Shown: one piece after another, positions 1-64,000 of the stretch
Layout: the number at the start of each line of letters is the position of its first letter
How positions within the stretch are numbered: position 1 is the first letter of the stretch
Assembly: GCA_913775095.1 (NCBI GenBank)
Contig: CAJYIW010000026.1
Coordinates: 186,001 to 250,000 of the forward strand
Reading direction: 5' to 3'
Origin: an uncultured Siphonobacter sp.
GTDB taxonomy: Bacteria; Bacteroidota; Bacteroidia; Cytophagales; Spirosomataceae
DNA length: 64,000 bases
Program-made: the position numbers and the translations under genes
The notes under the pieces: generated by a model
The model's input: only the letters and a program-made list of their open reading frames with translations
Told to the model about the DNA's origin: nothing
The model's database searches: none

Positions 1-1
1 A

Positions 2-328
2 AGTGCCCTGCGGGATCGCTATCGCAACGAACGTCGGGTTGAAATGGCCTACGAAGAACAACGCTTCCACGATGCCCGTCGCTGGATGATTGCTCCCAAT
101 ACGCTCGGTCAGCAGGCTCGCATCATCCAGATTACGGGTACGCTCAAGGCGGGTAAGACGGTAAGTCTCTACAAGTACGATCCTAACAACTATAATTACA
201 AATACCAGGTTACTACCATTGATCCCGGTATTGAGAACCGTAAATGGCTGGACAAAATGTATTTTGTTCCCATCAGTCGGGACGAAATAAACCGGAATAA
301 TCAACTGGTTCAAAACCCAGGTTACTAA
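2..328 (+). CDS. SusD/RagB-family outer-membrane lipoprotein, C-terminal fragment
   Basis: Only the last 108 or so residues are in the window; the reading frame is open back to base 2, so the gene begins upstream. The fragment opens with RDRYRNERRVEMAYEEQRF followed by HDARRW, the conserved C-terminal signature of SusD/RagB proteins (usual form ER.xEla.E..R..DlrRW). It ends with a VPISRDEINRN-type segment, which is also typical. SusD proteins are surface lipoproteins that bind glycans and form the lid of a SusC TonB-dependent transporter. The SusC partner would be expected upstream. A strong terminator follows, so the downstream lipoprotein gene is probably a separate transcript. The family call is confident. 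The substrate is unknown. Confidence 0.9.
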   Translation, partial: SALRDRYRNERRVEMAYEEQRFHDARRWMIAPNTLGQQARIIQITGTLKAGKTVSLYKYDPNNYNYKYQVTTIDPGIENRKWLDKMYFVPISRDEINRNNQLVQNPGY

Positions 329-356
329 TTTAATAGTAAGGATAAAATACTTTTGC

Positions 357-394
357 AAAATAATCTACGTCTGCGAAGGCGTAGATTATTTTTG
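357..394 (+). terminator. Intrinsic terminator after the SusD gene
   Basis: A perfect 13-bp inverted repeat (arms 357-369 and 380-392, core AATAATCTACG) is capped by a further short stem with a GCGA tetraloop. The 3' arm merges into a T run. It closes the SusD-containing operon. Confidence 0.8.
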
Positions 395-469
395 TAAAAT
401 AGGCCAGGCATTGTTCTTAGCCATGCGAACACCTGTTTTTTCGCGTATCCCCCAAAATTGAAACTTTCC

Positions 470-3400
470 ATGAATCGCTTTTTACCCCTGAGCCTTCTGG
501 TTCTTATTCTGGCTTGTCAGGAAAAGGACAAAAAGGAAGCTCTTCCTGCCGACACGGGTCCATCTCTTTTTAAAGAACTCTCTACGGATCAGACGCACAT
601 CGACTTTAGTAATACCTTATCTGAAGGATTGAATACTAATATTTTGATGTATGAATACTTCTACAACGGTGGGGGGGTAGCCGTTGGTGATCTGAATAAT
701 GACGGTCGGGATGACTTGTACTTCACGGCTAATATGACTCCCAACAAACTGTACCTGAATCAGGGCAATTTACAGTTTAAAGATATTACGGATGCTTCGG
801 GAGCCGCCGGCCGGCCCGGTCCCTGGAAAACGGGCGTGAGCATGGCTGATGTGAATGGCGACGGCAAGCTCGATATCTACGTGTGTTACTCAGGGAATGT
901 ATCACCTGAGAACCGCACCAATCAGCTTTTCATTAATCAGGGTGTGGATGAGCAGGGAATCCCGCAGTTCAAAGAACTGGCTCGCGAGTATGGGCTTGAC
1001 CAGCCCGCTTATAGTACGCAGGGAGCTTTTTTCGATTATGATAAAGACGGTGATCTGGACCTGTTTTTACTAAATCATAATCCTAAATCTTTGCCCGTTC
1101 TAGATGAGGCTTCCACGAAAGAAATTCTTAAAAAGGAAGATCCCAGCGTTGGTTCCAGGTTGTTTGAGAACACCGGCAATCACTTCAGAGACGTAACGGC
1201 AAAGGCGGGCATCCAGAGTGCGTCCCTGTCGTATGGACTTGGAATCGGAATTTCAGATATTAATGGTGACGGCTGGCCGGATCTTTACATTGGTAATGAC
1301 TATGCCATCCCGGATTTTCTATACATCAACAATCAGGACGGAACTTTTCGCAATCAACTTCAGAGCTACGTACGGCATACGTCCCAATTCTCTATGGGTA
1401 ACGATATCGCCGATATCAATAACGACGCCCTTCCTGACATCTTTACGCTGGATATGTTACCCGAAGACAATCGCAGGCAAAAACTGTTGATGAGTGCGGA
1501 TAACTATGAAAAGTTTGAACTCAATCTGCGTTCGGGGTTCTATTACCAGTACATGCGAAACATGCTTCAGGTTAATAATGGAGATGGGAGTTTCAGCGAA
1601 GTCGGACAACTCGCGGGTATTTCCAACACCGACTGGAGCTGGGCTGCTTTGTTTGCGGATTATGATAACGACGGCTGGAAAGATCTCTTCATTTCCAACG
1701 GCTATCTACGGGACTACACCAACATGGATTTCCTGAAATACATGGGTGATTTTATGAAAAATCGCCAGGGTAATATTCACCGGCAGGATGTACTGACGCT
1801 GGTGCAGCAGATTCCGTCGTCTAATGTAACTAACTATCTGTTCAGAAATAATGGCAACATGACCTTTAGCAACGTCAGTTCGGCCTGGGGCATCAATCAA
1901 CCCCTTAATAGCAACGGAGCAGCGTATTCAGATCTGGACAACGACGGCGATCTGGACTTAATCGTCAATAATATTAACCATGCCGCCAGTGTGTACGAAA
2001 ACCAGTCGAATCGGAAGAATCATTATCTGAATCTGAAACTCGAAGGCAAGGCGGGTAATACCCAGGGAATTGGAGCCAAGGTAACCATTTCAGTAAACGG
2101 GCAACGGCAGTTTATGGAACAAATGCCTACCCGTGGGTATCAATCGAGCGTGTCGTCTGTGCTACACTTTGGATTAAAGTCAACTACTCAGATTGATTCC
2201 CTGACGATTACCTGGCTGGATGGTTCACAGGAAACGAAAACGGCGGTCAAAGCGGATCAGTTACTGACACTTAAACAATCTGAAGCCTCGGCGGGCAAGA
2301 AGCCTGGAACGAATGAATCCCCCTGGTATCATGTCGTTAAGGCTCCTGTATCAGTTCAGACCACGACCAATTCCTTGAACGATTTTAAACGACAACCTCT
2401 ACTGGTTAACCCGCTGTCGTTCACGGGGCCGTGTATGGCGAAAGCGGATGTGAATGGGGACGGCTTGGAAGATGTATTCGTAGGCGGCAGTCATGGAAAA
2501 GCAGGGGAGTTATTCCTCCAGCAAAAAGGAGGAAATTTCACTCGTAAACAGAGCTTCCAGACTTCCAGCGAAGACGCTGATGCCTTATTTGTCGATGTTA
2601 ACAAGGATAACTTCCCGGATTTATACGTGGTAAGTGGCGGTTACGGTGACCTCATGCCCGACGATGCCCGTCTGTCGGATCATTTGTATCTGAACGATGG
2701 TAAAGGAAATTTTACCCTGAGTAAAGGAGCCTTACCCGCGATGGTTGCCAGCAAAAGTTGCGTTCGGGCTGCCGATGTGAACGGGGATGGAGCCATGGAT
2801 TTGTTTGTGGGAGCAAGAGTGATTCCCGGACGCTATCCGGAGACCCCCCCGAGCTTCCTGCTCATCAACGACGGCAAAGGACATTTCAGTGATCAGACGG
2901 CAAAGCTGGCCCCGGCTTTGGCTCGTATAGGGATGGTAAGTGACGCAGCCTGGCTGGATTTAAATCAGGACAAGAAACCGGATTTGATAGTAGTGGGAGA
3001 GTGGATGCCTGTTACGGCCTTGGTAAACGGAGGAAATACCTGGACGGATCAGACGAGTAAATACTTCCCAAAATCTTACCGGGGTTGGTGGAATAAACTG
3101 ATGGTAGACGATATAAACGGCGATGGACGAATGGACCTGCTGGCGGGTAACCAGGGTCTGAATACCCAATGTAAAGTCTCTGATCGGGAACCTGCGGAGC
3201 TGGTGTACAAGGATTTCGACGATAACGGTTCAGTAGATCCTATTCTTAGTTTTTACATTCAGGGAAAAAGTTATCCCTATGTATCCCGGGATGAATTACT
3301 GGATCAGATGAGCATCATGCGAACGCGATTCCCGGATTATAAAAGTTACGCCGAAGCCACCCTGACGGATATTTTCACTCCGGAAGAATTACAGGGTAGT

Positions 3401-3775
3401 ACGAAGTTATCGGCCAATACCCTGCAAACGACGCTGTGGCTACAAACACCTAAAGGAACCTTTCAGGAACAGACCTTACCCGTGCAGGCTCAGATGGCTC
3501 CGGTCTTTACCGTGACCAGCCTCGACTTTGATCAGGATGGTAAAAAGGATCTGCTTCTTTGCGGAAATGTGAATAAAGCCCGGCTCCGTTTCGGGAATTG
3601 CAATGCCAATTATGGAGTGTTATTGAAAGGGGACGGGAAAGGACAATTTCAGTACATTCCTCAACGCAAATCCGGCTTTCTTTTACGCGGTGATGTACGA
3701 AGCGTATTACCCTTAGGAAATCGTTTGCTGTTCGGAATCAATCAAAAACCTCTGGAAGCGTATCAACTTCGGTAG
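470..3775 (+). CDS. FG-GAP/VCBS-repeat lipoprotein with ASPIC/UnbV domain (CRTAC1-like)
   Basis: The protein has about 1101 residues. A TTG four codons upstream is also open, but the ATG at 470 puts a lipoprotein signal (MNRFLPLSLLVLILAC, lipobox LILAC) at the N-terminus, so it is chosen. Many Ca-binding FG-GAP/VCBS loops occur in both halves, for example DLNNDGRDDLYF near residue 74, DVNGDGKLDIYV near 127 and DINGDGWPDLYI. Between the two propeller-like halves, at about residues 515-605, lies an ASPIC/UnbV-like domain (NHYLNLKLEGKAGNTQGIGA). The family is secreted and surface-anchored, often encoded near SusCD genes in Bacteroidota, and probably binds a ligand or a partner protein. The next gene starts 2 nt after the stop, so co-translation with the haloperoxidase-like protein is likely. 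The exact role is unknown. Confidence 0.88.
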   Translation: MNRFLPLSLLVLILACQEKDKKEALPADTGPSLFKELSTDQTHIDFSNTLSEGLNTNILMYEYFYNGGGVAVGDLNNDGRDDLYFTANMTPNKLYLNQGNLQFKDITDASGAAGRPGPWKTGVSMADVNGDGKLDIYVCYSGNVSPENRTNQLFINQGVDEQGIPQFKELAREYGLDQPAYSTQGAFFDYDKDGDLDLFLLNHNPKSLPVLDEASTKEILKKEDPSVGSRLFENTGNHFRDVTAKAGIQSASLSYGLGIGISDINGDGWPDLYIGNDYAIPDFLYINNQDGTFRNQLQSYVRHTSQFSMGNDIADINNDALPDIFTLDMLPEDNRRQKLLMSADNYEKFELNLRSGFYYQYMRNMLQVNNGDGSFSEVGQLAGISNTDWSWAALFADYDNDGWKDLFISNGYLRDYTNMDFLKYMGDFMKNRQGNIHRQDVLTLVQQIPSSNVTNYLFRNNGNMTFSNVSSAWGINQPLNSNGAAYSDLDNDGDLDLIVNNINHAASVYENQSNRKNHYLNLKLEGKAGNTQGIGAKVTISVNGQRQFMEQMPTRGYQSSVSSVLHFGLKSTTQIDSLTITWLDGSQETKTAVKADQLLTLKQSEASAGKKPGTNESPWYHVVKAPVSVQTTTNSLNDFKRQPLLVNPLSFTGPCMAKADVNGDGLEDVFVGGSHGKAGELFLQQKGGNFTRKQSFQTSSEDADALFVDVNKDNFPDLYVVSGGYGDLMPDDARLSDHLYLNDGKGNFTLSKGALPAMVASKSCVRAADVNGDGAMDLFVGARVIPGRYPETPPSFLLINDGKGHFSDQTAKLAPALARIGMVSDAAWLDLNQDKKPDLIVVGEWMPVTALVNGGNTWTDQTSKYFPKSYRGWWNKLMVDDINGDGRMDLLAGNQGLNTQCKVSDREPAELVYKDFDDNGSVDPILSFYIQGKSYPYVSRDELLDQMSIMRTRFPDYKSYAEATLTDIFTPEELQGSTKLSANTLQTTLWLQTPKGTFQEQTLPVQAQMAPVFTVTSLDFDQDGKKDLLLCGNVNKARLRFGNCNANYGVLLKGDGKGQFQYIPQRKSGFLLRGDVRSVLPLGNRLLFGINQKPLEAYQLR

Positions 3776-3777
3776 CC

Positions 3778-5106
3778 ATGAAAAAATACAGTCTTCTTAT
3801 ACTTCTGCTGAGTGTATTGGGTTGTTCTACCCCAAAACAGCCCGCCCTTTCACCCGACGCATTGACCGGCGTTTTGAATGAGATGACGGAGATCATGATT
3901 CACGACGTGACGAATCCACCACTGGCGGCCCGCTTTTTCTCGTATGCCTGTTTATCGGGCTACGAGGTTATGGCTCAGCATGACTCCTCCATTCGCAGCA
4001 TGCACGGGGTATTGAACGGTTTTCCCAAAATTGAGCAACCGCAGGGATTGGAATCGCACTCGGCTTCTCTGGCGGCAGTTCTGGCCGTCATGGAAACTGC
4101 CAGGAAAATGCAGCCTTCCGGGAGTCGCATGGCGGCTTATGAAAAGCACTTTCTGGATTCCTGCAAAACCATCGGGTTTTCGGAGGTAACGCTGGACCAT
4201 TCGCAAAAATATGCCGAGCAGATTAGTCAGCAGTTACTCAAATACGCGAAGAAGGATCGTTACAATCGGATCAGTAATTATCCCCGCTATCAGGCCACGA
4301 CTCAGGAAGGGAACTGGTATCCCACACCGCCGGGTTACTTTTCGCCCGTGGAGCCTTATTTTGCTACGGTTCGTTCGTTTACCCTCGATACCTGTTCACA
4401 GTTTAAACCAGCTCCCCCGGTTGCTTTTTCGAAGGATAAAAACTCCGAATTTTATAAGCTGATGCTTATTAACGTGGAGGAAAAACTACCGGACGATCAC
4501 AAGGAAATTGCCGCTTTCTGGGATTGTAATCCTTTTGCTCTGGAGGATAATGGTCACCTCATGGTGGGTATGAAGAAAATCTCTCCAGGAGCTCACTGGC
4601 TGGGTATTACGGGCATTGCCTGCAAGAAGGCAGGTCTGAACCTGGCCCAGACGTTTAAAATGAATACCATCGTTTCCATCACCCTGATGGACGGGTTTAT
4701 CTGCTGCTGGGACGAAAAATACCGCAGTAACCGCATTCGTCCCGAGACGGCCATTCGGCAATTGGTTGACCCGAACTGGCGTCCTTTTCTGCAAACCCCA
4801 CCCTTTCCGGAATACCTCAGCGGGCATTCTACAATCTCGACGGCAGTGGCTACTGTATTAACGCATTATCTGGGCGATAACTTCGCCTATACCGATACCG
4901 TCGAAGAGCCTTTCGGACTCAAAGCCCGTTCATTCAAGTCGTTCATGCAGGCCGCCGATGAAGCCGGAATGTCGCGGTTATACGGAGGCATTCACTTCAT
5001 GGATGCCATTACGAATGGTCGCACGCAGGGCGAAAAAGTAGGAGCCTGGGTGATTCAGAAACTGGAAGGAAATGCCTCGCCAGCGATCGCAGCAGTCAAA
5101 AACTGA
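3778..5106 (+). CDS. Vanadium-dependent haloperoxidase / PAP2-superfamily lipoprotein
   Basis: The protein has 442 residues and a lipoprotein signal (MKKYSLLILLLSVLGC). Three phosphate/vanadate-pocket motifs are in family order: KYRSNRIRPE near residue 314, EYLSGHSTIST near 345 (the PSGH-like His) and SRLYGGIHFMDA near 399 (Arg plus the vanadate-ligand His). This matches vanadium-dependent haloperoxidases and the related PAP2 acid phosphatases. Sequence reading alone cannot tell halide oxidation from phosphatase activity. It follows the CRTAC1-like gene with a 2-nt gap and probably works with it outside the cytoplasm. The stop codon abuts the stop of the convergent VOC gene with no spacer and no visible terminator. 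Confidence 0.85.
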   Translation: MKKYSLLILLLSVLGCSTPKQPALSPDALTGVLNEMTEIMIHDVTNPPLAARFFSYACLSGYEVMAQHDSSIRSMHGVLNGFPKIEQPQGLESHSASLAAVLAVMETARKMQPSGSRMAAYEKHFLDSCKTIGFSEVTLDHSQKYAEQISQQLLKYAKKDRYNRISNYPRYQATTQEGNWYPTPPGYFSPVEPYFATVRSFTLDTCSQFKPAPPVAFSKDKNSEFYKLMLINVEEKLPDDHKEIAAFWDCNPFALEDNGHLMVGMKKISPGAHWLGITGIACKKAGLNLAQTFKMNTIVSITLMDGFICCWDEKYRSNRIRPETAIRQLVDPNWRPFLQTPPFPEYLSGHSTISTAVATVLTHYLGDNFAYTDTVEEPFGLKARSFKSFMQAADEAGMSRLYGGIHFMDAITNGRTQGEKVGAWVIQKLEGNASPAIAAVKN

Positions 5107-5472
5107 TTACGGGTTGAAGGCACCGAAATGCCAGAGAATACCGGAAGGATCGTGAAGAAAACATTCGCTGCCCCAGTCATTTACCCGGATGGGAAGTAAC
5201 CGAACACCGGGATATTTCTGGGGCAGTTCCAGACTTACCAATTCTTCATAGTACAACTTCACGTCAGCTACTTCGACGAATAGCATGGTGTTGTCAACCC
5301 ATTCCTGAACGTAGTAATGCTGAAGGTAAAAGCCCAGCCCGCTGATGCGGAACAAAGACATTTCCGGGGAAATAATAGACTCTTCAAAACCCAGATCCTG
5401 ATAAAACCGACGCGAAAGTTCGAAGTCTTTGGCTCCGATGAACGGCCGGATGGAAACTGCTTTCTGTTGCAT
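5107..5472 (-). CDS. VOC (glyoxalase/bleomycin-resistance) family protein
   Basis: The protein has 121 residues from the ATG at 5472. The frame is open 40 codons further upstream, but that extension is hydrophobic, AT-rich and runs into the divergent promoter region, so the shorter start is preferred. The sequence begins QKAVSIRPFIGAKDFELSRR and contains RFYQDLGFEE and FLHDPSGILWHFG, the beta-alpha-beta-beta-beta pattern of VOC-fold proteins. A metal-dependent enzyme, a resistance protein or a ligand binder are all possible. The usual His/Glu metal ligands are not clear enough to name a substrate. It is divergent from the amidohydrolase gene. Confidence 0.75.
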   Translation of the reverse strand: MQQKAVSIRPFIGAKDFELSRRFYQDLGFEESIISPEMSLFRISGLGFYLQHYYVQEWVDNTMLFVEVADVKLYYEELVSLELPQKYPGVRLLPIRVNDWGSECFLHDPSGILWHFGAFNP

Positions 5473-5537
5473 ATAATAAATAGAGATATTTGTTTGAATG
5501 AGCAATCTATAAAATAGTATTAGGGACATGGATGATA

Positions 5538-5569
5538 TTGTAAAATAATATACCTTGAAAGTAATTTTG
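5538..5569 (+). promoter_or_regulatory. Promoter for the amidohydrolase gene
   Basis: TTG at 5538-5540 and TAATTTTG at 5562-5569 are separated by 21 nt, an exact match to the Bacteroidota -33/-7 consensus. The predicted start site near 5573 leaves a leader of about 22 nt before the ATG at 5595. Confidence 0.6.
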
Positions 5570-5594
5570 ACAAACTTTCCATTGGAACTCATCT

Positions 5595-6866
5595 ATGAAA
5601 AAAATCCTATTCTTCTGCCTGGTTCCCGGTGCACTTTGGGCCCAAAATACCCTCATTCACTGCGGCACGCTGATCGACGGGGTTGCCAGCGAGGCCAAAA
5701 GCCAGATGACCCTGATCATTGATAAAAATAAAATCATTGGTATCGAAAAAGGATATAAATCGGCCAAAGCGGGAGAGAAGGTAATTGATCTGAAAAATAA
5801 GACCGTCATGCCGGGACTGATCGACTGCCACGTTCATCTGGAGTCGGAAACACGTCGGGGAGGAGCCATTGACCGATTTACGTTAAATCCCGCAGACATT
5901 GCGTTTGAGTCTACCCGAAATGCTAAAAATACCTTACTGGCCGGTTTTACGACCGTGCGGGATCTGGGCGGGAGTGGCGTTAACGTAGCCCTGCGAAATG
6001 CCATTAATAAAGGACTGGTCGTGGGTCCACGAATCTATACGTCCGGAAAATCCATTGCCACGACGGGTGGTCACGCTGACCCCACCAATGCGTACCGAAA
6101 AGATTTGATGGGGGACCCCGGCCCACTGGAAGGGGTTGTGAACTCGAAAGAAGAGGCCCGGAAAGCCGTTCGTCAGCGGTATAAAGACGGAGCCGACCTC
6201 ATTAAAATTACCGCTACCGGCGGAGTGTTGAGTCTGGCTTCCAATTCACAGAATCCGCAATTTACCGAAGATGAGATTCGGGGCATTGTGGAAACGGCTC
6301 AGGATTATGGCTTTACCGTAGCTGCCCACGCTCACGGAGCCGAAGGCATGAAGCGGGCCATCCGGGCGGGGGTTACCAGCGTCGAGCATGGCACGTACAT
6401 GGACGATGAGGCCATCGCTCTGTTCAAAAAACACGGGACCTATCTGGTGCCCACCATTCTGGCGGGCAAAACCGTAGCCGATTCGGCGAGAATCATGGGG
6501 TATTACACGCTGGTTCAGGCCCGAAAAGCTCTGGAAGTAGGTCCTAAAATTCAGAGTATGTTCGCCAAAGCGTATAAAGAAGGCGTGAAGATCGCCTTTG
6601 GTACGGACTCCGGCGTGTCCATTCACGGTGTAAATGCCAAAGAATTTGAATACATGGTAGAGGCCGGAATGCCCGCCATGGAGGCCATCAAAGCAGCAAC
6701 GGCCAGGGCTTCGGACTTACTGCGAATCAAAGATCAAATCGGAACCATCGAAACCGGAAAAATGGCGGATATCGTAGCGACTTCTGAAAATCCTTTGCAG
6801 GATATTAAGACGATGATGAAGGTGAAGTTTGTGATGAAGGATGGGGTGGTGTATAAGAATGAGTAG
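5595..6866 (+). CDS. Secreted metal-dependent amidohydrolase (imidazolonepropionase/Xaa-Pro dipeptidase-like)
   Basis: The protein has 423 residues with a cleavable signal peptide (MKKILFFCLVPGALWAQ), so it is periplasmic or exported. The amidohydrolase metal-site order is complete: HVH near residue 79 (LIDCHVHLE), a Lys-containing strand (DLIKITATGG), His in VAAHAHG, His in SVEHGTYMDD, and Asp in AFGTDSGV. The C-terminus has GTIETGKMADIV, the usual return to the small beta domain. These enzymes hydrolyse cyclic amides or C-terminal Xaa-Pro/Xaa-Arg dipeptides. The exact substrate is not readable here. It has its own promoter and no obvious operon partner. Confidence 0.88.
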   Translation: MKKILFFCLVPGALWAQNTLIHCGTLIDGVASEAKSQMTLIIDKNKIIGIEKGYKSAKAGEKVIDLKNKTVMPGLIDCHVHLESETRRGGAIDRFTLNPADIAFESTRNAKNTLLAGFTTVRDLGGSGVNVALRNAINKGLVVGPRIYTSGKSIATTGGHADPTNAYRKDLMGDPGPLEGVVNSKEEARKAVRQRYKDGADLIKITATGGVLSLASNSQNPQFTEDEIRGIVETAQDYGFTVAAHAHGAEGMKRAIRAGVTSVEHGTYMDDEAIALFKKHGTYLVPTILAGKTVADSARIMGYYTLVQARKALEVGPKIQSMFAKAYKEGVKIAFGTDSGVSIHGVNAKEFEYMVEAGMPAMEAIKAATARASDLLRIKDQIGTIETGKMADIVATSENPLQDIKTMMKVKFVMKDGVVYKNE

Positions 6867-6889
6867 GTAAAAATCGCTCTGTCATCTCA

Positions 6890-6991
6890 AGCGTAGCGAA
6901 GAAACGTACTGCTTATACGTGAAATCTTTTAACCGATAAGATGTACCATAGCGTATCTCAGGTAAAAAGACAGAAGTATCTTCGCTACGCT
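6890..6991. repeat. Inverted repeat between convergent genes (REP-like)
   Basis: AGCGTAGCGAAG at 6890-6901 is repeated in perfect inversion at 6980-6991, and the flanks of the two units are partly alike. A degenerate copy (AGCGTAGTGAGGAA on the minus strand, around 41112-41126) sits in the tRNA cluster. This suggests a dispersed intergenic element. It may also serve as a bidirectional terminator for the convergent neighbours. Confidence 0.5.
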
Positions 6992-7014
6992 TATTATATA
7001 AAATAAAAGATCAG

Positions 7015-7404
7015 TTACTCCGGAATCTTCTCCACTAAAATTTCCTTACCCGTCCGATCGTAATAAATGCAGGTCATATCGTGTAAAGAGACGATCCACT
7101 TTTCAATCCCGGTTTCGGCACAGTGCTGACAAAACGTGTAATAATCCGTTTCGCCCCGCTGGTGAGATTTGAGATAGTTGGTGAACTGCTCAGATTGGCT
7201 CTCTAAGGCAATGGTTAATTCTTTGTATTGAGGCTGAGAAGAAATCTGGTAATGGTTTTCGCCGAAATACTCGGTATGGCTGTCTTTTACCCAGGTGTCA
7301 AAGGCTGTTACGCCCAGGGCTTTGATTTCCTGAATGTACCGGGGAAAGTCAGCTCCGGATTTTACTTTTTCGTGAGCCTGTTTAATCTGTTCTACGGTAA
7401 ACAT
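7015..7404 (-). CDS. DUF1398 family protein (YbcV-like)
   Basis: The protein has 129 residues. It starts MFTVEQIKQAHEKVKSGADF and continues with YIQEIKALGVTAFDTWV and a DGHTEYFG-like segment (here DSHTEYFG). This is the conserved N-terminal part of DUF1398, whose members include E. coli YbcV. It is soluble with no signal peptide. The function of the family is unknown. It is convergent with the amidohydrolase gene and downstream of the glycosyltransferase on the same strand, but a 159-nt gap makes co-transcription uncertain. Confidence 0.75.
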   Translation of the reverse strand: MFTVEQIKQAHEKVKSGADFPRYIQEIKALGVTAFDTWVKDSHTEYFGENHYQISSQPQYKELTIALESQSEQFTNYLKSHQRGETDYYTFCQHCAETGIEKWIVSLHDMTCIYYDRTGKEILVEKIPE

Positions 7405-7563
7405 GGGGAGGGAATTAGCAGGTTAACATAAAATAGGGCAATTACTTAATGCATCTTTACTATAACAAAATACTGGTATTATTCAGAAAAATATTCACTA
7501 TATCAAAGAATGCATACTGGCCCTGCCAATTCATAGGTAGGATATTGGGAAATGAATCACGTA

Positions 7564-8454
7564 TTAATTGTAGGAAGTTGAATCTGTAAGTTCATTTAAA
7601 AACCTTTCCCACAAGAGACTATACTCAAAATAGGCAGGCGTTGCGAATGATTGCAAAGGTTTTAAATGTTCAGGAAGATTATTAGACTTAAAAAGATAAG
7701 CAAGCTGAGGTTTAGGGCCGTGGAAATGCAAAATCTGAACTTGCTCTGATTTCCCCCAATATGGTTTCCAGTTAAATTCTAAAGCTAATTTATCCCACTG
7801 GTACGTTTTAAATAAATTATTACTAAAATATCGTTGGTATGCACTCTGATCCCAAGTAGGATTAAATCTAAACCTTTTATTTAATATCTTTCCCACTAAA
7901 CTTCTGTGTTCATTATAATTAGGTATGAAGCTCTCTATTTTAGTTTTTACAAATCTTCTGAATTTTCGATCGTGTTTTCTTAAATTTTTAACATTCATAA
8001 CCATCACGCCAGAATTCATCGCAAAATAGTCATTTTCTGTACTTTCTGGAGCAACTGCAAAATATTTTGGTGTTATAGCGGATAAACTATTAGAAACGTC
8101 GTTTAAAAATAACACATCGCAGTCTGTATAAAGTACGAATTCATCATCGTATCCTAACTCTTCCATGATTCTGGGTATTTCTACTCTCAAAAATGCTCCA
8201 CCTCCAATTTCAAGATAATTAGGGTTTGTACGATTCGCAATTTTTTGTAAAACTTCAAATAAGTAACTTCTTCTTCTAATGAGAGTTACGCCTATTCCTT
8301 CTAGCCAAGCTGTTAATTCATTAAGCTCTCCATCGTATAAACAGAAAAGCTCTAAGCTAGTATTTTTCACTGCTGTATATACTGATACTCTAAGTAATTG
8401 CCCGTAAGCATAGGCAGGATCACTACTTTCCTTATAAGCAAAGAAGCATTTCAT
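7564..8454 (-). CDS. GT8-like glycosyltransferase, AT-rich
   Basis: The protein has 296 residues and no signal peptide. A DxD metal/nucleotide-sugar motif lies in VLYTDCDVLFLND near residue 110, followed by FAMNSGVMVMN and a C-terminal ILHFHGPKPQ, the His-Gly-Pro-Lys pattern of glycogenin/LgtC-like GT8 enzymes. It would transfer a sugar from a nucleotide-sugar donor, probably onto a cell-surface glycan. The acceptor is unknown. The gene and its flanks are clearly more AT-rich than the neighbours, with frequent AAA, TTA and ATA codons, so recent acquisition is plausible. No transposase or other glycan genes adjoin it. Confidence 0.75.
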   Translation of the reverse strand: MKCFFAYKESSDPAYAYGQLLRVSVYTAVKNTSLELFCLYDGELNELTAWLEGIGVTLIRRRSYLFEVLQKIANRTNPNYLEIGGGAFLRVEIPRIMEELGYDDEFVLYTDCDVLFLNDVSNSLSAITPKYFAVAPESTENDYFAMNSGVMVMNVKNLRKHDRKFRRFVKTKIESFIPNYNEHRSLVGKILNKRFRFNPTWDQSAYQRYFSNNLFKTYQWDKLALEFNWKPYWGKSEQVQILHFHGPKPQLAYLFKSNNLPEHLKPLQSFATPAYFEYSLLWERFLNELTDSTSYN

Positions 8455-8873
8455 AATTTATATTATTTAAATGTATTATAGATGAAGGCTTATATCTGCC
8501 TTAGAAATTAAGGAAAAGAATAAGTAGATAATTGCTGCATGCAAGTGAATATAAATGAATTAATTAGTGTTCTTTAATTACTATATAGATATTGCTATAA
8601 ATTGGTTATCAACCTGAAATGAAATGTTTAAACTTATTTTACTACTTTATGAAATAGATATAAGATGATTACAGTGGAGCAGGTAATGAAGTAATCTATA
8701 AAAGGGTGGAAAATCAGTAATGTAGTTATTCCCATTTTTGGAGGATAGACAAGAATTAGGATGAAAGATTTACTCCCAACTCCAGGTTTTCAGCTTTCTT
8801 CCGCTGAAAAATGAGTTGAAACCACCAACTTGCTACTTTTTCTTTCGAAGACTCATTTCTAAACATTTCTTTG
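8455..8873. other. AT-rich intergenic region with a hairpin before the GH92 gene
   Basis: No ORF with recognisable coding features is seen. The only structure noted is a nested inverted repeat at 8777-8818: outer arms CAACTC/GAGTTG and inner arms TTTTCAGC (8787-8794) and GCTGAAAA (8803-8810). It lies about 55 nt before the GH92 start and lacks a T run, so it is not an ordinary terminator. Confidence 0.5.
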
Positions 8874-11162
8874 ATGATACGCTCTTGTCTGCTTAGCCTG
8901 CTGGGCCTGTCGATGCTGTCGGCAACTGCTCAGGAGGTAACCAAAGTAGCCGAACCCGTCGAGTGGGTAAATACGCTCATGGGAACCCAGTCCAAGCATA
9001 GCCTCTCTACTGGTAATACCTATCCGGCCATTGCCCTGCCCTGGGGAATGAACTTCTGGATGCCTCAAACGGGCAAAATGGGAGATGGCTGGGCGTACAC
9101 GTACGATTCGGATAAAATTCGCGGGTTCAAACAAACCCACCAGCCCAGTCCCTGGATTAACGATTACGGTCAGTTTGCCATCATGCCCACTACGGGTAAG
9201 CTTCGTTTCGACCAGGACGAGCGGGCCAGCTGGTTTTCGCATAAATCGGAAGTCGCCAAGCCTTATTATTACAAAGTGTATCTGGCGGATCACGACGTAA
9301 CCACCGAAATTGCTCCTACCGAGCGGGCGGCGGCTTTGCAATTTACCTTCCCGGACAGCAAAGAATCCCGCGTGGTGATTGATGCTCTGGACAAAGGCTC
9401 GTTCGTGAAGATCATTGCTGAAGAGAATAAAATTGTAGGGTACACCACCAAAAACAGCGGTGGGGTTCCTTCCAATTTCAAGAACTACTTTGTGATCCAG
9501 TTTGATCGCCCCTTTGCCAATTCAATGGTCTGGAGCGGCAAAGATGCCGTACCCAACAAGATGCAGGTGCAGGATAATCACGTAGGGGCCGTCGTTGGAT
9601 TTGTTACCAGAAAAGGCGAGAAAGTCTATGCCCGTGTAGCTTCTTCGTTCATCAGTGCAGAACAGGCCGAGCTAAACCTGAAGGAAATCGGTAAGGATGA
9701 CTTTGCTACGGTGAAAGAAAAAGCCCGTAAAATCTGGAATAAGGAGTTAGGACGGCTGAATGTAGAAGGCGGTTCGGTAGACCAGACCCGGACGTTCTAC
9801 TCCTGTCTGTACCGTTCGATGCTCTTTCCCCGCAAGTTTTATGAGCTGGATGCGTCGGGTAAGGTCATGCACTACAGTCCTTACAATGGACAGGTATTAC
9901 CCGGTTATATGTTTACGGATAACGGTTTCTGGGATACGTTCCGGGCCCAGTTTCCTTTCTTTAACCTGATGTACCCCAGCATGAATGCTCACATCATGGA
10001 AGGTCTGGCGAACGCCTATAAAGAAAGCGGGTTCTTACCCGAATGGGCCAGCCCCGGTCACCGCGACTGTATGATCGGCTCGAACTCGGCTTCTTTGATT
10101 GCCGATGCTTACCTGAAAGGTGCTCGTGGCTTTGATATTAATACGCTTTACGAAGGAATCCTGAAAAATACGCAGAATGAAGGTCCCTTGAGTTCCGTGG
10201 GTCGGAAAGGTGTGAAGTATTATAACGAGTTGGGTTACGTTCCCTATGACGTAAAAATCAACGAAAACGCGGCCCGGACACTGGAATATGCTTATGACGA
10301 CTGGACGATTCATCAATTAGCGATCGCTCTGAAACGTCCGCAGGCGGAAATTGATCTGTTTGCCAAACGCAGTCAGAACTACCGCAACCTGTTTGATCCT
10401 GAAACCAAGCTGATGCGGGGTAAGAATAAAGACGGGAAATTCCAGTCGCCCTTCAATCCTTTCAAATGGGGGGATGCCTTCACCGAAGGCAACAGCTGGC
10501 ATTATACCTGGTCCGTTTTCCATGACGTACAGGGACTGGCTGATTTGATGGGTGGTAAAAAAGAATTCGTAAAAATGCTGGATTCCGTCTTCGTCGTTCC
10601 TCCCGTTTTTGACGATTCGTATTACGGTGGGGTTATTCACGAAATCCGCGAAATGCAGATCATGAACATGGGTAACTACGCTCACGGCAACCAGCCCATT
10701 CAGCACATGATTTACCTGTATAACTACGCCGGTGAACCCTGGAAAGCTCAGTACTGGCTGCGGGAAGTGATGGAGCGAATGTACAAGCCTACACCGGATG
10801 GTTACTGCGGTGATGAAGATAACGGGCAGACTTCGGCCTGGTACGTGTTCTCGGCCATGGGATTCTATCCCGTTTGCCCCGGAACGGATCAGTACGTATT
10901 AGGAACACCTTTGTTCAAGAAAACTACGGTTGAGCTGGAAAACGGCAAGAAAGTAGTGATTTCAGCGAGTAATAATAATGAGGATAACCGTTACGTACAA
11001 TCCTTGAATGTAAACGGAAAAGCCTCCTCGAAAAACTGGCTGAGCCATCAGGAACTAATGAAGGGAGCGACTATTAACTTCCAGATGTCCGCCAAGCCCA
11101 ACAAGCAACGCGGCACGACTGATGCCGATGCACCTTACTCGTTCTCCGCGGCTAAGAAGTAG
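8874..11162 (+). CDS. GH92 family alpha-mannosidase, secreted
   Basis: The protein has 762 residues from the ATG at 8874; a TTG one codon earlier is less likely. The signal peptide is MIRSCLLSLLGLSMLSATAQ. The GH92 hallmarks are all present: VNTLMGTQS near the start, GHRDCMIGSNSAS, the proposed acid Glu in FTEGNSWHYTW (about E538), and the base pair of Asp in GDEDNGQTSAWYVF (about D647 and D649). These positions closely parallel the catalytic residues described for the Bacteroides GH92 enzymes. GH92 enzymes are Ca-dependent exo-mannosidases that trim alpha-linked mannose from N-glycans or yeast-type mannan. Linkage specificity cannot be read. The gene stands alone, without a SusCD pair beside it, and ends in a strong hairpin. 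Confidence 0.95.
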   Translation: MIRSCLLSLLGLSMLSATAQEVTKVAEPVEWVNTLMGTQSKHSLSTGNTYPAIALPWGMNFWMPQTGKMGDGWAYTYDSDKIRGFKQTHQPSPWINDYGQFAIMPTTGKLRFDQDERASWFSHKSEVAKPYYYKVYLADHDVTTEIAPTERAAALQFTFPDSKESRVVIDALDKGSFVKIIAEENKIVGYTTKNSGGVPSNFKNYFVIQFDRPFANSMVWSGKDAVPNKMQVQDNHVGAVVGFVTRKGEKVYARVASSFISAEQAELNLKEIGKDDFATVKEKARKIWNKELGRLNVEGGSVDQTRTFYSCLYRSMLFPRKFYELDASGKVMHYSPYNGQVLPGYMFTDNGFWDTFRAQFPFFNLMYPSMNAHIMEGLANAYKESGFLPEWASPGHRDCMIGSNSASLIADAYLKGARGFDINTLYEGILKNTQNEGPLSSVGRKGVKYYNELGYVPYDVKINENAARTLEYAYDDWTIHQLAIALKRPQAEIDLFAKRSQNYRNLFDPETKLMRGKNKDGKFQSPFNPFKWGDAFTEGNSWHYTWSVFHDVQGLADLMGGKKEFVKMLDSVFVVPPVFDDSYYGGVIHEIREMQIMNMGNYAHGNQPIQHMIYLYNYAGEPWKAQYWLREVMERMYKPTPDGYCGDEDNGQTSAWYVFSAMGFYPVCPGTDQYVLGTPLFKKTTVELENGKKVVISASNNNEDNRYVQSLNVNGKASSKNWLSHQELMKGATINFQMSAKPNKQRGTTDADAPYSFSAAKK

Positions 11163-11193
11163 TGGTTGGTTGTTCGTTAAGCGTTGTTAGCAG

Positions 11194-11256
11194 AAATTAA
11201 CCACAGAATCAAGCAATAAGTCAATTGAACTATGCTTGATTCTGTGGTTAATTTTT
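11194..11256 (+). terminator. Long-stem terminator between GH92 and the toxin-antitoxin pair
   Basis: A perfect 22-bp inverted repeat has arms 11194-11215 and 11233-11254 (core TTAACCACAGAATCAAGCA), and the 3' arm ends in a T run. The stem is unusually long and AT-rich for a terminator and could be a relic of a mobile or repeat element. It insulates the downstream pair. Confidence 0.7.
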
Positions 11257-11295
11257 GCCAGAAAAATAGTACATTGCATTAAACGTTAGATACTT

Positions 11296-11544
11296 ATGCA
11301 AACTTTGATGATTGAAGTTCGTAATGATAAAGCAATGGCTTTGCTACGCGATTTGGAGAATTTAGATCTAATAAAAGTTATTGAAGGAGATCATGTAAAG
11401 GTCAATCAGGAAAATAAAGCAGATCATGAGGTTTCTGAATTAAAGCTTTCCCAAAAGCTAAGGGGTAGTATCACTTTAGTAGAAGGTGAACAATTGCAGC
11501 GGGACATTCAGGAAGGAAGAGAAGAATGGAACCGAAATTCTTAA
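11296..11544 (+). CDS. Putative antitoxin of a PIN-domain toxin-antitoxin pair
   Basis: The protein has 82 residues and is charged and hydrophilic. The N-terminus MQTLMIEVRNDKAMALLRDL resembles small Bacteroidota antitoxins that precede PIN-domain toxins. The C-terminal half (EGREEWN) would be the toxin-binding part. The gene overlaps the toxin start by 19 nt, the usual translational coupling of such pairs. The DNA-binding fold is not certain from sequence alone. The identification rests mainly on context. The region is AT-richer than its flanks, consistent with horizontal acquisition. Confidence 0.7.
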   Translation: MQTLMIEVRNDKAMALLRDLENLDLIKVIEGDHVKVNQENKADHEVSELKLSQKLRGSITLVEGEQLQRDIQEGREEWNRNS

Positions 11545-11924
11545 TAGATACAAATGTTATTATCGATTACTTAGCTGGAAAACTTCCAGCTGAGGGCTTA
11601 GATTTTATAGATAAAGTAATTGAAGGTATTCCTGTAATTTCGATAATTAATAAAGTTGAATTGCTGGGTCATAATCATCCCAGTCTTCATCAATGTAAAT
11701 TGTTCGTGGGCGTTTGCCACATTTTAGAGTTAACAGAACAGGTAGTCGATATAACCATTACCATTCGTAAATCAAGAAAAATAAAAATTCCTGATGCTAT
11801 TGTAGCGGCCACAGCCCTTGTTTATGATTTAATAGTAATTACGCACAATGTGTCAGATTTTGAAGGGATAGCTAAGCTTTCTATAATAGATCCTTATCAG
11901 TTAAAAGATATTGACAGGATTTAA
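11526..11924 (+). CDS. PIN-domain ribonuclease toxin (VapC-like)
   Basis: The protein has 132 residues. The PIN acidic residues are in order: Asp in FLIDTNVIIDYL near residue 8, Glu in INKVELLG, Asp in KIPDAIVAATAL, and the final THNVSDF block. These proteins are Mg-dependent endoribonucleases, and VapC relatives often cut tRNA or rRNA. The gene overlaps the preceding small gene by 19 nt, and the two form a toxin-antitoxin module. There is no visible terminator before the convergent rtcB end 49 nt away. The target RNA is unknown. Confidence 0.88.
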   Translation: MEPKFLIDTNVIIDYLAGKLPAEGLDFIDKVIEGIPVISIINKVELLGHNHPSLHQCKLFVGVCHILELTEQVVDITITIRKSRKIKIPDAIVAATALVYDLIVITHNVSDFEGIAKLSIIDPYQLKDIDRI

Positions 11925-11973
11925 GTATAAATCTCAAACCCTGTCAAACAAAAATCAAACGCTCAAACACCTG

Positions 11974-13494
11974 TTAATCCTCCGCTTTTTCCCGGCCATC
12001 CGCCATGCGGACGATTTTAGGGGAAAACTTCGCCAGTACACTTACCAGATCGGTCTGAGCAACCATGACGTGTTCCAGATTTTTGTAAGCCATGGGAGCT
12101 TCATCCAGATCGGCTCCAATGAGCGTAACGCCTGCCTCTTCCAAAGCTTTCTTGACGTCAGACTTTTGAATCGTCTGGATGGCTTTGGTTCTTGACATGA
12201 GTCGCCCTGCTCCGTGTGATGCTGATTGCAGCGAAGCGTCTAATCCTTTGCCACGAACAACGTAACCGGGCTGGGTCATCGAACCGGGAATGATTCCCAA
12301 ATCTTTTTCACCCGCAGGCGTAGCTCCTTTGCGATGGACAATCACTTCCCGACCATCGGCCAGCGTTTCTTTCCAGGCAAAATTGTGGTGATTTTCCACC
12401 ATTACCAAAGGTGACTGATTCAAAGCCCGAGCCATTTTATTATGGATTTCGTGGTGATTAGCCGAAGCATAATCGCCCGCCAGATTCATGGCAATCCAGT
12501 ATTCCTGCCCTTCTTCGGAGTCTAAATCCAGCCAGGCCAGGTGCTGGGCTTCTTTCGGAAGCTTGGTCTTCTGCATGGCCAGTTTGGAGTAATGATTGGC
12601 GATGTTGCCACCAAAACCCCGTGAGCCTGAGTGAGAAAGTAACGCCAGGTATTTTCCAGCGGGAACTAACTCGTCGGAAAGTACTTCCAGCTCACCCCAT
12701 TCCACAAAGTGGTTTCCTGTACCAGAAGTACCTAACTGACGATAGGCCTTATCTCTTAACTCCCGAATAGGCTTGGTCGCCGACCATTCAGGCTTTTCAA
12801 AAAGCGTATCATCAAACTTCTTGCGTGATTCGCTGCCCATGCCAAAGTGCGTATGCTCGTTTAAAAGCGATTTCAGCAAATGGGTTTCGTTCTGAATCAT
12901 GGAGGCGGGTAAGTCGAACACACTCAGACACATCCGGCAGGCAATATCCACACCCACGGCGTAAGGAATCACGGTATTGGCCGTCGTAGCCAGCACGCCG
13001 CCGATGGGCAGGCCATACCCCTGGTGGGCATCGGGCATTAAAGCTCCGGCTTCTGCAATGGGTAACTGCATGGCCGTTTTCATTTGCCGGATTGCTCCTT
13101 CTTCGATATACTCCGCTCCGTACACCTGGTAGGGCAGAGGTTCTTCCCGCAGGATAAACTCACGCGTGGACTGACCAGGGCGGACGGGTAACTCATACAC
13201 GGGCGTGCGAGCGGCTTCTACCGCCAGAATTTCCCGGCCATAATCCGTCAGCGTTACGGGTATCCCGGCGTCTGCCATCTTTTTAACGGCCAGACCGAGG
13301 TTGGTTAATTTATTTTTAGAATACGCAAACTTCTTTGGATTATCGAGTAACTGGGCAAAAAGGGTTATGACTTTATCTTTAGGATAAACGCCATTGGAAA
13401 TCAGACCATTCGATACCCGCAGAAACTGTTTCTGTAATTCGGGAGATTCAATGCCCAGGGCCAGTAACTCGTCCTGAGTAATAAGGGTTTCCAT
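11974..13494 (-). CDS. rtcB: RtcB-family RNA-splicing ligase
   Basis: The protein has 506 residues from the ATG at 13494; a 14-codon upstream extension is open but would begin inside the terminator of the leader. RtcB motifs are seen in order: MPDAHQGYGLPIGGV, the metal-binding VGVDIACRMC, TSGTGNHFVEW, SHSGSRGFG, HHEI and VIVHRKGATPA, with GAGRLMSR containing the His of the guanylation site. RtcB joins 2',3'-cyclic phosphate (or 3'-phosphate) and 5'-OH RNA ends using GTP and Mn. The GVDIACRM segment differs from the GFDINCGV form of E. coli-type RtcB, so this may be a separate subgroup. No rtcA or rtcR is nearby. A structured leader with an intrinsic terminator precedes it, which suggests transcriptional attenuation. 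Confidence 0.93.
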   Translation of the reverse strand: METLITQDELLALGIESPELQKQFLRVSNGLISNGVYPKDKVITLFAQLLDNPKKFAYSKNKLTNLGLAVKKMADAGIPVTLTDYGREILAVEAARTPVYELPVRPGQSTREFILREEPLPYQVYGAEYIEEGAIRQMKTAMQLPIAEAGALMPDAHQGYGLPIGGVLATTANTVIPYAVGVDIACRMCLSVFDLPASMIQNETHLLKSLLNEHTHFGMGSESRKKFDDTLFEKPEWSATKPIRELRDKAYRQLGTSGTGNHFVEWGELEVLSDELVPAGKYLALLSHSGSRGFGGNIANHYSKLAMQKTKLPKEAQHLAWLDLDSEEGQEYWIAMNLAGDYASANHHEIHNKMARALNQSPLVMVENHHNFAWKETLADGREVIVHRKGATPAGEKDLGIIPGSMTQPGYVVRGKGLDASLQSASHGAGRLMSRTKAIQTIQKSDVKKALEEAGVTLIGADLDEAPMAYKNLEHVMVAQTDLVSVLAKFSPKIVRMADGREKAED

Positions 13495-13518
13495 ATGAAT
13501 TTGAGTTGGACATACAAC

Positions 13519-13549
13519 AAAAAAAGCCCGGAACACGCGGTTCCGGGCT
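13519..13549 (-). terminator. Intrinsic terminator in the rtcB leader
   Basis: Read on the minus strand, AGCCCGGAAC (13549-13540), a 5-nt loop and GTTCCGGGCT (13534-13525) form a perfect 10-bp GC-rich stem followed by a run of T. It ends only 25 nt before the rtcB start codon, so it either ends an independent small RNA or controls read-through into rtcB. Confidence 0.85.
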
Positions 13550-13695
13550 ATATAGGGATACTTAGGCCTAAGTCATCCTTGAGTGCTATCTCATTCGCCC
13601 GGAACCATCACGATCCTTCCGTCCAAAATCCGATGCCGGATTTTGACGTAAGCTCATCTCTTGACGGTATGCTGGGGCGAAGTTTTGCATTGCGG
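13519..13695 (-). promoter_or_regulatory. Candidate structured switch/attenuator leader of rtcB
   Basis: On the minus strand the RNA can fold into a long rod. P1 is TTCGCCC/GGGCGAA (13681-13675 with 13600-13594). P2 is ACCGTC/GATGGT (13668-13663 with 13609-13604, one G-U). P3 is a 12-bp hairpin with a GCAT loop and one bulged G (13648-13637 with 13632-13620). Large internal loops separate them (6/3 and 14/10 nt). A small hairpin around ACTTAGGCCTAAGT and then the terminator follow. The P1-side segment GGTTCCGGGC (13606-13597) is the exact complement of the terminator 5' arm GCCCGGAACC (13548-13539), so P1 plus terminator and an alternative antiterminator are mutually exclusive. I do not recognise a known riboswitch class. 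An independent small RNA (for example a 6S-like rod) is the main alternative. Confidence 0.6.
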
Positions 13696-13698
13696 GTG

Positions 13699-13728
13699 CA
13701 AAGATTATATTTTTTATTCAATTCCAAA
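13699..13728 (-). promoter_or_regulatory. Promoter of the rtcB leader RNA
   Basis: On the minus strand TTTG (13728-13725) is followed after 18 nt by AATCTTTG (13706-13699), a 7 of 8 match to TAnnTTTG. The same stretch also contains TATAAT. The predicted start is near 13695. Confidence 0.45.
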
Positions 13729-13795
13729 TTGCTACTTCTCTGATTTTTATGAGTTAATGAAATGTTAACAACTCTCGGGGTTCCCGCACAAATGC

Positions 13796-13803
13796 TATTT
13801 TTG
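13796..13803 (+). promoter_or_regulatory. Possible -7 element abutting the histidine kinase start
   Basis: TATTTTTG matches TAnnTTTG exactly and ends 4 nt before the ATG at 13808. If used, transcription would begin at or next to the start codon, giving a leaderless mRNA. No good -33 element is seen. Confidence 0.35.
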
Positions 13804-13807
13804 TTAC

Positions 13808-15079
13808 ATGTCCAGTCGTACGCTTCGCATTTTCACGGTTTCATCCATCCTGCTGTTGCTGGGACTGGCTCTGGTGCAGTTTTACTGGTTCCGGCAGGCG
13901 TACCAGCTGGAAGATCGCGACTTTGATCAGCGGGTTACTTCGGCTTTGCGGGTGGTATGCCGGCGAATGATCGATTATAACAATCGTCCCAATACCCTTC
14001 CTTTAAAGCCCGTTGAACGCGTATCCGCAAATTACTATACCGTCCAGATCAACGATCAGATGGATCCGTCGGCACTGGAAGTTTTCCTGCAACAGGAATT
14101 TTCCCGGCGGGACCTTAAAGCCAATTTTGAATATGGGATTTACGATTGCGAGCAGCGGCAGATTCAGTACGGCGGGCTGATTTGTCACACAGCAGACTGC
14201 GATGACCGGAAAGCTGTTAAAACCTCTTTTCCTAAAGTAGCGGGGCAGAATTATTACTTCGGCGTTTATTTTCCGGAAAAGCGTACTTATGTTTTTGAAC
14301 AACTGAAGTTATGGACCATTTCTTCGGTGGGGATTCTGCTGGTTATCGCGTTTTTTAGCTATGCTTTGTACGTCATTTTTAAACAAAAACGTTTGTCAGA
14401 GCTTCAGACGGATTTTGTCAATAACCTTACCCACGAATTCAAAACGCCCTTATCGACGATCCTGATTTCCACGGACGTGCTCAGTAAACCCAACCAGCCT
14501 GCCGAGCGACTGGCTAACTACGCCGGAATTATCCGAAAAGAAGCGTTACGACTCAAACAACAGGTAGATACCGTGCTGCAAACGGCTCAGAACCCCAGGC
14601 AGAAACTAAACCTGGAAACGCTCGACGTACATGAAGTTATCCGGGATCTACTGGAGCGTTTTCAACCCCGCATTCAGGAAGAACATATTCAGATTTCGCT
14701 GGAGTTAATGGCTCCGTCGCCGCTCATTCAGGCGGACTCCATGCATTTGACGAATACCTTATATAACCTGCTGGACAATGCCATTAAATATTCCAGACAG
14801 TGTCCCCTCATCCGGATTCGTACGCAGGTAGTGAATCAGCGACTGACGATTGAAATCCAGGACGAGGGGATCGGCATTCCGCAGGAGCATCAGAGCCGGA
14901 TTTTTCATAAATTTTTCAGAGTACCCACGGGAAATGTCCATAATGTCAAAGGGTTTGGACTGGGACTTTATTACGTAAAAGCCATGACTGAGGCCATGGG
15001 CGGGCAGGTAACCATGAGCAGTGAAGAGAACCGAGGCAGTTGTTTTCAGCTGGCTTACCCTGCTATGAATACACGATGA
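13808..15079 (+). CDS. Two-component sensor histidine kinase
   Basis: The protein has 423 residues. A first membrane helix (about residues 7-27) is followed by a periplasmic domain of roughly 140 residues and a second helix near 167-190. The H-box NLTHEFKTPLST puts the phospho-acceptor at H209. The HATPase part has the N-box LYNLLDNAIKYS, G1 DEGIGIP and G2 GFGLGLYYVK. The periplasmic sensor holds a cluster of Cys (YDCEQRQ, LICHTADC), which may bind metal, form disulfides or sense redox state. The response regulator gene starts 15 nt downstream. The signal is unknown. Confidence 0.95.
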   Translation: MSSRTLRIFTVSSILLLLGLALVQFYWFRQAYQLEDRDFDQRVTSALRVVCRRMIDYNNRPNTLPLKPVERVSANYYTVQINDQMDPSALEVFLQQEFSRRDLKANFEYGIYDCEQRQIQYGGLICHTADCDDRKAVKTSFPKVAGQNYYFGVYFPEKRTYVFEQLKLWTISSVGILLVIAFFSYALYVIFKQKRLSELQTDFVNNLTHEFKTPLSTILISTDVLSKPNQPAERLANYAGIIRKEALRLKQQVDTVLQTAQNPRQKLNLETLDVHEVIRDLLERFQPRIQEEHIQISLELMAPSPLIQADSMHLTNTLYNLLDNAIKYSRQCPLIRIRTQVVNQRLTIEIQDEGIGIPQEHQSRIFHKFFRVPTGNVHNVKGFGLGLYYVKAMTEAMGGQVTMSSEENRGSCFQLAYPAMNTR

Positions 15080-15094
15080 CTTTAATACCGATGT

Positions 15095-15772
15095 ATGATT
15101 GACATACTATTAGTGGAAGACGATGAAACGCTGGGTTTTGTGGTAGAGGATAATCTTCTTCAGGAAGGCTACGGAGTGACCCGGGAAAAAGATGGAAAAC
15201 GGGGTTGGGAGGCGTTTAATCAAAAGAGTTATGATGTCTGCTTGCTGGACGTTATGTTGCCGGAAATGGATGGCTTTAGCCTGGCCGAGAAAATTCGATC
15301 GAGTGGAAGTCAGGTGCCGGTTATTTTTCTAACCGCCAAGTCCTTACCGGAAGACCGGATTCGGGGTTTCAAACTGGGAGGGGATGATTATCTAACCAAA
15401 CCCTTCAGCATGGAAGAGTTGATCCTTCGCATTGAAGCCATCCTGCGGCGAATGGATAAAAAGACCGTTTCCGCTCTTCAGGAGCTTTCTCTGGGAAATT
15501 ATCAGCTGGATTTGAAAAATCAGCGACTCACCTACGGAGCTACCTTCATTGATTTGACCACCCGGGAAGCGGGCTTACTTCGCATGCTGGCCGAGCGGCC
15601 TAACGAGATTGTTCCCCGCGAGGAAATCCTGAGTCGGTTGTGGGGGAAAAATGATTACTTCCTCGGCCGCAGTCTTGACGTCTTCATCAGTCGCCTCCGC
15701 AAGTACCTGAGTCAGGACCCAAACCTACGCCTGGTAAGTGTACACGGCGTGGGTTTTCGTTTAGAGTTTTGA
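15095..15772 (+). CDS. OmpR-family response regulator
   Basis: The protein has 225 residues. The receiver domain has the acidic pair in VEDDETLG, the phospho-acceptor D52 in CLLDVMLPEMDGF and the conserved Lys in GGDDYLTKPFS. The C-terminal winged helix (about residues 128-225) includes LTTREAGLLRMLAERPNEIV and the recognition helix SLDVFISRLRKYL. It follows the histidine kinase gene by 15 nt and is its presumed partner. Targets are unknown. Neither neighbouring gene is an obvious regulon member. Confidence 0.96.
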   Translation: MIDILLVEDDETLGFVVEDNLLQEGYGVTREKDGKRGWEAFNQKSYDVCLLDVMLPEMDGFSLAEKIRSSGSQVPVIFLTAKSLPEDRIRGFKLGGDDYLTKPFSMEELILRIEAILRRMDKKTVSALQELSLGNYQLDLKNQRLTYGATFIDLTTREAGLLRMLAERPNEIVPREEILSRLWGKNDYFLGRSLDVFISRLRKYLSQDPNLRLVSVHGVGFRLEF

Positions 15773-15898
15773 GTGTAGGGTTTTGAGTTTGTTTTGAGTT
15801 AAAAGTATCCTCTTTTCAACGAAGAGAAATCAGAGTTAAAATAATTAACCCCTAACTCAAAACCCCAAGACTCAAAACCCTAAACCCAAAACTCAAAA
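15767..15898. repeat. Self-complementary short-motif repeats between convergent genes
   Basis: Three copies of TTTTGAGT (15767, 15781, 15792) face three copies of its complement ACTCAAAA (15855, 15870, 15891). The longer segment TAGGGTTTTGAG has a perfect partner CTCAAAACCCTA. The array can fold into a long imperfect hairpin and probably acts as a two-way terminator. The last copy overlaps the stop codon of the minus-strand gene. Confidence 0.75.
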
Positions 15899-16657
15899 CT
15901 TATATGCTAAATCCAGAAAGAAGCAGTTATTCTTGATCGACAAATCGCGGCCCCGGTAAATGTTCAGTAATCCCCGCTGGTAACTAAGCCCAAAGACCAG
16001 AGCATCACTTCCCGACAGGGCATACTCCCCGCCACCCGCCAGCAGCAGATTGAAATCACCAAAGCCAAAAGCCCGGGTTCTGTCCTGCGACTCATTATAA
16101 ATGTATAAAGCATTAATAGGAGCATTGATAGGCTTTTCAGCCAGCTTAATGTCTGCTACCCCACCAAATTGCATGAAAAGCCGCATGCGGTCGGCGACCT
16201 CATTCGTTAGTAATTTGAAGGTTAAGGGAATCTGCAGATACTGCAGGTTATACAAGGAAGAAGTGGCCGAGCCCGGTGGAGTCAGGTCTTTTAGGAAACT
16301 GGATGAATTCCTTACATTCACGCCCTTCACGGTATACCATAAGCCCGTACTGAAGGCGTATTTCTCAGAAAAGAAAATATCCGCAATAGGTCCCAGACTC
16401 ATCCGGACGACCGCTCCGTTACTATCAAAAGAGTTATAAATTCCCCGACTTTCCATGCGGCTTCCGCTAATGAAAGGAGACAGTTTAAAGCCCATCTGAA
16501 CGCCAACGGGACGATAGCGAACCATACCTCTGGAAGGGGGATAGGTTTCATTCACTTTTCGGTATTGAGCGGAGGCTGAAAACGAAAGAATAAAGAAAAG
16601 GCCCAACAGGCCATTTTTTTGACTAATTTTGCACGATTTTTTGAAGAACGTTTTCAT
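15893..16657 (-). CDS. Outer-membrane beta-barrel protein (PorT-like family)
   Basis: The protein has 254 residues. The N-terminus has Lys residues and then GLLGLFFILSFSASAQ, a signal peptide. The rest alternates hydrophobic and polar residues, with strand ends such as GFKLSPFISG, FSTGLWYTVKGV, YLQIPLTFKLL and a terminal FFLDLAYKF. The final Phe is typical of outer-membrane barrels. It fits the broad PorT/OMP_b-brl_2 group of Bacteroidota. The function is unknown. Its ATG overlaps the ATG of gldB in the palindrome CATG, so its promoter must lie inside gldB. Confidence 0.75.
   Translation of the reverse strand: MKTFFKKSCKISQKNGLLGLFFILSFSASAQYRKVNETYPPSRGMVRYRPVGVQMGFKLSPFISGSRMESRGIYNSFDSNGAVVRMSLGPIADIFFSEKYAFSTGLWYTVKGVNVRNSSSFLKDLTPPGSATSSLYNLQYLQIPLTFKLLTNEVADRMRLFMQFGGVADIKLAEKPINAPINALYIYNESQDRTRAFGFGDFNLLLAGGGEYALSGSDALVFGLSYQRGLLNIYRGRDLSIKNNCFFLDLAYKF
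16624..16631 (+). promoter_or_regulatory. Predicted -7 element of gldB
   Basis: TAATTTTG is an exact TAnnTTTG match inside the first codons of the divergent barrel gene. A start near 16635 would give a leader of about 20 nt before the gldB ATG at 16656. No clear -33 TTG is seen. Confidence 0.45.
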
Positions 16658-17681
16658 GAGAAAAATTTTGATTATCAGCTTGTTAGCTGGAATCTTCGGT
16701 AGTTTTGTTGCCTGCGATCAAGTAAAAGAGTCCGATCAATATACGGTAAAAAGCTTCCCCGAAGCCGAGGCGATTCAAATTCAGTTGTCCGTGGAACGGC
16801 TGGACTCTTCGCTATTCGCCTGTACAACACCGCAGCAATTCAGGCTCTGGGTTGATTCGCACGCCGCGTTTGTCAACAATTACTTCCTGAAAAATGGACT
16901 CCAGGATTCAACGCAGGTGCTAACAGAACTATACCGGAGAGTGAATGAGCCAAGCCTTCGGGAATTCTACAACCAAACACGGACCAGCTTCGGCAATTTT
17001 GATACGCTACGGTCGGAATTCATGACAGCCTTCAAAAATATCAAAGCTTATGACTCCAGTTTCAAGGTACCTCGCATTCAGTTGGCATTTTCAGGTTTTC
17101 TGGGCTCTGATCTGATCGTTAGCGATAGTGTAATCGTCATTGGTCTGGATTACTTTCTCGGTCCGAAAGCTAAATTTCGGCCTGATGTGTACGGCTATCA
17201 AATGTGGCGGTATAATCCCAAAGCTCTGGTGCCTCAGATTCTCTTTGTTATCTCCGAACAATATGCCAAGAACAATCCGCAGGATCAGACCATGTTGTCC
17301 GAAATGATTAACTACGGAAAAGGGTATGTGTTTGCTCAAACCATGTTGCCTCAAACGCCCGATAGTTTGCTGATTGGCTATACCGGTCAACAGCTAGAGG
17401 AAACGAAGATTGCTCAGGATTTAGTATGGGGGCATTTTATTGACAATAAGCTTCTCTATGAGACGAATCCCAATAAAAGAGTAAAGTATCTCGGTGACCG
17501 TCCGCAAACACCCGAGATTGGTCCTCGTTGTCCGGGCAGTATTGGTCGCTGGCTGGGCTGGCAGATTGTTCGGTATTATGAAATGAATAACCCAGATATT
17601 AGTCTTCAGGAGATCATGAAAAATCAGGATGCCCGGCAGATTCTGGAAGCCTCTAAATACCGGGGGCAGGCGGAACAATAA
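16656..17681 (+). CDS. gldB: Gliding motility lipoprotein GldB
   Basis: The protein has 341 residues. The frame is open 9 codons upstream, but the ATG at 16656 gives a proper lipoprotein signal (MRKILIISLLAGIFGSFVAC) and fits the promoter position. The body matches GldB: VERLDSSLF near residue 46, VIGLDYFLG, a PQILFVISEQ segment, GYTGQQLEE and the C-terminal GRWLGWQIVRYYEMNN. GldB is a lipoprotein needed for gliding in Flavobacterium and occurs widely in Bacteroidota that have the type IX secretion and gliding apparatus. No other gld genes are in the window. It starts in a CATG shared with the divergent barrel gene. Confidence 0.88.
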   Translation: MRKILIISLLAGIFGSFVACDQVKESDQYTVKSFPEAEAIQIQLSVERLDSSLFACTTPQQFRLWVDSHAAFVNNYFLKNGLQDSTQVLTELYRRVNEPSLREFYNQTRTSFGNFDTLRSEFMTAFKNIKAYDSSFKVPRIQLAFSGFLGSDLIVSDSVIVIGLDYFLGPKAKFRPDVYGYQMWRYNPKALVPQILFVISEQYAKNNPQDQTMLSEMINYGKGYVFAQTMLPQTPDSLLIGYTGQQLEETKIAQDLVWGHFIDNKLLYETNPNKRVKYLGDRPQTPEIGPRCPGSIGRWLGWQIVRYYEMNNPDISLQEIMKNQDARQILEASKYRGQAEQ

Positions 17682-17732
17682 ATGTTTTTTTTCACTTAAA
17701 GCTTAAGACTCAAACGTCGTCGGCTCCTGCTT

Positions 17733-18176
17733 ATGTTTTTACTTTTTGCTTTTGCTTTTGTCGTATTACTCGGACTCGGCGGAATCATTTTTCTAATAAT
17801 CACCCTTTCTCAGGGAGAATCCATACGGGAAGGCCGCCTGAAAAAACTCGTTACCGAGCGACCTTCCATGGACGAAAAGACCTTTATTGAATCCCTGGTT
17901 CATAAAGGATACGAGGAATCTCTGGTTAAAAAACTGTATTCGGAATTAGGCTGGTACCTTTCGGAGCAACCCCAGTTTGGACTCCACCCTTCGGACAATG
18001 CCGAAAAGGATTACTGGATTCCCAAAGAAAACATTACGGATTTAGTCGAACGGCTCTACGCACAGGCTCAGGGCCGTCGGCCTCTGCTGGCGGATTGGGC
18101 GGCCTGGGACCAGCGAACGAGCAAAGCCCCCGTGGCCGTTTTAGAAAATATGCTCCGCTTCGCCACCAATAAGTAG
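17733..18176 (+). CDS. Conserved hypothetical single-pass membrane protein
   Basis: The protein has 147 residues. One N-terminal hydrophobic helix (LLFAFAFVVLLGLGGIIFLI) is followed by a soluble charged domain with ESLVHKGYEESLVKKLYSEL, probably helical. No family is recognised. It lies between gldB and an ABC exporter on the same strand with gaps of 51 and 66 nt, so it may be co-transcribed with either. It could be an accessory to one of them, but nothing in the sequence shows this. Confidence 0.65.
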   Translation: MFLLFAFAFVVLLGLGGIIFLIITLSQGESIREGRLKKLVTERPSMDEKTFIESLVHKGYEESLVKKLYSELGWYLSEQPQFGLHPSDNAEKDYWIPKENITDLVERLYAQAQGRRPLLADWAAWDQRTSKAPVAVLENMLRFATNK

Positions 18177-18242
18177 CAAGAGTGGGATGAAGTAAGGATG
18201 AATGAACGCCCGGATCCCAAACTCAAAATTTAAAACGCATTT

Positions 18243-20060
18243 ATGGCTAAACGTCAAAGCTCCTTTGGTCAGGAACCATCACCCGAAGACAAAAAGAAAG
18301 TCAGTCGGGAGGGGCTTAACAAAGCATTACACATTTTTCGGTTCGTAAAACCATACCGGGGCCTTTTTCTGATTGGTCTGGTCTTTCTGGCTCTTTCCCA
18401 GTTAACCATGATGTCTTTCCCTTTACTGATTCGTGAAATCGTAGCGGTATTGGAGAAAAAATCCCAGTTTACCCTTAATCAGGTTCTGCTGGCTTTGTTT
18501 GCCGTTCTGGTAGGTCAGGCTATCTTTTCCTTTGCCCGGATTTATTACTTCACCCGGGTCAGTGAGCGGTCTATGGCCGATGTTCGCAAAAGTTTGTACA
18601 CGAAAATCGTAACCTTACCCATTCGTTTTTTTGAGCAAAGAAGAGTAGGGGAGTTAATGAGCCGCATGACTTCCGACGTAACCCAGTTACAGGACGTCTT
18701 AACCATTACCCTGGCCGAGTTATTGAGAGGTGTCGCTACGCTGGTGATTGGCATTATTGTCATTCTGACCATCTCCTGGAAGCTTACTTTATTTATGCTG
18801 GCTACTTTTCCTGTTCTGGTGGTAGCGGCCATGGTCTTTGGTAAGTTCATTCGTAACCTGTCCAAACAGGCTCAGGATGAACTGGCTTCGGCTAATATTG
18901 TAGTGGAGGAAACCTTACAGTCTATTAATATAGTAAAGGCCTTCACAAATGAAAAGCTGGAGGTCAGTCGGTATACCACAGCTCTGAATCGGGTAGTCAA
19001 CACAGCCCTGAAAGCGTCCATGTATCGGGGCGGCTTTGTCTCTTTCATCATCTTTGCCCTCTTTGGCGGCATTATTGGCGTCGTCTGGTACGGAGCCACG
19101 CTGGTGCTGAACGGAGAAATGATTATGGCTGATCTCTTCGGCTTTGTCCTGTATACGGCGTTCATTGGAGGTTCAGTGGGTGGCCTGGGGGATATGTACG
19201 CTCAGGTTCAGAAAACCATCGGAGCTTCCGAGCGTATTCTGGAAATTCTGGAAGAATCTTCAGAAGTAGAACTTGATCAAACCAATCTGATTCGCAAGCC
19301 TGAACTGGACGGCACTATTGAATTCAAGAATGTAGGATTCAGCTATCCTTCCCGTCCGGATATTCAGGTATTGAAAAATATTAATCTGCACGTTCAGAAA
19401 GGTGAGAAAATCGCTTTGGTGGGTTACTCAGGAGCCGGTAAGTCAACTATTGTGCAATTGTTAATGCGGTATTACCGTAACCAGCAGGGGCATATCTTAG
19501 TAGACGGACAACCGATTGATCATTACTCAATTACTGATTACCGCAGCCACATGGCTGTAGTACCGCAGGAAGTCATGCTGTTTGGGGGAACGATTCGGGA
19601 AAACATTGAATACGGTCGGCCCGGAGCCACCGATCAGGAAATTGTAGAGGCTGCCCGCAAGGCCAATGCCTACGATTTTATCACTTCCTTTCCCGAAGGC
19701 TTCCATACCATTGTGGGCGAACGGGGCGTTAAGCTTTCGGGCGGACAGCGGCAACGCATTGCTATTGCCCGGGCCATACTGAAAGACCCGGCCATTCTGA
19801 TTCTCGATGAGGCTACCTCTTCTCTAGATGCGGAATCGGAAAAACTGGTGCAGGATGCTCTGGATGGGTTAATGGAAAACCGAACAACCATTATTATTGC
19901 CCACCGACTGGCCACTATTCGGAATGTGGATCAGATTTACGTGCTTCAGCAGGGAGAAATCATTGAACAGGGTACCCACGAGGAATTGTCTTTGCTGGAA
20001 GATGGTTTATACAGTGGATTAGTGAAGTTACAGTTTGAGAACGCCCTAAAGGCAGAATAA
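18243..20060 (+). CDS. ABC exporter, fused permease/ATPase (MsbA-like type IV)
   Basis: The protein has 605 residues. Six membrane helices span about residues 35-320, including the coupling stretch typical of this class (VGELMSRMTSDVTQLQ). The ATPase domain has Walker A GYSGAGKST near residue 393, a Q-loop (VVPQEVMLF), signature LSGGQRQRIAIARA near 498, Walker B ILILDEATSSLD near 517 and H-loop IIAHRL. It works as a homodimer in the inner membrane. Lipid, lipopolysaccharide, peptide or drug export are all possible, and the neighbours do not settle it. A Fur-family gene follows 53 nt downstream. Confidence 0.93.
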   Translation: MAKRQSSFGQEPSPEDKKKVSREGLNKALHIFRFVKPYRGLFLIGLVFLALSQLTMMSFPLLIREIVAVLEKKSQFTLNQVLLALFAVLVGQAIFSFARIYYFTRVSERSMADVRKSLYTKIVTLPIRFFEQRRVGELMSRMTSDVTQLQDVLTITLAELLRGVATLVIGIIVILTISWKLTLFMLATFPVLVVAAMVFGKFIRNLSKQAQDELASANIVVEETLQSINIVKAFTNEKLEVSRYTTALNRVVNTALKASMYRGGFVSFIIFALFGGIIGVVWYGATLVLNGEMIMADLFGFVLYTAFIGGSVGGLGDMYAQVQKTIGASERILEILEESSEVELDQTNLIRKPELDGTIEFKNVGFSYPSRPDIQVLKNINLHVQKGEKIALVGYSGAGKSTIVQLLMRYYRNQQGHILVDGQPIDHYSITDYRSHMAVVPQEVMLFGGTIRENIEYGRPGATDQEIVEAARKANAYDFITSFPEGFHTIVGERGVKLSGGQRQRIAIARAILKDPAILILDEATSSLDAESEKLVQDALDGLMENRTTIIIAHRLATIRNVDQIYVLQQGEIIEQGTHEELSLLEDGLYSGLVKLQFENALKAE

Positions 20061-20070
20061 CACGGATGCC

Positions 20071-20089
20071 TTACTTACCACGGAAGTAA
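20071..20089. promoter_or_regulatory. Inverted repeat before the Fur-family gene
   Basis: TTACTT (20071-20076) and AAGTAA (20084-20089) form a 6-7-6 inverted repeat 25 nt before the start codon. It could be an autoregulatory operator. The match is short, so this is tentative. Confidence 0.3.
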
Positions 20090-20113
20090 ACGCATTTTAA
20101 CATAGATCGTATT

Positions 20114-20539
20114 ATGAACAAGCTCGTGCCTGCTACATTAAAGCAACATAATCTGCGGCATACGGAAGCCCGGGAAGAAGTACTGGATTTGTTTTACAGC
20201 AAAAACTTTGCTCTTTCGCACGGCGGGCTTGAAGGCGAACTTCAGGAGCGTTTTGATCGGGTAACGATTTATCGGACCTTGAAGACCTTTCTGGACAAAG
20301 GCATTATTCACAAAGTGCTGGATGATGAAGGAACGGTAAAGTACGCCATGTGCAAGGATGCCTGTCAATCCGAAGATCATACGCATCATCACGATCACGT
20401 CCATTTTAAATGCCTGGACTGCGGTCAGACTACCTGTCTGGATCAGGTTCAGATCCCAGCCCTGGCTTTGCCCGAAGGATACAAACGTCAGGAAATCAAT
20501 CTTCTTGTACAGGGTACCTGCCCGGATTGCAAGTCTTAA
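20114..20539 (+). CDS. Fur-family transcriptional repressor
   Basis: The protein has 141 residues. The winged-helix part (LRHTEAREEVLDLFYSKN, RVTIYRTLKTFLDKGIIHK) is followed by the metal-binding domain with HTHHHDHVHFKC and two structural Zn cysteine pairs, CLDCG and CPDC. The His-rich loop fits a Zn- or Fe-responsive Fur/Zur repressor. Which metal is sensed cannot be decided. A possible operator overlaps the upstream spacer, and a strong terminator follows the gene. Confidence 0.92.
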   Translation: MNKLVPATLKQHNLRHTEAREEVLDLFYSKNFALSHGGLEGELQERFDRVTIYRTLKTFLDKGIIHKVLDDEGTVKYAMCKDACQSEDHTHHHDHVHFKCLDCGQTTCLDQVQIPALALPEGYKRQEINLLVQGTCPDCKS

Positions 20540-20555
20540 TCAATGCTTGCTGCTC

Positions 20556-20595
20556 AAAAAAGCCCCTGCCTGCAAAGGCAGGGGCTTTTGTTTTA
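20556..20595 (+). terminator. Intrinsic terminator after the Fur-family gene
   Basis: AGCCCCTGCCT (20561-20571), loop GCAA and AGGCAGGGGCT (20576-20586) form a perfect 11-bp stem extended by A-T pairs, followed by TTTTGTTTT. Confidence 0.92.
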
Positions 20596-20777
20596 TTTGG
20601 GGATTTTATTGTGTATTCCTTCGAAAATACTTTGCAAATCACTGGTTATTAAAACTTTAATCATTTTCTAATAAAACAGGGATTGAATTAATAAATGATG
20701 GGTCACCGCCAGGGCAATTCCGGATAATAAAAGATTGCCGACTTATTTAGAATAAATTTAAATAGATATTTTTCATC

Positions 20778-20837
20778 TAGTTTTGGCATTTCGGAAAAAT
20801 CCTGAGTTTGAAGAACAACGATCCGATTGTAGTTTTG
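20778..20837 (+). promoter_or_regulatory. Tandem promoters of the act-cox operon
   Basis: TAGTTTTG occurs twice, at 20778-20785 and 20830-20837, both exact TAnnTTTG matches. The downstream one has TTTG at 20807-20810 with a 19-nt spacer, a near-perfect promoter. Its start near 20841 leaves a leader of about 60 nt. The remainder of the 360-nt spacer from 20540 to 20899 is AT-rich and holds no gene beyond the terminator. Confidence 0.65.
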
Positions 20838-20899
20838 TGAGCCCGGAATGGGTCTATACGGGCATCCCGTACTGAAAATAAAAGTTGAAAAGTATTATT

Positions 20900-22132
20900 A
20901 TGATCAAACGAGCACTTAGCTACTTCTTCGGGACCGCAACGGCTATCGTTCTGACGTTGTGGAGTAGCACGTCCGGCTTTGCACAGGATCCCGCAAAAGG
21001 CGAACAGCTCTTCACCAACAACTGTGCTTCCTGTCACAATGTAGGAGAGCAAAAGCTGATCGGCCCCGGTTTAAAAGATGTTGACCAGCGTCACTCTGAG
21101 GAATGGTTAATCAAATGGATTAAAAATCCAGCCGGCATGGTAGCTAGCGGTGACGAAGCAGCTACTAAACTGTACGATCAGTATAAGCCTATTATGATGA
21201 CGGCCTTCGCGAGCCTTTCCGATGACGACATCAAAAGTATTTTAGCTTACGTCAAGGAAGCTAACTCTGCCAAACCTGCTCCTGGAGGAGGTGCTGCAGT
21301 TGCCGCTGGTGGCGGTGGTGCCGCTGCTCAGGGCGATGGAGAACAATCCTCCGGTTTCTTCGGCGTAGTACTGGTAGCTCTGCTGGTAGTAATGATTCTG
21401 ATGCTGGTTGCTTTATTCGGCATCCTGACGGTTCTGAATCGTTTAGCTACGGTTGATCCTTCTTCCCCTGAAGCTCAGAAGATCCCCTTCTTTGCTCGTT
21501 TGAAAGAAAGTACTGGTAAACTGGGTAACAGCCCGGCGTTCCGTACGGGTGCTTTATTACTGTTTGTGTTATTAGCAGGTAAAGCCACTATCGACGGTAT
21601 GTACGGAATTGGTATCCACCAGGGTTTTGCCCCCAAGCAGCCGATTGCATTTTCGCACAAGCTGCACGCGGGTGAGTACAAAATCGACTGTAACTACTGC
21701 CACACGGGTGTTAACAAAGGAAAGCAAGCCAACATTCCTTCGCCTAACATCTGTATGAACTGCCACAATGCAGTAAAAGCATCTTCTCCCGAGATTCAGA
21801 AAATCTACAGAGCTATCGAGAAAGATCAGCCGATTGAGTGGGTTCGTGTTCACAACTTACCTGATCTGGCTTACTTCAATCACTCTCAGCACGTAAACGT
21901 AGGCGGTCTGCAATGTCAGCAGTGCCACGGTGAAGTAGAGAAAATGGAAGTAATCGAACAACGCTCTTCTTTAACGATGGGCTGGTGTATTGATTGCCAC
22001 CGTAAAACCAGTGTGAATGCAAAAGACAACCAGTACTACGACAAACTGGTTGAGATTCACAAAAAAGACGGTGTTAAAGACATGAAAGTGGCTGACATCG
22101 GTGGGCTTGAATGCTCTAAGTGTCACTATTAA
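20900..22132 (+). CDS. actA: Alternative complex III subunit ActA, multiheme cytochrome c
   Basis: The protein has 410 residues from the ATG at 20900; a TTG at 20885 is also open but gives a worse signal sequence. A signal peptide ends near GFAQ. There are six CXXCH heme sites: C42 (CASCH) in an N-terminal cytochrome c domain, then after a Gly/Ala-rich linker and a membrane segment, C264 (CNYCH), C285 (CMNCH), C339 (CQQCH), C363 (CIDCH) and C405 (CSKCH) near the C-terminal end. The last five match the pentaheme ActA. The first appears to be an added monoheme domain. ActA passes electrons from the Fe-S and quinol part of the complex to downstream cytochromes. A hairpin separates it from actB. 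Confidence 0.93.
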   Translation: MIKRALSYFFGTATAIVLTLWSSTSGFAQDPAKGEQLFTNNCASCHNVGEQKLIGPGLKDVDQRHSEEWLIKWIKNPAGMVASGDEAATKLYDQYKPIMMTAFASLSDDDIKSILAYVKEANSAKPAPGGGAAVAAGGGGAAAQGDGEQSSGFFGVVLVALLVVMILMLVALFGILTVLNRLATVDPSSPEAQKIPFFARLKESTGKLGNSPAFRTGALLLFVLLAGKATIDGMYGIGIHQGFAPKQPIAFSHKLHAGEYKIDCNYCHTGVNKGKQANIPSPNICMNCHNAVKASSPEIQKIYRAIEKDQPIEWVRVHNLPDLAYFNHSQHVNVGGLQCQQCHGEVEKMEVIEQRSSLTMGWCIDCHRKTSVNAKDNQYYDKLVEIHKKDGVKDMKVADIGGLECSKCHY

Positions 22133-22138
22133 TATAAT

Positions 22139-22167
22139 AGGGCGGCTCTCTTAAAGGAGCCGCCTTT
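22139..22167 (+). terminator. Intercistronic hairpin between actA and actB
   Basis: GGCGGCTC (22141-22148) pairs with GAGCCGCC (22157-22164), followed by a short TTT. It is strong enough to attenuate or protect the mRNA, but actB clearly belongs to the same operon, so complete termination is unlikely. Confidence 0.45.
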
Positions 22168-22192
22168 CCCCAACACGAGTTTTTCTAATAGA

Positions 22193-25100
22193 ATGGAAAA
22201 TACTACGAAGCGATACTGGCGAGGAATAGAGGAATTACGAAACGATCCCGAGTTCGTAAAAAATGCTCATCGCGAATTTGCCGATTCATCTGATATTACT
22301 GACGGAGGTGGAACCTACCGTCGTGACTTCCTTAAAATGCTGGGCTTTGGTGTAGCGGCTGTTTCACTGGCTGCCTGCGAAGCTCCTGTACGGAAAGTTA
22401 TTCCTTACTTAAACAAACCCGTTGATGTAGAACCAGGTATTGCAAACTGGTACGCGTCAACTTTTACGGATGGCGGTGAATACTGCTCTGTTCTGGTAAA
22501 AACCCGCGAAGGTCGGCCCATTAAAATTGAGGGTAACCCTCAGTCCAGTATTTCTCAGGGTGGCGTTGGTACCCGTGTACACGCTTCCGTACTGAGTTTA
22601 TACGACAATGAAAAGCTGCGTGATCCTCAGAAAGGCGGTAAGAAAATCGAGTGGACAGCCTTAGACAAGGAAGTAGCCGCTGGATTAGCTTCTGCTCAGA
22701 ACATTCGCCTCGTTTCTGGTACCATCTTGAGTCCCACGACTAAAGCCGTTATCGAAGCGTTCAAAGCGAAATATCCTTCTACGGTTCATGTCTCTTACGA
22801 TGCTAATTCTGCGTACGGTTTAACCCAGGTACATGGTGGACAACTACCTGCATTTGACTTCAGTAAAGCTAAAGTTATTGTAAGCCTTGATGCCGATTTC
22901 TTAGGTACCTGGATTGCTCCTGACGAATTCTCGAAACAGTGGGCAGCGGGTCGTAAGTTATCTTCAGCGAAAGGTGGTAACAAGCAAATGTCCCGTCATT
23001 ATGACTTCAGTACGCTGATGACATTGACCGGAGCTAATGCTGATTATCGGGGTCGTCTGAAACCTTCTCAATCGGGTTTAGTAGCTTCTACGTTACTTCG
23101 TCTGGTAGGGGGTTCTTCCAGCACGGCCGATGTTAAGATTGAATTCCTTGAAAAAGCGGCAAAGGATCTGAAAGCTGCTGCTCCCGGAACTACGCTGGTA
23201 GTTTCTGGTTCAAATGACCCTAACGTACAGGTAGTAGTTGCTGAAATCAACCGTATCTTAGGTAACTACGGTACCACGATTGCGGGAACGAGTAACTACA
23301 AGCAAGGTAATGATTTAGCTTTCGACGGATTCGTAAATGATCTGAAAGGTGGCCGTGTAGATGCAGTGATTTTCTACGGAGCTAACCCCGTTTACGACAG
23401 CCCTCGTGGTAAAGAAATCGCCGATGCTCTGCCTCGTACGAAACTGAGCGTATCCTTCTCGGATCGTTCCGATGAGACTTCCTCTCTGTGTCAGTTCATT
23501 GCTCCTGATTCTCATTACTTAGAGTCATGGGGTGATGCAGAACCTAAGCCAGGATTCTACTCAATCATCCAGCCTACGATTTCCACAATCTTCAATACGC
23601 GTCAGGCTCAGTCCAGCTTATTAACCTGGGCTGGTCAGAACGGTGATTTCTACGAATTCCTGACTCAGAACTGGGCCACGAACATCCTGAAAACAGCGAG
23701 CAAAGAAGCCTGGAACAAAGCGGTATATGAAGGCGTATTTGAACCCGCCAAAGGTACGGTAGGAGCTGCTCCTGCAGTAACGGGCGATCTGATTACGGCT
23801 TTAGGTCAAATCAGTGGAAAGTACAAAGCTTCGTCTAGCGTACTGGAATTCATGCCTTACGAAAAAGTAGGTATGGGTACGGGTTCACAGGCGAACAACC
23901 CCTGGTTGCAGGAATTCCCAGATCCAATTTCAAAAGCTACGTGGGATAACTACGCAGCTATTTCTCAGGCTACTGCCAAGAAACTGGGTGTTCACCAGAA
24001 TGATATGGTGAAACTGGAAATGGCGGGTAAAGAAGCCATCGAACTTCCCGTATTAATCCAGCCCGGTCAGACTAACGATACCGTATCGGTAGCCATTGGT
24101 TATGGTCGCACAAAAGCGGGTAAGGCCGCTGATGGCGTAGGGAAGAACGTATTCCCCTGGATCAACGCAGCAGGTACTGAAATTAAAGTTACTCCTACCG
24201 GAAGCCAATATAAGTGGGGTATTGCCCAAACGCAGACTCACAACACCGTAATGGCTCGTGAGTCGGTATTACAGGAAACGATTCTTTCTAAATATCAGGA
24301 AAACGTACTGGCAGGCCGCTTCATTCCTAAGATTCAGACTTCTGAAGGAGCGAAAGATGCAACTGACATTACGCTTTGGAATGGTCACGAAAAGAAAAAC
24401 CATAGCTGGGGAATGGTCATTGACCTGAACCTGTGTACAGGTTGCGGTTCTTGCGTAGTAAGCTGCCAGGCTGAGAACAACGTTCCCGTAGTGGGTCGTA
24501 AAGAGGTGGTAATGCGTCGTGAAATGCACTGGATTCGCATTGACCGTTACTATTCTTCTGTTCAGCCTAAAGAAGGCGAAAGCATCTTCCAGGAATTGGA
24601 AACGCTTGAAATTGCTTCTGACAACCCAGAAGTAGTATTCCAGCCCATGCTTTGCCAGCACTGTTCGAATGCTCCCTGTGAAACGGTATGTCCTGTATTG
24701 GCTACTACCCATAGTAATGAGGGCATGAACCAGATGACTTACAACCGTTGTATTGGTACGCGTTACTGTGCCAACAACTGTCCTTATAAAGTACGTCGTT
24801 TCAACTGGTTCAAATATTTTGATGAAGATCGTTTCCCTTATCACTACAATAATGATCTGGGTAAGATGGTCATCAACCCAGAAGTTACGGTACGTAGCCG
24901 TGGGGTAATGGAAAAATGTTCATTCTGCGTGCAGCGTATTCAGGCTACGAAACTGGCCGCGAAAAAAGAACGCCGCAGACCTTATGCCAACGAAGTACAG
25001 GTGGCCTGTTCGCAGTCGTGCTCGACGGGTGCCATCATCTTCGGTGATATGAACAATCCAGAAAGCGAAATCTCACAAATTCTGGCAGTGGAGCAACAAG

Positions 25101-25255
25101 GCCGTGCCTTCCACATGCTTGAGGAGATTAACGTGTTACCACAGATTAGCTATCTGACGAAGATTCGGAATAAGGATGAAGCTGATTCTCAAGCTCCTCA
25201 CAAAGAGGAAAAGCACAAAGAGAATGAGAACAAGCATCCCAAATCACACGTATAA
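22193..25255 (+). CDS. actB: Alternative complex III subunit ActB, fused molybdopterin-like and Fe-S domains
   Basis: The protein has 1020 residues. Near the N-terminus lies a Tat-type motif with a lipobox (RRDFLKMLGFGVAAVSLAAC), so it is exported folded and probably lipid-anchored. Residues up to about 720 resemble a molybdopterin oxidoreductase, which in ACIII carries no cofactor. The C-terminal ferredoxin-like part (about 740-960) has four Cys clusters: CTGCGSCVVSC, CQHCSNAPCETVC, CIGTRYCANNC and CSFCVQRI with CSQSCSTG. They fit three 4Fe-4S and one 3Fe-4S centre as in known ActB. The C-terminus is a charged Lys/Glu/His tail. It passes electrons from the quinol site toward ActA. Confidence 0.95.
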   Translation: MENTTKRYWRGIEELRNDPEFVKNAHREFADSSDITDGGGTYRRDFLKMLGFGVAAVSLAACEAPVRKVIPYLNKPVDVEPGIANWYASTFTDGGEYCSVLVKTREGRPIKIEGNPQSSISQGGVGTRVHASVLSLYDNEKLRDPQKGGKKIEWTALDKEVAAGLASAQNIRLVSGTILSPTTKAVIEAFKAKYPSTVHVSYDANSAYGLTQVHGGQLPAFDFSKAKVIVSLDADFLGTWIAPDEFSKQWAAGRKLSSAKGGNKQMSRHYDFSTLMTLTGANADYRGRLKPSQSGLVASTLLRLVGGSSSTADVKIEFLEKAAKDLKAAAPGTTLVVSGSNDPNVQVVVAEINRILGNYGTTIAGTSNYKQGNDLAFDGFVNDLKGGRVDAVIFYGANPVYDSPRGKEIADALPRTKLSVSFSDRSDETSSLCQFIAPDSHYLESWGDAEPKPGFYSIIQPTISTIFNTRQAQSSLLTWAGQNGDFYEFLTQNWATNILKTASKEAWNKAVYEGVFEPAKGTVGAAPAVTGDLITALGQISGKYKASSSVLEFMPYEKVGMGTGSQANNPWLQEFPDPISKATWDNYAAISQATAKKLGVHQNDMVKLEMAGKEAIELPVLIQPGQTNDTVSVAIGYGRTKAGKAADGVGKNVFPWINAAGTEIKVTPTGSQYKWGIAQTQTHNTVMARESVLQETILSKYQENVLAGRFIPKIQTSEGAKDATDITLWNGHEKKNHSWGMVIDLNLCTGCGSCVVSCQAENNVPVVGRKEVVMRREMHWIRIDRYYSSVQPKEGESIFQELETLEIASDNPEVVFQPMLCQHCSNAPCETVCPVLATTHSNEGMNQMTYNRCIGTRYCANNCPYKVRRFNWFKYFDEDRFPYHYNNDLGKMVINPEVTVRSRGVMEKCSFCVQRIQATKLAAKKERRRPYANEVQVACSQSCSTGAIIFGDMNNPESEISQILAVEQQGRAFHMLEEINVLPQISYLTKIRNKDEADSQAPHKEEKHKENENKHPKSHV

Positions 25256-25261
25256 GTAATT

Positions 25262-25298
25262 AATAACTGAGCTCGGGCTCGTTCGGGGCTCAGTTATT
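25262..25298 (+). terminator. Intercistronic hairpin between actB and actC
   Basis: AATAACTGAGC (25262-25272) pairs with GCTCAGTTATT (25288-25298) over 11 bp, followed by a weak T-rich stretch. As with the hairpin after actA, partial termination or mRNA stabilisation is more likely than a true operon end. Confidence 0.45.
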
Positions 25299-25329
25299 TA
25301 TCCATTCGAAACTCTGAAAATTTAGAAAT

Positions 25330-26742
25330 ATGTCACACGTTAGTGCTGTTGTAAGGCCTCCTTTGGTGACTGGTGGGAAATCCTACCATGATATTACCGA
25401 GGACGTATGTCGGCAGGTAGAAGGCAAGCCTACTGCTTCGTGGAAAATCGTTTTCGGCATTTCTACAATCGTACTGCTTCTGGGTACTGCTTCAGTATTC
25501 TGGACCTGGTGGGATGGTTTAGGAAACTGGGGATTAAATAAAACAGTAGGTTGGGCCTGGGATATTACCAACTTCGTATGGTGGGTAGGTATCGGTCACG
25601 CCGGAACGCTGATTTCAGCAATCTTACTTTTATTCCGTCAGAAATGGCGGACATCCGTTAACCGGGCAGCAGAAGCCATGACCATCTTCGCGGTTATCTG
25701 TGCGGCCAGCTTCATTCTGATGCACGCCGGCCGTGCGTGGTTAGCGTACTGGTGTATTCCTTTCCCTAATACCTACGGTTCTTTATGGGTTAACTTTAAC
25801 TCACCGCTGGTATGGGACGTTTTCGCCATCTCAACGTACTTCTCGGTATCTTGTCTTTTCTGGTACGTAGGTCTGATTCCTGATCTGGCCACGATTCGTG
25901 ACCGTGCGAAAAACAAAGTATCCAAGTATATCTACGGATTGCTTTCGATGGGCTGGAATGGTAATACTAAAACCTGGTTCCGTTACGAATACGTATCCCT
26001 GATCCTGGCTGGTATTTCTACCCCTCTGGTACTTTCGGTACACACGATTGTATCCTTTGACTTTGCTACCTCGGTTATTCCAGGCTGGCACACGACGATC
26101 TTCCCTCCTTACTTCGTAGCAGGAGCTATTTTCTCTGGCTTTGCCATGGTAAATAACCTGTTGCTGATTATCCGCTGGACGTTCAAATTACAGGATTACA
26201 TTACGATTGAGCACATCGAAACGATGAATAAAATCATCACCGTAACGGGTTCGATCGTAGGTATTGCTTACATCACGGAGTTCTTCATCGCAGCTTACTC
26301 GGGCGTAGAATACGAAACGTATGCATTCATCAACCGGGCCTTTGGTCCTTACTGGTGGGCTTACTGGGCGATGATGAGCTGTAACGTAATTACTCCTCAG
26401 TTCTTCTGGGTTCGTAGCATCCGTCGTAGCATCACCTGGACTTTTGCTTTGTCTGTGGTAGTAAACATTGGTATGTGGTTTGAGCGTTTCGTAATTATCG
26501 TTACCTCTCTGCACCGTGACTACATTCCTTCAAGCTGGGCTATGTTCTCTCCAACGATCATTGACATTGGTGACTACGTATTTACATTCGGTTTATTCTT
26601 CTTCCTGTTCCTTCTCTTTGCTAAGTACTTGCCGGTTATTAACATGGCGGAAGTAAAAGGAGTAATGAAGAGTTCTTCGGAGCGTTTCCCTTACAAAGTG
26701 AAACCTAATACGAAGAAGCCAGGAGAACACGTGACTGAATAA
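25330..26742 (+). CDS. actC: Alternative complex III subunit ActC (NrfD/PsrC-like membrane protein)
   Basis: The protein has 470 residues with about ten hydrophobic helices, including the conserved WAWDITNFVWWVGIGHAGT and HAGRAWLAYWCIPFPN segments of the NrfD/PsrC family as found in ACIII. It is the inner-membrane subunit thought to hold the menaquinol site next to the ActB Fe-S domain. It starts 74 nt after actB. The C-terminus is a soluble Lys-rich tail. The start at 25330 has an A-rich upstream region. Length and gene order agree with ActC of other Bacteroidota. Confidence 0.93.
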   Translation: MSHVSAVVRPPLVTGGKSYHDITEDVCRQVEGKPTASWKIVFGISTIVLLLGTASVFWTWWDGLGNWGLNKTVGWAWDITNFVWWVGIGHAGTLISAILLLFRQKWRTSVNRAAEAMTIFAVICAASFILMHAGRAWLAYWCIPFPNTYGSLWVNFNSPLVWDVFAISTYFSVSCLFWYVGLIPDLATIRDRAKNKVSKYIYGLLSMGWNGNTKTWFRYEYVSLILAGISTPLVLSVHTIVSFDFATSVIPGWHTTIFPPYFVAGAIFSGFAMVNNLLLIIRWTFKLQDYITIEHIETMNKIITVTGSIVGIAYITEFFIAAYSGVEYETYAFINRAFGPYWWAYWAMMSCNVITPQFFWVRSIRRSITWTFALSVVVNIGMWFERFVIIVTSLHRDYIPSSWAMFSPTIIDIGDYVFTFGLFFFLFLLFAKYLPVINMAEVKGVMKSSSERFPYKVKPNTKKPGEHVTE

Positions 26743-26776
26743 CCTCATTAACAGGATAAAGCATACAATCCGTATC

Positions 26777-27316
26777 ATGGATACCAACAAGAGATTTTTA
26801 GTAGGGGTGTACGATGATGATGATGAAGTGATGGCTGCTGTAAAAGCGGTTCGTTCCAGTGGCATCAAAATTCACGATGTGTATACGCCCTTCCCAGTTC
26901 ACGGGTTAGATAAAGCCATTGGGCATCCCCGTACTCGTATTCCTATGGCAGCATTTATGTTTGGTTGCCTGGGTTTACTGACCATGTTTGTATTTACATT
27001 ATACACCATGGCCATCGACTGGCCAATGAATATTGGTGGTAAGGACTTTTACGCCTTCCCTGATTTCATTCCTCCGATGTTTGAGTTTACTGTACTGTTT
27101 ACGGCATTCGGAATGGTATTTAGCTTCTTTATTACAAATGGTTTATGGTGGGGTAACAAAGCAGTCATTTTCGATCTGCGTAGTACGGACGATAAATTCG
27201 TAGTAGCCATTGACACCTCTTCCAACCAGAAATCAGAAGCAGAAATTGAGAAAGCTCTTCGGGATACCGGAGCAATCGAGGTGAATGTGAAAGAAGTAAT
27301 TGAAGAAGAAGCGTAA
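26777..27316 (+). CDS. actD: Alternative complex III subunit ActD (DUF3341)
   Basis: The protein has 179 residues. A small N-terminal domain begins FLVGVYDDDDEVMAAVKAVR and continues with HDVYTPFPVHGLDKAIG, which is typical of DUF3341. Two membrane helices follow (AAFMFGCLGLLTMFVFTLY and FTVLFTAFGMVFSFFI). It then returns to a soluble end. ActD is a structural membrane subunit of ACIII. It sits in the expected place between actC and actE, 34 nt after actC. Confidence 0.93.
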   Translation: MDTNKRFLVGVYDDDDEVMAAVKAVRSSGIKIHDVYTPFPVHGLDKAIGHPRTRIPMAAFMFGCLGLLTMFVFTLYTMAIDWPMNIGGKDFYAFPDFIPPMFEFTVLFTAFGMVFSFFITNGLWWGNKAVIFDLRSTDDKFVVAIDTSSNQKSEAEIEKALRDTGAIEVNVKEVIEEEA

Positions 27317-27371
27317 AAACCCGATAGAACTACCTCTGTAATTCTATCCGTAATTATCAACTGATTGTACA

Positions 27372-27998
27372 ATGAAAAAATACCTACCGTTTGTGTGGAT
27401 TGCAGCTTCCCTAGTGGTGGTTGTGCTTGCGTCCCTGAAACGTGATCCTCAGCATCAGGCATGGGAGTTTGCTCCTAACATGTACTATCCAGTAGGATAC
27501 GAGCCACTGTCGCAAATTGACGCTAACCCTATCAATAGTGCAACGGGCAAAGGCAATTTGAACATGCGTGTTCCTGCAAAAGGTACTATTCCTCGTCAGA
27601 ACTTTGCTACTACTGATGGCGATACCATTATTTCTAAATTAGAAAAAATGGAAATGATTGCCCGCAATATCGGCCCTAATGATCTGGCTGTTGCTGAGAC
27701 TTCATTAACGAATCCCTTTCCAACCGATGAGAAAGTGACCAAGCAGGGTGAATTACTCTATGGCCGTTACTGCCTGCATTGCCACGGTGGAAGTGGCAAA
27801 GGAGATGGCCCTGTAGGTAAGAAATACGGTGGGGTACCTGTGTACTCGAGTGATGCATTGAAAGATTTGAATGACGGACACATTTACCACGTAATCACTT
27901 ACGGAAAAGGACGGATGTGGCCGCACGGTTCTCAGGTTTCACCCGAAGACCGCTGGAAGATCATTCAATATGTTCACAAACTTCAGCAAGAACCCTAA
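27372..27998 (+). CDS. actE: Alternative complex III subunit ActE, monoheme cytochrome c
   Basis: The protein has 208 residues. An N-terminal hydrophobic helix (FVWIAASLVVVVLASL) has no lipobox Cys, so it looks like an uncleaved membrane anchor or signal peptide rather than a lipoprotein signal. One heme c site is present, CLHCHGG at C134, with a possible axial Met in GKGRMWPHG or nearby. It would be the mobile-domain electron carrier of ACIII that hands electrons to the oxidase. With the six sites in ActA the complex would hold seven heme c sites, one more than the common five plus one. Confidence 0.9.
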   Translation: MKKYLPFVWIAASLVVVVLASLKRDPQHQAWEFAPNMYYPVGYEPLSQIDANPINSATGKGNLNMRVPAKGTIPRQNFATTDGDTIISKLEKMEMIARNIGPNDLAVAETSLTNPFPTDEKVTKQGELLYGRYCLHCHGGSGKGDGPVGKKYGGVPVYSSDALKDLNDGHIYHVITYGKGRMWPHGSQVSPEDRWKIIQYVHKLQQEP

Positions 27999-28070
27999 TC
28001 AATTAAGAGAGTTGGTTGCTAATCGTTTCTGACAATTGGCGAATAACTGATAACGAATAACGTAAGTATA

Positions 28071-29390
28071 ATGGCAGAGCACAATCACCATTTTAATCCA
28101 GCGGAGATGGAAGAATGGTATGACTTTACCTCCTCCTCAAAGCGGAAGCTGATTATCGGTATGCTGGCAGGTCTGGCTACTCTTTTGATTGGTGCATTCT
28201 TAGTATCCAAAGGTCTGGGCATTGGTATCGAGCACGCTCATGAGCACGCCGGACATGCAGGACATGGCCACGAAGCTCACCACGGCTTACCCGTGTGGGC
28301 CAAACGGGTGGTAGCTAACCTTTGGATGAACGCTGAGTTCTTTACAGGGATTTCAGTTATCGGAATGTTCTTTGTTGCCATCCAGTATCTGTCATGGGCA
28401 GGATGGTCTTCAATCATCAAACGTATTCCTGAAGCATTCCCTGCGTTTTTGCCTTTCTCAGGGGCAGTTATGTTAATCCTTTACTTTGCTTTTGGTCAGG
28501 AACTGTTCCACTGGCGTCATGAAGGAATAATGGATCCTGAAAGCGAGCATTACGATAAAATTATTGCGGGTAAAAGCTGGTATTTAAATAATGCCTTCTT
28601 CGTGATCAGAACCGTACTTTACATCGGTTTATGGTATGGTTTGTGGGTTTTCCTGCGTAATCTTTCCAAACAGGAAGATGAAATTGGTGGAACCGAGTGG
28701 TGGTATAAAATGAAAAACCTTTCCCGGGCTTTCGTTTTAGTATTCGCTGTTACTTCCTCTACCTGTGCTTGGGACTGGGCCATGTCTATTGATACACACT
28801 GGTTCTCAACCATGTTTGGATGGTATCACTTTGCTTCCTGGCACGTATCAGGCTACGCAGTGATTACGCTGACTGTCATCATCCTGAAAGAAAAAGGGTA
28901 CTTACACAGTGTGAATGAAAACCATTTACACGATTTAGGTAAATTCATGTTTGCTTTCTCGATCTTCTGGACGTATGTATGGTTTGCTCAATTCCTGTTG
29001 ATTTACTATGCAAACATGCCCGAAGAAACTATTTATTTCCGTGAGCGTTTCAGTGGATATGGTGGAATTTACAAAGCTCCTTTCTTCATCAACCTGATCA
29101 TGGGCTTTTTAGCCCCATTCTTATGGTTCATGACTCGTGATGCTAAACGTAATTTCACCTTCCTGAAAGTTGGAGCTTGTGCAATTCTGGTGGCTCACTA
29201 TTTTGATTTCTATCAGATGATGATGCCCGGAATCATGGGAGAAAAAGGTGGAATTGGCTTAATTGAGTGGGGATCAACGATTTTCTTTGCTTCAGCTTTT
29301 GGTTTTGTTATCAATAACCAGTTAACGAAGCTTTCCTTAGTGGCTAAAAACCACCCCATGCTGGAAGAAGCTGTTCATCACGATATTTAG
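28071..29390 (+). CDS. actF: Alternative complex III subunit ActF (NrfD-like membrane protein)
   Basis: The protein has 439 residues with about ten membrane helices, related to ActC. Family-typical segments include ELFHWRHEGIMDPES and SSTCAWDWAMSIDTHWFSTM. A His-rich stretch (HAHEHAGHAGHGHEAHH) lies after the first membrane helix at about residues 55-73 and could bind Cu or another metal. It is not a conserved catalytic feature that I know of. The gene follows actE by 72 nt and precedes coxB by 49 nt, which supports a linked ACIII-oxidase supercomplex. Confidence 0.92.
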   Translation: MAEHNHHFNPAEMEEWYDFTSSSKRKLIIGMLAGLATLLIGAFLVSKGLGIGIEHAHEHAGHAGHGHEAHHGLPVWAKRVVANLWMNAEFFTGISVIGMFFVAIQYLSWAGWSSIIKRIPEAFPAFLPFSGAVMLILYFAFGQELFHWRHEGIMDPESEHYDKIIAGKSWYLNNAFFVIRTVLYIGLWYGLWVFLRNLSKQEDEIGGTEWWYKMKNLSRAFVLVFAVTSSTCAWDWAMSIDTHWFSTMFGWYHFASWHVSGYAVITLTVIILKEKGYLHSVNENHLHDLGKFMFAFSIFWTYVWFAQFLLIYYANMPEETIYFRERFSGYGGIYKAPFFINLIMGFLAPFLWFMTRDAKRNFTFLKVGACAILVAHYFDFYQMMMPGIMGEKGGIGLIEWGSTIFFASAFGFVINNQLTKLSLVAKNHPMLEEAVHHDI

Positions 29391-29439
29391 TCGAGTACTT
29401 GTAGAGCTGTAATAGTTAGTTTTAAAAACAAAGATTGTC

Positions 29440-30558
29440 ATGGTTTATATCGTTGGTTTGCTAGCGGCGGTTCTTTTAGTACTCACTTTAGTGGTACTGA
29501 ACAGAATGTCCGTGTTTACCAAAGGATTCGCCTCTAATCAGGATGCGGACACTCCGGGTATGGCGAACAAAATCAATGCGGCATTATTGCCAATTGTATT
29601 CCTTTTAGGAAGTGTTGCGGGTGTTTGGTCTTTTATTGAGGCTGCTCCCAAATTTCTGCCTGCTCCTTCCTCGGAGCACGGCGTACATACCGATAGTATG
29701 TTCTGGTGGTTTATGGCTATCGTTACGACGGCCTTCTTCCTGACCAGCGTTCTGTTATTCGTGTTTGCTTTTAAATACCAGTACGATCCGAAACGCCGGG
29801 CTACCTTTTATCCAGTAAATCACCGTCTGGAATTAGCTTGGACTGTAATTCCTGCGATTGTCATGGCAATCATGGTATTCATGGGATGGAGAGTATGGCG
29901 TGACATTACCAGCGAAGCTCCAGCGGATGCTTACGTAATCGAAGTAACCGGTAAGCAATTCAACTGGATTGCCCGTTACCCTGGTATGGACGACAACAAA
30001 TTAGGTAGCTACAATTATAAACTAATTGATGCTACTAATGAGGTGGGTATTGACATGACGGATGAGAATTCATTCGATGACGTAATCAGTAACACCCTTT
30101 ATATTCCCAAAGGTGTTCCTGTTCTTTTGAAAATCCGTGCCCGTGACGTATTACACAGTGTGTTTTTACCTCACCTGCGTGTGAAAATGGATGCCGTACC
30201 TGGAATGCCCACCAAATTCTGGTTCAAGGCAACCAAGACTACGGATGAAATGAAAGCCGAAACCAATGATCCCAAATTTGAGTACCGTTTGAACTGTACT
30301 GAAATCTGTGGACAAGGTCACTTCTCCATGAAGATGAACGTTGTGGTATTGGAAGAAGAGGATTTCCAGGCTTGGCTGAAAACGCAAAAGTCTTTCCTTG
30401 CTACCAATGCTAGTTATTTAGATCGTGTACCCGCTCGTTTGAAAGCAAAAGCGATGAAGTATACAGAATCTGGATCGGAGGAAGAAACCCCTGAAGGAGG
30501 AGAAGCCCCCGCTGACAGCACTGCGTCAGCATCAGCTGCTACCGCTTCACTTCGTTAA
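29440..30558 (+). CDS. coxB: Cytochrome c oxidase subunit II
   Basis: The protein has 372 residues. Three hydrophobic segments lie near residues 1-20, 45-65 and 85-110, one more than the classic two, followed by the cupredoxin domain. The CuA ligands are complete: His in RARDVLHSVFLP, then C-x3-C-x3-H-x3-M in CTEICGQGHFSM. No fused cytochrome c is present. The C-terminus is an acidic Ser/Ala-rich tail with no known motif. Subunit II accepts electrons, here probably from ACIII heme c. It lies directly upstream of coxA. Confidence 0.95.
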   Translation: MVYIVGLLAAVLLVLTLVVLNRMSVFTKGFASNQDADTPGMANKINAALLPIVFLLGSVAGVWSFIEAAPKFLPAPSSEHGVHTDSMFWWFMAIVTTAFFLTSVLLFVFAFKYQYDPKRRATFYPVNHRLELAWTVIPAIVMAIMVFMGWRVWRDITSEAPADAYVIEVTGKQFNWIARYPGMDDNKLGSYNYKLIDATNEVGIDMTDENSFDDVISNTLYIPKGVPVLLKIRARDVLHSVFLPHLRVKMDAVPGMPTKFWFKATKTTDEMKAETNDPKFEYRLNCTEICGQGHFSMKMNVVVLEEEDFQAWLKTQKSFLATNASYLDRVPARLKAKAMKYTESGSEEETPEGGEAPADSTASASAATASLR

Positions 30559-30563
30559 TTTTG
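30556..30563 (+). promoter_or_regulatory. Possible internal promoter before coxA
   Basis: TAATTTTG overlaps the coxB stop codon and matches TAnnTTTG exactly. A start near 30567 would give coxA a leader of about 20 nt. No -33 TTG is seen, so it may be chance. Confidence 0.3.
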
Positions 30564-30586
30564 CATCTTTAAATCAATAACGCGAT

Positions 30587-32479
30587 ATGGCAACGGCTGC
30601 ACTGACTCACGACGCTCACTCACACGAGCACGAGCATCATGAGCATCACGAGCAAAATTTTATTCAGAAATACGTCTTTTCTGAAGACCATAAAATGATC
30701 GCTAAGCAGTACCTGGTGACAGGTATCATCTGGGCTTTCATTGGTGGTTTGCTATCTATCTTATTCCGTCTTCAATTAGGTTTTCCTGATATGAAACTGG
30801 ATGGTCTCCGCTGGTTACTCGGCGAGTGGATCAATCCTGAGGGTAAACTGGAATCGGAGTTCTACCTGGCCCTGGTCACCATGCACGGTACCATCATGGT
30901 ATTCTTCGTGTTAACGGCTGGTTTGAGTGGTACGTTCTCAAACTTCCTGATTCCCCTTCAGATTGGTGCCCGTGATATGGCATCGGGTTTCCTTAACATG
31001 CTTTCTTACTGGTTCTTCTTAGTAGCCAGTGTGATCATGTTATGCTCTCTGTTCATTTCAACGGGTCCTGCTGCAGGTGGCTGGGTAATTTATCCTCCTT
31101 TATCTGCTATTCCAACGGCCTCTAATGGCTCAGGTATGGGTATGTCGCTGTGGCTGGTGGCAATGGCTTTGTTCATTGTTTCTCAGTTGATGGGTGGACT
31201 TAACTACGTAACGACGATCATCAACTTACGTACGCGGGGTCTTTCCTTCAGTAAATTACCACTGACGATCTGGTCATTTTTCCTGACCGCAGTATTGGGT
31301 ATCCTTTCTTTCCCTGTACTGTTATCAGCGGCTCTGTTACTGATCTTTGATCGTAACTTCGGAACAAGTTTCTACATCTCTGAAATCTACATTGGTGGTG
31401 AAGCTCTGCCTCAGCAAGGCGGTTCTGCTATCTTGTTCCAGCACTTATTCTGGTTCCTGGGACACCCTGAGGTATACATTGTATTATTACCTGCCTTAGG
31501 TATCACTTCAGAAGTTATTGCCACCAACGCACGTAAGCCTATTTTCGGTTACCGTGCCATGATTGGTTCGATGTTAGGGATTACTTTGTTGGCGTTCATC
31601 GTTTGGGCTCACCACATGTTCGTTACGGGTATGAACCCCTTCTTGGGATCGGTATTTATGTTCCTGACGCTGATCATTGCTGTACCTTCAGCAGTAAAAG
31701 GCTTCAACTACATCACTACGCTCTGGAAAGGTAACATCGTCTTTACGCCGGCCATGTTGTTCTCAATCGGTCTGGTGTCTTTATTCATCGCTGGTGGTGT
31801 AACAGGTATTATCCTGGGGAATGCTGCTTTGGATATTCAGCTGCACGATACCTACTTCGTTGTTGCTCACTTCCACTTAGTAATGGGGTCTGCCTCATTC
31901 TTTGGACTGATGGCAGGGGTTTACCACTGGTTCCCTAAAATGTATGGCCGTATGATGAATAACACCTTAGGGTATATTCACTTCTGGTTGTCATTCATTG
32001 GTGTATTCTGTGTATTCTTCCCTATGCACTACATTGGTATCGCTGGTTTCCCCCGTCGTTACTATTCATTCTCAACGTATGATATGACGAACTCTTTCGC
32101 TGACCTGAACCAGTTCATCAGCGTAGCTGCTATCATTACGTTTGCCGCACAGGGTCTTTTTGCCTGGAATTTCTTCTACTCTATCTTCAGAGGTAAGAAA
32201 TCCGTTCAAAACCCATGGCGTTCCACTACGCTTGAGTGGACTACTCCAGTAGTAGTAGGTCACGGAAACTGGGAAGGACCTATTCCTGCCGTATACCGTT
32301 GGCCATACGATTACTCGAAACCAGGAGCAGTGGAAGATTTTATTCCTCAGACGGTTCCTTTCTCTTCTACTCCTGAGTCGAACCTGCCCGAAGAAAACGA
32401 GCAAATCGCCCTTGAGAAAACGATTGAAGAGTTACACCCTTACCAGAAAGAAGTTTCAGCTAAGTCTGGCGGGCATTAA
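30587..32479 (+). CDS. coxA: Cytochrome c oxidase subunit I (aa3-type, A-family)
   Basis: The protein has 630 residues with at least twelve membrane helices. The first heme a ligand is in VTMHGTIMVFF. The HPEVY motif in FWFLGHPEVYIVLL carries the Cu ligand His, the crosslinked Tyr and the proton-channel Glu. WAHHMF gives the two other Cu ligands, VPSAVKGFNYI the K-channel Lys, and VVAHFHLVMG the remaining heme His ligands. This makes it an A-type proton-pumping oxidase. The N-terminus is His-rich (HDAHSHEHEHHEHHEQ), which could hold Cu or be a structural peculiarity of this lineage. A strong terminator follows, closing the act-cox operon. Confidence 0.97.
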   Translation: MATAALTHDAHSHEHEHHEHHEQNFIQKYVFSEDHKMIAKQYLVTGIIWAFIGGLLSILFRLQLGFPDMKLDGLRWLLGEWINPEGKLESEFYLALVTMHGTIMVFFVLTAGLSGTFSNFLIPLQIGARDMASGFLNMLSYWFFLVASVIMLCSLFISTGPAAGGWVIYPPLSAIPTASNGSGMGMSLWLVAMALFIVSQLMGGLNYVTTIINLRTRGLSFSKLPLTIWSFFLTAVLGILSFPVLLSAALLLIFDRNFGTSFYISEIYIGGEALPQQGGSAILFQHLFWFLGHPEVYIVLLPALGITSEVIATNARKPIFGYRAMIGSMLGITLLAFIVWAHHMFVTGMNPFLGSVFMFLTLIIAVPSAVKGFNYITTLWKGNIVFTPAMLFSIGLVSLFIAGGVTGIILGNAALDIQLHDTYFVVAHFHLVMGSASFFGLMAGVYHWFPKMYGRMMNNTLGYIHFWLSFIGVFCVFFPMHYIGIAGFPRRYYSFSTYDMTNSFADLNQFISVAAIITFAAQGLFAWNFFYSIFRGKKSVQNPWRSTTLEWTTPVVVGHGNWEGPIPAVYRWPYDYSKPGAVEDFIPQTVPFSSTPESNLPEENEQIALEKTIEELHPYQKEVSAKSGGH

Positions 32480-32501
32480 TAGTATTAGTGTTTAGTAAGT
32501 A

Positions 32502-32536
32502 AAGAACGGAACCTCACGGGGTTCCGTTCTTGTTTT
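32502..32536 (+). terminator. Intrinsic terminator after coxA
   Basis: AAGAACGGAACC (32502-32513) and GGTTCCGTTCTT (32520-32531) form a perfect 12-bp stem with a 6-nt loop, followed by GTTTT. It marks the end of the act-coxBA transcript. Confidence 0.92.
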
Positions 32537-32600
32537 ATAGCTCCTGAGCAGGTGGAGAAAGGGAGATGATCCCAAACATTAGTTTGAAATCTTTTTATCA

Positions 32601-32626
32601 TTGAAAAAATTTCAGTAGTATCTTTG
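32601..32626 (+). promoter_or_regulatory. Promoter of ctaA
   Basis: TATCTTTG at 32619-32626 is an exact TAnnTTTG match about 23 nt before the ctaA start. A TTG at 32601-32603 has a short 15-nt spacer, so the -33 element is uncertain. Confidence 0.5.
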
Positions 32627-32648
32627 CAGCCAAGTAAAGAAGGCCGGT

Positions 32649-33668
32649 ATGAATTACAGAAAGTTAGGTATTGCCACCATCATTGCCGTTTACCTGGTCG
32701 TCGTGGCTGGAGGCGTGGTTCGCAGTACGGGTGCAGGAATGGGCTGTCCGGATTGGCCCCGGTGTTTTGGAAGCTGGGTCCCGCCCACTGATATATCTCA
32801 ATTGCCTGCCAATTACCAGGAGATCTTTGGAGCTAAACTCAAAGGTGAAGTTTTATTTAATCCCGTAAAGACCTGGACGGAATACGTAAACCGGCTCATC
32901 GGGGCTTTAGCTGGCGTATTTGTATTTGCAACCTTTATTGCGTCTTTAAAATACTGGAAACGGGATAAGACGATCGTAGTTCTTTCCTTTGTATCTTTTC
33001 TATTGATGGGTTTTCAGGGCTGGTTGGGAGCTAAGGTAGTTTCTACCGAATTGAAACCCCTCATGGTTACGCTCCACATGCTGGTAGCCATTATTATCGT
33101 CTTTGTCCTGATCTATGCAGTAGCCAGGGCTTATTCAGAGGTGAACGAAATAGAAAAAGTTACCCAGAAACCTAAATTGAATTTCATCCTTGCTACAGCC
33201 ATTATTCTGTCTGTTGTTCAGATTCTGATGGGTACTCAGGTACGGGAAGCAATTGATGAAGTGATCTTCAGAATCGGGTATGAGAATCGAGATCAGTGGA
33301 TTGAACAGGCGAGTCAGTCCGGCGTATGGTTTTACGTTCACCGATCCTTTTCGCTGGTAGTTTTTGCTTTCCATATGTGGTTCATTCGATCGTTAATGAA
33401 GAATACCCAACAGAATGGGTTACTACGATCGTACGGAAAAGCGATGCTGGTCCTGGTTGGGCTGGAGATCCTCACGGGAGTCATTATGGCTTATTTCTCC
33501 ATTCCCGCGTCTCTGCAACCTGTACATTTAACGCTGTCGATTATCATGTTAGGGGTACAGTTTGTTGCGTTTTTATTACTGAATGCCGAGAACGTTTTCG
33601 GCAGAATTAACAGGTCAGAAGCGAATTCCCTTGCGGCTTCCTTACATACGAGCAATGTCCGAAATTAA
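32649..33668 (+). CDS. ctaA: Heme A synthase (COX15/CtaA)
   Basis: The protein has 339 residues with about eight membrane helices. The N-terminus has the COX15 hallmark VVRSTGAGMGCPDWPRC, with the conserved Cys pair, followed by a WVPP segment. His residues in VTLHMLVA, WFYVHRSF and LQPVHLTLS are candidate heme ligands. The enzyme oxidises the heme O methyl group to formyl to give heme A for the aa3 oxidase. It overlaps ctaB by 14 nt, so heme O and heme A synthesis are translationally coupled. Confidence 0.93.
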   Translation: MNYRKLGIATIIAVYLVVVAGGVVRSTGAGMGCPDWPRCFGSWVPPTDISQLPANYQEIFGAKLKGEVLFNPVKTWTEYVNRLIGALAGVFVFATFIASLKYWKRDKTIVVLSFVSFLLMGFQGWLGAKVVSTELKPLMVTLHMLVAIIIVFVLIYAVARAYSEVNEIEKVTQKPKLNFILATAIILSVVQILMGTQVREAIDEVIFRIGYENRDQWIEQASQSGVWFYVHRSFSLVVFAFHMWFIRSLMKNTQQNGLLRSYGKAMLVLVGLEILTGVIMAYFSIPASLQPVHLTLSIIMLGVQFVAFLLLNAENVFGRINRSEANSLAASLHTSNVRN

Positions 33669-34545
33669 AACGAGCGTACTAGAACTTACCTGGCAGGAAA
33701 AAGCCAAAGCATACTTTGAGTTACTCAAGCATCGGCTCAGTAGTTACGTAGCCTTATCCGGTACGTTTGGGTATTATCTGGCGGTGAAAGAAATCAACTG
33801 GTTCAATCTGATTTTAATCACGATTGCGGGTTTTCTTATTACGGGGTCCTCAAACATCATTAATCAGATCTACGAAAAGGATACGGATTATTTGATGAAG
33901 CGGACGAGAAATCGTCCCTTACCATCCAACCGATTGAGCATTACGGAAGCGACCGTTTTCTGTCTGATCCTGTTAGCGATTAGTCTTTTTCTGTTCGTAC
34001 ATTTCTTCAATTTCCGGTCAGCGATTGCAGCCCTGCTTTCCGTGGTGCTGTACGGATTCGTTTATACGCCTCTTAAACGTTCAGGAGCCATTGCGGTGTT
34101 TGCCGGAGCTTTTCCCGGAGCTTTTCCTCCCATGATTGGGTGGGTAGCGGCAACCAATGCTTTTGGCTGGGAGCCAGGCGTGTTATTTGCTATTCAGTTT
34201 TTCTGGCAATTCCCGCACTTCTGGGCTTTAGCCTGGATGATTGACAGCGATTACAAGCAGGCGGGTATTCAGTTGTTGCCTTATAATGGAAGCAAAGACC
34301 GGAAAACTGCCAAAGCCATTATTGGGTACACCCTTTTTCTGTTACCCCTGGGCTGGATTCCTTACGAATTAGGAATCACTGGTATTACTTCAGCCATTCT
34401 GGCTACGTTGGGTGGATTGTTTTTCTTAGCTCACGGCATTTATCTGTTTCGGGTTATTAATGACGCCGCCGCCCGTCGCCTGTTTTTTGTTTCAATATCC
34501 TATCTGCCGATCTTACAGATCGTGTTTTTACTAGATAAAGCGTAA
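33655..34545 (+). CDS. ctaB: Protoheme IX farnesyltransferase (heme O synthase)
   Basis: The protein has 296 residues from the ATG at 33655, which overlaps the ctaA stop. A 24-codon upstream extension is open but lies wholly within ctaA. The UbiA-type Asp motif NQIYEKDTDYLMKR binds farnesyl diphosphate and Mg. The second site is near WMIDSDYKQAG. Nine or so membrane helices are visible. The enzyme farnesylates heme B to heme O, the substrate of CtaA encoded just upstream. Confidence 0.95.
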   Translation: MSEIKTSVLELTWQEKAKAYFELLKHRLSSYVALSGTFGYYLAVKEINWFNLILITIAGFLITGSSNIINQIYEKDTDYLMKRTRNRPLPSNRLSITEATVFCLILLAISLFLFVHFFNFRSAIAALLSVVLYGFVYTPLKRSGAIAVFAGAFPGAFPPMIGWVAATNAFGWEPGVLFAIQFFWQFPHFWALAWMIDSDYKQAGIQLLPYNGSKDRKTAKAIIGYTLFLLPLGWIPYELGITGITSAILATLGGLFFLAHGIYLFRVINDAAARRLFFVSISYLPILQIVFLLDKA

Positions 34546-34582
34546 ACCCATTTAAACCCCACGGGAGTAATCTTTTACAGTC

Positions 34583-35176
34583 ATGAATACTGAATTATCA
34601 TCGGTAGAAAACTTTACGGCAGAAGCGAAACCTACATTTTCGTTTAATCCGAAAAAATTTATGCTTTGGCTGGCCATTGCCAGCATTACCATGTCCTTTG
34701 CCGGCTGGACCAGTGCTTATCTGGTTCGTCGTGCGGAGGGAAACTGGCTGGAATTTGAAATCCCCAGGATTTTCTGGTACAGCACGGGGGTAATGCTGAT
34801 TAGTAGCCTATTTATGCATTTATCAGTGCGTGCCGCAAAAAAAGACCAGTTTGGTCCACTGAAAACAGCGATTTCGATTACTTTTGCACTCGGCTTGGTC
34901 TTTCTATACTTACAGGTTCAGGGATTTTATGAATTGGTAAGTCAGAAGTTATTCCTGGTCGGCAATCCAGCAGTTTCTTTTTTTGATGTTTTAATTTTCA
35001 TTCACGGCCTTCACGTAATCAGTGGATTGATTGTTTTAATCGTCTCTTTTGTGTCGGCCTGGCAAATGAAGATTCATTCCAAAAACAGAAACCGTATCGA
35101 AATGGCGGCCATGTACTGGCATTTCCTCGATGGATTGTGGTTATACCTGTTTGTCTTCCTTTTGAATTTCCGGTAG
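34583..35176 (+). CDS. Heme-copper oxidase subunit III-like protein (first copy)
   Basis: The protein has 197 residues with five membrane helices. The segments FIHGLHVISGLIVL and MYWHFLDGLWLYLFVFL are subunit III signatures. It is shorter than the next subunit III and lacks some of its loops. Two tandem subunit III-type genes are common in the oxidase clusters of Bacteroidota. The first may be an assembly or variant subunit. It follows ctaB by 37 nt and precedes the second copy by 86 nt. Confidence 0.88.
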   Translation: MNTELSSVENFTAEAKPTFSFNPKKFMLWLAIASITMSFAGWTSAYLVRRAEGNWLEFEIPRIFWYSTGVMLISSLFMHLSVRAAKKDQFGPLKTAISITFALGLVFLYLQVQGFYELVSQKLFLVGNPAVSFFDVLIFIHGLHVISGLIVLIVSFVSAWQMKIHSKNRNRIEMAAMYWHFLDGLWLYLFVFLLNFR

Positions 35177-35262
35177 AACAAACGCCCCGGTGATTAGTTC
35201 ACCAAACGTCTCTCAACGGAGCGAGAAAACGAAATTATTAACTGTAAACCGAATTAGCGTAC

Positions 35263-36024
35263 ATGGCAACACACGCTGCTGCTGAACCGAAACAACTATG
35301 GCTGGGTGGTGCTGAACCAATGAAAGCCAGCTATGGTAAATTGATGATGTGGATCTTCCTGGTATCGGATGCATTTACATTCTCTGGACTACTCATTGCT
35401 TACGGATTGGTCCGTTACAGTCACCCTTCCTTCGAAGGCGTACCAGCCGAATTCGTTTTTTCTACGGAGTACTGGCCTATTCCGGAAAAAGTATTCGAAG
35501 CGGTGCCATTCTTCCACGGCTACCAGTTACCTCTGGTTTTCGTTGGAATTATGACCTTCATTCTGATCTTCAGTTCCGTTACGATGGTACTCGCTGTTGA
35601 AGCAGGTCACCGGAATGACAAGTCTGACGTTGAGAAATGGATGCTCTGGACGATCCTGGGTGGTATCACTTTCCTGGGCTCTCAGGCCTGGGAGTGGGGT
35701 CACTTCATCACGGGTACTGACAAACCAACGATTGTAACCGACATCATTAACGGAGTACAGGTAACTAAAGAAGTATTTGGAGCTAATTTACACGTCAACC
35801 AATACGGTCCTCAGCCTTTTGCTGATTTCTTCTTCTTCATCACAGGTTTCCACGGAACACACGTAACATCCGGCGTAATCCTGAACATCATTGTTTTCTT
35901 TAACGTTTGTATGGGTCTATACGAGCGTCGTGGACACTATGAGATGGTTGAAAAAGTAGGTCTTTACTGGCACTTTGTAGACTTAGTCTGGGTCTTCGTA
36001 TTTACATTCTTCTATCTGGTTTAA
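35263..36024 (+). CDS. coxC: Cytochrome c oxidase subunit III (second copy)
   Basis: The protein has 253 residues with about six membrane helices. GAEPMKASYGKLMMWIFLV at the start and QAWEWGHFITGT, FFITGFHGTHVTSG and GLYWHFVDLVWVFVF are clear subunit III motifs. It stabilises the catalytic core and the entry of the D proton channel. It shares the subunit III fold with the gene immediately upstream but carries an extra loop near residues 150-180 (IINGVQVTKEVFGANLHVNQ). Subunit IV follows after 19 nt. Confidence 0.93.
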   Translation: MATHAAAEPKQLWLGGAEPMKASYGKLMMWIFLVSDAFTFSGLLIAYGLVRYSHPSFEGVPAEFVFSTEYWPIPEKVFEAVPFFHGYQLPLVFVGIMTFILIFSSVTMVLAVEAGHRNDKSDVEKWMLWTILGGITFLGSQAWEWGHFITGTDKPTIVTDIINGVQVTKEVFGANLHVNQYGPQPFADFFFFITGFHGTHVTSGVILNIIVFFNVCMGLYERRGHYEMVEKVGLYWHFVDLVWVFVFTFFYLV

Positions 36025-36043
36025 TTGAAAAGCATAAGTCGTC

Positions 36044-36376
36044 ATGGCATCTGAATATAACGAGTTTATCGAGAAGGACGGTAAGATGGTTGCTAAGCCT
36101 CAGACCAAGGCCATCTGGAAAACCTTTTGGATTTTATTAATCATTACTGTACTGGAATTCGTGGTGGCTTTTTCACTGCCTCACCATTATCATATTCTGA
36201 AGGTAGCCATCTTCGTAGGAATGACCTTAATTAAGGCCGCTTACATCATGGGCGATTTCATGCACTTATCACAGGAAACGAAAGGTCTTTTCTGGACTAT
36301 TCTGGTTCCGATCGTGTTTATTGCCTGGCTGGTGTTAGCTCTTTTACTCGAAGGTGGTTTTATCTCTACTTACTAA
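36044..36376 (+). CDS. Cytochrome c oxidase subunit IV-type protein
   Basis: The protein has 110 residues with three membrane helices (FWILLIITVLEFVVAF, VAIFVGMTLIKAAYIMGDFM and LVPIVFIAWLVLALLL). The middle segment with KAAYIMGDFMHL is the hallmark of bacterial subunit IV (COX4_pro type). It is a small accessory subunit of the aa3 oxidase, directly after subunit III. There is no terminator before the SCO1 gene, but that gene has its own promoter. Confidence 0.9.
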   Translation: MASEYNEFIEKDGKMVAKPQTKAIWKTFWILLIITVLEFVVAFSLPHHYHILKVAIFVGMTLIKAAYIMGDFMHLSQETKGLFWTILVPIVFIAWLVLALLLEGGFISTY

Positions 36377-36381
36377 TCACA

Positions 36382-36407
36382 TTAATATGTACTTTTGTGC
36401 ATATTAA
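36382..36407 (+). promoter_or_regulatory. SCO1 promoter inside a palindrome (possible operator)
   Basis: TACTTTTG (36390-36397) matches TAnnTTTG exactly. It is flanked by a perfect 8-bp inverted repeat, TTAATATG (36382-36389) and CATATTAA (36400-36407). A dimeric regulator bound here would block the -7 box. The start near 36401 leaves a leader of about 18 nt before the SCO1 ATG at 36419. Confidence 0.5.
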
Positions 36408-36418
36408 GAGAGCTAGTT

Positions 36419-37141
36419 ATGTGGAATTTTAAAAAAGCCGGAATCCTGACTCTCATGTTGGTGATTCCGGTTTTGTTTTTTTTGTGGATTCGTTTCGGAG
36501 GCGTCAATCATTATACCCTGCCCCGCTACTTCCCCCTTCGTGATTCGACAACGAATCAGATTCAGATTATTAACAACGGACCCGATCGTTCCTGGTGGGA
36601 GCCTGAACAGGACACTATATTCCATACCATCCCTGATTTCCATTTACTGAATCAGGATAGTGTGGAAGTAAATCGTGATCTGATCAAAGGCAAGATTGTA
36701 GTGGCCGATTTCTTTTTTAGCCGCTGCCCAACCATCTGCCCTAAAATGTCGAGTCAACTGAATCGCATTCAGGATGTCTTTCTGAACTATCCGGAAGTGT
36801 TACTGGTGTCTCATTCCATTGATCCGGTCCATGACACGCCGTCTGTTTTACGGGCGTATGCCAAACGTTATGAAGCCGAAGCCAATAAATGGGTCTTTCT
36901 GACGGGGGATAAATCCCAGATCTATCAGTTAGCTATAAAGGGGTATAAACTGGCCGTACAGGATGATAACGCGAAAACGGGTTCAGACGAAACTTTCACT
37001 CACGACAGTAAGTTAGTTCTCGTAGATAAAGACGGTGTTATTCGGGGTTATTATGATGCAGAAGATAAGGAAGAAATAGATCGTCTTATTCTGGAAATCC
37101 GGGTATTACAGGATATTTACAACAAAAGAGAATCAAAATGA
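36419..37141 (+). CDS. SCO1/SenC-type copper chaperone
   Basis: The protein has 240 residues from the ATG at 36419; an upstream open extension would overlap the promoter. An N-terminal membrane helix (ILTLMLVIPVLFFLWI) anchors a thioredoxin-like domain outside the cytoplasm. The Cu-binding residues are C103 and C107 in CPTICPKMS and H195 in FTHDSKLVLVDKDG. SCO proteins deliver Cu or reduce the CuA site of subunit II. The stop codon overlaps the ATG of the DUF420 gene, so the two are translationally coupled. Confidence 0.95.
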   Translation: MWNFKKAGILTLMLVIPVLFFLWIRFGGVNHYTLPRYFPLRDSTTNQIQIINNGPDRSWWEPEQDTIFHTIPDFHLLNQDSVEVNRDLIKGKIVVADFFFSRCPTICPKMSSQLNRIQDVFLNYPEVLLVSHSIDPVHDTPSVLRAYAKRYEAEANKWVFLTGDKSQIYQLAIKGYKLAVQDDNAKTGSDETFTHDSKLVLVDKDGVIRGYYDAEDKEEIDRLILEIRVLQDIYNKRESK

Positions 37142-37692
37142 GTCAGGTGATTATTCCTCAGGAAAAACAGAAAAGCTATTTGATGTGGATTCGCATCTTA
37201 TCCTTTGCGATTCCAATTGCCGTAGCTGTACTTCTTAATCCACGGGTTCCCAAGCTTGATTTGGGGGAGTGGACGAAAATACTTCCTCATTTAAATGCCG
37301 CCATCAACACGGCTACTTCACTTTTGCTGATAGCAGGCTTCTTTTTCATCAAAAGAGGAAACATAGATGGTCACCGCAGAAGCATGCAGACTGCTTTTGT
37401 ATTAGGCTCTCTGTTTTTGGTTAGTTATGTTCTTTATCACCTGACTACTGAATCGACCAAGTTCGGTGGGGAAGGGGCCTTGATTCGCGGATTTTACTAT
37501 ACGGTTCTGGTAAGTCATATTGTGCTTTCAGTCGTAGTAGTACCCTTCGTTTTACTGGCCGTATATTATGCCTGGAGTAATCAGATTCCACGCCACAAAC
37601 GAATTGTAAAGGTAACCTATCCTTTATGGTTATACGTTTCCGTGACGGGTGTAATTGCCTACTTAATGATTAGCCCTTATTATCACTCATGA
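37138..37692 (+). CDS. DUF420 membrane protein of the oxidase cluster
   Basis: The protein has 184 residues with about five membrane helices. KRGNIDGHRRSMQTAFVLGS and HIVLSVVVVPFVLLAVYYA are typical of DUF420. Members sit next to SCO1 and oxidase genes in many bacteria and are thought to help oxidase assembly, but a biochemical role is not established to my knowledge. Its ATG overlaps the SCO1 stop, and its stop overlaps the next ATG, giving a tightly coupled trio. Confidence 0.85.
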   Translation: MSQVIIPQEKQKSYLMWIRILSFAIPIAVAVLLNPRVPKLDLGEWTKILPHLNAAINTATSLLLIAGFFFIKRGNIDGHRRSMQTAFVLGSLFLVSYVLYHLTTESTKFGGEGALIRGFYYTVLVSHIVLSVVVVPFVLLAVYYAWSNQIPRHKRIVKVTYPLWLYVSVTGVIAYLMISPYYHS

Positions 37693-37961
37693 AAAAGATC
37701 ATTGCTTCCGTTGTATTGCTTCTCATAAGCTGTACCATGAGTTTTGCTCAATGTGCTATGTGCCGGGCTTCCGTGGAAAGTACGTATAGCGACGGACACT
37801 ATTTGAATGGTTCCGGGCTTAATACCGGGATTCTGTATCTACTGGTCATGCCTTATCTGCTGGTTGCCCTGATTGCCTATCTATGGTATAAGGGTTCGCG
37901 TAAGGAACACGCCCAGAAAATGGCCGTCTGGCAGCGTATGAAGAAAATTTCACATTCGTAA
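37689..37961 (+). CDS. Small membrane protein with a CxxC motif, oxidase-linked
   Basis: The protein has 90 residues. A signal peptide (IIASVVLLLISCTMSFA) precedes QCAMCRASVES, which puts a CxxC pair at the very start of the mature protein, and a membrane helix (GILYLLVMPYLLVALIAYLW) follows. Its start overlaps the DUF420 stop. The exposed CxxC next to SCO1 suggests thiol or Cu chemistry in oxidase assembly, but this is inference. I know no named family. A strong terminator follows. Confidence 0.75.
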   Translation: MKKIIASVVLLLISCTMSFAQCAMCRASVESTYSDGHYLNGSGLNTGILYLLVMPYLLVALIAYLWYKGSRKEHAQKMAVWQRMKKISHS

Positions 37962-37998
37962 CCATTTGATTTTAAGTTGATTTATTGCCTATTGATAG

Positions 37999-38030
37999 CC
38001 TCCTGACGTTTGTCAGGAGGTTTTATTTTG
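37999..38030 (+). terminator. Intrinsic terminator at the end of the oxidase-assembly genes
   Basis: CCTCCTGAC (37999-38007), loop GTTT and GTCAGGAGG (38012-38020) form a perfect 9-bp stem followed by TTTTATTTT. Confidence 0.93.
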
Positions 38031-38198
38031 TGATGAAGTAAAAAGTATCGGAAAGTTAAAGGAATATAGAGCCAGTCATCAGACTCATCAGAAGTCATTG
38101 CTATCGAAAAATAAAATTTATAAAAACTCAATAAATTGATGCAACCCTAATTCTATAGCGTGCATCTGTCTTGCAGGTAACTAGCCTTAGACCGTCCC

Positions 38199-38765
38199 GT
38201 GAAAATTTTATCTTTATTTCAAACAGAAGAACAACTGGTTAAAGCCTGTCAGAAAGGTGACCCCAGAGCCCAGCGGCGGGTGTACGATAAGTATGCCGGC
38301 CGGATGAATTCTGTCTGCAGAAGATATTTTAAAGATGACTATGAAGCGGAAGAGTGCATGATTGAAGCTTTCGTGAAAGTGTTTGAAAAAATTAGTCAGT
38401 TCAAATTAGAAGGAAGTTTTGAAGGCTGGATCCGCCGAATTGTAGTCAATGAATGTCTGATGGCCTTGAGGTCAAAAAAACAGATGGGTAATCAGATGAG
38501 TTATGATGATGTGTTGTACGAGCCTAACCCTCAGTTACCCGAGACGGCCCTGGAAGTACAGGATCTTTTGAAGCTCGTAGAACAGTTACCCATCGGTTAC
38601 CGTACCGTATTCAATTTATATGCCATTGACGGTTATACACACGAAGAGATCGCCCGGAGTTTAGGTATCACAGAGAGTACATCCAAATCGCAACTACATC
38701 GGGCCCGAGCGTTATTACAACGCATGATTATTGAAAATGACACCCGATTGTCAATAAATTATTAA
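38199..38765 (+). CDS. ECF-type RNA polymerase sigma factor
   Basis: The protein has 188 residues. The start codon is GTG at 38199; no ATG fits the conserved N-terminus (EEQLVKACQKGDPRAQRRVY). Region 2 is DDYEAEECMIEAFVKVFEKI with GWIRRIVVNECL. Region 4 is LPIGYRTVFNLYAIDGYTHE with the helix-turn-helix up to SKSQLHRARALLQ. The protein is followed after 4 nt by a single-TM protein and then an outer-membrane protein. This order suggests a sigma/anti-sigma unit responding to envelope state. A half-site pair GATGCA/TGCATC flanks the region upstream of the start but is too short to call. Confidence 0.93.
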   Translation: MKILSLFQTEEQLVKACQKGDPRAQRRVYDKYAGRMNSVCRRYFKDDYEAEECMIEAFVKVFEKISQFKLEGSFEGWIRRIVVNECLMALRSKKQMGNQMSYDDVLYEPNPQLPETALEVQDLLKLVEQLPIGYRTVFNLYAIDGYTHEEIARSLGITESTSKSQLHRARALLQRMIIENDTRLSINY

Positions 38766-38769
38766 GCTT

Positions 38770-39540
38770 ATGAAACAGCCAAAAGAAAATCATCCGATTG
38801 ACGAGTTGTTTGCCAGAAAGCTGAAGGATCATGAACAGGCACCCCAAAGTCAGTCGTGGGAGAAAATACAGGGCCGTCTGAACAGCAGCTATACGCAGCG
38901 TAGGGGCATGCCGCTCTGGTCCAGGTATGCGGCGGCGGCTTCCATCGCACTAGTTATGATGGCGGGCTGGTGGGCACTAAAATCCAGTCAGCCGAACCAG
39001 CAAAACCTGGCCGTGCAGACACCTAAGGTGACTACGACTCCCAAGCTCGCAGAGCCGCAGGTTGAGGTTAAACCAGAAATCAACGCAGAAGCAGAGCCAG
39101 CCATTCGTTCTGAAAAGATGGCAGAGCTTTCAAGACCCGCAAAAATGGGTCAGCCGAAGGTTGAGTCAGAGGTTCGTCAGGTACCTGTTCCCGTTGGAAA
39201 ACAGGAAGAAGTAAAAAGAATCGAACCCATTTTGAACCTGGAAGCCATTGCAAAGATCGAGCCTGAAGTGAGATCTGAAAGACCAGCACTGGCTGAGGTA
39301 CCTCTACCAACCAGTCAGACTGAAAAGAGTACTGAAGATAAAACCTTCATCGTAAAGGTAGTAGAGACTCAGGTGGCGAGTGTGGAGGAGAATTCCGAAA
39401 AGCCTGCCAGGAAAAAGAAACTCTTTTCCCGAATAGCCAAAGGTCTGAAGCACATTCAGGAAGGAGAGTGGAAAGAAGTAGGGCTCGATAGTAAAACCAT
39501 CATTGCCCGTACGGAAGATAATATTTTTAAGAAGCACTAA
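38770..39540 (+). CDS. Single-TM protein in anti-sigma position
   Basis: The protein has 256 residues. A cytoplasmic N-terminal segment of about 55 residues (PIDELFARKLKDHEQAPQSQ, with a WEKIQGRL helix) precedes one membrane helix (AAASIALVMMAGWWAL). A long Pro/Glu/Lys-rich periplasmic region follows, ending in a conserved-looking helical end (FSRIAKGLKHIQEGEWKEVG). No zinc anti-sigma motif is visible. The 4-nt gap after the ECF sigma gene and the topology suggest an anti-sigma factor, but this is inferred from position only. Confidence 0.65.
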   Translation: MKQPKENHPIDELFARKLKDHEQAPQSQSWEKIQGRLNSSYTQRRGMPLWSRYAAAASIALVMMAGWWALKSSQPNQQNLAVQTPKVTTTPKLAEPQVEVKPEINAEAEPAIRSEKMAELSRPAKMGQPKVESEVRQVPVPVGKQEEVKRIEPILNLEAIAKIEPEVRSERPALAEVPLPTSQTEKSTEDKTFIVKVVETQVASVEENSEKPARKKKLFSRIAKGLKHIQEGEWKEVGLDSKTIIARTEDNIFKKH

Positions 39541-39594
39541 GCAACCTTTGCCCAGCCGCTGACATCTGGAAAGTAAATCCTTTGAATAAAGATC

Positions 39595-40569
39595 ATGAAA
39601 CGCATTGTATTTGCCTTGCTTGCCGTTTTAGGAACATTGGGAGTCGCTTCTGCCCGGGAAGCTCAGAAAGATTCCATCATCGTCATTATGGGAGATAACT
39701 CCCGTATTATTATTTACGGTGAGAATCAGGAGGACCTGAAGAAGTTACTCCATTACGATGTAAATAAATTGCTGAAAGATGTCGGTAGTAAGATTGATTC
39801 CACTTCACAGAAAGGGACCACTCGGATTACGCTGGGTGAAATAGACGGAGAGAAATATCTGGAAAAAGTAGGCATCGAGCTAAACGGATACCGGATTACT
39901 TCGAGGGGAGATACGATTTACTACAAGGGCAGTAAACAAGTAAAACGGACGCGTCCGTGGTGGCAAAACGATCAGGATAATTTCGTAATTTCTTTTGGTT
40001 TAAATGCTTATGGTAGCAAGGAAGACCTGGACTACGATCCTCAGGACTACGATTTACGTCCATTAGGGTCGCGTTTCTTCTCGCTTGGGTTTTACCGGAA
40101 TCCAACCCTCATCAAGGGGGAAGACGTAGCTCTGCGGCTGCGACTGGGCTTTGAGTTTACCTGGTATAACTTCATGTTCGACGGCAACAATGTAGCCCGG
40201 AAGGGACCTGAACAAATTGAGTTCACTTCCTTTACAGAGCCTCTAAAAAAGAGTAAGCTCACCGTCTGTTACGTCACTGTACCCGTCATGCCAACCATCG
40301 CCATAAGAAAAGGAGTCATTTCGCACATTGGGGCAGGGGGCTACGTAGGATATCGTCTGGACAGCTATACAAAGACCAAGACCGAATCAGGTAAGAAAGA
40401 TCATAATCACGGAGGATACTGGCTTAATGATTTTCGATACGGACTCATGGCAGAAATTGGTTTCCGGAATTCAGTTGACTTGTTTTTTCAGTACGATCTG
40501 AATGAGCTTTACCAGGAGGCCCGCGGGCCGAAGGTGCAGGCCGTCAGTTTTGGCGTTCGTCTTAACTAA
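39595..40569 (+). CDS. Outer-membrane beta-barrel protein, hypothetical
   Basis: The protein has 324 residues with a signal peptide (MKRIVFALLAVLGTLGVASA). About 100 residues of soluble N-terminal domain follow, with a MGDNSRIIIYGE segment. From about residue 125 there is a barrel-like part with alternating strands (VALRLRLGFEFTWYNFMF, ISHIGAGGYVGYRLD, VQAVSFGVRLN). No named family is recognised. It follows the anti-sigma-like gene by 54 nt and is a likely target or partner of the ECF unit. It is closed by a strong terminator. Confidence 0.7.
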   Translation: MKRIVFALLAVLGTLGVASAREAQKDSIIVIMGDNSRIIIYGENQEDLKKLLHYDVNKLLKDVGSKIDSTSQKGTTRITLGEIDGEKYLEKVGIELNGYRITSRGDTIYYKGSKQVKRTRPWWQNDQDNFVISFGLNAYGSKEDLDYDPQDYDLRPLGSRFFSLGFYRNPTLIKGEDVALRLRLGFEFTWYNFMFDGNNVARKGPEQIEFTSFTEPLKKSKLTVCYVTVPVMPTIAIRKGVISHIGAGGYVGYRLDSYTKTKTESGKKDHNHGGYWLNDFRYGLMAEIGFRNSVDLFFQYDLNELYQEARGPKVQAVSFGVRLN

Positions 40570-40590
40570 GAACAGGCAGGATATTTATTC

Positions 40591-40632
40591 AATGGAGCCA
40601 TAGCAGTCTATGGCTCCATTTATTTTTTTTGA
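40591..40632 (+). terminator. Intrinsic terminator after the outer-membrane protein gene
   Basis: ATGGAGCCATAG (40592-40603), loop CAGT and CTATGGCTCCAT (40608-40619) form a perfect 12-bp stem followed by a long T run. Confidence 0.95.
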
Positions 40633-40726
40633 AATATATTTTCATGGACAAGGCTGGAAATGAAAGTATTAGGTAAAACGTCACTGAGCTCATTTAAAAA
40701 AAAGACAAGTTTTTTTAGCTTACCTC

Positions 40727-40757
40727 TTGACACGGGCTCAATAACGCTATACTTTTG
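40727..40757 (+). promoter_or_regulatory. Strong promoter of the tRNA-tuf operon
   Basis: TTGACA (40727-40732) and TACTTTTG (40750-40757) match the Bacteroidota consensus, with 20 nt between TTG and TA. The predicted start near 40761 lies 80 nt before tRNA-Tyr. Confidence 0.75.
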
Positions 40758-40840
40758 CAACTCCAAACCGGAAGATAAAACAAAACATCAGACGGTAAGG
40801 GGAAAACGTTCTTTTACTCATAGCGTAAAAAACACCATTT

Positions 40841-40923
40841 GGGGCGATACCAGAGTGGCCAAATGGGGCAGACTGTAAATCTGCTGGCGTCAGCCTACGG
40901 TGGTTCGAATCCATCTCGCCCCA
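40841..40923 (+). tRNA. tRNA-Tyr (GTA)
   Basis: A class II tRNA of 83 nt with a long variable arm. The acceptor GGGGCGA pairs with TCGCCCC, the anticodon loop CTGTAAA carries GTA, and the T loop is GGTTCGAATCC. The genomic 3' end reads A-CA, so a full CCA is not encoded and must be added. Confidence 0.97.
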
Positions 40924-40985
40924 CAATTTGAATGACTATTGATTGAGTACATTATCCTGATCAATAGTCATTTTTTTAGTCATAT

Positions 40986-41058
40986 GCGGGCGTAGCTCAG
41001 TTGGTAGAGCGGCAGCCTTCCAAGCTGCAGGTCGCGGGTTCGAGCCTCGTCGCCCGCT
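40986..41058 (+). tRNA. tRNA-Gly (TCC)
   Basis: The acceptor GCGGGCG pairs with CGCCCGC, the D arm has AGCTCAGTTGGTAGAGC, the anticodon loop CTTCCAA carries TCC, and the T arm is GCGGGTTCGAGCC-like. It is 73 nt long, and the CCA end is not encoded. Confidence 0.97.
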
Positions 41059-41215
41059 CATAATTTTGAGCGTAATTTATTAAGTTACTTCGCTTTCGTA
41101 GCGACCCAACCTTCCTCACTACGCTCATTAGGATTTACAAGTTACGCGATACCGATTTACGTAACGTCTTTTCGTAAATCATCTCTCTCAGCTTGTATAT
41201 AACATAATTAGTATT
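41059..41215. other. Spacer between tRNA-Gly and tRNA-Thr with small hairpins
   Basis: It holds the hairpin TCGCT/AGCGA near 41091-41105, a minus-strand copy of the AGCGTAGTGAGGAA motif at about 41112-41126, and GATTTACG (41154-41161) paired with CGTAAATC (41173-41180). These could be processing sites between tRNAs or repeat remnants. No ORF is seen. Confidence 0.4.
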
Positions 41216-41287
<72 letters not shown>

Positions 41288-41337
41288 CTGAAACTTTCGG
41301 TCCAAGTTTTAGGTTGAAAGATCAGATATTGCGAAAT

Positions 41338-41366
41338 CCCTCTCCGCATAGAGAGGGACTTTTTTC
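41338..41366 (+). terminator. Hairpin with T run between tRNA-Thr and tuf
   Basis: CCCTCTC (41338-41344) and GAGAGGG (41351-41357) form a perfect 7-bp stem with a 6-nt loop, followed by ACTTTTTT. It may lower tuf transcription relative to the tRNAs or be a true terminator with a tuf promoter after it. No clear promoter is seen there. Confidence 0.75.
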
Positions 41367-41452
41367 GTAACGAAAGGTGCAAGTGACTCTTTTCGCAAGT
41401 ACACTTTCATCAGAATAATAACCAATCGCGAAACCGATAATTCTTTCTAAAA

Positions 41453-42637
41453 ATGGCAAAGGAGACTTTTGACCGCTCGAAACCACACGTCAACATTGGT
41501 ACAATTGGACACGTTGACCACGGTAAAACGACTTTGACTGCTGCGATCACGAAAGTTCTTTCTGAAAAAGGTCTGGCAGAAAAGAGAGATTTCTCTCAAA
41601 TTGATAATGCTCCTGAAGAGCGTGAGCGTGGTATCACGATCAACACTGCACACGTAGAATACCAAACAGTAAACCGTCACTATGCTCACGTAGACTGCCC
41701 AGGTCACGCCGATTACGTGAAAAACATGGTAACGGGTGCTGCTCAGATGGACGGTGCTATTATCGTAGTAGCTGCTACGGATGGTCCTATGCCCCAGACT
41801 CGTGAGCACATCCTGCTTGCTCGTCAGGTAGGTGTACCCCAACTTGTTGTATTCATGAACAAGGTGGATATGGTGGACGATCCTGAGCTGTTAGAACTCG
41901 TTGAGATGGAAATCCGCGAGCTGCTGAGCTTCTACCAATTCGATGGTGACAACATTCCTGTAATCCAGGGTTCTGCTTTAGGTGGTCTGAATGGCGAGCC
42001 TAAGTGGGTTGAAACGATCGATCAACTGATGGAAGCAGTTGATAGCTGGATCCCAACTCCTGCTCGTGAAACTGACAAGCCTTTCCTGATGCCTGTTGAG
42101 GACGTATTCTCAATCACAGGTCGTGGAACGGTAGCAACGGGCCGTATCGAAACAGGTGTAATCAACTCTGGTGATCCTGTAGAGATCTTAGGTATGGGTG
42201 CTGAAAACCTGAAATCTACGGTAACGGGTGTGGAAATGTTCCGCAAAATCCTTGACCGTGGAGAAGCTGGTGACAACGTAGGTCTGCTGTTACGTGGTGT
42301 TGAGAAAACCGATATCCGTCGTGGTATGGTTATCTGTAAGCCAGGTTCAGTGAAGCCTCACGCTCACTTCAAAGCTGAGGTTTACATCCTTTCAAAAGAA
42401 GAAGGTGGCCGTCACACGCCATTCTTTAACAAATACCGTCCTCAGTTCTACTTCCGTACCACGGACGTAACTGGCGAAATCATGCTGCCTGAGAACGTTG
42501 AAATGGTTATGCCTGGTGATAACATTACTATTGACGTAACGTTGATCAGCCCTATCGCTATGGACAAAGGTCTGCGTTTCGCTATCCGCGAAGGTGGCCG
42601 TACCGTAGGTGCAGGTCAGGTAACTGAAATCTTATAA
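41453..42637 (+). CDS. tuf: Translation elongation factor Tu
   Basis: The protein has 394 residues, the usual length for the family. G1 is GHVDHGKTT, the switch II region is [12 protein letters not shown], and the guanine-specificity motif is NKVDMVDD. Domains 2 and 3 are complete up to [13 protein letters not shown]-Tu carries aminoacyl-tRNA to the ribosome. The gene sits between tRNA-Thr and tRNA-Trp and ends in a strong terminator. Codon use is highly biased (CGT, GGT, CTG), as expected for a very highly expressed gene. Confidence 0.99.
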
Positions 42638-42655
42638 TTTCTATAAGAATCAAGA

Positions 42656-42690
42656 GAAAGCGTCCCGTAATAGGGACGCTTTCTTTTTTG
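42656..42690 (+). terminator. Intrinsic terminator after tuf
   Basis: GAAAGCGTCCC (42656-42666), loop GTAATA and GGGACGCTTTC (42673-42683) form a perfect 11-bp stem followed by TTTTTT. Confidence 0.95.
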
Positions 42691-42735
42691 TAAGAAGATA
42701 TTTTTCTGTTTTGAGAAAAAAAGTTGCTGAAATAG

Positions 42736-42766
42736 TTGACCTAATCAAAACAAAAATCTATTTTTG
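42736..42766 (+). promoter_or_regulatory. Promoter of tRNA-Trp-secE-nusG
   Basis: TTGAC (42736-42740) and TATTTTTG (42759-42766) have 20 nt between TTG and TA, an exact consensus match. The predicted start near 42770 lies 25 nt before tRNA-Trp. Confidence 0.75.
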
Positions 42767-42794
42767 CAGTCCCAAATTTAAGGTACAAGCACAC

Positions 42795-42865
42795 ACGGGC
42801 ATAGTATAAGGGTAGTACAGAGGTCTCCAAAACCTTCGGTCTGGGTTCGAATCCTGGTGCCCGTG
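42795..42865 (+). tRNA. tRNA-Trp (CCA)
   Basis: The acceptor ACGGGCA pairs with TGCCCGT, the anticodon loop CTCCAAA carries CCA, and the discriminator is G, as expected for Trp. It is 71 nt long. It heads the secE-nusG-rpl transcript. Confidence 0.96.
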
Positions 42866-42873
42866 CAACTAAG

Positions 42874-42945
42874 TTTCAGGTTTAAAGTTTAAAGTGAATT
42901 CTGACAATTGTATTGATGGTCAGGCTTTAAGCTTTAAACCTGAAA
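42874..42945. repeat. Self-complementary repeats between tRNA-Trp and secE
   Basis: TTTCAGGTTTAAAG (42874-42887) is perfectly complementary to CTTTAAACCTGAAA (42932-42945). Further copies of the CTTTAAAC/GTTTAAAG motif lie inside and around it, so the spacer can fold into one long hairpin. It may be where tRNA-Trp is cut from the mRNA. Confidence 0.7.
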
Positions 42946-42961
42946 GCTTTAAACTAAACAC

Positions 42962-43156
42962 ATGGAAAAGGTAACGTCATTATTTAGAGCTTCCTGGGAC
43001 GAAGTGACGCAACACATCACCTGGCCTCCGTTCAAGGATTTGCAATCAAGTTCATGGTTAGTGCTGATCGCTTCTCTGATCTTCGCTATTATCGTTGGAT
43101 TGATGGACGCAGGTTTCCAGAATTTGCTGGATCTTTTCTATAGCCTCTCCAAGTAA
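42962..43156 (+). CDS. secE: Preprotein translocase subunit SecE
   Basis: The protein has 64 residues, the short single-helix form of SecE. The amphipathic N-terminal helix (SLFRASWDEVTQHITWP) precedes the membrane helix (SWLVLIASLIFAIIVGLMDA). SecE clamps SecY in the inner membrane. Its position between tRNA-Trp and nusG is the standard bacterial order. Confidence 0.96.
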   Translation: MEKVTSLFRASWDEVTQHITWPPFKDLQSSSWLVLIASLIFAIIVGLMDAGFQNLLDLFYSLSK

Positions 43157-43177
43157 GTAACGCGTTTACAGTTTAAG

Positions 43178-43240
43178 GTTTTCAGTTGTCGCATTCATTC
43201 AGCTATCACTGAAAACTGAAGATTGAAAACTGAAAACTGA
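43178..43240. repeat. Self-complementary repeats between secE and nusG
   Basis: GTTTTCAGT (43178-43186) is complementary to ACTGAAAAC (43208-43216), and TGAAAACTGA-like copies are repeated in tandem up to 43240. The motif is different from those at 42.9 kb and 15.8 kb, but the architecture is the same. Confidence 0.65.
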
Positions 43241-43247
43241 GAAGAAT

Positions 43248-43805
43248 ATGAGTAACGTGAATTGGTACGTTTTGCGGGCTGTTTCCGGACAAGAGAAAAA
43301 GGTTAAATCTTATTTGGAAACGGAAGTAGCCAGACAAGAGCTTCAGGACTCTATTCCGCAAATTCTGATTCCGTCCGAGAAAATTGTTGAAATGCGTAAC
43401 GGCAAGAAACGCATTCGTGAAAAAGCATTTTTCCCAGGCTACATCATGATCTCGGCTGACTTGTCTAATGGCGAAGTAATGCACTTAATTACGAGCATGC
43501 CAGGAGTGATCGGGTTCCTCGGAAGTAACGACAAAGACAAAGCCAAAATTCCTGTACCTCTTCGTGCTTCTGAAGTAAAACGGATGTTGGGTCAGGTAGA
43601 TGAAGTAGTTGAAGAAACCTCCACCTCTTCGGTATCTTTCCTCAAAGGAGAATCGGTAAAAGTAATGGACGGCCCTTTCAGTGGCTTTACGGGCACCATC
43701 GAGGAAATCTTCGATGATAAAAAGAAACTTCACGTAACGGTAAAAATCTTCGGACGTAATACGCCAGTTGAATTGAGTTACGCTCAAGTGGAAAAAGAGG
43801 GCTAA
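43248..43805 (+). CDS. nusG: Transcription termination/antitermination protein NusG
   Basis: The protein has 185 residues. The NGN domain begins NWYVLRAVSGQEKKVKSYLE and includes KAFFPGYIMI. The C-terminal KOW domain is GESVKVMDGPFSGFTGTIEE and onward. NusG binds RNA polymerase, couples it to ribosomes and, in some bacteria, to Rho. It lies between secE and rplK in the standard order. Confidence 0.98.
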   Translation: MSNVNWYVLRAVSGQEKKVKSYLETEVARQELQDSIPQILIPSEKIVEMRNGKKRIREKAFFPGYIMISADLSNGEVMHLITSMPGVIGFLGSNDKDKAKIPVPLRASEVKRMLGQVDEVVEETSTSSVSFLKGESVKVMDGPFSGFTGTIEEIFDDKKKLHVTVKIFGRNTPVELSYAQVEKEG

Positions 43806-43941
43806 TACGAATTATTCTTTCCGCAGATGTTGTGAGCCATCGCGGTCCTGGCACTTCAAGCTTCCAAGGAATTGCCGCTTCGTTAACGCTCCTTTCGATA
43901 AATGTAACAGCGGGCTTTAAAGCCTCAAATATTATTATACA

Positions 43942-44385
43942 ATGGCTAAGCAAATCACCGGATATGTAAAGTTGCAGGTTAAAGGTGGTCAGGCAAACCC
44001 ATCGCCCCCAATCGGTCCGGCACTGGGTTCCAAAGGTCTGAACATCATGGAGTTCTGCAAGCAGTTCAATGCTCGTACCCAAGACAAAATGGGTCAGGTG
44101 TTGCCTGTATTGATTACGTACTACTCAGACAAATCGTTTGATTTCGTAATCAAAACTCCTCCAGCTGCGAACTTGTTACTGGAAGCTTCTAAAGTTAAGT
44201 TGGGCTCTGCTCAGCCTAACCTGAAGAAAGTAGGTTCAGTAAGCTGGGATCAAGTAAAAACTATTGCCGAAACCAAAATGCCTGATTTGAACTGCTTTAC
44301 AATTGAAGCAGCAATGAAAATGGTAGCTGGTACGGCTCGCAGTATGGGTATTACGGTATCCGGCACTGCTCCCTGGCAAGAATAA
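43942..44385 (+). CDS. rplK: 50S ribosomal protein L11
   Basis: The protein has 147 residues. The N-terminal domain [20 protein letters not shown] and the [19 protein letters not shown] segment are diagnostic. The C-terminal RNA-binding domain ends with [16 protein letters not shown]11 forms the GTPase-associated centre with 23S rRNA. A 136-nt spacer from nusG holds no recognised promoter. Confidence 0.99.
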
Positions 44386-44455
44386 TTTCTAACGGGGGAG
44401 AATACTCTTCAGATTACCGAAGCACATTCGATACTACCCCAAAATAACCATTCTC

Positions 44456-45154
44456 ATGGCTAAGTTAACTAAAAAACAAAAAGAAGCTCGCTCTAAATTC
44501 GATCAGGCTCAGGCGTATGAACTGGTAAAAGCTGCATCAATTTTGAAAGAGATTTCTTACACTAAATTCGATGCTTCGATTGATATCGACGTTCGTTTAG
44601 GTGTAGATCCTCGTAAAGCGGATCAAATGGTTCGTGGTGTAGTAGCCCTGCCTCACGGAACTGGTAAAGATGTTCGCGTATTAGTATTATGTACTCCTGA
44701 TAAAGTCGAAGAAGCGAAAGCTGCTGGAGCTGATCACGTAGGTCTGGACGAGTATATCGAAAAGATCATGGGTGGATGGACTGATATTGATGTAATCATC
44801 ACCATGCCTACGGTAATGGCTAAAATCGGTCGTCTGGGTAAAATCCTGGGTCCTCGCGGTTTAATGCCTAACCCTAAGTCAGGTACGGTAACTTTAGAAG
44901 TTGGTAACGCCGTTCGCGAAGTGAAAGCGGGTAAAATCGACTTCAAAGTAGATAAAACGGGTATCATTCATACCTCTATTGGTAAGGTCTCTTTTGATTC
45001 CGATAAGTTGGCAGAAAATGCTCAGGAAGTAATCAACACCCTGATGAAATTGAAGCCTTCTTCGGCAAAAGGTACGTATGTGAAGAGCATCTTCCTGTCT
45101 AGTACCATGAGCCCGAGTGTAGAAATCGATAAAAACACTGTAAACGGTCTGTAA
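44456..45154 (+). CDS. rplA: 50S ribosomal protein L1
   Basis: The protein has 232 residues. The L1 signatures are clear: [40 protein letters not shown] and [15 protein letters not shown]. It forms the L1 stalk of the ribosome and can repress its own mRNA in many bacteria. rplJ begins 3 nt after the stop, so an L10-type leader cannot lie between them. Confidence 0.99.
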
Positions 45155-45157
45155 GTC

Positions 45158-45694
45158 ATGACGAGAGAAGAAAAAGGTATTATCATTGAGGAGCTGGCTG
45201 AAAAGTTCAAAACCACTCCTTACTTCTATATCACCGATGCAGCTGGTATGTCTGTAGCTCAGACAAACGATCTTCGCCGCAGATGTTTTCAGGCAGGTGT
45301 TGAGTATCGGGTAGTAAAAAATACACTGATTGCTAAGGCTCTTGAGCAACTGGACACGGATTACTCATCATTCAATGAAGGAGTATTGAAGGGTTTCAGT
45401 GGTATCATGTTCCACACGGAATCAGGTAAGGTTCCTGCGAAATTGATTAAAGATTTCATTAAGGAGTCAGGTAAAGCTAACAAGCTTAAGTTCAAAGGTG
45501 CTTCAGTTGATTACAGTGTATTTGCTGGTGAAGATCAATTAGAGACCCTGATTTCTCTGAAATCAAAACAAGAACTCGTTGGCGAAATCATCGGTCTGTT
45601 ACAATCTCCTGCCAAGAACGTTATCAGCGGTCTTCAAGGTGGTGGCAACAAACTGGCTGGTATCCTCAAAACGCTTTCCGAGCGTCCTGAGTAG
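45158..45694 (+). CDS. rplJ: 50S ribosomal protein L10
   Basis: The protein has 178 residues. MTREEKGIIIEELAEKFKTT and VKNTLIAKALEQLD are characteristic. L10 anchors L7/L12 dimers to the ribosome through its C-terminal helix (ISGLQGGGNKLAGILKTLSE). The gene is separated from rplA by only 3 nt and from rplL by 109 nt. Confidence 0.98.
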   Translation: MTREEKGIIIEELAEKFKTTPYFYITDAAGMSVAQTNDLRRRCFQAGVEYRVVKNTLIAKALEQLDTDYSSFNEGVLKGFSGIMFHTESGKVPAKLIKDFIKESGKANKLKFKGASVDYSVFAGEDQLETLISLKSKQELVGEIIGLLQSPAKNVISGLQGGGNKLAGILKTLSERPE

Positions 45695-45803
45695 TACTCT
45701 CAATGAGCTTTCCGAAGCTTGTTGACATTGAAGTTGGCTTCCAAGCCTGAATATATATCACTCTGTTTTTAACTCATTTCGAAAAAATTAAAATCATAAT
45801 ACA

Positions 45804-46187
45804 ATGGCAGATTTAAAGGCATTCGCTGAGCAGCTTGTAAACCTGACGGTTAAAGAAGTTAATGAACTTGCACAAATCCTGAAGGATGAGTATGGTATCG
45901 AGCCTGCTGCTGCTGCTCCTGTAATGGTAGCTGGTGGTGTAGGTGGTGGAGATGCTGCTCCTGCTGCTGAAGAAAAAACTTCTTTCGACGTTATCCTGAA
46001 GTCAGCTGGTGCTGGTAAACTTCAAGTGGTGAAAGTTGTGAAAGATCTTTCTGGTCTGGGCCTGAAAGAAGCGAAAGAATTAGTTGACGGTGCTCCTAAA
46101 GCCGTTAAAGAAGGTGTTACGAAAGACGAAGCTGACGCTCTCAAGAAAGCTCTTGAAGAAGCTGGTGCTGAAGTTGAAATCAAGTAA
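45804..46187 (+). CDS. rplL: 50S ribosomal protein L7/L12
   Basis: The protein has 127 residues. The dimerisation domain ([20 protein letters not shown]) is joined by an Ala/Gly-rich hinge to the factor-binding domain ([20 protein letters not shown] and [20 protein letters not shown]). It recruits translation GTPases. A hairpin of attenuator type lies directly after the stop, before the rpoB leader. Confidence 0.99.
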
Positions 46188-46578
46188 TTTCTTCTTACGC
46201 AGAGATTTGATCTCGGGTGGACCCAGTCTGTTGGCTGGGTCTTTCCTGCGTTAAAAGGTCTAGGTTGTTATTCTATTATTTTTAATCACAAATTATTGAT
46301 TACCAGTAGCTTGTGATTTCGATATACTGACGATGAAACTTAGGCCGCTATTGATTTGTTGATTACCCAGGCAGTAATGTTTTATTGCTGGTTAATCCAC
46401 AGGATGTTCATTCATCCCCTTAGTTCTTACCCCTGAGTACTAATTCCGAAACACGTCTCCACTCGTAGGGGAGTCGCTAGGGAGTTAATACTGTCAACTA
46501 CGAGGTGCTAATTTGAGCTTTAGGCGTAGCCTAATCGATTTTCAAATAGTCAAATTCGGACTTTAAAACCGTAGTGCC
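46188..46578 (+). promoter_or_regulatory. rplL-rpoB leader with attenuator-like hairpin
   Basis: Directly after rplL the outer arms ACGCAG (46197-46202) and CTGCGT (46246-46251) enclose GACCCAG (46220-46226) paired with CTGGGTC (46235-46241) and followed by TTT. This fits partial termination, which sets the rpoB level. The remaining 320 nt hold further possible stems (for example AATCACAA/TTGTGATT and AGGC-GTA-GCCT) but no ORF and no TAnnTTTG element. They may be an RNA-level control region for rpoB. Confidence 0.55.
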
Positions 46579-49500
46579 TTGGCAACAAACAAAACTTCCA
46601 GACACAACTTTGCCCAGATTCGGCCAGTCATTGATTATCCTGACTTTCTGGATCTGCAAGTGAAGTCCTTCAAAGAATTTTTCCAGTTAGAAACTCCTTC
46701 TGACCGCCGGAAAAATGAAGGCCTCTTCAAAGTTTTTGCTGAAAACTTTCCTATTTCAGATTCTCGGGAAAATTACATTCTCGAATTCGTTGATTTTTCG
46801 ATCGATCCCCCTAAATACTCCGTAGATGAGAGTATTGACCGTGGATTGACATATGCACTTCCTTTAAAAGCGAAACTGCGTCTGCGTAGCGAAGATCCCG
46901 ATAACGAGGATTTTGAAACGATTGAGCAGGAAGTTTTCTTAGGAAATATCCCTTACATGACCGAACGCGGTTCCTTCGTTATCAACGGAGCAGAACGTGT
47001 AATCGTGTCTCAGTTGCACCGTTCTCCAGGTGTGTTCTTCTCGATGAGTAAGCACACGAACGGTTCAAAACTGTATTCAGCCCGTATCATTCCATTCAAG
47101 GGATCATGGATTGAATTCTCAACGGACATCAATAACGTCATGTACGCGTACATCGACCGGAAGAAAAAGTTTCCGGTAACGACGCTGCTGCGGGCGATTG
47201 GTTTTGGTTCAGATAAAGAAATTCTGGATCTTTTCGGTCTTTCAGAAGAATTACAGGCTACCCCTGCCGCTTTAAAGCGTGCCTTAGGTCGTAAGCTGGC
47301 TGCCCGTGTACTGCGTACCTGGCAGGAAGACTTCGTAGACGAAGATACCGGAGAAGTAATGTCCATCGACCGGAATGAAATCCTGATGGAACGGGATTCA
47401 GTAGTTTCGGCCGAAGACGTTGATATGATCCTGGAAAGTGGTGTGAAATCAATCATCCTGCATAAGGAAGATATGAACATCGCTGACTACAACATCATTT
47501 ATAATACGCTCCAGAAAGACTCTGCTAACTCGGAAAAAGAAGCCGTTGAGCAGATCTATCGTCAGTTACGGAATACGGAAGCTCCCGATGAGCAGACGGC
47601 CCGTGACATCATCCAAAGCCTGTTCTTCTCCGATAAACGTTACGATTTAGGAGATGTTGGCCGTTACCGGATCAACAAGAAACTGCAACTGGATATTTCA
47701 ATGGATACGAAAGTTCTGACGACTCAGGACATCGTTTCAATTGTGAAATATCTGATTGGACTGATTAACTCGAAGGCAGTAGTCGATGATATTGACCACT
47801 TGTCCAACCGTCGGGTTCGTACGGTAGGCGAGCAGTTATATGCTCAGTTCGGCGTAGGTCTGTCCCGGATGGCTCGTACCATTAAGGAACGGATGAACGT
47901 TCGCGATAACGAAGATTTCAAACCCGTTGACCTGATTAACGCTCGTACGCTGTCTTCAGTAATCAACTCGTTCTTCGGTACCAACCAGCTTTCTCAGTTC
48001 ATGGACCAGACGAATCCTCTGGCTGAAATCACGCACAAGCGTCGGATGTCAGCTCTGGGGCCCGGTGGTCTGTCACGGGAACGTGCCGGTTTCGAGGTTC
48101 GTGACGTTCACTATACGCACTACGGTCGTCTGTGTACGATTGAAACGCCTGAGGGTCCAAACATTGGTCTGATTTCTTCGCTGTGTGTACACGCGAAAAT
48201 TAACTCCATGGGCTTTATTGAAACCCCTTACCGGGTTATCAAAGACGGCGTAGTAACGGATGAACTGCGATTCCTGACAGCGGAAGAAGAAGATGGTCAG
48301 TACATTGCCCAGGCTAATGCGGCCATTGATGAAGGCGGAAACTTCAAGGTAGAGCGTATCAAAACGCGTTTTGAAGGTGACTTCCCTATGGCATCGCCCA
48401 GCGAGACGCAACTGATGGACGTAGCTTCGAACCAGATTGTTTCGGTAGCTGCTTCTCTGATTCCCTTCCTGGAGCACGATGATGCGAACCGGGCCCTGAT
48501 GGGTTCTAACATGCAACGTCAGGCCGTACCTCTGTTACGTCCGGAAGCTCCTATCGTAGGAACGGGTCTCGAAGCTCGTGTTGCTGAAGATTCACGGGCT
48601 ATGGTCGCCGCTGAAGGTGATGGAGTCATTGAATACGTAGATGCTACGAAAGTAGTGGTGCGTTACGATTTAACGGATGAAGAGAAACTGGTAAGCTTCG
48701 ACAGCGAAGTTCGTACCTATAATCTGGTTAAATTCCGTCGTACCAACCAGGATACCTGCATCAACCTTAAGCCTATTGTGTTTAAAGGGGAACGGGTAGT
48801 TAAAGGTCAGATTCTGACGGAAGGCTACGCAACGCAACAGGGTGAATTAGCTCTGGGTCGTAACCTGCTGGTTGCATTCATGCCCTGGCAGGGATACAAC
48901 TTTGAGGATGCGATCGTGATTTCGGAGAAAATCGTTCGTGATGACGTATTTACTTCGATCCACATTGAAGAGTTCGACCTTGAAGTGCGTGATACGAAGC
49001 GTGGTGAAGAAGAATTAACTTCTGAAATCCCGAACGTATCTGAGGATATGGTGAAGAACCTGGACGAAACCGGTATCATCCGGATTGGTTCAGAGGTAAA
49101 AGAAGGAGATATTCTGATTGGTAAGATCACTCCAAAAGGAGAAACGGATCCTACTCCGGAAGAAAAACTGCTTCGTGCCATCTTCGGTGACAAAGCCGGT
49201 GACGTGAAGGATGCTTCCAAAAAAGCACCTCCATCACTCAAAGGAGTTGTTATCGATACCAAACTCTTCAAGCGTCCAAGCAAGGAGAAAGAAGTACGCG
49301 AGAAAGCGAAAGCGGATCTTAAAGTACTGATGAAGCAATACAGTCGTGACCTGAACAAAATCAAGGAAACGATGATTACCAAGCTGACTGAATTGTTGGA
49401 TGGTAAGACTTCACAGGGCGTGAAACACAAATTCGGCGATGAAGTAATGCCGAAAACCACTCGTTTCACGCGTGCTAACATTGAAGGTTACTTATTCCCT

Positions 49501-50442
49501 GAGAAGAACCCTTACAGAGATGAAAGTAACTACGCTGTGCCTGAAGAAGTGAACCTTCTGACGGATCTGGACCTGAATAACTGGACCGACGATCAGCACA
49601 TCAATGAATTACTGGTAACGCTGGTTAAAAACTACATCGTTAACCGCAGTGAAGTAGCCGGTCACTTCAAACGTGAGCGTTTTGCACTGGAGGTAGGTGA
49701 TGAGTTACCCGCGGGTATCGTACAGTTAGCTAAAGTTTACATTGCTAAGAAACGTAAACTGAAAGTAGGGGATAAAATGGCCGGTCGTCACGGTAACAAA
49801 GGGGTAGTTGCCCGTATTGTTCGTGAAGAAGACATGCCATTCCTGGAAGACGGTACACCCGTAAACATCGTACTGAACCCTCTGGGGGTACCTTCCCGGA
49901 TGAACATCGGTCAGATTTACGAAACCGTATTAGCCTGGGCTGGTTTGAAGCTGGGTAAAAAATACGCGACGCCAATCTTTGACGGTGCTTCTGAAGAGCA
50001 GGTGGTAGCTGAACTGAATGCGGCAGGTCTGCCTCCATTCGGTCGTACCTACCTCTATGATGGTTTATCAGGTGATCGTTTTGACCAACCCGTAACGGTA
50101 GGTCTGATGTACATGCTGAAACTGGGTCACTTGGTTGATGATAAAATGCACGCCCGTTCCATCGGACCATACTCGCTCATTACGCAGCAGCCGCTGGGTG
50201 GTAAAGCTCAGTTTGGGGGTCAGCGTTTTGGAGAGATGGAAGTATGGGCACTCGAGGCCTTCGGTGCTTCACACATTCTGCAAGAGATTCTGACGGTGAA
50301 GTCGGATGACGTGCAGGGCCGTGCGAAAGCTTACGAAGCCATCGTGAAAGGTGAAAACCTGCCTAAACCAAACATTCCTGAGTCATTCAACGTATTGATT
50401 CACGAATTGCGTGGTCTGGCGTTGGAAATCACGCTGGATTAA
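46579..50442 (+). CDS. rpoB: RNA polymerase beta subunit
   Basis: The protein has 1287 residues. The start is TTG at 46579 (read LATNKTSR, usual form MATNKTSR); no in-frame ATG lies before the conserved [20 protein letters not shown]. The rifampicin region [20 protein letters not shown] and [11 protein letters not shown] is wild-type in form. The C-terminal [16 protein letters not shown] and [11 protein letters not shown] blocks are complete. The rare start codon and the long leader suggest limited translation. Unusually, rpoC does not follow directly. Confidence 0.98.
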
Positions 50443-50458
50443 TAAGTCTAAGCAGTTA

Positions 50459-50485
50459 ATCAGAGCGGGTTCTGCCTGCTCTGAT
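50459..50485 (+). other. Hairpin in the rpoB-acyltransferase spacer
   Basis: ATCAGAGCGGG (50459-50469) pairs with CCTGCTCTGAT (50475-50485) over 11 bp with one G-T and a 5-nt loop. It lacks a T run, so it may be an RNase site or a stability element rather than a terminator. Confidence 0.45.
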
Positions 50486-50511
50486 AACTCTAATTTCATA
50501 TAAACCTGTAA

Positions 50512-51660
50512 ATGGAAGTAAAAACCAGCTATTTCCGACAAATAGATTCCTTACGAGCGTATGCCGTATTATCCGTTATTATTTTTCACTGGTTTGCAAA
50601 AGATAGCTGGATTAATAAACTGCCTAATGGCTCGATTGGGGTTACCTTATTTTTCGTAATTAGCGGTTTTCTGGTTTCGCGGATTTTAATGATTGCGAGA
50701 AACCGGATTGAGCGTAACGAACGGTCGTTTAAAGAAGAGTATCGGGATTTTCTGGTGCGGCGGGCTTTACGAATTTTTCCCCTGTATTACGGGATATTGT
50801 TCGGGGTATATGCCTTAAATAAGTTTGCTCACATTCGAATAGAAACCGATTTTTTTGAACATCCTCTTTATTATCTTTTCTATTTATACAATCATTACCT
50901 GGACTCAACCGGGAACTGGCAGGATTTACTCTCGCCGTTCTGGAGTTTGTCGGTTGAAGAGCAGTTTTACATTGTTTGGCCCTTATTACTGCTGTTAATA
51001 CCAGCCAAACATCAACCTTACTTAGCCCTGACGGCTGTAGCAGCAGGACTAATTTCAAGAGGTATACTAGCGGTATCCGGTACCGGATCGGACGGTTTAG
51101 CGACCGTTCATTGTCTGGACGCCTTTGGCATCGGTGCCGTGTTTGCCTACTTGTTTACCAATAGTAAGGATACTGTAGAATCGGTTAAGAAAAGGAGTAC
51201 TCTGTTATTAGCCATTGGTTTAGTACTGTTTATTCCCTGCCAGTTGATGGATTCACAATCGTGGTTTGTGCTGGTTTTTAAGCGGTTCTCTATTGCGGCT
51301 ATTTCCATGTATTTTGTGTGTGGAGCCAGCCTTGGATTTAAAGGTACATTTGGACGAATTTTAAACAGCTCCGTGCTGATTTACATCGGAAAAATAAGCT
51401 ATGGACTTTACGTATTTCATATGCTCATTCCCAGTGTATTCGTTCCTAAGTTACTGAGTTTTACTCCAGGACGGGTTTCACAATTACTTACCAGCAGTCA
51501 GGCGGTATACGTTTCGTTTTGTTTCGTTTTCCTGATGGTATTAGGCAGTCTATCCTGGTATTTATTCGAGAAGCGTTTTACGGATCTGAAAAAATATTTC
51601 GATTATAAAAAAGCTTCAGGAGATCAGGTTAGTAGTACGAGTAGAGTGTCAGTGAAATAA
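50512..51660 (+). CDS. Acyltransferase-3 (OafA-like) membrane protein between rpoB and rpoC
   Basis: The protein has 382 residues with about ten membrane helices. The N-terminus FRQIDSLRAYAVLSVIIFHW is the acyltransferase-3 signature with its catalytic-type His. GVTLFFVISGFLVSRIL, FLVRRALRIFPLYYG and SPFWSLSVEEQFYIVWPLL follow in the standard order. These enzymes acylate surface glycans or lipids. The gene is on the same strand as its neighbours, with gaps of 69 nt to rpoB and 102 nt to rpoC, and its base composition is more AT-rich than theirs. Such a gene between rpoB and rpoC is unexpected and points to insertion into the operon. Confidence 0.9.
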   Translation: MEVKTSYFRQIDSLRAYAVLSVIIFHWFAKDSWINKLPNGSIGVTLFFVISGFLVSRILMIARNRIERNERSFKEEYRDFLVRRALRIFPLYYGILFGVYALNKFAHIRIETDFFEHPLYYLFYLYNHYLDSTGNWQDLLSPFWSLSVEEQFYIVWPLLLLLIPAKHQPYLALTAVAAGLISRGILAVSGTGSDGLATVHCLDAFGIGAVFAYLFTNSKDTVESVKKRSTLLLAIGLVLFIPCQLMDSQSWFVLVFKRFSIAAISMYFVCGASLGFKGTFGRILNSSVLIYIGKISYGLYVFHMLIPSVFVPKLLSFTPGRVSQLLTSSQAVYVSFCFVFLMVLGSLSWYLFEKRFTDLKKYFDYKKASGDQVSSTSRVSVK

Positions 51661-51762
51661 TGTACAGGGAAGTTAGCTCGAGATAGCTAAGGACCTTAAA
51701 GGCCGGTTTACTAGCGGAAAAGCCTGATAGAGCATCATTTTCATTCAAAACCATATTTGAAA

Positions 51763-54700
51763 ATGTCATTAAAGAAAAACAAAAAACTAAATAGCGACTT
51801 CTCGAAGATCACTATTAGTTTGGCGTCTCCCGAATCGATTCTTGAGAATTCATTCGGTGAAGTGACCCAGCCCGAAACGATCAACTATCGGACTTACAAA
51901 CCCGAGATGGGTGGTTTGTTCTGCGAGCGGATCTTCGGCCCGGTTAAAGACTGGGAATGTCACTGTGGCAAATACAAGCGGATTCGCTATAAAGGCATTA
52001 TCTGCGATCGCTGCGGCGTGGAAGTAACCGAGAAGAAAGTACGTCGTGAACGCATGGGACACATCGAACTGGTGGTTCCCGTCGCTCACATCTGGTACTT
52101 CCGCAGCTTACCTAACAAAATTGGTTACCTGCTGGGAATCTCTTCCAAAAAGCTTGATCAAATTATTTATTACGAACGGTACGTGGTTGTACAGCCGGGT
52201 GCAAAAGCAGAAGATGGCGTTCAGAATCTGGACTTCTTAACGGAAGACGAATACCTGGATATCATTGACAAGCTGCCCCGCGAAAACCAGTTGCTGCCTG
52301 ACACCGATCCGAACAAGTTTATTGCGAAGATGGGTGCCGAAGCACTGGAAATGCTGTTGTCACGTATTCAGCTGGATGAGCTTTCGTACGAACTGCGTCA
52401 CTCGGCAGCCAACGATACTTCACAGCAACGGAAGCAGGAAGCTCTGAAGCGTCTGAAGGTGGTAGAAGCCCTTCGGGATGCCAAGACCCGTATTGAAAAC
52501 CGTCCTGAGTGGATGGTGATCCGTATGGTTCCCGTCATTCCACCCGAATTACGTCCGCTCGTCCCTCTGGATGGAGGTCGTTTTGCTACGTCTGATTTGA
52601 ACGACTTATACCGTCGGGTAATCATCCGTAACAACCGTCTGAAGCGTCTGATCGAAATCAAAGCTCCCGAAGTAATCCTCCGTAACGAAAAGCGGATGTT
52701 ACAGGAAGCCGTGGATTCGCTCTTCGACAACTCACGGAAAGTAAACGCCGTTCGTTCCGAAGGTAACCGTGCTCTGAAGTCACTTTCAGATATGCTGAAA
52801 GGAAAGCAGGGTCGTTTCCGTCAGAACTTATTAGGTAAGCGGGTGGATTATTCAGGTCGTTCGGTAATTGTCGTTGGTCCTGAATTGAAACTGCACGAAT
52901 GCGGTCTGCCCAAAGACATGGCGGCCGAGTTATTCAAGCCGTTTATCATTCGTAAACTGATCGAACGCGGTATCGTTAAAACCGTAAAATCAGCGAAGAA
53001 AATTGTTGACCGGAAAGACCCCGTAGTTTGGGACATTCTGGAAAACGTACTGAAAGGACACCCTGTACTGCTGAACCGTGCTCCAACGCTGCACCGGTTA
53101 GGTATTCAGGCCTTCCAGCCCAAGCTGATCGAAGGAAAAGCAATCCAGCTGCACCCACTCGTTTGTACGGCATTCAACGCTGACTTTGACGGTGACCAGA
53201 TGGCCGTTCACGTTCCCCTGGGACATGAAGCCGTTCTGGAAGCCTCTCTGTTAATGTTGGCCTCGCACAACATTCTGAACCCTGCCAACGGAGCCCCCGT
53301 TACGGTACCTTCTCAAGACATGGTTCTTGGTCTGTATTACGTAACGAAAGGACGTGTGCATACGGAAGAATACCCCATCGCTGGAGAAGGCATGACCTTC
53401 TACGGAGCAGAAGAGGTAATCATCGCGATCAACGAAGGCCGGATTTCGAAGCACGCCAACATCAAGTGTAAAGTACGGGTTCGTAATGATGATGGAACGT
53501 TTGAGTCCAAAATCATTGAGACCGTAGCGGGTCGTCTGTTGTTTAACCAGGCGGTTCCTGAAGAGGTAGGCTACCTGAATGAACTGTTGACGAAGAAGAA
53601 ACTTCAGCAGATCATTTCCCACGTCTTCAAGATTGCGGGTGTGGCCCGTACGGCTCAGTTCCTGGATGATATTAAGGAACTAGGTTTCCGTATGGCATTC
53701 AAAGGAGGTCTGTCCATCGGTCTGAACGATATTAAAATCCCTGAAGTAAAAGACGAATTGCTCGTTGGTGCGGAAGGTGAAGTTCAGGGCGTGTGGGACA
53801 ACTACTACATGGGTCTGATCACGGACAACGAACGTTACAACCAAATCATTGATATCTGGACTCGGGTTAACTCGAAAATCACGGATACGCTGATGAAACA
53901 ACTGGAAACGGATCAGGGTGGATTTAACTCCATCTACATGATGATGCACTCGGGAGCCCGTGGTTCTCGCGAGCAGATCCGTCAGTTGGGTGGTATGCGG
54001 GGTCTGATGGCGAAACCTCAGAAGAACTTACAGGGTTCGGTAGGGGAGATCATCGAGAACCCGATTCGTTCGAACTTCAAAGAAGGTCTGGACGTATTGG
54101 AGTACTTCATCTCGACGCACGGTGCCCGGAAAGGTCTGGCCGATACTGCCCTTAAAACGGCGGATGCCGGTTACCTGACTCGCCGTCTGCATGACGTTGC
54201 TCAGGATGTAGTTATTAATGAAGAAGATTGCCAGACCCTGCGTGGTATCACCATCTCGGCCCTGAAAGAAAACGACGACGTGGTTGAACCGCTGTCCGAA
54301 CGTATTCTGGGTCGTGTGACTACCTACGACGTTGTAGATCCATTAACGGGAGAGACCATCGTTAAAGCAGGTGATGTCATCGACGAAGATAAAGCCAAGC
54401 ATATCGACGAAACCAGCATTGAAAGTGTTGAAATTCGTTCGGTATTAACCTGCGAAACCCGCAATGGCGTTTGTGCGAAATGCTACGGACGTAACCTGGC
54501 CACGGGTCGTATGGTGAACATCGGTGAGGCTGTAGGGGTAATTGCTTCTCAGTCCATTGGTGAGCCTGGTACGCAGCTGACACTTCGTACATTCCACGTT
54601 GGGGGTACTGCTCAAAACATTGCTTTGGATGCAAGCATCCGGGCGAAGTTCGACGGTATCGTTCGCTTCGAGGAATTACGTACGCTGGAAACGCAGCGTC

Positions 54701-56082
54701 CAACGGGAGAAGATACTCTGGTAGTCATGGGTCGTTCAGGAGAACTTCAGGTAGTGGGAGCTCCCGGAACTACGTATGCCGGTCAGGTATTGATTTCAAC
54801 GAACGTACCTTACGGTGCTTACCTGAGCGTGAAAGATGGCGAAGCAGTAACGAAAGGACAGGAACTTTGTGCCTGGGATCCTTACAACGCCGTTATCCTG
54901 AGCGAAATCAGCGGTAAAATTGATTACGAAGCAATCGAAGACGGATTAACCTTCAAGGAGGAATTTGACGAAACAACCGGATTTAAAGAGAAGGTAATCG
55001 TTGAAAGCCGTGACCGTACGAAAAACCCGACTATTTGGGTGAAAAACGATACGGAAGAGGGTTCTCGCGGGTATAACATGCCCGTAGGTGCTCGTCTGGG
55101 TGTAGAAGTTGGAGCGGAAGTGAAACCAGGTCAGATCCTGGCGAAGATTCCACGTTCGGTTGGTAAGACCCGGGATATTACCGGTGGTCTGCCCCGGGTA
55201 ACGGAATTGTTCGAGGCTCGTAACCCATCAAACCCTGCGGTCGTTTCTGAAATCGATGGTGTAGTCTCTCTGGGTGCGGTGAAACGCGGTAACCGTGAGA
55301 TCTTCGTTCGTGGTAAAGACGAAACGGAGAAAAAATATCTGGTACCAACATCCAAGCACATTCTGGTTCAGAACAATGACTTTATCAAAGCAGGTCTGCC
55401 TCTTTCCGATGGAGCCATTACACCAGCCGATATTCTTTCGATCAAAGGGCCAACCGCTGTTCAGGAATATCTGGTAAATGAAATTCAGGAAGTATACCGT
55501 CTGCAAGGGGTAAAAATCAATGATAAACACATCGAATGTATCGTTCGTCAGATGATGCAGAAAGTGGATATTATTGACTCAGGCGATACCAACTTCCTTG
55601 AAAATCAGGGTGTAGATAAGTGGACGTTCCGTAGCGAAAACGATGCGATCCTGGATCGCAAAGTAGTCACTGACGCGGGTGAGTCAGCTAACGTGAAGTT
55701 AGGTCAAATCATCACGGCTCGTCAGTTACGGGATGAAAACTCCTCACTGAAACGTCAGGATAAGGCTCTGGTACAGGTGCGTGACGCCATGCCAGCCGTA
55801 TCCCGTCCGACATTGATGGGTATCACTCAGGCCTCTTTAGGTACGGAGTCATTCATCTCAGCTGCTTCCTTCCAGGAAACTACGAAAGTACTTTCAGAAG
55901 CCGCCGTTCGTGCGAAAGCCGACCGTCTGGAAGGTCTGAAAGAAAACGTTATCGTAGGTCACCTGATCCCTGCGGGTACGGGCGTTCGTCGCTATCAGGA
56001 TCTGCTGGTAACCAATCCGGAAGAAGGAGAGAAATTCATTGAAAGCAAATCTACTTCTCGTAAGAAAAGAGAATTGGCTTAA
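51763..56082 (+). CDS. rpoC: RNA polymerase beta-prime subunit
   Basis: The protein has 1439 residues from the ATG at 51763; a TTG two codons upstream is less likely. The N-terminal zinc site is [20 protein letters not shown], the catalytic Mg motif is [15 protein letters not shown], and the second zinc site has [13 protein letters not shown]. The trigger-loop and bridge-helix region includes [19 protein letters not shown]. The protein is complete to a Lys/Arg-rich end. The rpoB gene lies more than 1.3 kb upstream behind the acyltransferase gene. Confidence 0.99.
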
Positions 56083-56101
56083 GGATTTCTCTAATCCATA
56101 G

Positions 56102-56142
56102 AAAAGCCCCGTTTGGCAATTGCCAAACGGGGCTTTTTCTTT
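56102..56142 (+). terminator. Intrinsic terminator after rpoC
   Basis: AAAAGCCCCGTTTGGCAA (56102-56119) is directly followed by its perfect complement (56120-56137) and a T-rich tract. This 18-bp palindrome ends the secE-rpoC region. Confidence 0.96.
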
Positions 56143-56214
56143 AGTAACTTTTCAGAAGAGCTGATGAACTAACGTAACATCCAATATAAATAAGTAAAAT
56201 CAGCTCTCTAAAAA

Positions 56215-56460
56215 TTACTTGGTATGTTTCGCCCGTTCCCGTGCTTCTTCGGCATCCAGTAGGGCATCTACTTTCTGCTTTTCCAGGGTGGAGGCTTTTA
56301 CTTCACCAGAAGTATCACTTTCGCCATCGGCTACGGTATCTACTACTGGCATTTCTCCCGTGCGTTCTACTTCCGTTAATTCCGGGGTTCCTTCGGGTCT
56401 ATCCTTGATAGGTACTCCCTGCGAGCCCGGATCCTTTGTATTAGAGGTGTGATTGCTCAT
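56215..56460 (-). CDS. Small hydrophilic hypothetical protein
   Basis: The protein has 81 residues, is rich in Glu, Asp, Thr and Lys, and has no hydrophobic core, signal or Cys. The C-terminal third (LEKQKVDALLDAEEARERAK) is probably a single helix, and the rest looks disordered. No family is recognised. Its base composition is similar to its neighbours, and it has a clean ATG at 56460, so it is probably real. It could be a stress-related or coiled-coil accessory protein, but this is a guess. Confidence 0.5.
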   Translation of the reverse strand: MSNHTSNTKDPGSQGVPIKDRPEGTPELTEVERTGEMPVVDTVADGESDTSGEVKASTLEKQKVDALLDAEEARERAKHTK

Positions 56461-56490
56461 GACTTTTAAGGATTGGTTGAGCCTGAAAAG

Positions 56491-56530
56491 AAAAAAAGGT
56501 TATTCCATGCCGAAACAGTGGGGAATAATC
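56491..56530 (-). terminator. Intrinsic terminator after the DUF1624-like gene
   Basis: On the minus strand 56530-56522 pairs with 56506-56498 (9 bp, one G-T), followed by seven T (56497-56491). It lies 20 nt after the stop of the minus-strand membrane protein. Confidence 0.75.
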
Positions 56531-56549
56531 TCCAGACCTGTTCTCATGA

Positions 56550-57731
56550 TTACAGGTAACTCCAGAGTTGATGCGTTTGCCGTTTTTTGAAACGACCGTA
56601 CCATCGACAAAGCGGGTATAAGATGGCTAAAAGCACTAACCAAACCAGATAAACTCCTCCAAGCGATAATCCAACAGCCGGCATCACACCGGCAGTGCCA
56701 TTCTGGAAATTCAGCTGTTTCCAGGATATTCCCTGGTACAAATGAATGACTACCGCCAGCCCGTGAATGAGGTAGAAATGCAACACATAATAAAATAAAG
56801 GAACCCGCCCATAGACTTCAATCCAGGAGAAAAAGCCCATAGAACGATTTTCCAGCACCGACAATATCAGTAAAGCAGGCCCGAGGGTCATTAAGGTATA
56901 CAGAAGCGAAGGCGGATACTTCGTAGTATTAAGGAAGGAAAGCAGCGTAACGCCGAAAGAAGACTGAGGTTGCCAGGGCGAAGGATCGCCGTAATGATTA
57001 ATCCAGCGAATAAAAATGAATACTAAAATAAAGCCGCCCCCCAGGTACGCCAGCCATTGTTTTCGCAGGGAAGAGGAAATTTGTGGCCGAAACAAAGCTC
57101 CCAAGCCATAACCAGTCAGTAAAATTCCTGTCCAGGCCAGAAAGGGATAAAGATTAAGAAGCAGCCGGCCTTCACCGATGGGTAAGGGGCCGGGTTGATG
57201 GCTGAGCCATAGCAAAGCCTGACTAAGTGAACCGGATGTAGGAGAAACCTTATCCAGTGCATTATGCCCGGCTATAATAAAAATACCCAGCGAGAAGATA
57301 ACGGGCTTAGGTAGCCATAGTAATCCACTCAGCAGCAGAAAACTTACGCCAATGGCCCAAATGACCTGCAGGGTAACCATAGAAAAGTGCAGGTCGAACC
57401 AGAGACCGAACGTAATGACCGTTAGTTCAAGAAAAATAAGCCAGAGCCCGCGGGTAAAAAGAAACCAGCTATGCTGAGACTTTGATTTCTTTAACCCCGA
57501 TAAACAGGCAGAAATGCCTGCCAGCAGCACAAAGTTAGGAGCACAAAAATGCGTAATCCAGCGGGTGAAAAACAGGGTATAAGAGGGATGCTCCAGATCG
57601 AGTGGGTTGGAGAAAAAGGCATTAATATGTATATACTCGCGGCAATGATCGAGTGCCATGATCATCATAATCAGGCCACGAAGCCAGTCTATACTACTAA
57701 TTCTGTAACGGTAGGAGGCCGAGGCAGACAT
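56550..57731 (-). CDS. DUF1624/HGSNAT-like multi-pass membrane protein
   Basis: The protein has 393 residues from the ATG at 57731; a 23-codon upstream extension is open but polar and out of character for the family. About ten to twelve membrane helices are visible. ISSIDWLRGLIMMIMALDHC and TRWITHFCAPNFVLLAGISA resemble the start of heparan-alpha-glucosaminide N-acetyltransferase-like DUF1624 proteins, and VYGRVPLFYYVLHFYLIHGL is the typical C-terminal motif. A sugar acetyltransferase role across the membrane is plausible but not shown for this branch. Confidence 0.8.
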   Translation of the reverse strand: MSASASYRYRISSIDWLRGLIMMIMALDHCREYIHINAFFSNPLDLEHPSYTLFFTRWITHFCAPNFVLLAGISACLSGLKKSKSQHSWFLFTRGLWLIFLELTVITFGLWFDLHFSMVTLQVIWAIGVSFLLLSGLLWLPKPVIFSLGIFIIAGHNALDKVSPTSGSLSQALLWLSHQPGPLPIGEGRLLLNLYPFLAWTGILLTGYGLGALFRPQISSSLRKQWLAYLGGGFILVFIFIRWINHYGDPSPWQPQSSFGVTLLSFLNTTKYPPSLLYTLMTLGPALLILSVLENRSMGFFSWIEVYGRVPLFYYVLHFYLIHGLAVVIHLYQGISWKQLNFQNGTAGVMPAVGLSLGGVYLVWLVLLAILYPLCRWYGRFKKRQTHQLWSYL

Positions 57732-57803
57732 GATTAGGAGGGGTAGATATAACTCAAGATACAACGTTTTGCTGGCATGAGAAGACCCGCTCCCGCCCAA
57801 AAC

Positions 57804-59327
57804 TTACATGGTCATAATCGAAGCCATGGACTCTATTCCATCCCACAGGTTTTGTAACCGGATGTTTTCATTTTCTCCATGCTGATTACTGTCGTAATTG
57901 GCAATGGGAACGGTGATGATGGCTTGCTGCCGAAGAATATCACTGAACAGATACAGCGGCAGACTTCCGCCCAGCGAAGGAAAAATAACGACCGGATCCT
58001 GGGTCGTACTTTGGACTGCCTTCACTACTTTTTGAGCAATGGGTAAATCCAGCGGCGTTCGCTGAGCCCGGTAGCCTTTCAGGGGTTTGACGCGGGCCAC
58101 CAGTGGATGATTCAGTAATTCTTCCTGGGTAGGTTCCTGGTCAGTTACATAATAGCCCTGAGCTTTTACGTGATCAATGAGTTTCTGTACCTGCTTAACG
58201 GGATCGTTACCGGCCACGACGCGTAAATCGAGGGTAGCTACGGCCGTTGAAGGAATGACGTTAGCCGCCTGAGCACCGACTCCGGCACTGACGATACCGT
58301 TGATATTTAGGGAAGGCTCATTAATCAGCTCCGCTAAGGTTTTCCCCGCTCCATCCGTCTGGCCAATGCCTAATTCCTTCCGAACCTCGTTTTCAACGGG
58401 TGGAATGGCGGCAATGGCTTTCTTTTCTGAGTCACTCAAAGGCGTTACGTCGTCGTAAAAACCTTTGATTACTACCCGACCCGAATCGTCTTTCATGGAT
58501 GAAAGTAATTTCGCCAGTCGCAGGGCAGGGTTAGGAGCCCAGTTCCCGTAATGGCCACTGTGCAGGGGCCGACGCGGCCCATACGTGGTAATCTCCACAT
58601 TGATATCACCCCGACAACCGAACACAATGCTTTTGTTACCCGACTGATGCACGGGGCCATCGCAGAAAATCCAGCAATCGCCGTTGAGCAGGTTTTTATA
58701 CTTCGTTAAATAATCGCCTAAATGCTGGGAGCCGTTTTCTTCCTCTCCTTCAAAGAAAAACTTTAGATTATACGTAGGCTTGATACCGCTTTTCAGTAAG
58801 GCTTCATAGGCCGAAAGAATAGCAAAAACTCCGGCTTTATCATCCGTGGCACTGCGGGCAATGATACGATAGTCGGGGGAAAGTTTCCCTTTTGTTTCCG
58901 CTTCAGATAAAATCTTACCGCCATTTTCGATGGAATTGGTAGCCAGAATGGGCTTAAACGGAGTAGTTCCTTGGGCCCATTTAGCCGGGTTAGTCGGCTG
59001 ACCGTCGTAGTGAGCATAAAATAAAAGGGTCTGGGTAGCTCCGGGGACTTTCACATCTCCAAACACGACGGGGGGAGTTTTCCCATCCAGCTCCAGTAAC
59101 TGCACGGGAATATTCATGCGTTTCATCAGGTCCCGAATGAAGAAGGCGTTCTGGCGAACGTCGGTCGTGGTATCAAGCAGGATATTGGGAATAGAAAGAA
59201 ACCGGAGGTATTCCTGAAGCAGAGTCTGTTCGTGCTGCTGGCGATAGGCCCGAACCTTAGCGAGCGTCTGAGCGGAAAGCGTAGTCAGACTCAGAGAGGT
59301 AAAAAGACAGATGATCCATTTTTTCAT
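57804..59327 (-). CDS. Secreted M20-family metallopeptidase (dipeptidase/carboxypeptidase)
   Basis: The protein has 507 residues. The ATG at 59327 begins a normal signal peptide (MKKWIICLFTSLSLTTLSAQ); an ATG four codons upstream at 59339 is also possible. The di-zinc ligands are in FYAHYDGQPTNP, RSATDDKAGVFA and FFEGEEENGSQH, with the dimerisation-domain His in HSGHYGNWAPNP. It hydrolyses dipeptides or similar amide substrates in the periplasm. A strong bidirectional-looking hairpin upstream ends the priA transcript, so it probably has its own promoter. Confidence 0.9.
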   Translation of the reverse strand: MKKWIICLFTSLSLTTLSAQTLAKVRAYRQQHEQTLLQEYLRFLSIPNILLDTTTDVRQNAFFIRDLMKRMNIPVQLLELDGKTPPVVFGDVKVPGATQTLLFYAHYDGQPTNPAKWAQGTTPFKPILATNSIENGGKILSEAETKGKLSPDYRIIARSATDDKAGVFAILSAYEALLKSGIKPTYNLKFFFEGEEENGSQHLGDYLTKYKNLLNGDCWIFCDGPVHQSGNKSIVFGCRGDINVEITTYGPRRPLHSGHYGNWAPNPALRLAKLLSSMKDDSGRVVIKGFYDDVTPLSDSEKKAIAAIPPVENEVRKELGIGQTDGAGKTLAELINEPSLNINGIVSAGVGAQAANVIPSTAVATLDLRVVAGNDPVKQVQKLIDHVKAQGYYVTDQEPTQEELLNHPLVARVKPLKGYRAQRTPLDLPIAQKVVKAVQSTTQDPVVIFPSLGGSLPLYLFSDILRQQAIITVPIANYDSNQHGENENIRLQNLWDGIESMASIMTM

Positions 59328-59354
59328 ACGGGAAGACATTTAAGGAGAGACCCT

Positions 59355-59395
59355 AAAGAAAAAAGGATATACTCGCCTTTACAAGTATATCCTTT
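59355..59395 (-). terminator. Intrinsic terminator after priA
   Basis: On the minus strand AAAGGATATACT (59395-59384) pairs with AGTATATCCTTT (59373-59362) over 12 bp with a 10-nt loop, followed by TTTTCTTT. Confidence 0.88.
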
Positions 59396-59420
59396 GGAAA
59401 ATGATTGAAAAGTCAGTTGA

Positions 59421-61916
59421 TTATACGGGATCTACGTCAATGACAATACTGGTTCCCTTGTAATCTTTGATCGTTACCACTTCTTCAATGGACTCCCGGA
59501 TGAATTCTTTGATGGCTTTCAGATTCAGATTTCGTTCGAATTTCAGTAAGACATCAAAAAGAAACTGATTACGAATCCGCTCCACCAGCGGAGTTTCCGG
59601 ACCTTTCACCCGATCACTACCCAGCTTTTGCATGAGTAAGGTAGCCAGCTTCTTGGCAGCGGCTTCGGACACTTGCTGTTCGATGTGTTTACAGGTCAGG
59701 CGAATAACCCGGGTAAAGGGAGGGTACCCATACGACTGCCGTTCTTCAATTTCCTCCGCATAAAAGCCTTCGTAGTCATTCGCCATGATTCGGGCCAGCA
59801 GCGGGTGCTGGGTGTTATTGGTCTGGATTAATACCCGTCCCTGTTTGCCGCTTCGGCGACCTGAACGACCCGAAACCTGCGTTAATAACTGAAATGAACG
59901 CTCCGTAGCCCGAAAATCGGGGAAGTTAATCATGCGATCCGCGTCAAAAATGGCGACCAGACTTACCTTATCGAAGTCCAGGCCTTTGGAGACCATCTGG
60001 GTTCCGACCAGCATATCAGTTTCGCCCTTTTCAAAATCAGAAATCATCTGCTGAAAAGCCGTTTTCGAGCGGGTCGTATCTAAATCCATTCGCTGAATGC
60101 GAGCGACGGGAAAGTGCAATTGTAGATCTTCTTCGAGTTTTTCCGTACCAAATCCCTGCGTTCGCACTTTGGTGCTGCCGCAGGCGGGACAGGTTTTGGG
60201 CAAGCGTTCTTTATGACCGCAGTAATGGCAGCGAAGCTCGGCATCGCGTTGGTGATAGGTCAGACTAACATCACAACTGTCGCACTTGGCAATCCAGTCG
60301 CAATCATCGCAGGTCAGATAAGGCGAATACCCCCGGCGGTTCTGAAAGAGAATGGTCTGCTCGTTCCGTTCCAGATTTCCGCCTAACTCCTGTAATAATT
60401 CGCCCGAAAATTCCCCTTTCATGGCCTTATTCTTTCGGGCCTGCCGAATATCAATGAGCTCAATCGAAGGCAGGGAGGCATTTCCAAAGCGTTCTTTCAG
60501 CTCAACCAGACCATAGCGACCCTGCTGAGCGTGGTAATAACTTTCAATACTGGGCGTAGCCGAACCCAGTAATACCTTGGCTCCCTGCATTTTGGCAATC
60601 ACCAAAGCCGAATCCCGGGCGTGGTAACGCGGAGCGGGGTCATACTGTTTGTAACTGGCTTCGTGCTCTTCATCCACAATGATTAATCCGAGGCTGTCAA
60701 AGGGCAGAAAGATGGAGGAACGCACGCCGATGACGAACTGAAAACGCCCCGAAAGCACGCCCTTCCAGACCTCCACCCGCTCGTTATCCGAGAATTTTGA
60801 ATGATAAATCCCGACCCGTTCGCCGAAAATTTTCTTGAGCCGAACCACAATCTGGGTAGTCAGGGCAATCTCGGGTAAGAGGTACAAAACCTGCGAGCCG
60901 CTTTCCAGAGCCTGCTCGATGAGGTGGATGTACACTTCGGTCTTACCCGCCCCGGTTACGCCGTGCAGCAATACGGTATCTTTTTCCTGAAACGATTGGG
61001 TCACTTCCCGCACGGCCCGCTGTTGCGAATCGGAAAGGGTAGGCATGGTAGCAATCGTACCCGTGTCTTCCGCAAAGCGGCTGATGACAATATCGAAACT
61101 TTCAAAAATTCCTTTTTTCAGTAAAGTATCCAGCGAAGAATCGGATAACTCGTCGTTCCTGGAAAAGGTAGATTTCAGTAAGCCTTCGGCATTTTTTTCG
61201 GGCTCCCGAAGAGCAGGCACGTGCCGGAGATACTCCAGTAAAATATCCAGTTGCTTGGGCGTTTTTTCCAGTTGCCCAATTAAAGATTTTAAGTTTTCCG
61301 GATCAGCGAAAAAGGACGTTAAACGAATTTTACGAACAACTTTAGGCGTATACTTTTCCCGCACTTCTTCAAAAACAATAACGGCCCGTTTGCCAATCAG
61401 GGACTTGATGAGGTGATAGACGTTCTTGACGTCCGCAAAGCGGGCCAGCTCATCGTAACTCAGCGATTGCTTGGCTTTTATTTCCTCAATGATTTCTTTT
61501 TCGCGGGGCGTGAGTAAATCGGGATGCTCAAAATCGGGGTTATACTGCACTTTCGACTGGCTGGAAATCTTCAGCCCCGAGGGTAAGGCCACGTTCATGA
61601 CTTCACCAATGTGACACATGTAATAATCCGAAATCCACTGGAATAGCTCTAACTGCCAGCGAGTTACCAGCGGCGTGTCGTCTAACACTTCCAGAATATA
61701 CTTGGCCTGATACTGTTTGGGAGGCTGGTTATGAATGCGGGCAATGAGAGCCGTCACAATTTTGGTCTTTCCAAACTGCACAATCACGCGGGCTCCCATC
61801 TGCAACTGACCGGTAAATTCCCGGGGTACTCGGTACGTATATAAGCGGGGAATAGGAATGGGCAGAATGACATCGGCAAACTGCGTTACCTCTTCCATAA
61901 AATCGAGCTGATTCAT
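59421..61916 (-). CDS. priA: Primosomal protein N' (replication restart helicase PriA)
   Basis: The protein has 831 residues. The N-terminal 3'-DNA-binding domain begins QFADVILPIPIPRLYTYRVP. The helicase core has Walker A GVTGAGKTEV near residue 318, DEEH in LIIVDEEHEASYKQYD, and SATPS. The zinc region has eight Cys in CDDCDWIAKCDSC and CHYCGHKERLPKTCPAC. The C-terminal core has QVSGRSGRRSGKQGRVLIQT. PriA reloads the replisome at stalled forks. A second ATG six codons downstream (61898) is a possible start. Confidence 0.97.
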   Translation of the reverse strand: MNQLDFMEEVTQFADVILPIPIPRLYTYRVPREFTGQLQMGARVIVQFGKTKIVTALIARIHNQPPKQYQAKYILEVLDDTPLVTRWQLELFQWISDYYMCHIGEVMNVALPSGLKISSQSKVQYNPDFEHPDLLTPREKEIIEEIKAKQSLSYDELARFADVKNVYHLIKSLIGKRAVIVFEEVREKYTPKVVRKIRLTSFFADPENLKSLIGQLEKTPKQLDILLEYLRHVPALREPEKNAEGLLKSTFSRNDELSDSSLDTLLKKGIFESFDIVISRFAEDTGTIATMPTLSDSQQRAVREVTQSFQEKDTVLLHGVTGAGKTEVYIHLIEQALESGSQVLYLLPEIALTTQIVVRLKKIFGERVGIYHSKFSDNERVEVWKGVLSGRFQFVIGVRSSIFLPFDSLGLIIVDEEHEASYKQYDPAPRYHARDSALVIAKMQGAKVLLGSATPSIESYYHAQQGRYGLVELKERFGNASLPSIELIDIRQARKNKAMKGEFSGELLQELGGNLERNEQTILFQNRRGYSPYLTCDDCDWIAKCDSCDVSLTYHQRDAELRCHYCGHKERLPKTCPACGSTKVRTQGFGTEKLEEDLQLHFPVARIQRMDLDTTRSKTAFQQMISDFEKGETDMLVGTQMVSKGLDFDKVSLVAIFDADRMINFPDFRATERSFQLLTQVSGRSGRRSGKQGRVLIQTNNTQHPLLARIMANDYEGFYAEEIEERQSYGYPPFTRVIRLTCKHIEQQVSEAAAKKLATLLMQKLGSDRVKGPETPLVERIRNQFLFDVLLKFERNLNLKAIKEFIRESIEEVVTIKDYKGTSIVIDVDPV

Positions 61917-62024
61917 ACAGGCAAGTTAAGACGAATGCAGAAGCAGAACGCCTGAGTCGGGAGATTAATTCAAAAGGCAATTCGGTAATCGCCACCGTGC
62001 ATTCCATTTACGCCTGAGAATGTG

Positions 62025-62032
62025 TAACTTTG
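62025..62032 (+). promoter_or_regulatory. Predicted -7 element of the RluA-family gene
   Basis: TAACTTTG matches TAnnTTTG exactly, with a start predicted near 62036 and a 17-nt leader to the ATG at 62053. It rules out the longer open frame that begins at 62020. Confidence 0.55.
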
Positions 62033-62052
62033 GGTTTTTACAAGTGCATCAT

Positions 62053-62769
62053 ATGGCAAAACCATTTAACGTCGTTTACGAGGATAATCACCTCATTATT
62101 GTCAATAAAGCAGCGGGGATACTCGTGCAGGGAGATCAGACGGGCGACAAGACTCTTTCCGATTACGTCAAGGAATACATCAGCGTAAAATACAACAAAC
62201 CCGGAGCGGTTTTTCTGGGAACGGTACACCGTCTGGATCGCCCGGTGAGCGGGCTGGTGGTCTTTGCCCGGACCTCCAAGGGACTCGAACGCATGAATGA
62301 ACTATTCCGTCGCCGGGATATTCAGAAAACGTATTGGGCCGTGGTGGGTAAAAGGCCCGAGCAGAAAAGCGGAAAACTCACGCACTGGCTCGTGAAAGAC
62401 GAGGCCCGCAACGTCGTGACGGCTTACGATTACGAACGTCCCGGTTCACAGAAGGCGGAGCTGACCTACAAGCTGATCGGTGAAATGAATCACCATTTCT
62501 TACTGGAAGTTAATCCGGTGACGGGCCGTCCGCACCAGATTCGCGTGCAGCTGGCTTCCATGGGCTGTCCCATTCGCGGTGATTTGAAATACGGTTACCC
62601 CCGTCCGAACCCTGACGCCAGCATTAATCTGCATGCTCGTCGTTTATACTTCATTCATCCCATTAAAAACGAAGGAGTGATCTGTAAAGCAGCAGTTCCG
62701 CAAAATTCGTTCTGGGAAGAGTTCTTAGAGTTTGACGAAGAAGTAAACGAAGACATTCACCACGGATAA
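62053..62769 (+). CDS. RluA-family pseudouridine synthase
   Basis: The protein has 238 residues from the ATG at 62053. The catalytic Asp is D62 in the HRLDRPVSGLVVFARTSKG motif, and NPVTGRPHQIRVQLASMGCP and the preceding LEVN are the usual second block. It isomerises uridine in rRNA or tRNA. There is no S4 domain, as in the shorter RluA/TruC-like members. The exact target is not readable. It precedes trpC with a 25-nt gap, possibly in one transcript. Confidence 0.92.
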   Translation: MAKPFNVVYEDNHLIIVNKAAGILVQGDQTGDKTLSDYVKEYISVKYNKPGAVFLGTVHRLDRPVSGLVVFARTSKGLERMNELFRRRDIQKTYWAVVGKRPEQKSGKLTHWLVKDEARNVVTAYDYERPGSQKAELTYKLIGEMNHHFLLEVNPVTGRPHQIRVQLASMGCPIRGDLKYGYPRPNPDASINLHARRLYFIHPIKNEGVICKAAVPQNSFWEEFLEFDEEVNEDIHHG

Positions 62770-62794
62770 TATTCCCCCTGAATCGAACCAAATC

Positions 62795-63595
62795 ATGAAT
62801 ATTCTCGAAAAGATTGTCCTGCATAAGCGGAAAGAAGTAGCTCAGGCGAAAGCCAATATTTCAGCCCGCGAACTGGAACTGTACCCTAATTTTCACCGGG
62901 TGACTAATTCATTATCACAACGGTTGCGTCAGGATCATTCCTCGGGTATTATTGCCGAGTTTAAGCGTAAATCTCCTTCCAAGGGCATCATCAATGACCG
63001 GGTGAGCGTAGAAGAAGTTACTTTGGCTTACTCCGAAGCCGGAGCGGCCGGGTTATCCGTACTGACCGATGAGGAGTTTTTCGGAGGCAACGCGGACGAT
63101 CTGCAACTGGCTCGCCAGTCAAACCCCCGCACCCCGCTGTTACGCAAGGAATTTATCGTCGATGAATATCAGATTTTGGAAGCCAAAGCCTGGGGAGCTG
63201 ACGTCATTCTGTTGATCGCTGCTTGCTTGTCTCCTCAGGAAATTAAACATTTCGGTCAGTTTGCTCAGTCCATTGGTCTGGAAGTATTACTGGAAGTGCA
63301 CGATCAGGAAGAACTGGAACGCAGTCTGAATCCTCATCTGAACATGGTGGGCGTGAACAACCGTGATCTGAAAACGTTTCATGTTTCCATTGAGACCTCG
63401 CTCAGGCTCGTAGAACAAATTCCTCAGGAGTTTGTTAAGGTATCAGAAAGCGGGTTAAGCAGCACAGAAACGATTCATCAGCTCTATGAAGCAGGTTATC
63501 GCGGATTTCTGATCGGTGAAAATTTCATGAAAACGTCTCGTCCCGGTGAGGCTCTGGCGGATCTGGTAGGTGGACTACAGTACGTGACTTTATAA
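62795..63595 (+). CDS. trpC: Indole-3-glycerol phosphate synthase
   Basis: The protein has 266 residues. ILEKIVLHKRKEVAQAKANI opens it. The catalytic motifs are IIAEFKRKSPSKG, AGAAGLSVLTDEEFFGG, LLRKEFIVDEYQ, LLEVHDQEEL, VGVNNRDLKTF and VSESGLSS with RGFLIGENFM. It closes CdRP to indole-3-glycerol phosphate in tryptophan synthesis. trpF follows 45 nt downstream, which suggests a trp gene group continuing past the window. Confidence 0.98.
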   Translation: MNILEKIVLHKRKEVAQAKANISARELELYPNFHRVTNSLSQRLRQDHSSGIIAEFKRKSPSKGIINDRVSVEEVTLAYSEAGAAGLSVLTDEEFFGGNADDLQLARQSNPRTPLLRKEFIVDEYQILEAKAWGADVILLIAACLSPQEIKHFGQFAQSIGLEVLLEVHDQEELERSLNPHLNMVGVNNRDLKTFHVSIETSLRLVEQIPQEFVKVSESGLSSTETIHQLYEAGYRGFLIGENFMKTSRPGEALADLVGGLQYVTL

Positions 63596-63640
63596 GTGCC
63601 AGTGTTTTTCCCTTTGTTGTACCTATAACTCCAGAAACCT

Positions 63641-64000
63641 ATGCGTATTAAAGTCTGTGGAATGAAAGAGGAGGAGAACCTCCAGGATTTACTTGAGTTA
63701 CAACCTGATTACGTGGGGTTTATTTTTTACGAAAATTCTCCCCGGTTCATGGGAGAAACACTCGGAGCAGAAGTCATTAGGCAGGTACCCAAAAACATCC
63801 GGAAAGTAGGCGTTTTCGTTAATGCCAGCATTAACCAGATCGTTCAGACGGTAAAAACCTACGGACTGGATTTTGTGCAGTTACACGGCGACGAAATGCC
63901 GGATTTCTGCCGTAGTTTACAATTCAAAGGAATCAACATCATTAAAGCTTTTCGGGTAGATGAGACGTTTAACTTTACTCAATTAAATAATTACAAACCC
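63641..64000 (+). CDS. trpF: Phosphoribosylanthranilate isomerase, N-terminal part (cut by window end)
   Basis: 120 codons are present without a stop, so the gene runs off the end. It starts MRIKVCGMKEEENLQDLLEL, with the KVCGM catalytic Cys motif, then DYVGFIFYENSPRFMG, KVGVFVNAS and DFVQLHGDE. This matches the first half of TrpF. It converts PRA to CdRP, the substrate of the TrpC encoded just upstream. Confidence 0.95.
   Translation, partial: MRIKVCGMKEEENLQDLLELQPDYVGFIFYENSPRFMGETLGAEVIRQVPKNIRKVGVFVNASINQIVQTVKTYGLDFVQLHGDEMPDFCRSLQFKGINIIKAFRVDETFNFTQLNNYKP

Follow-up and report, generated by a model that had tools for sequence, protein, structure and literature searches.

A leader open reading frame within mutually exclusive RNA helices suggests ribosome-mediated attenuation of rtcB in Siphonobacter

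The gene for the RNA ligase RtcB of an uncultured Siphonobacter lies in the 64,000-nt stretch of DNA analyzed here (the window). A Pfam scan found neither rtcR nor rtcA among 11 open reading frames (ORFs) of at least 200 aa from 3778 to 22132, in line with the sequence-only reading, which had proposed that rtcB is controlled by a two-state RNA switch sensing a ligand or RNA damage. Read in the direction of transcription, the locus contains the following features.

13728 to 13699, minus strand: promoter-like site, with TTTG at −33 (13728 to 13725), an 18-nt spacer and the −7 box AATCTTTG (13706 to 13699).
13690 to 13586, minus strand: leader ORF of 34 codons, MQNFAPAYRQEMSLRQNPASDFGRKDRDGSGRMR, with identical start, stop and length in six of six Siphonobacter genomes.
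13681 to 13675, minus strand: strand 1, the 5′ strand of stem P1, TTCGCCC, at ORF codons 4 to 6 (from folding and covariation).
13606 to 13597, minus strand: antiterminator strand GGTTCCGGGC, at ORF codons 29 to 32 (from complementarity and conservation).
13600 to 13594, minus strand: strand 2, the 3′ strand of P1, GGGCGAA, overlapping the antiterminator strand (from folding and covariation).
13578 to 13556, minus strand: hairpin GGATGACTTAGGCCTAAGTATCC between the stop codon and the terminator (from folding).
13549 to 13519, minus strand: intrinsic terminator, strands 3 and 4 with the U-run, conserved in all six genomes.
13494 to 11974, minus strand: rtcB, ATG at 13494, 506 aa (Pfam RtcB, E=4.9e-85).

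Between 13728 and 13494, the minus strand thus holds one promoter-like site, the leader and then rtcB. We take the site to be of the Bacteroidota type. When the region from −420 (window) or −500 (other genomes) to +40 of the rtcB ATG was scanned, TTTG-N18-xATCTTTG was the sole such site in five of the six Siphonobacter genomes, which bears out the position first proposed for it; in L007, the sixth, the −7 half alone could be recognized and no complete site was detected. The same scan detected no promoter-like site between the terminator and the rtcB ATG in any of the six genomes, so rtcB seems to need read-through. The leader measures 173 nt to the end of the terminator, U-run excluded. It lies close 5′ of rtcB in all six genomes, with 29 to 97 nt between terminator stem and gene in the five relatives of the window (97 nt in L007), and near-identical sequence occurs in other Siphonobacter records. 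Even in L013, where an extra gene separates the kinase from the leader, the leader still precedes rtcB.

Folding and comparison placed the rod, the terminator and the complementary strand, like the promoter, where the sequence-only reading had drawn them. The segment from 13700 to 13494 folds better than all 200 of its dinucleotide shuffles (z = −3.97). Its terminator hairpin spans 13549 to 13525, with the U-run reaching 13519, and the antiterminator strand is an exact 10-nt reverse complement of the terminator 5′ arm (13548 to 13539). This complement exceeds chance: in a comparison set of 81 intrinsic terminators from the window and 74 fetched loci, this site being one, none of the 80 others has a Watson-Crick run of at least 9 to its own 5′ arm in the same range, and one has a stronger duplex. 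Duplex formation with the ORF tail also surpassed that with shuffled tails (p = 0.005 in the window, 0.003 in L005). Stems P1 to P3 covary, with 4 of 26 pairs changed on both sides, including a compensatory C-G to U-A change in P1 of L007; among 500 shuffles, 4 reached the covariation score and 16 the number of double-changed pairs. The antiterminator, with 98.3% of cells paired across the six genomes, is so nearly invariant in this genus that no separate covariation can be seen for it. L007, the most diverged Siphonobacter, has a weaker antiterminator with an A-C mismatch (p = 0.082 against shuffled tails). Relatives thus show covariation in the rod and keep the antiterminator-terminator complementarity. 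All three helices of a mutually exclusive set, 1:2, 2:3 (which forms the antiterminator) and 3:4 (which forms the terminator), are present, if weaker in L007.

The leader RNA is also under strong selection. Its identity to the window in the five relatives is 98/95/87/87/74%, compared with 83/71/42/42/24% for the spacer between terminator and ATG and 56/62/43/45/36% for four-fold sites of rtcB, where the L007 figure is too low, probably because of an unaligned indel. Conservation of the terminator hairpin and its loop is unusually high for a mere terminator. The internal loop between P1 and P2 is constant on its 3′ side (UCC) and varies at no more than one base on its 5′ side (CAGCAU).

The sequence-only reading had missed an ORF that covers the whole rod, from an ATG at 13690 to 13688 to a TAG at 13588 to 13586. 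Indels of 1 to 2 nt among the Siphonobacter genomes begin right behind its stop codon. With its first nucleotide 21 nt short of the final base of the ORF, the antiterminator strand would lie under a ribosome at the TAG, assuming a footprint of about 14 nt on either side. All six peptides keep the motif DFGRxxx(D/N)GSGR, and the invariant residues up to codon 24 are Ala7, Tyr8, Arg15, Gln16 and Asp21-Phe-Gly-Arg24. Variable columns are distributed 14/15/15 over the codon positions in the six genomes, with no third-position excess, and the peptide as such is not visibly selected. Because the codon positions vary equally, the coding status of the ORF rests on its fixed frame and on the comparison leaders described below, and a leader read for ribosome traffic fits better than a small protein. 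The ORF differs from shuffled sequence with p values of only 0.025 to 0.095 per locus over 24 loci (the six Siphonobacter leaders, 17 from Runella and other genera, and L081; L236 entered by a fallback anchor). One antisense frame of the 34-codon stretch is also open in all six Siphonobacter genomes. A longer antisense ORF (13495 to 13743) was rejected, its frame being broken by indels in L004 and others.

The layout suggests how translation of the leader might control rtcB. RNA polymerase would start directly 3′ of the −7 box, at about 13697 to 13690, and produce an mRNA carrying the leader ORF. If this ORF were translated through to the TAG, the terminating ribosome would mask 13606 to 13597, the terminator at 13549 to 13519 could form, and rtcB would remain off. 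A ribosome that stalled or slowed at any codon up to about 24 would instead leave the antiterminator strand free to engage the 5′ arm of the terminator, and transcription could then continue into rtcB. We modeled these states by thermodynamic folding with the assumed footprint, in which the off half partly follows from masking the strand. Predicted antiterminator pairing was 0.69–0.99 in five genomes with the P-site at codons 1 to 24, and at most 0.04 with the P-site at codons 26 to 34. For L007 the predictions were 0.52–0.78 at codons 1 to 10, weaker at codons 14 to 15, and 0.00 without a ribosome. In the other five of the six Siphonobacter genomes, pairing without a ribosome is still predicted at 0.62–0.84, and absent initiation may thus also turn rtcB on, a behavior that would suit a damage gauge and departs from strict trp logic. 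With a ribosome at the last codon, pairing partly returned (0.24–0.39) in 6 of 10 leaders from outside Siphonobacter.

We looked for comparable leaders elsewhere in the order. In an rtcB upstream survey covering 75 of the 83 non-Siphonobacter genomes with a match and a further, partly overlapping set of 77 loci, candidate terminators were detected by a scan in 6 of the 75, part of which were scanned less stringently, and in 17 of the 77, several of these being weak; three of the 6, from Runella (L144, L148, L176), are strong. A palindrome of the form CTGCGCA-N4-8-TGCGCA precedes rtcB in 17 of the 77 and 14 of the 75 relatives' loci; it is distinct from the Siphonobacter leader. Model R1, built from the six Siphonobacter leaders, gave matches at E≤0.1 in 25 of 200 genomes of the family. 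Six were the Siphonobacter genomes themselves (E<4e-32), and the other 19 had best E values from 2e-4 to 0.07. Eight of these other loci were followed up and discarded, since the pairing in the seven alignments inspected was concentrated in the terminator. A short leader match was seen in G050 (L008).

Terminated leaders stand directly before rtcB in three Runella genomes (G098, G116, G132). A BLAST search with one Runella leader, and a covariance model (R2, from alignment A4) of seven Runella leaders with no ORF criterion, identified the unit in 10 of 13 Runella genomes, each with a single strong copy, and more weakly in seven other genomes, six from Emticicia and one from a further genus. 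R2 gave 23 loci (L220–L242); we aligned 17 (L220–L236), namely 10 from Runella, including the seven used for model building, and seven others, and later examined L237 from the remaining six. Every one of the 17 contains an ORF of 29 to 31 codons (shuffle p of 0.025 to 0.085 each) that starts 18 to 28 nt past the −7 box and stops 21 to 28 nt before the terminator. In a separate antiterminator test of 17 leaders, Siphonobacter ones among them, the antiterminator strand begins 22 to 28 nt before the ORF end in 15, one unpaired base being counted. Neither the Runella nor the Emticicia ORFs show a clear third-position excess. For nine non-Siphonobacter leaders, not fully independent of one another, the antiterminator test gave a combined Fisher p = 4e-6, with four at p < 0.05 alone. 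Over 15 leaders, with L005 and L007 omitted as relatives of L002, the value of 3e-11 is too small, as the set includes leaders related to each other and also the second leader of four tandem pairs (p of 0.18, 0.04, 0.002 and 0.014).

These units are not confined to the position before rtcB. They lie 1.7 to 2.8 kb upstream of it on the same strand in three further Runella genomes and 2 to 12 kb upstream, again on the same strand, in six Emticicia genomes. In the fetched loci, the next gene downstream of the unit is rtcB, a tRNA-synthetase gene of class I (valS by our reading), a PcfJ-like gene or an unassigned gene; at L235, the next ORF 3′ encodes another protein and is 893 nt away. Where this tRNA-synthetase gene follows, in four Runella leaders (L220–L223), 9 of the 29 codons specify Val (p = 1e-4 if a Val frequency of 7% is assumed). 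In these units the terminator and the start codon are 178 nt apart, and this interval contains the element TATCTTTG and, by the scan, no full promoter. Between the terminator and the rtcB ATG, two weak promoter-like sites occur in Runella L225 and none in L224, L226 or L081. Two further leaders come from rtcB loci: L081, from a Cyclobacteriaceae metagenome-assembled genome, has a 24-codon ORF (shuffle p 0.095), and L065 has a 39-codon ORF with the antiterminator strand (p = 0.004) 41 nt before its end and the terminator 192 nt before the rtcB match.

We ran a refined model, R3, also built regardless of ORFs, over 390 genomes of the order Cytophagales. It matched 12, of which eight were the known Runella or Emticicia genomes and four were weak matches outside the family (E 7e-4 to 0.0097 per genome), at a scale where chance matches are expected. 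Three of these four are leaders rich in Tyr or Tyr/Phe. The sister genomes of one genus (L243, L246) encode peptides that start MNFTHNTYYYYYQAP and MNFKRNTYYYYYLAP before a Biopterin_H gene, for a biopterin-dependent aromatic amino-acid hydroxylase, and L244 encodes one that starts MLNTTATYFSFFYFYF before a DAHP-synthase gene, these genes being identified from their first 90 residues. Their antiterminator strands (p 0.001 to 0.003) start 32 to 37 nt before the ORF end. The fourth match (L245) lacks a short ORF and probably arose by chance. Lastly, the weak R2 match L237 precedes an aminotransferase gene and has a 17-codon ORF, MQIANNTYPNYYYYYGR, with 6 Tyr and an antiterminator located after the ORF (p 0.014).

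The Val- and Tyr/Phe-rich leaders (L220–L223, L243, L246, L244 and L237) have in common with the rtcB leader a promoter-like site, a short ORF, an antiterminator and a terminator; in them peptide composition matches the downstream gene, whereas the rtcB leader shows no such match. Promoter, ORF, antiterminator and terminator in this arrangement most likely mark leader-peptide attenuators in this order. Neither R2 nor R3 gives the Siphonobacter leader any score, indicating no detectable homology to the Runella class, so its membership in such a class rests on layout.

Could the RNA be a free-standing small RNA, 6S-like or otherwise trans-acting, that always terminates and has rtcB merely as a read-through neighbor? 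The strong conservation of the entire RNA, terminator loop included, would suit such a role, as would the Runella units away from rtcB, before the tRNA-synthetase or PcfJ-like gene, and genome G035, which keeps the unit without an rtcB match. We consider this unlikely nonetheless, given the ORF and antiterminator layout, the constant position before rtcB in Siphonobacter, L013 included, and the lack of a separate rtcB promoter in our scan. 6S RNA (RF00013) has no match at E≤10 in the genome of the window and scores over the cut-off in 4 of 14 control genomes. 6S-Flavo (RF01685) likewise has no match in the genome of the window at E≤10 and none over the cut-off in 148 genomes of the order, although the 14 controls, with none over the cut-off either, give this search no positive control. 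For the Runella and Emticicia units, we dropped the idea of one free-standing small RNA family in view of their short ORFs with attenuator layout.

The same three helices could also serve a switch that works independently of translation, either a ligand riboswitch or a protein-bound attenuator. A covarying rod, a nearly unchanged internal loop between P1 and P2 and an ORF devoid of third-position signal all speak for such a switch, and yet we judge it improbable: the end of the ORF would place a terminating ribosome over the antiterminator strand, and a like layout recurs in leaders with amino-acid-rich peptides. No Rfam 15 class exceeds its gathering score at the leader, where the best matches at a permissive threshold are to terminators and below the cut-off, in keeping with the earlier statement that no known class is recognizable. 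GGAACCGCG resembles the T-box motif, and Rfam gave no match to this class at the leader. The fixed bounds of the 34-aa ORF and its shared motif could also mean that it is a gene for a small protein, terminated separately and leaking into rtcB; silent changes are not in excess (window and L005 differ silently at 5 codons and by replacement at 9), and we hold this to be quite improbable. Finally, a bacterial Y RNA (YrlA) of a Ro/RtcB repair operon can be dismissed, for although YrlA-like RNAs sit between the Ro (TROVE) gene and rtcB in five genomes of related genera (g2, g57; 40.6 to 45.7 bits against a gathering score of 69), YrlA has no match at the leader, and Ro is missing from three of the six Siphonobacter genomes. 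In the other three, Ro lies off the rtcB contig, some 2 kb from a YrlA-like match that scores below the cut-off, and matches this weak, found in all six genomes and 11 of 14 controls, are unspecific.

We conclude that the feature is real and that rtcB is probably governed by a ribosome-mediated transcription attenuator, induced when leader translation stalls. The earlier two-state proposal thus stands as to terminator control and the exclusion between P1 plus terminator and the antiterminator; its ligand sensor is disfavored because an ORF running through the rod makes the translating ribosome the likely sensor, and its alternative of a leader cut and ligated by RtcB gained no support, with the evidence pointing neither for nor against it. 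Translation of the ORF, switching by stalled ribosomes and the nature of the signal are all inferred from the anatomy of the leader. The peptide contains no run of a single amino acid, as an amino-acid-specific attenuator would have. Arg is its commonest residue (6 of 34 in the window, none adjacent), with an uncorrected binomial p = 0.006 (Arg frequency assumed to be 5%, 20 amino acids open to choice), and its counts across the six genomes are 6/6/6/5/5/3, L007 having 3. With no one-residue run and with Ala7, Tyr8, Arg15, Gln16 and Asp21-Phe-Gly-Arg24 invariant, candidate signals are general translation trouble, such as broken tRNAs or ribosomes of the sort that RtcB-type enzymes mend, and a shortage of charged tRNA-Arg. 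A stall sensor on rtcB is plausible because damage to the RNAs of translation is what ligases of the RtcB type are linked with. More tentatively, the leader might act as a general gauge of translation damage in a self-limiting loop, in which broken tRNAs or ribosomes stall the ORF and turn rtcB on, and repair by RtcB restores translation and shuts rtcB off; RNA and ribosome might in that case do the sensing for which other bacteria use a protein such as RtcR. If true, a leader ORF responsive to how translation fares would link damage directly to repair. Likely leader-peptide attenuators also stand before tRNA-synthetase and aromatic amino-acid genes in Cytophagales, where peptide compositions fit.

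Attenuators of the trp/his type combine a leader ORF, the 1:2, 2:3 and 3:4 helices and an intrinsic terminator before the gene. The rtcB leader shares all of these elements; unlike them, it has no one-residue run, and its ORF spans the entire 1:2 rod. The switch itself is thus most likely of a familiar type; for rtcB, we found no report of leader-peptide or attenuation control in open-licence PMC papers. Within the phylum, "strong clues" for trp/his-type leaders are reported in Flavobacterium psychrophilum (PMC9723704), and small ORFs in Bacteroides 5′ UTRs have been compared to such leaders (PMC7366714). On the side of rtcB, RtcR is described as a protein activator of rtcBA that senses and binds tRNA fragments in Salmonella (PMC7790460). 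The common outcome would be an rtcB gene that responds when the translation machinery is damaged, achieved there by a protein activator and, as we propose, here by a cis-acting RNA and the ribosome. Two further papers report that RtcB2-PrfH guards against an rRNA-cleaving colicin (PMC9223846) and that Rtc influences survival of ribosome-targeting drugs (PMC12606134). Closest in logic, by analogy, appears to be rli80-hflXr of Listeria, which, according to PMC6310831, senses ribosome stalling with a 14-codon ORF and an RLR arrest motif, and whose induction by drugs is proven. Both systems would place a short ORF over an anti-antiterminator, oppose an antiterminator to a terminator and precede a gene that rescues translation; the rtcB leader, known here from its sequence, differs from that account in having 34 codons, no RLR and an RNA ligase as the gene it would control.

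Next to rtcB in the window lies this gene:
11296-11924, convergent with rtcB: PIN-domain gene (VapC-like toxin)

A small partner gene lies upstream of this PIN-domain gene. In the Runella genome G155, one locus (L214) holds, by eye, a shortened rtcB-like stretch with a remnant of the leader terminator alongside, and leader and gene seem to have decayed jointly there. Elsewhere, a palindrome of the type CTGCGCA-N4-8-TGCGCA precedes rtcB in two sets of loci from related genomes, in 17 of the 77 named ones and in 14 of the 75 unnamed:
Set of 77: L016, L028, L042-L044, L046-L048, L051-L054, L056, L058, L059, L077, L085
Set of 75: L124, L127, L129, L138, L147, L150, L178, L184, L185, L189, L206-L209

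It often adjoins a gene of regulator-like appearance, possibly of the WYL type.

YrlA-like Y RNAs lie between a TROVE (Ro protein) gene and rtcB in five genomes of the Spirosomaceae genera g2 and g57 (L122, L123, L125, L126, L128). They score 40.6-45.7 bits, short of the Rfam cut-off of 69, and each locus appears by eye to carry more than one. Three of the six Siphonobacter genomes (loci L162, L169, L170-L172) have a TROVE gene on contigs other than that of rtcB, with a YrlA-like match below the cut-off about 2 kb away; the remaining three gave no TROVE match.

The 3' region of the Siphonobacter rtcB leader has a short 84% match at L008 1501-1537, which falls on the antisense side of an apparent other promoter-to-terminator unit in another family. 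Among the Runella-type leaders, two precede a conserved protein, NLPMIDLxPPIQKG... (L230 1971-2630, L236 1744-2490), whose L230 copy had no match in a Pfam scan. Four loci carry a second, tandem short ORF of 48-55 codons at about 1655-2010 (RNA sense), followed by a PcfJ-like or unnamed gene. Each of these ORFs has a terminator and an antiterminator complement to itself (p against shuffled ORF tails: L229, 0.18; L231, 0.04; L234, 0.002; L230, 0.014).

Other leader peptides are rich in particular amino acids. Those of L243, L246, L244 and L237, which also have terminators, are rich in Tyr or Tyr/Phe, and the genes that follow encode aromatic amino-acid hydroxylase, DAHP synthase and aminotransferase. 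In four Runella genomes (L220-L223), Val accounts for 9 of 29 codons. The leader comes after a gene that by eye is nuoH-like and is followed by one for a class-I tRNA synthetase, which we read as valS; this Val-rich leader is likely a valine attenuator.
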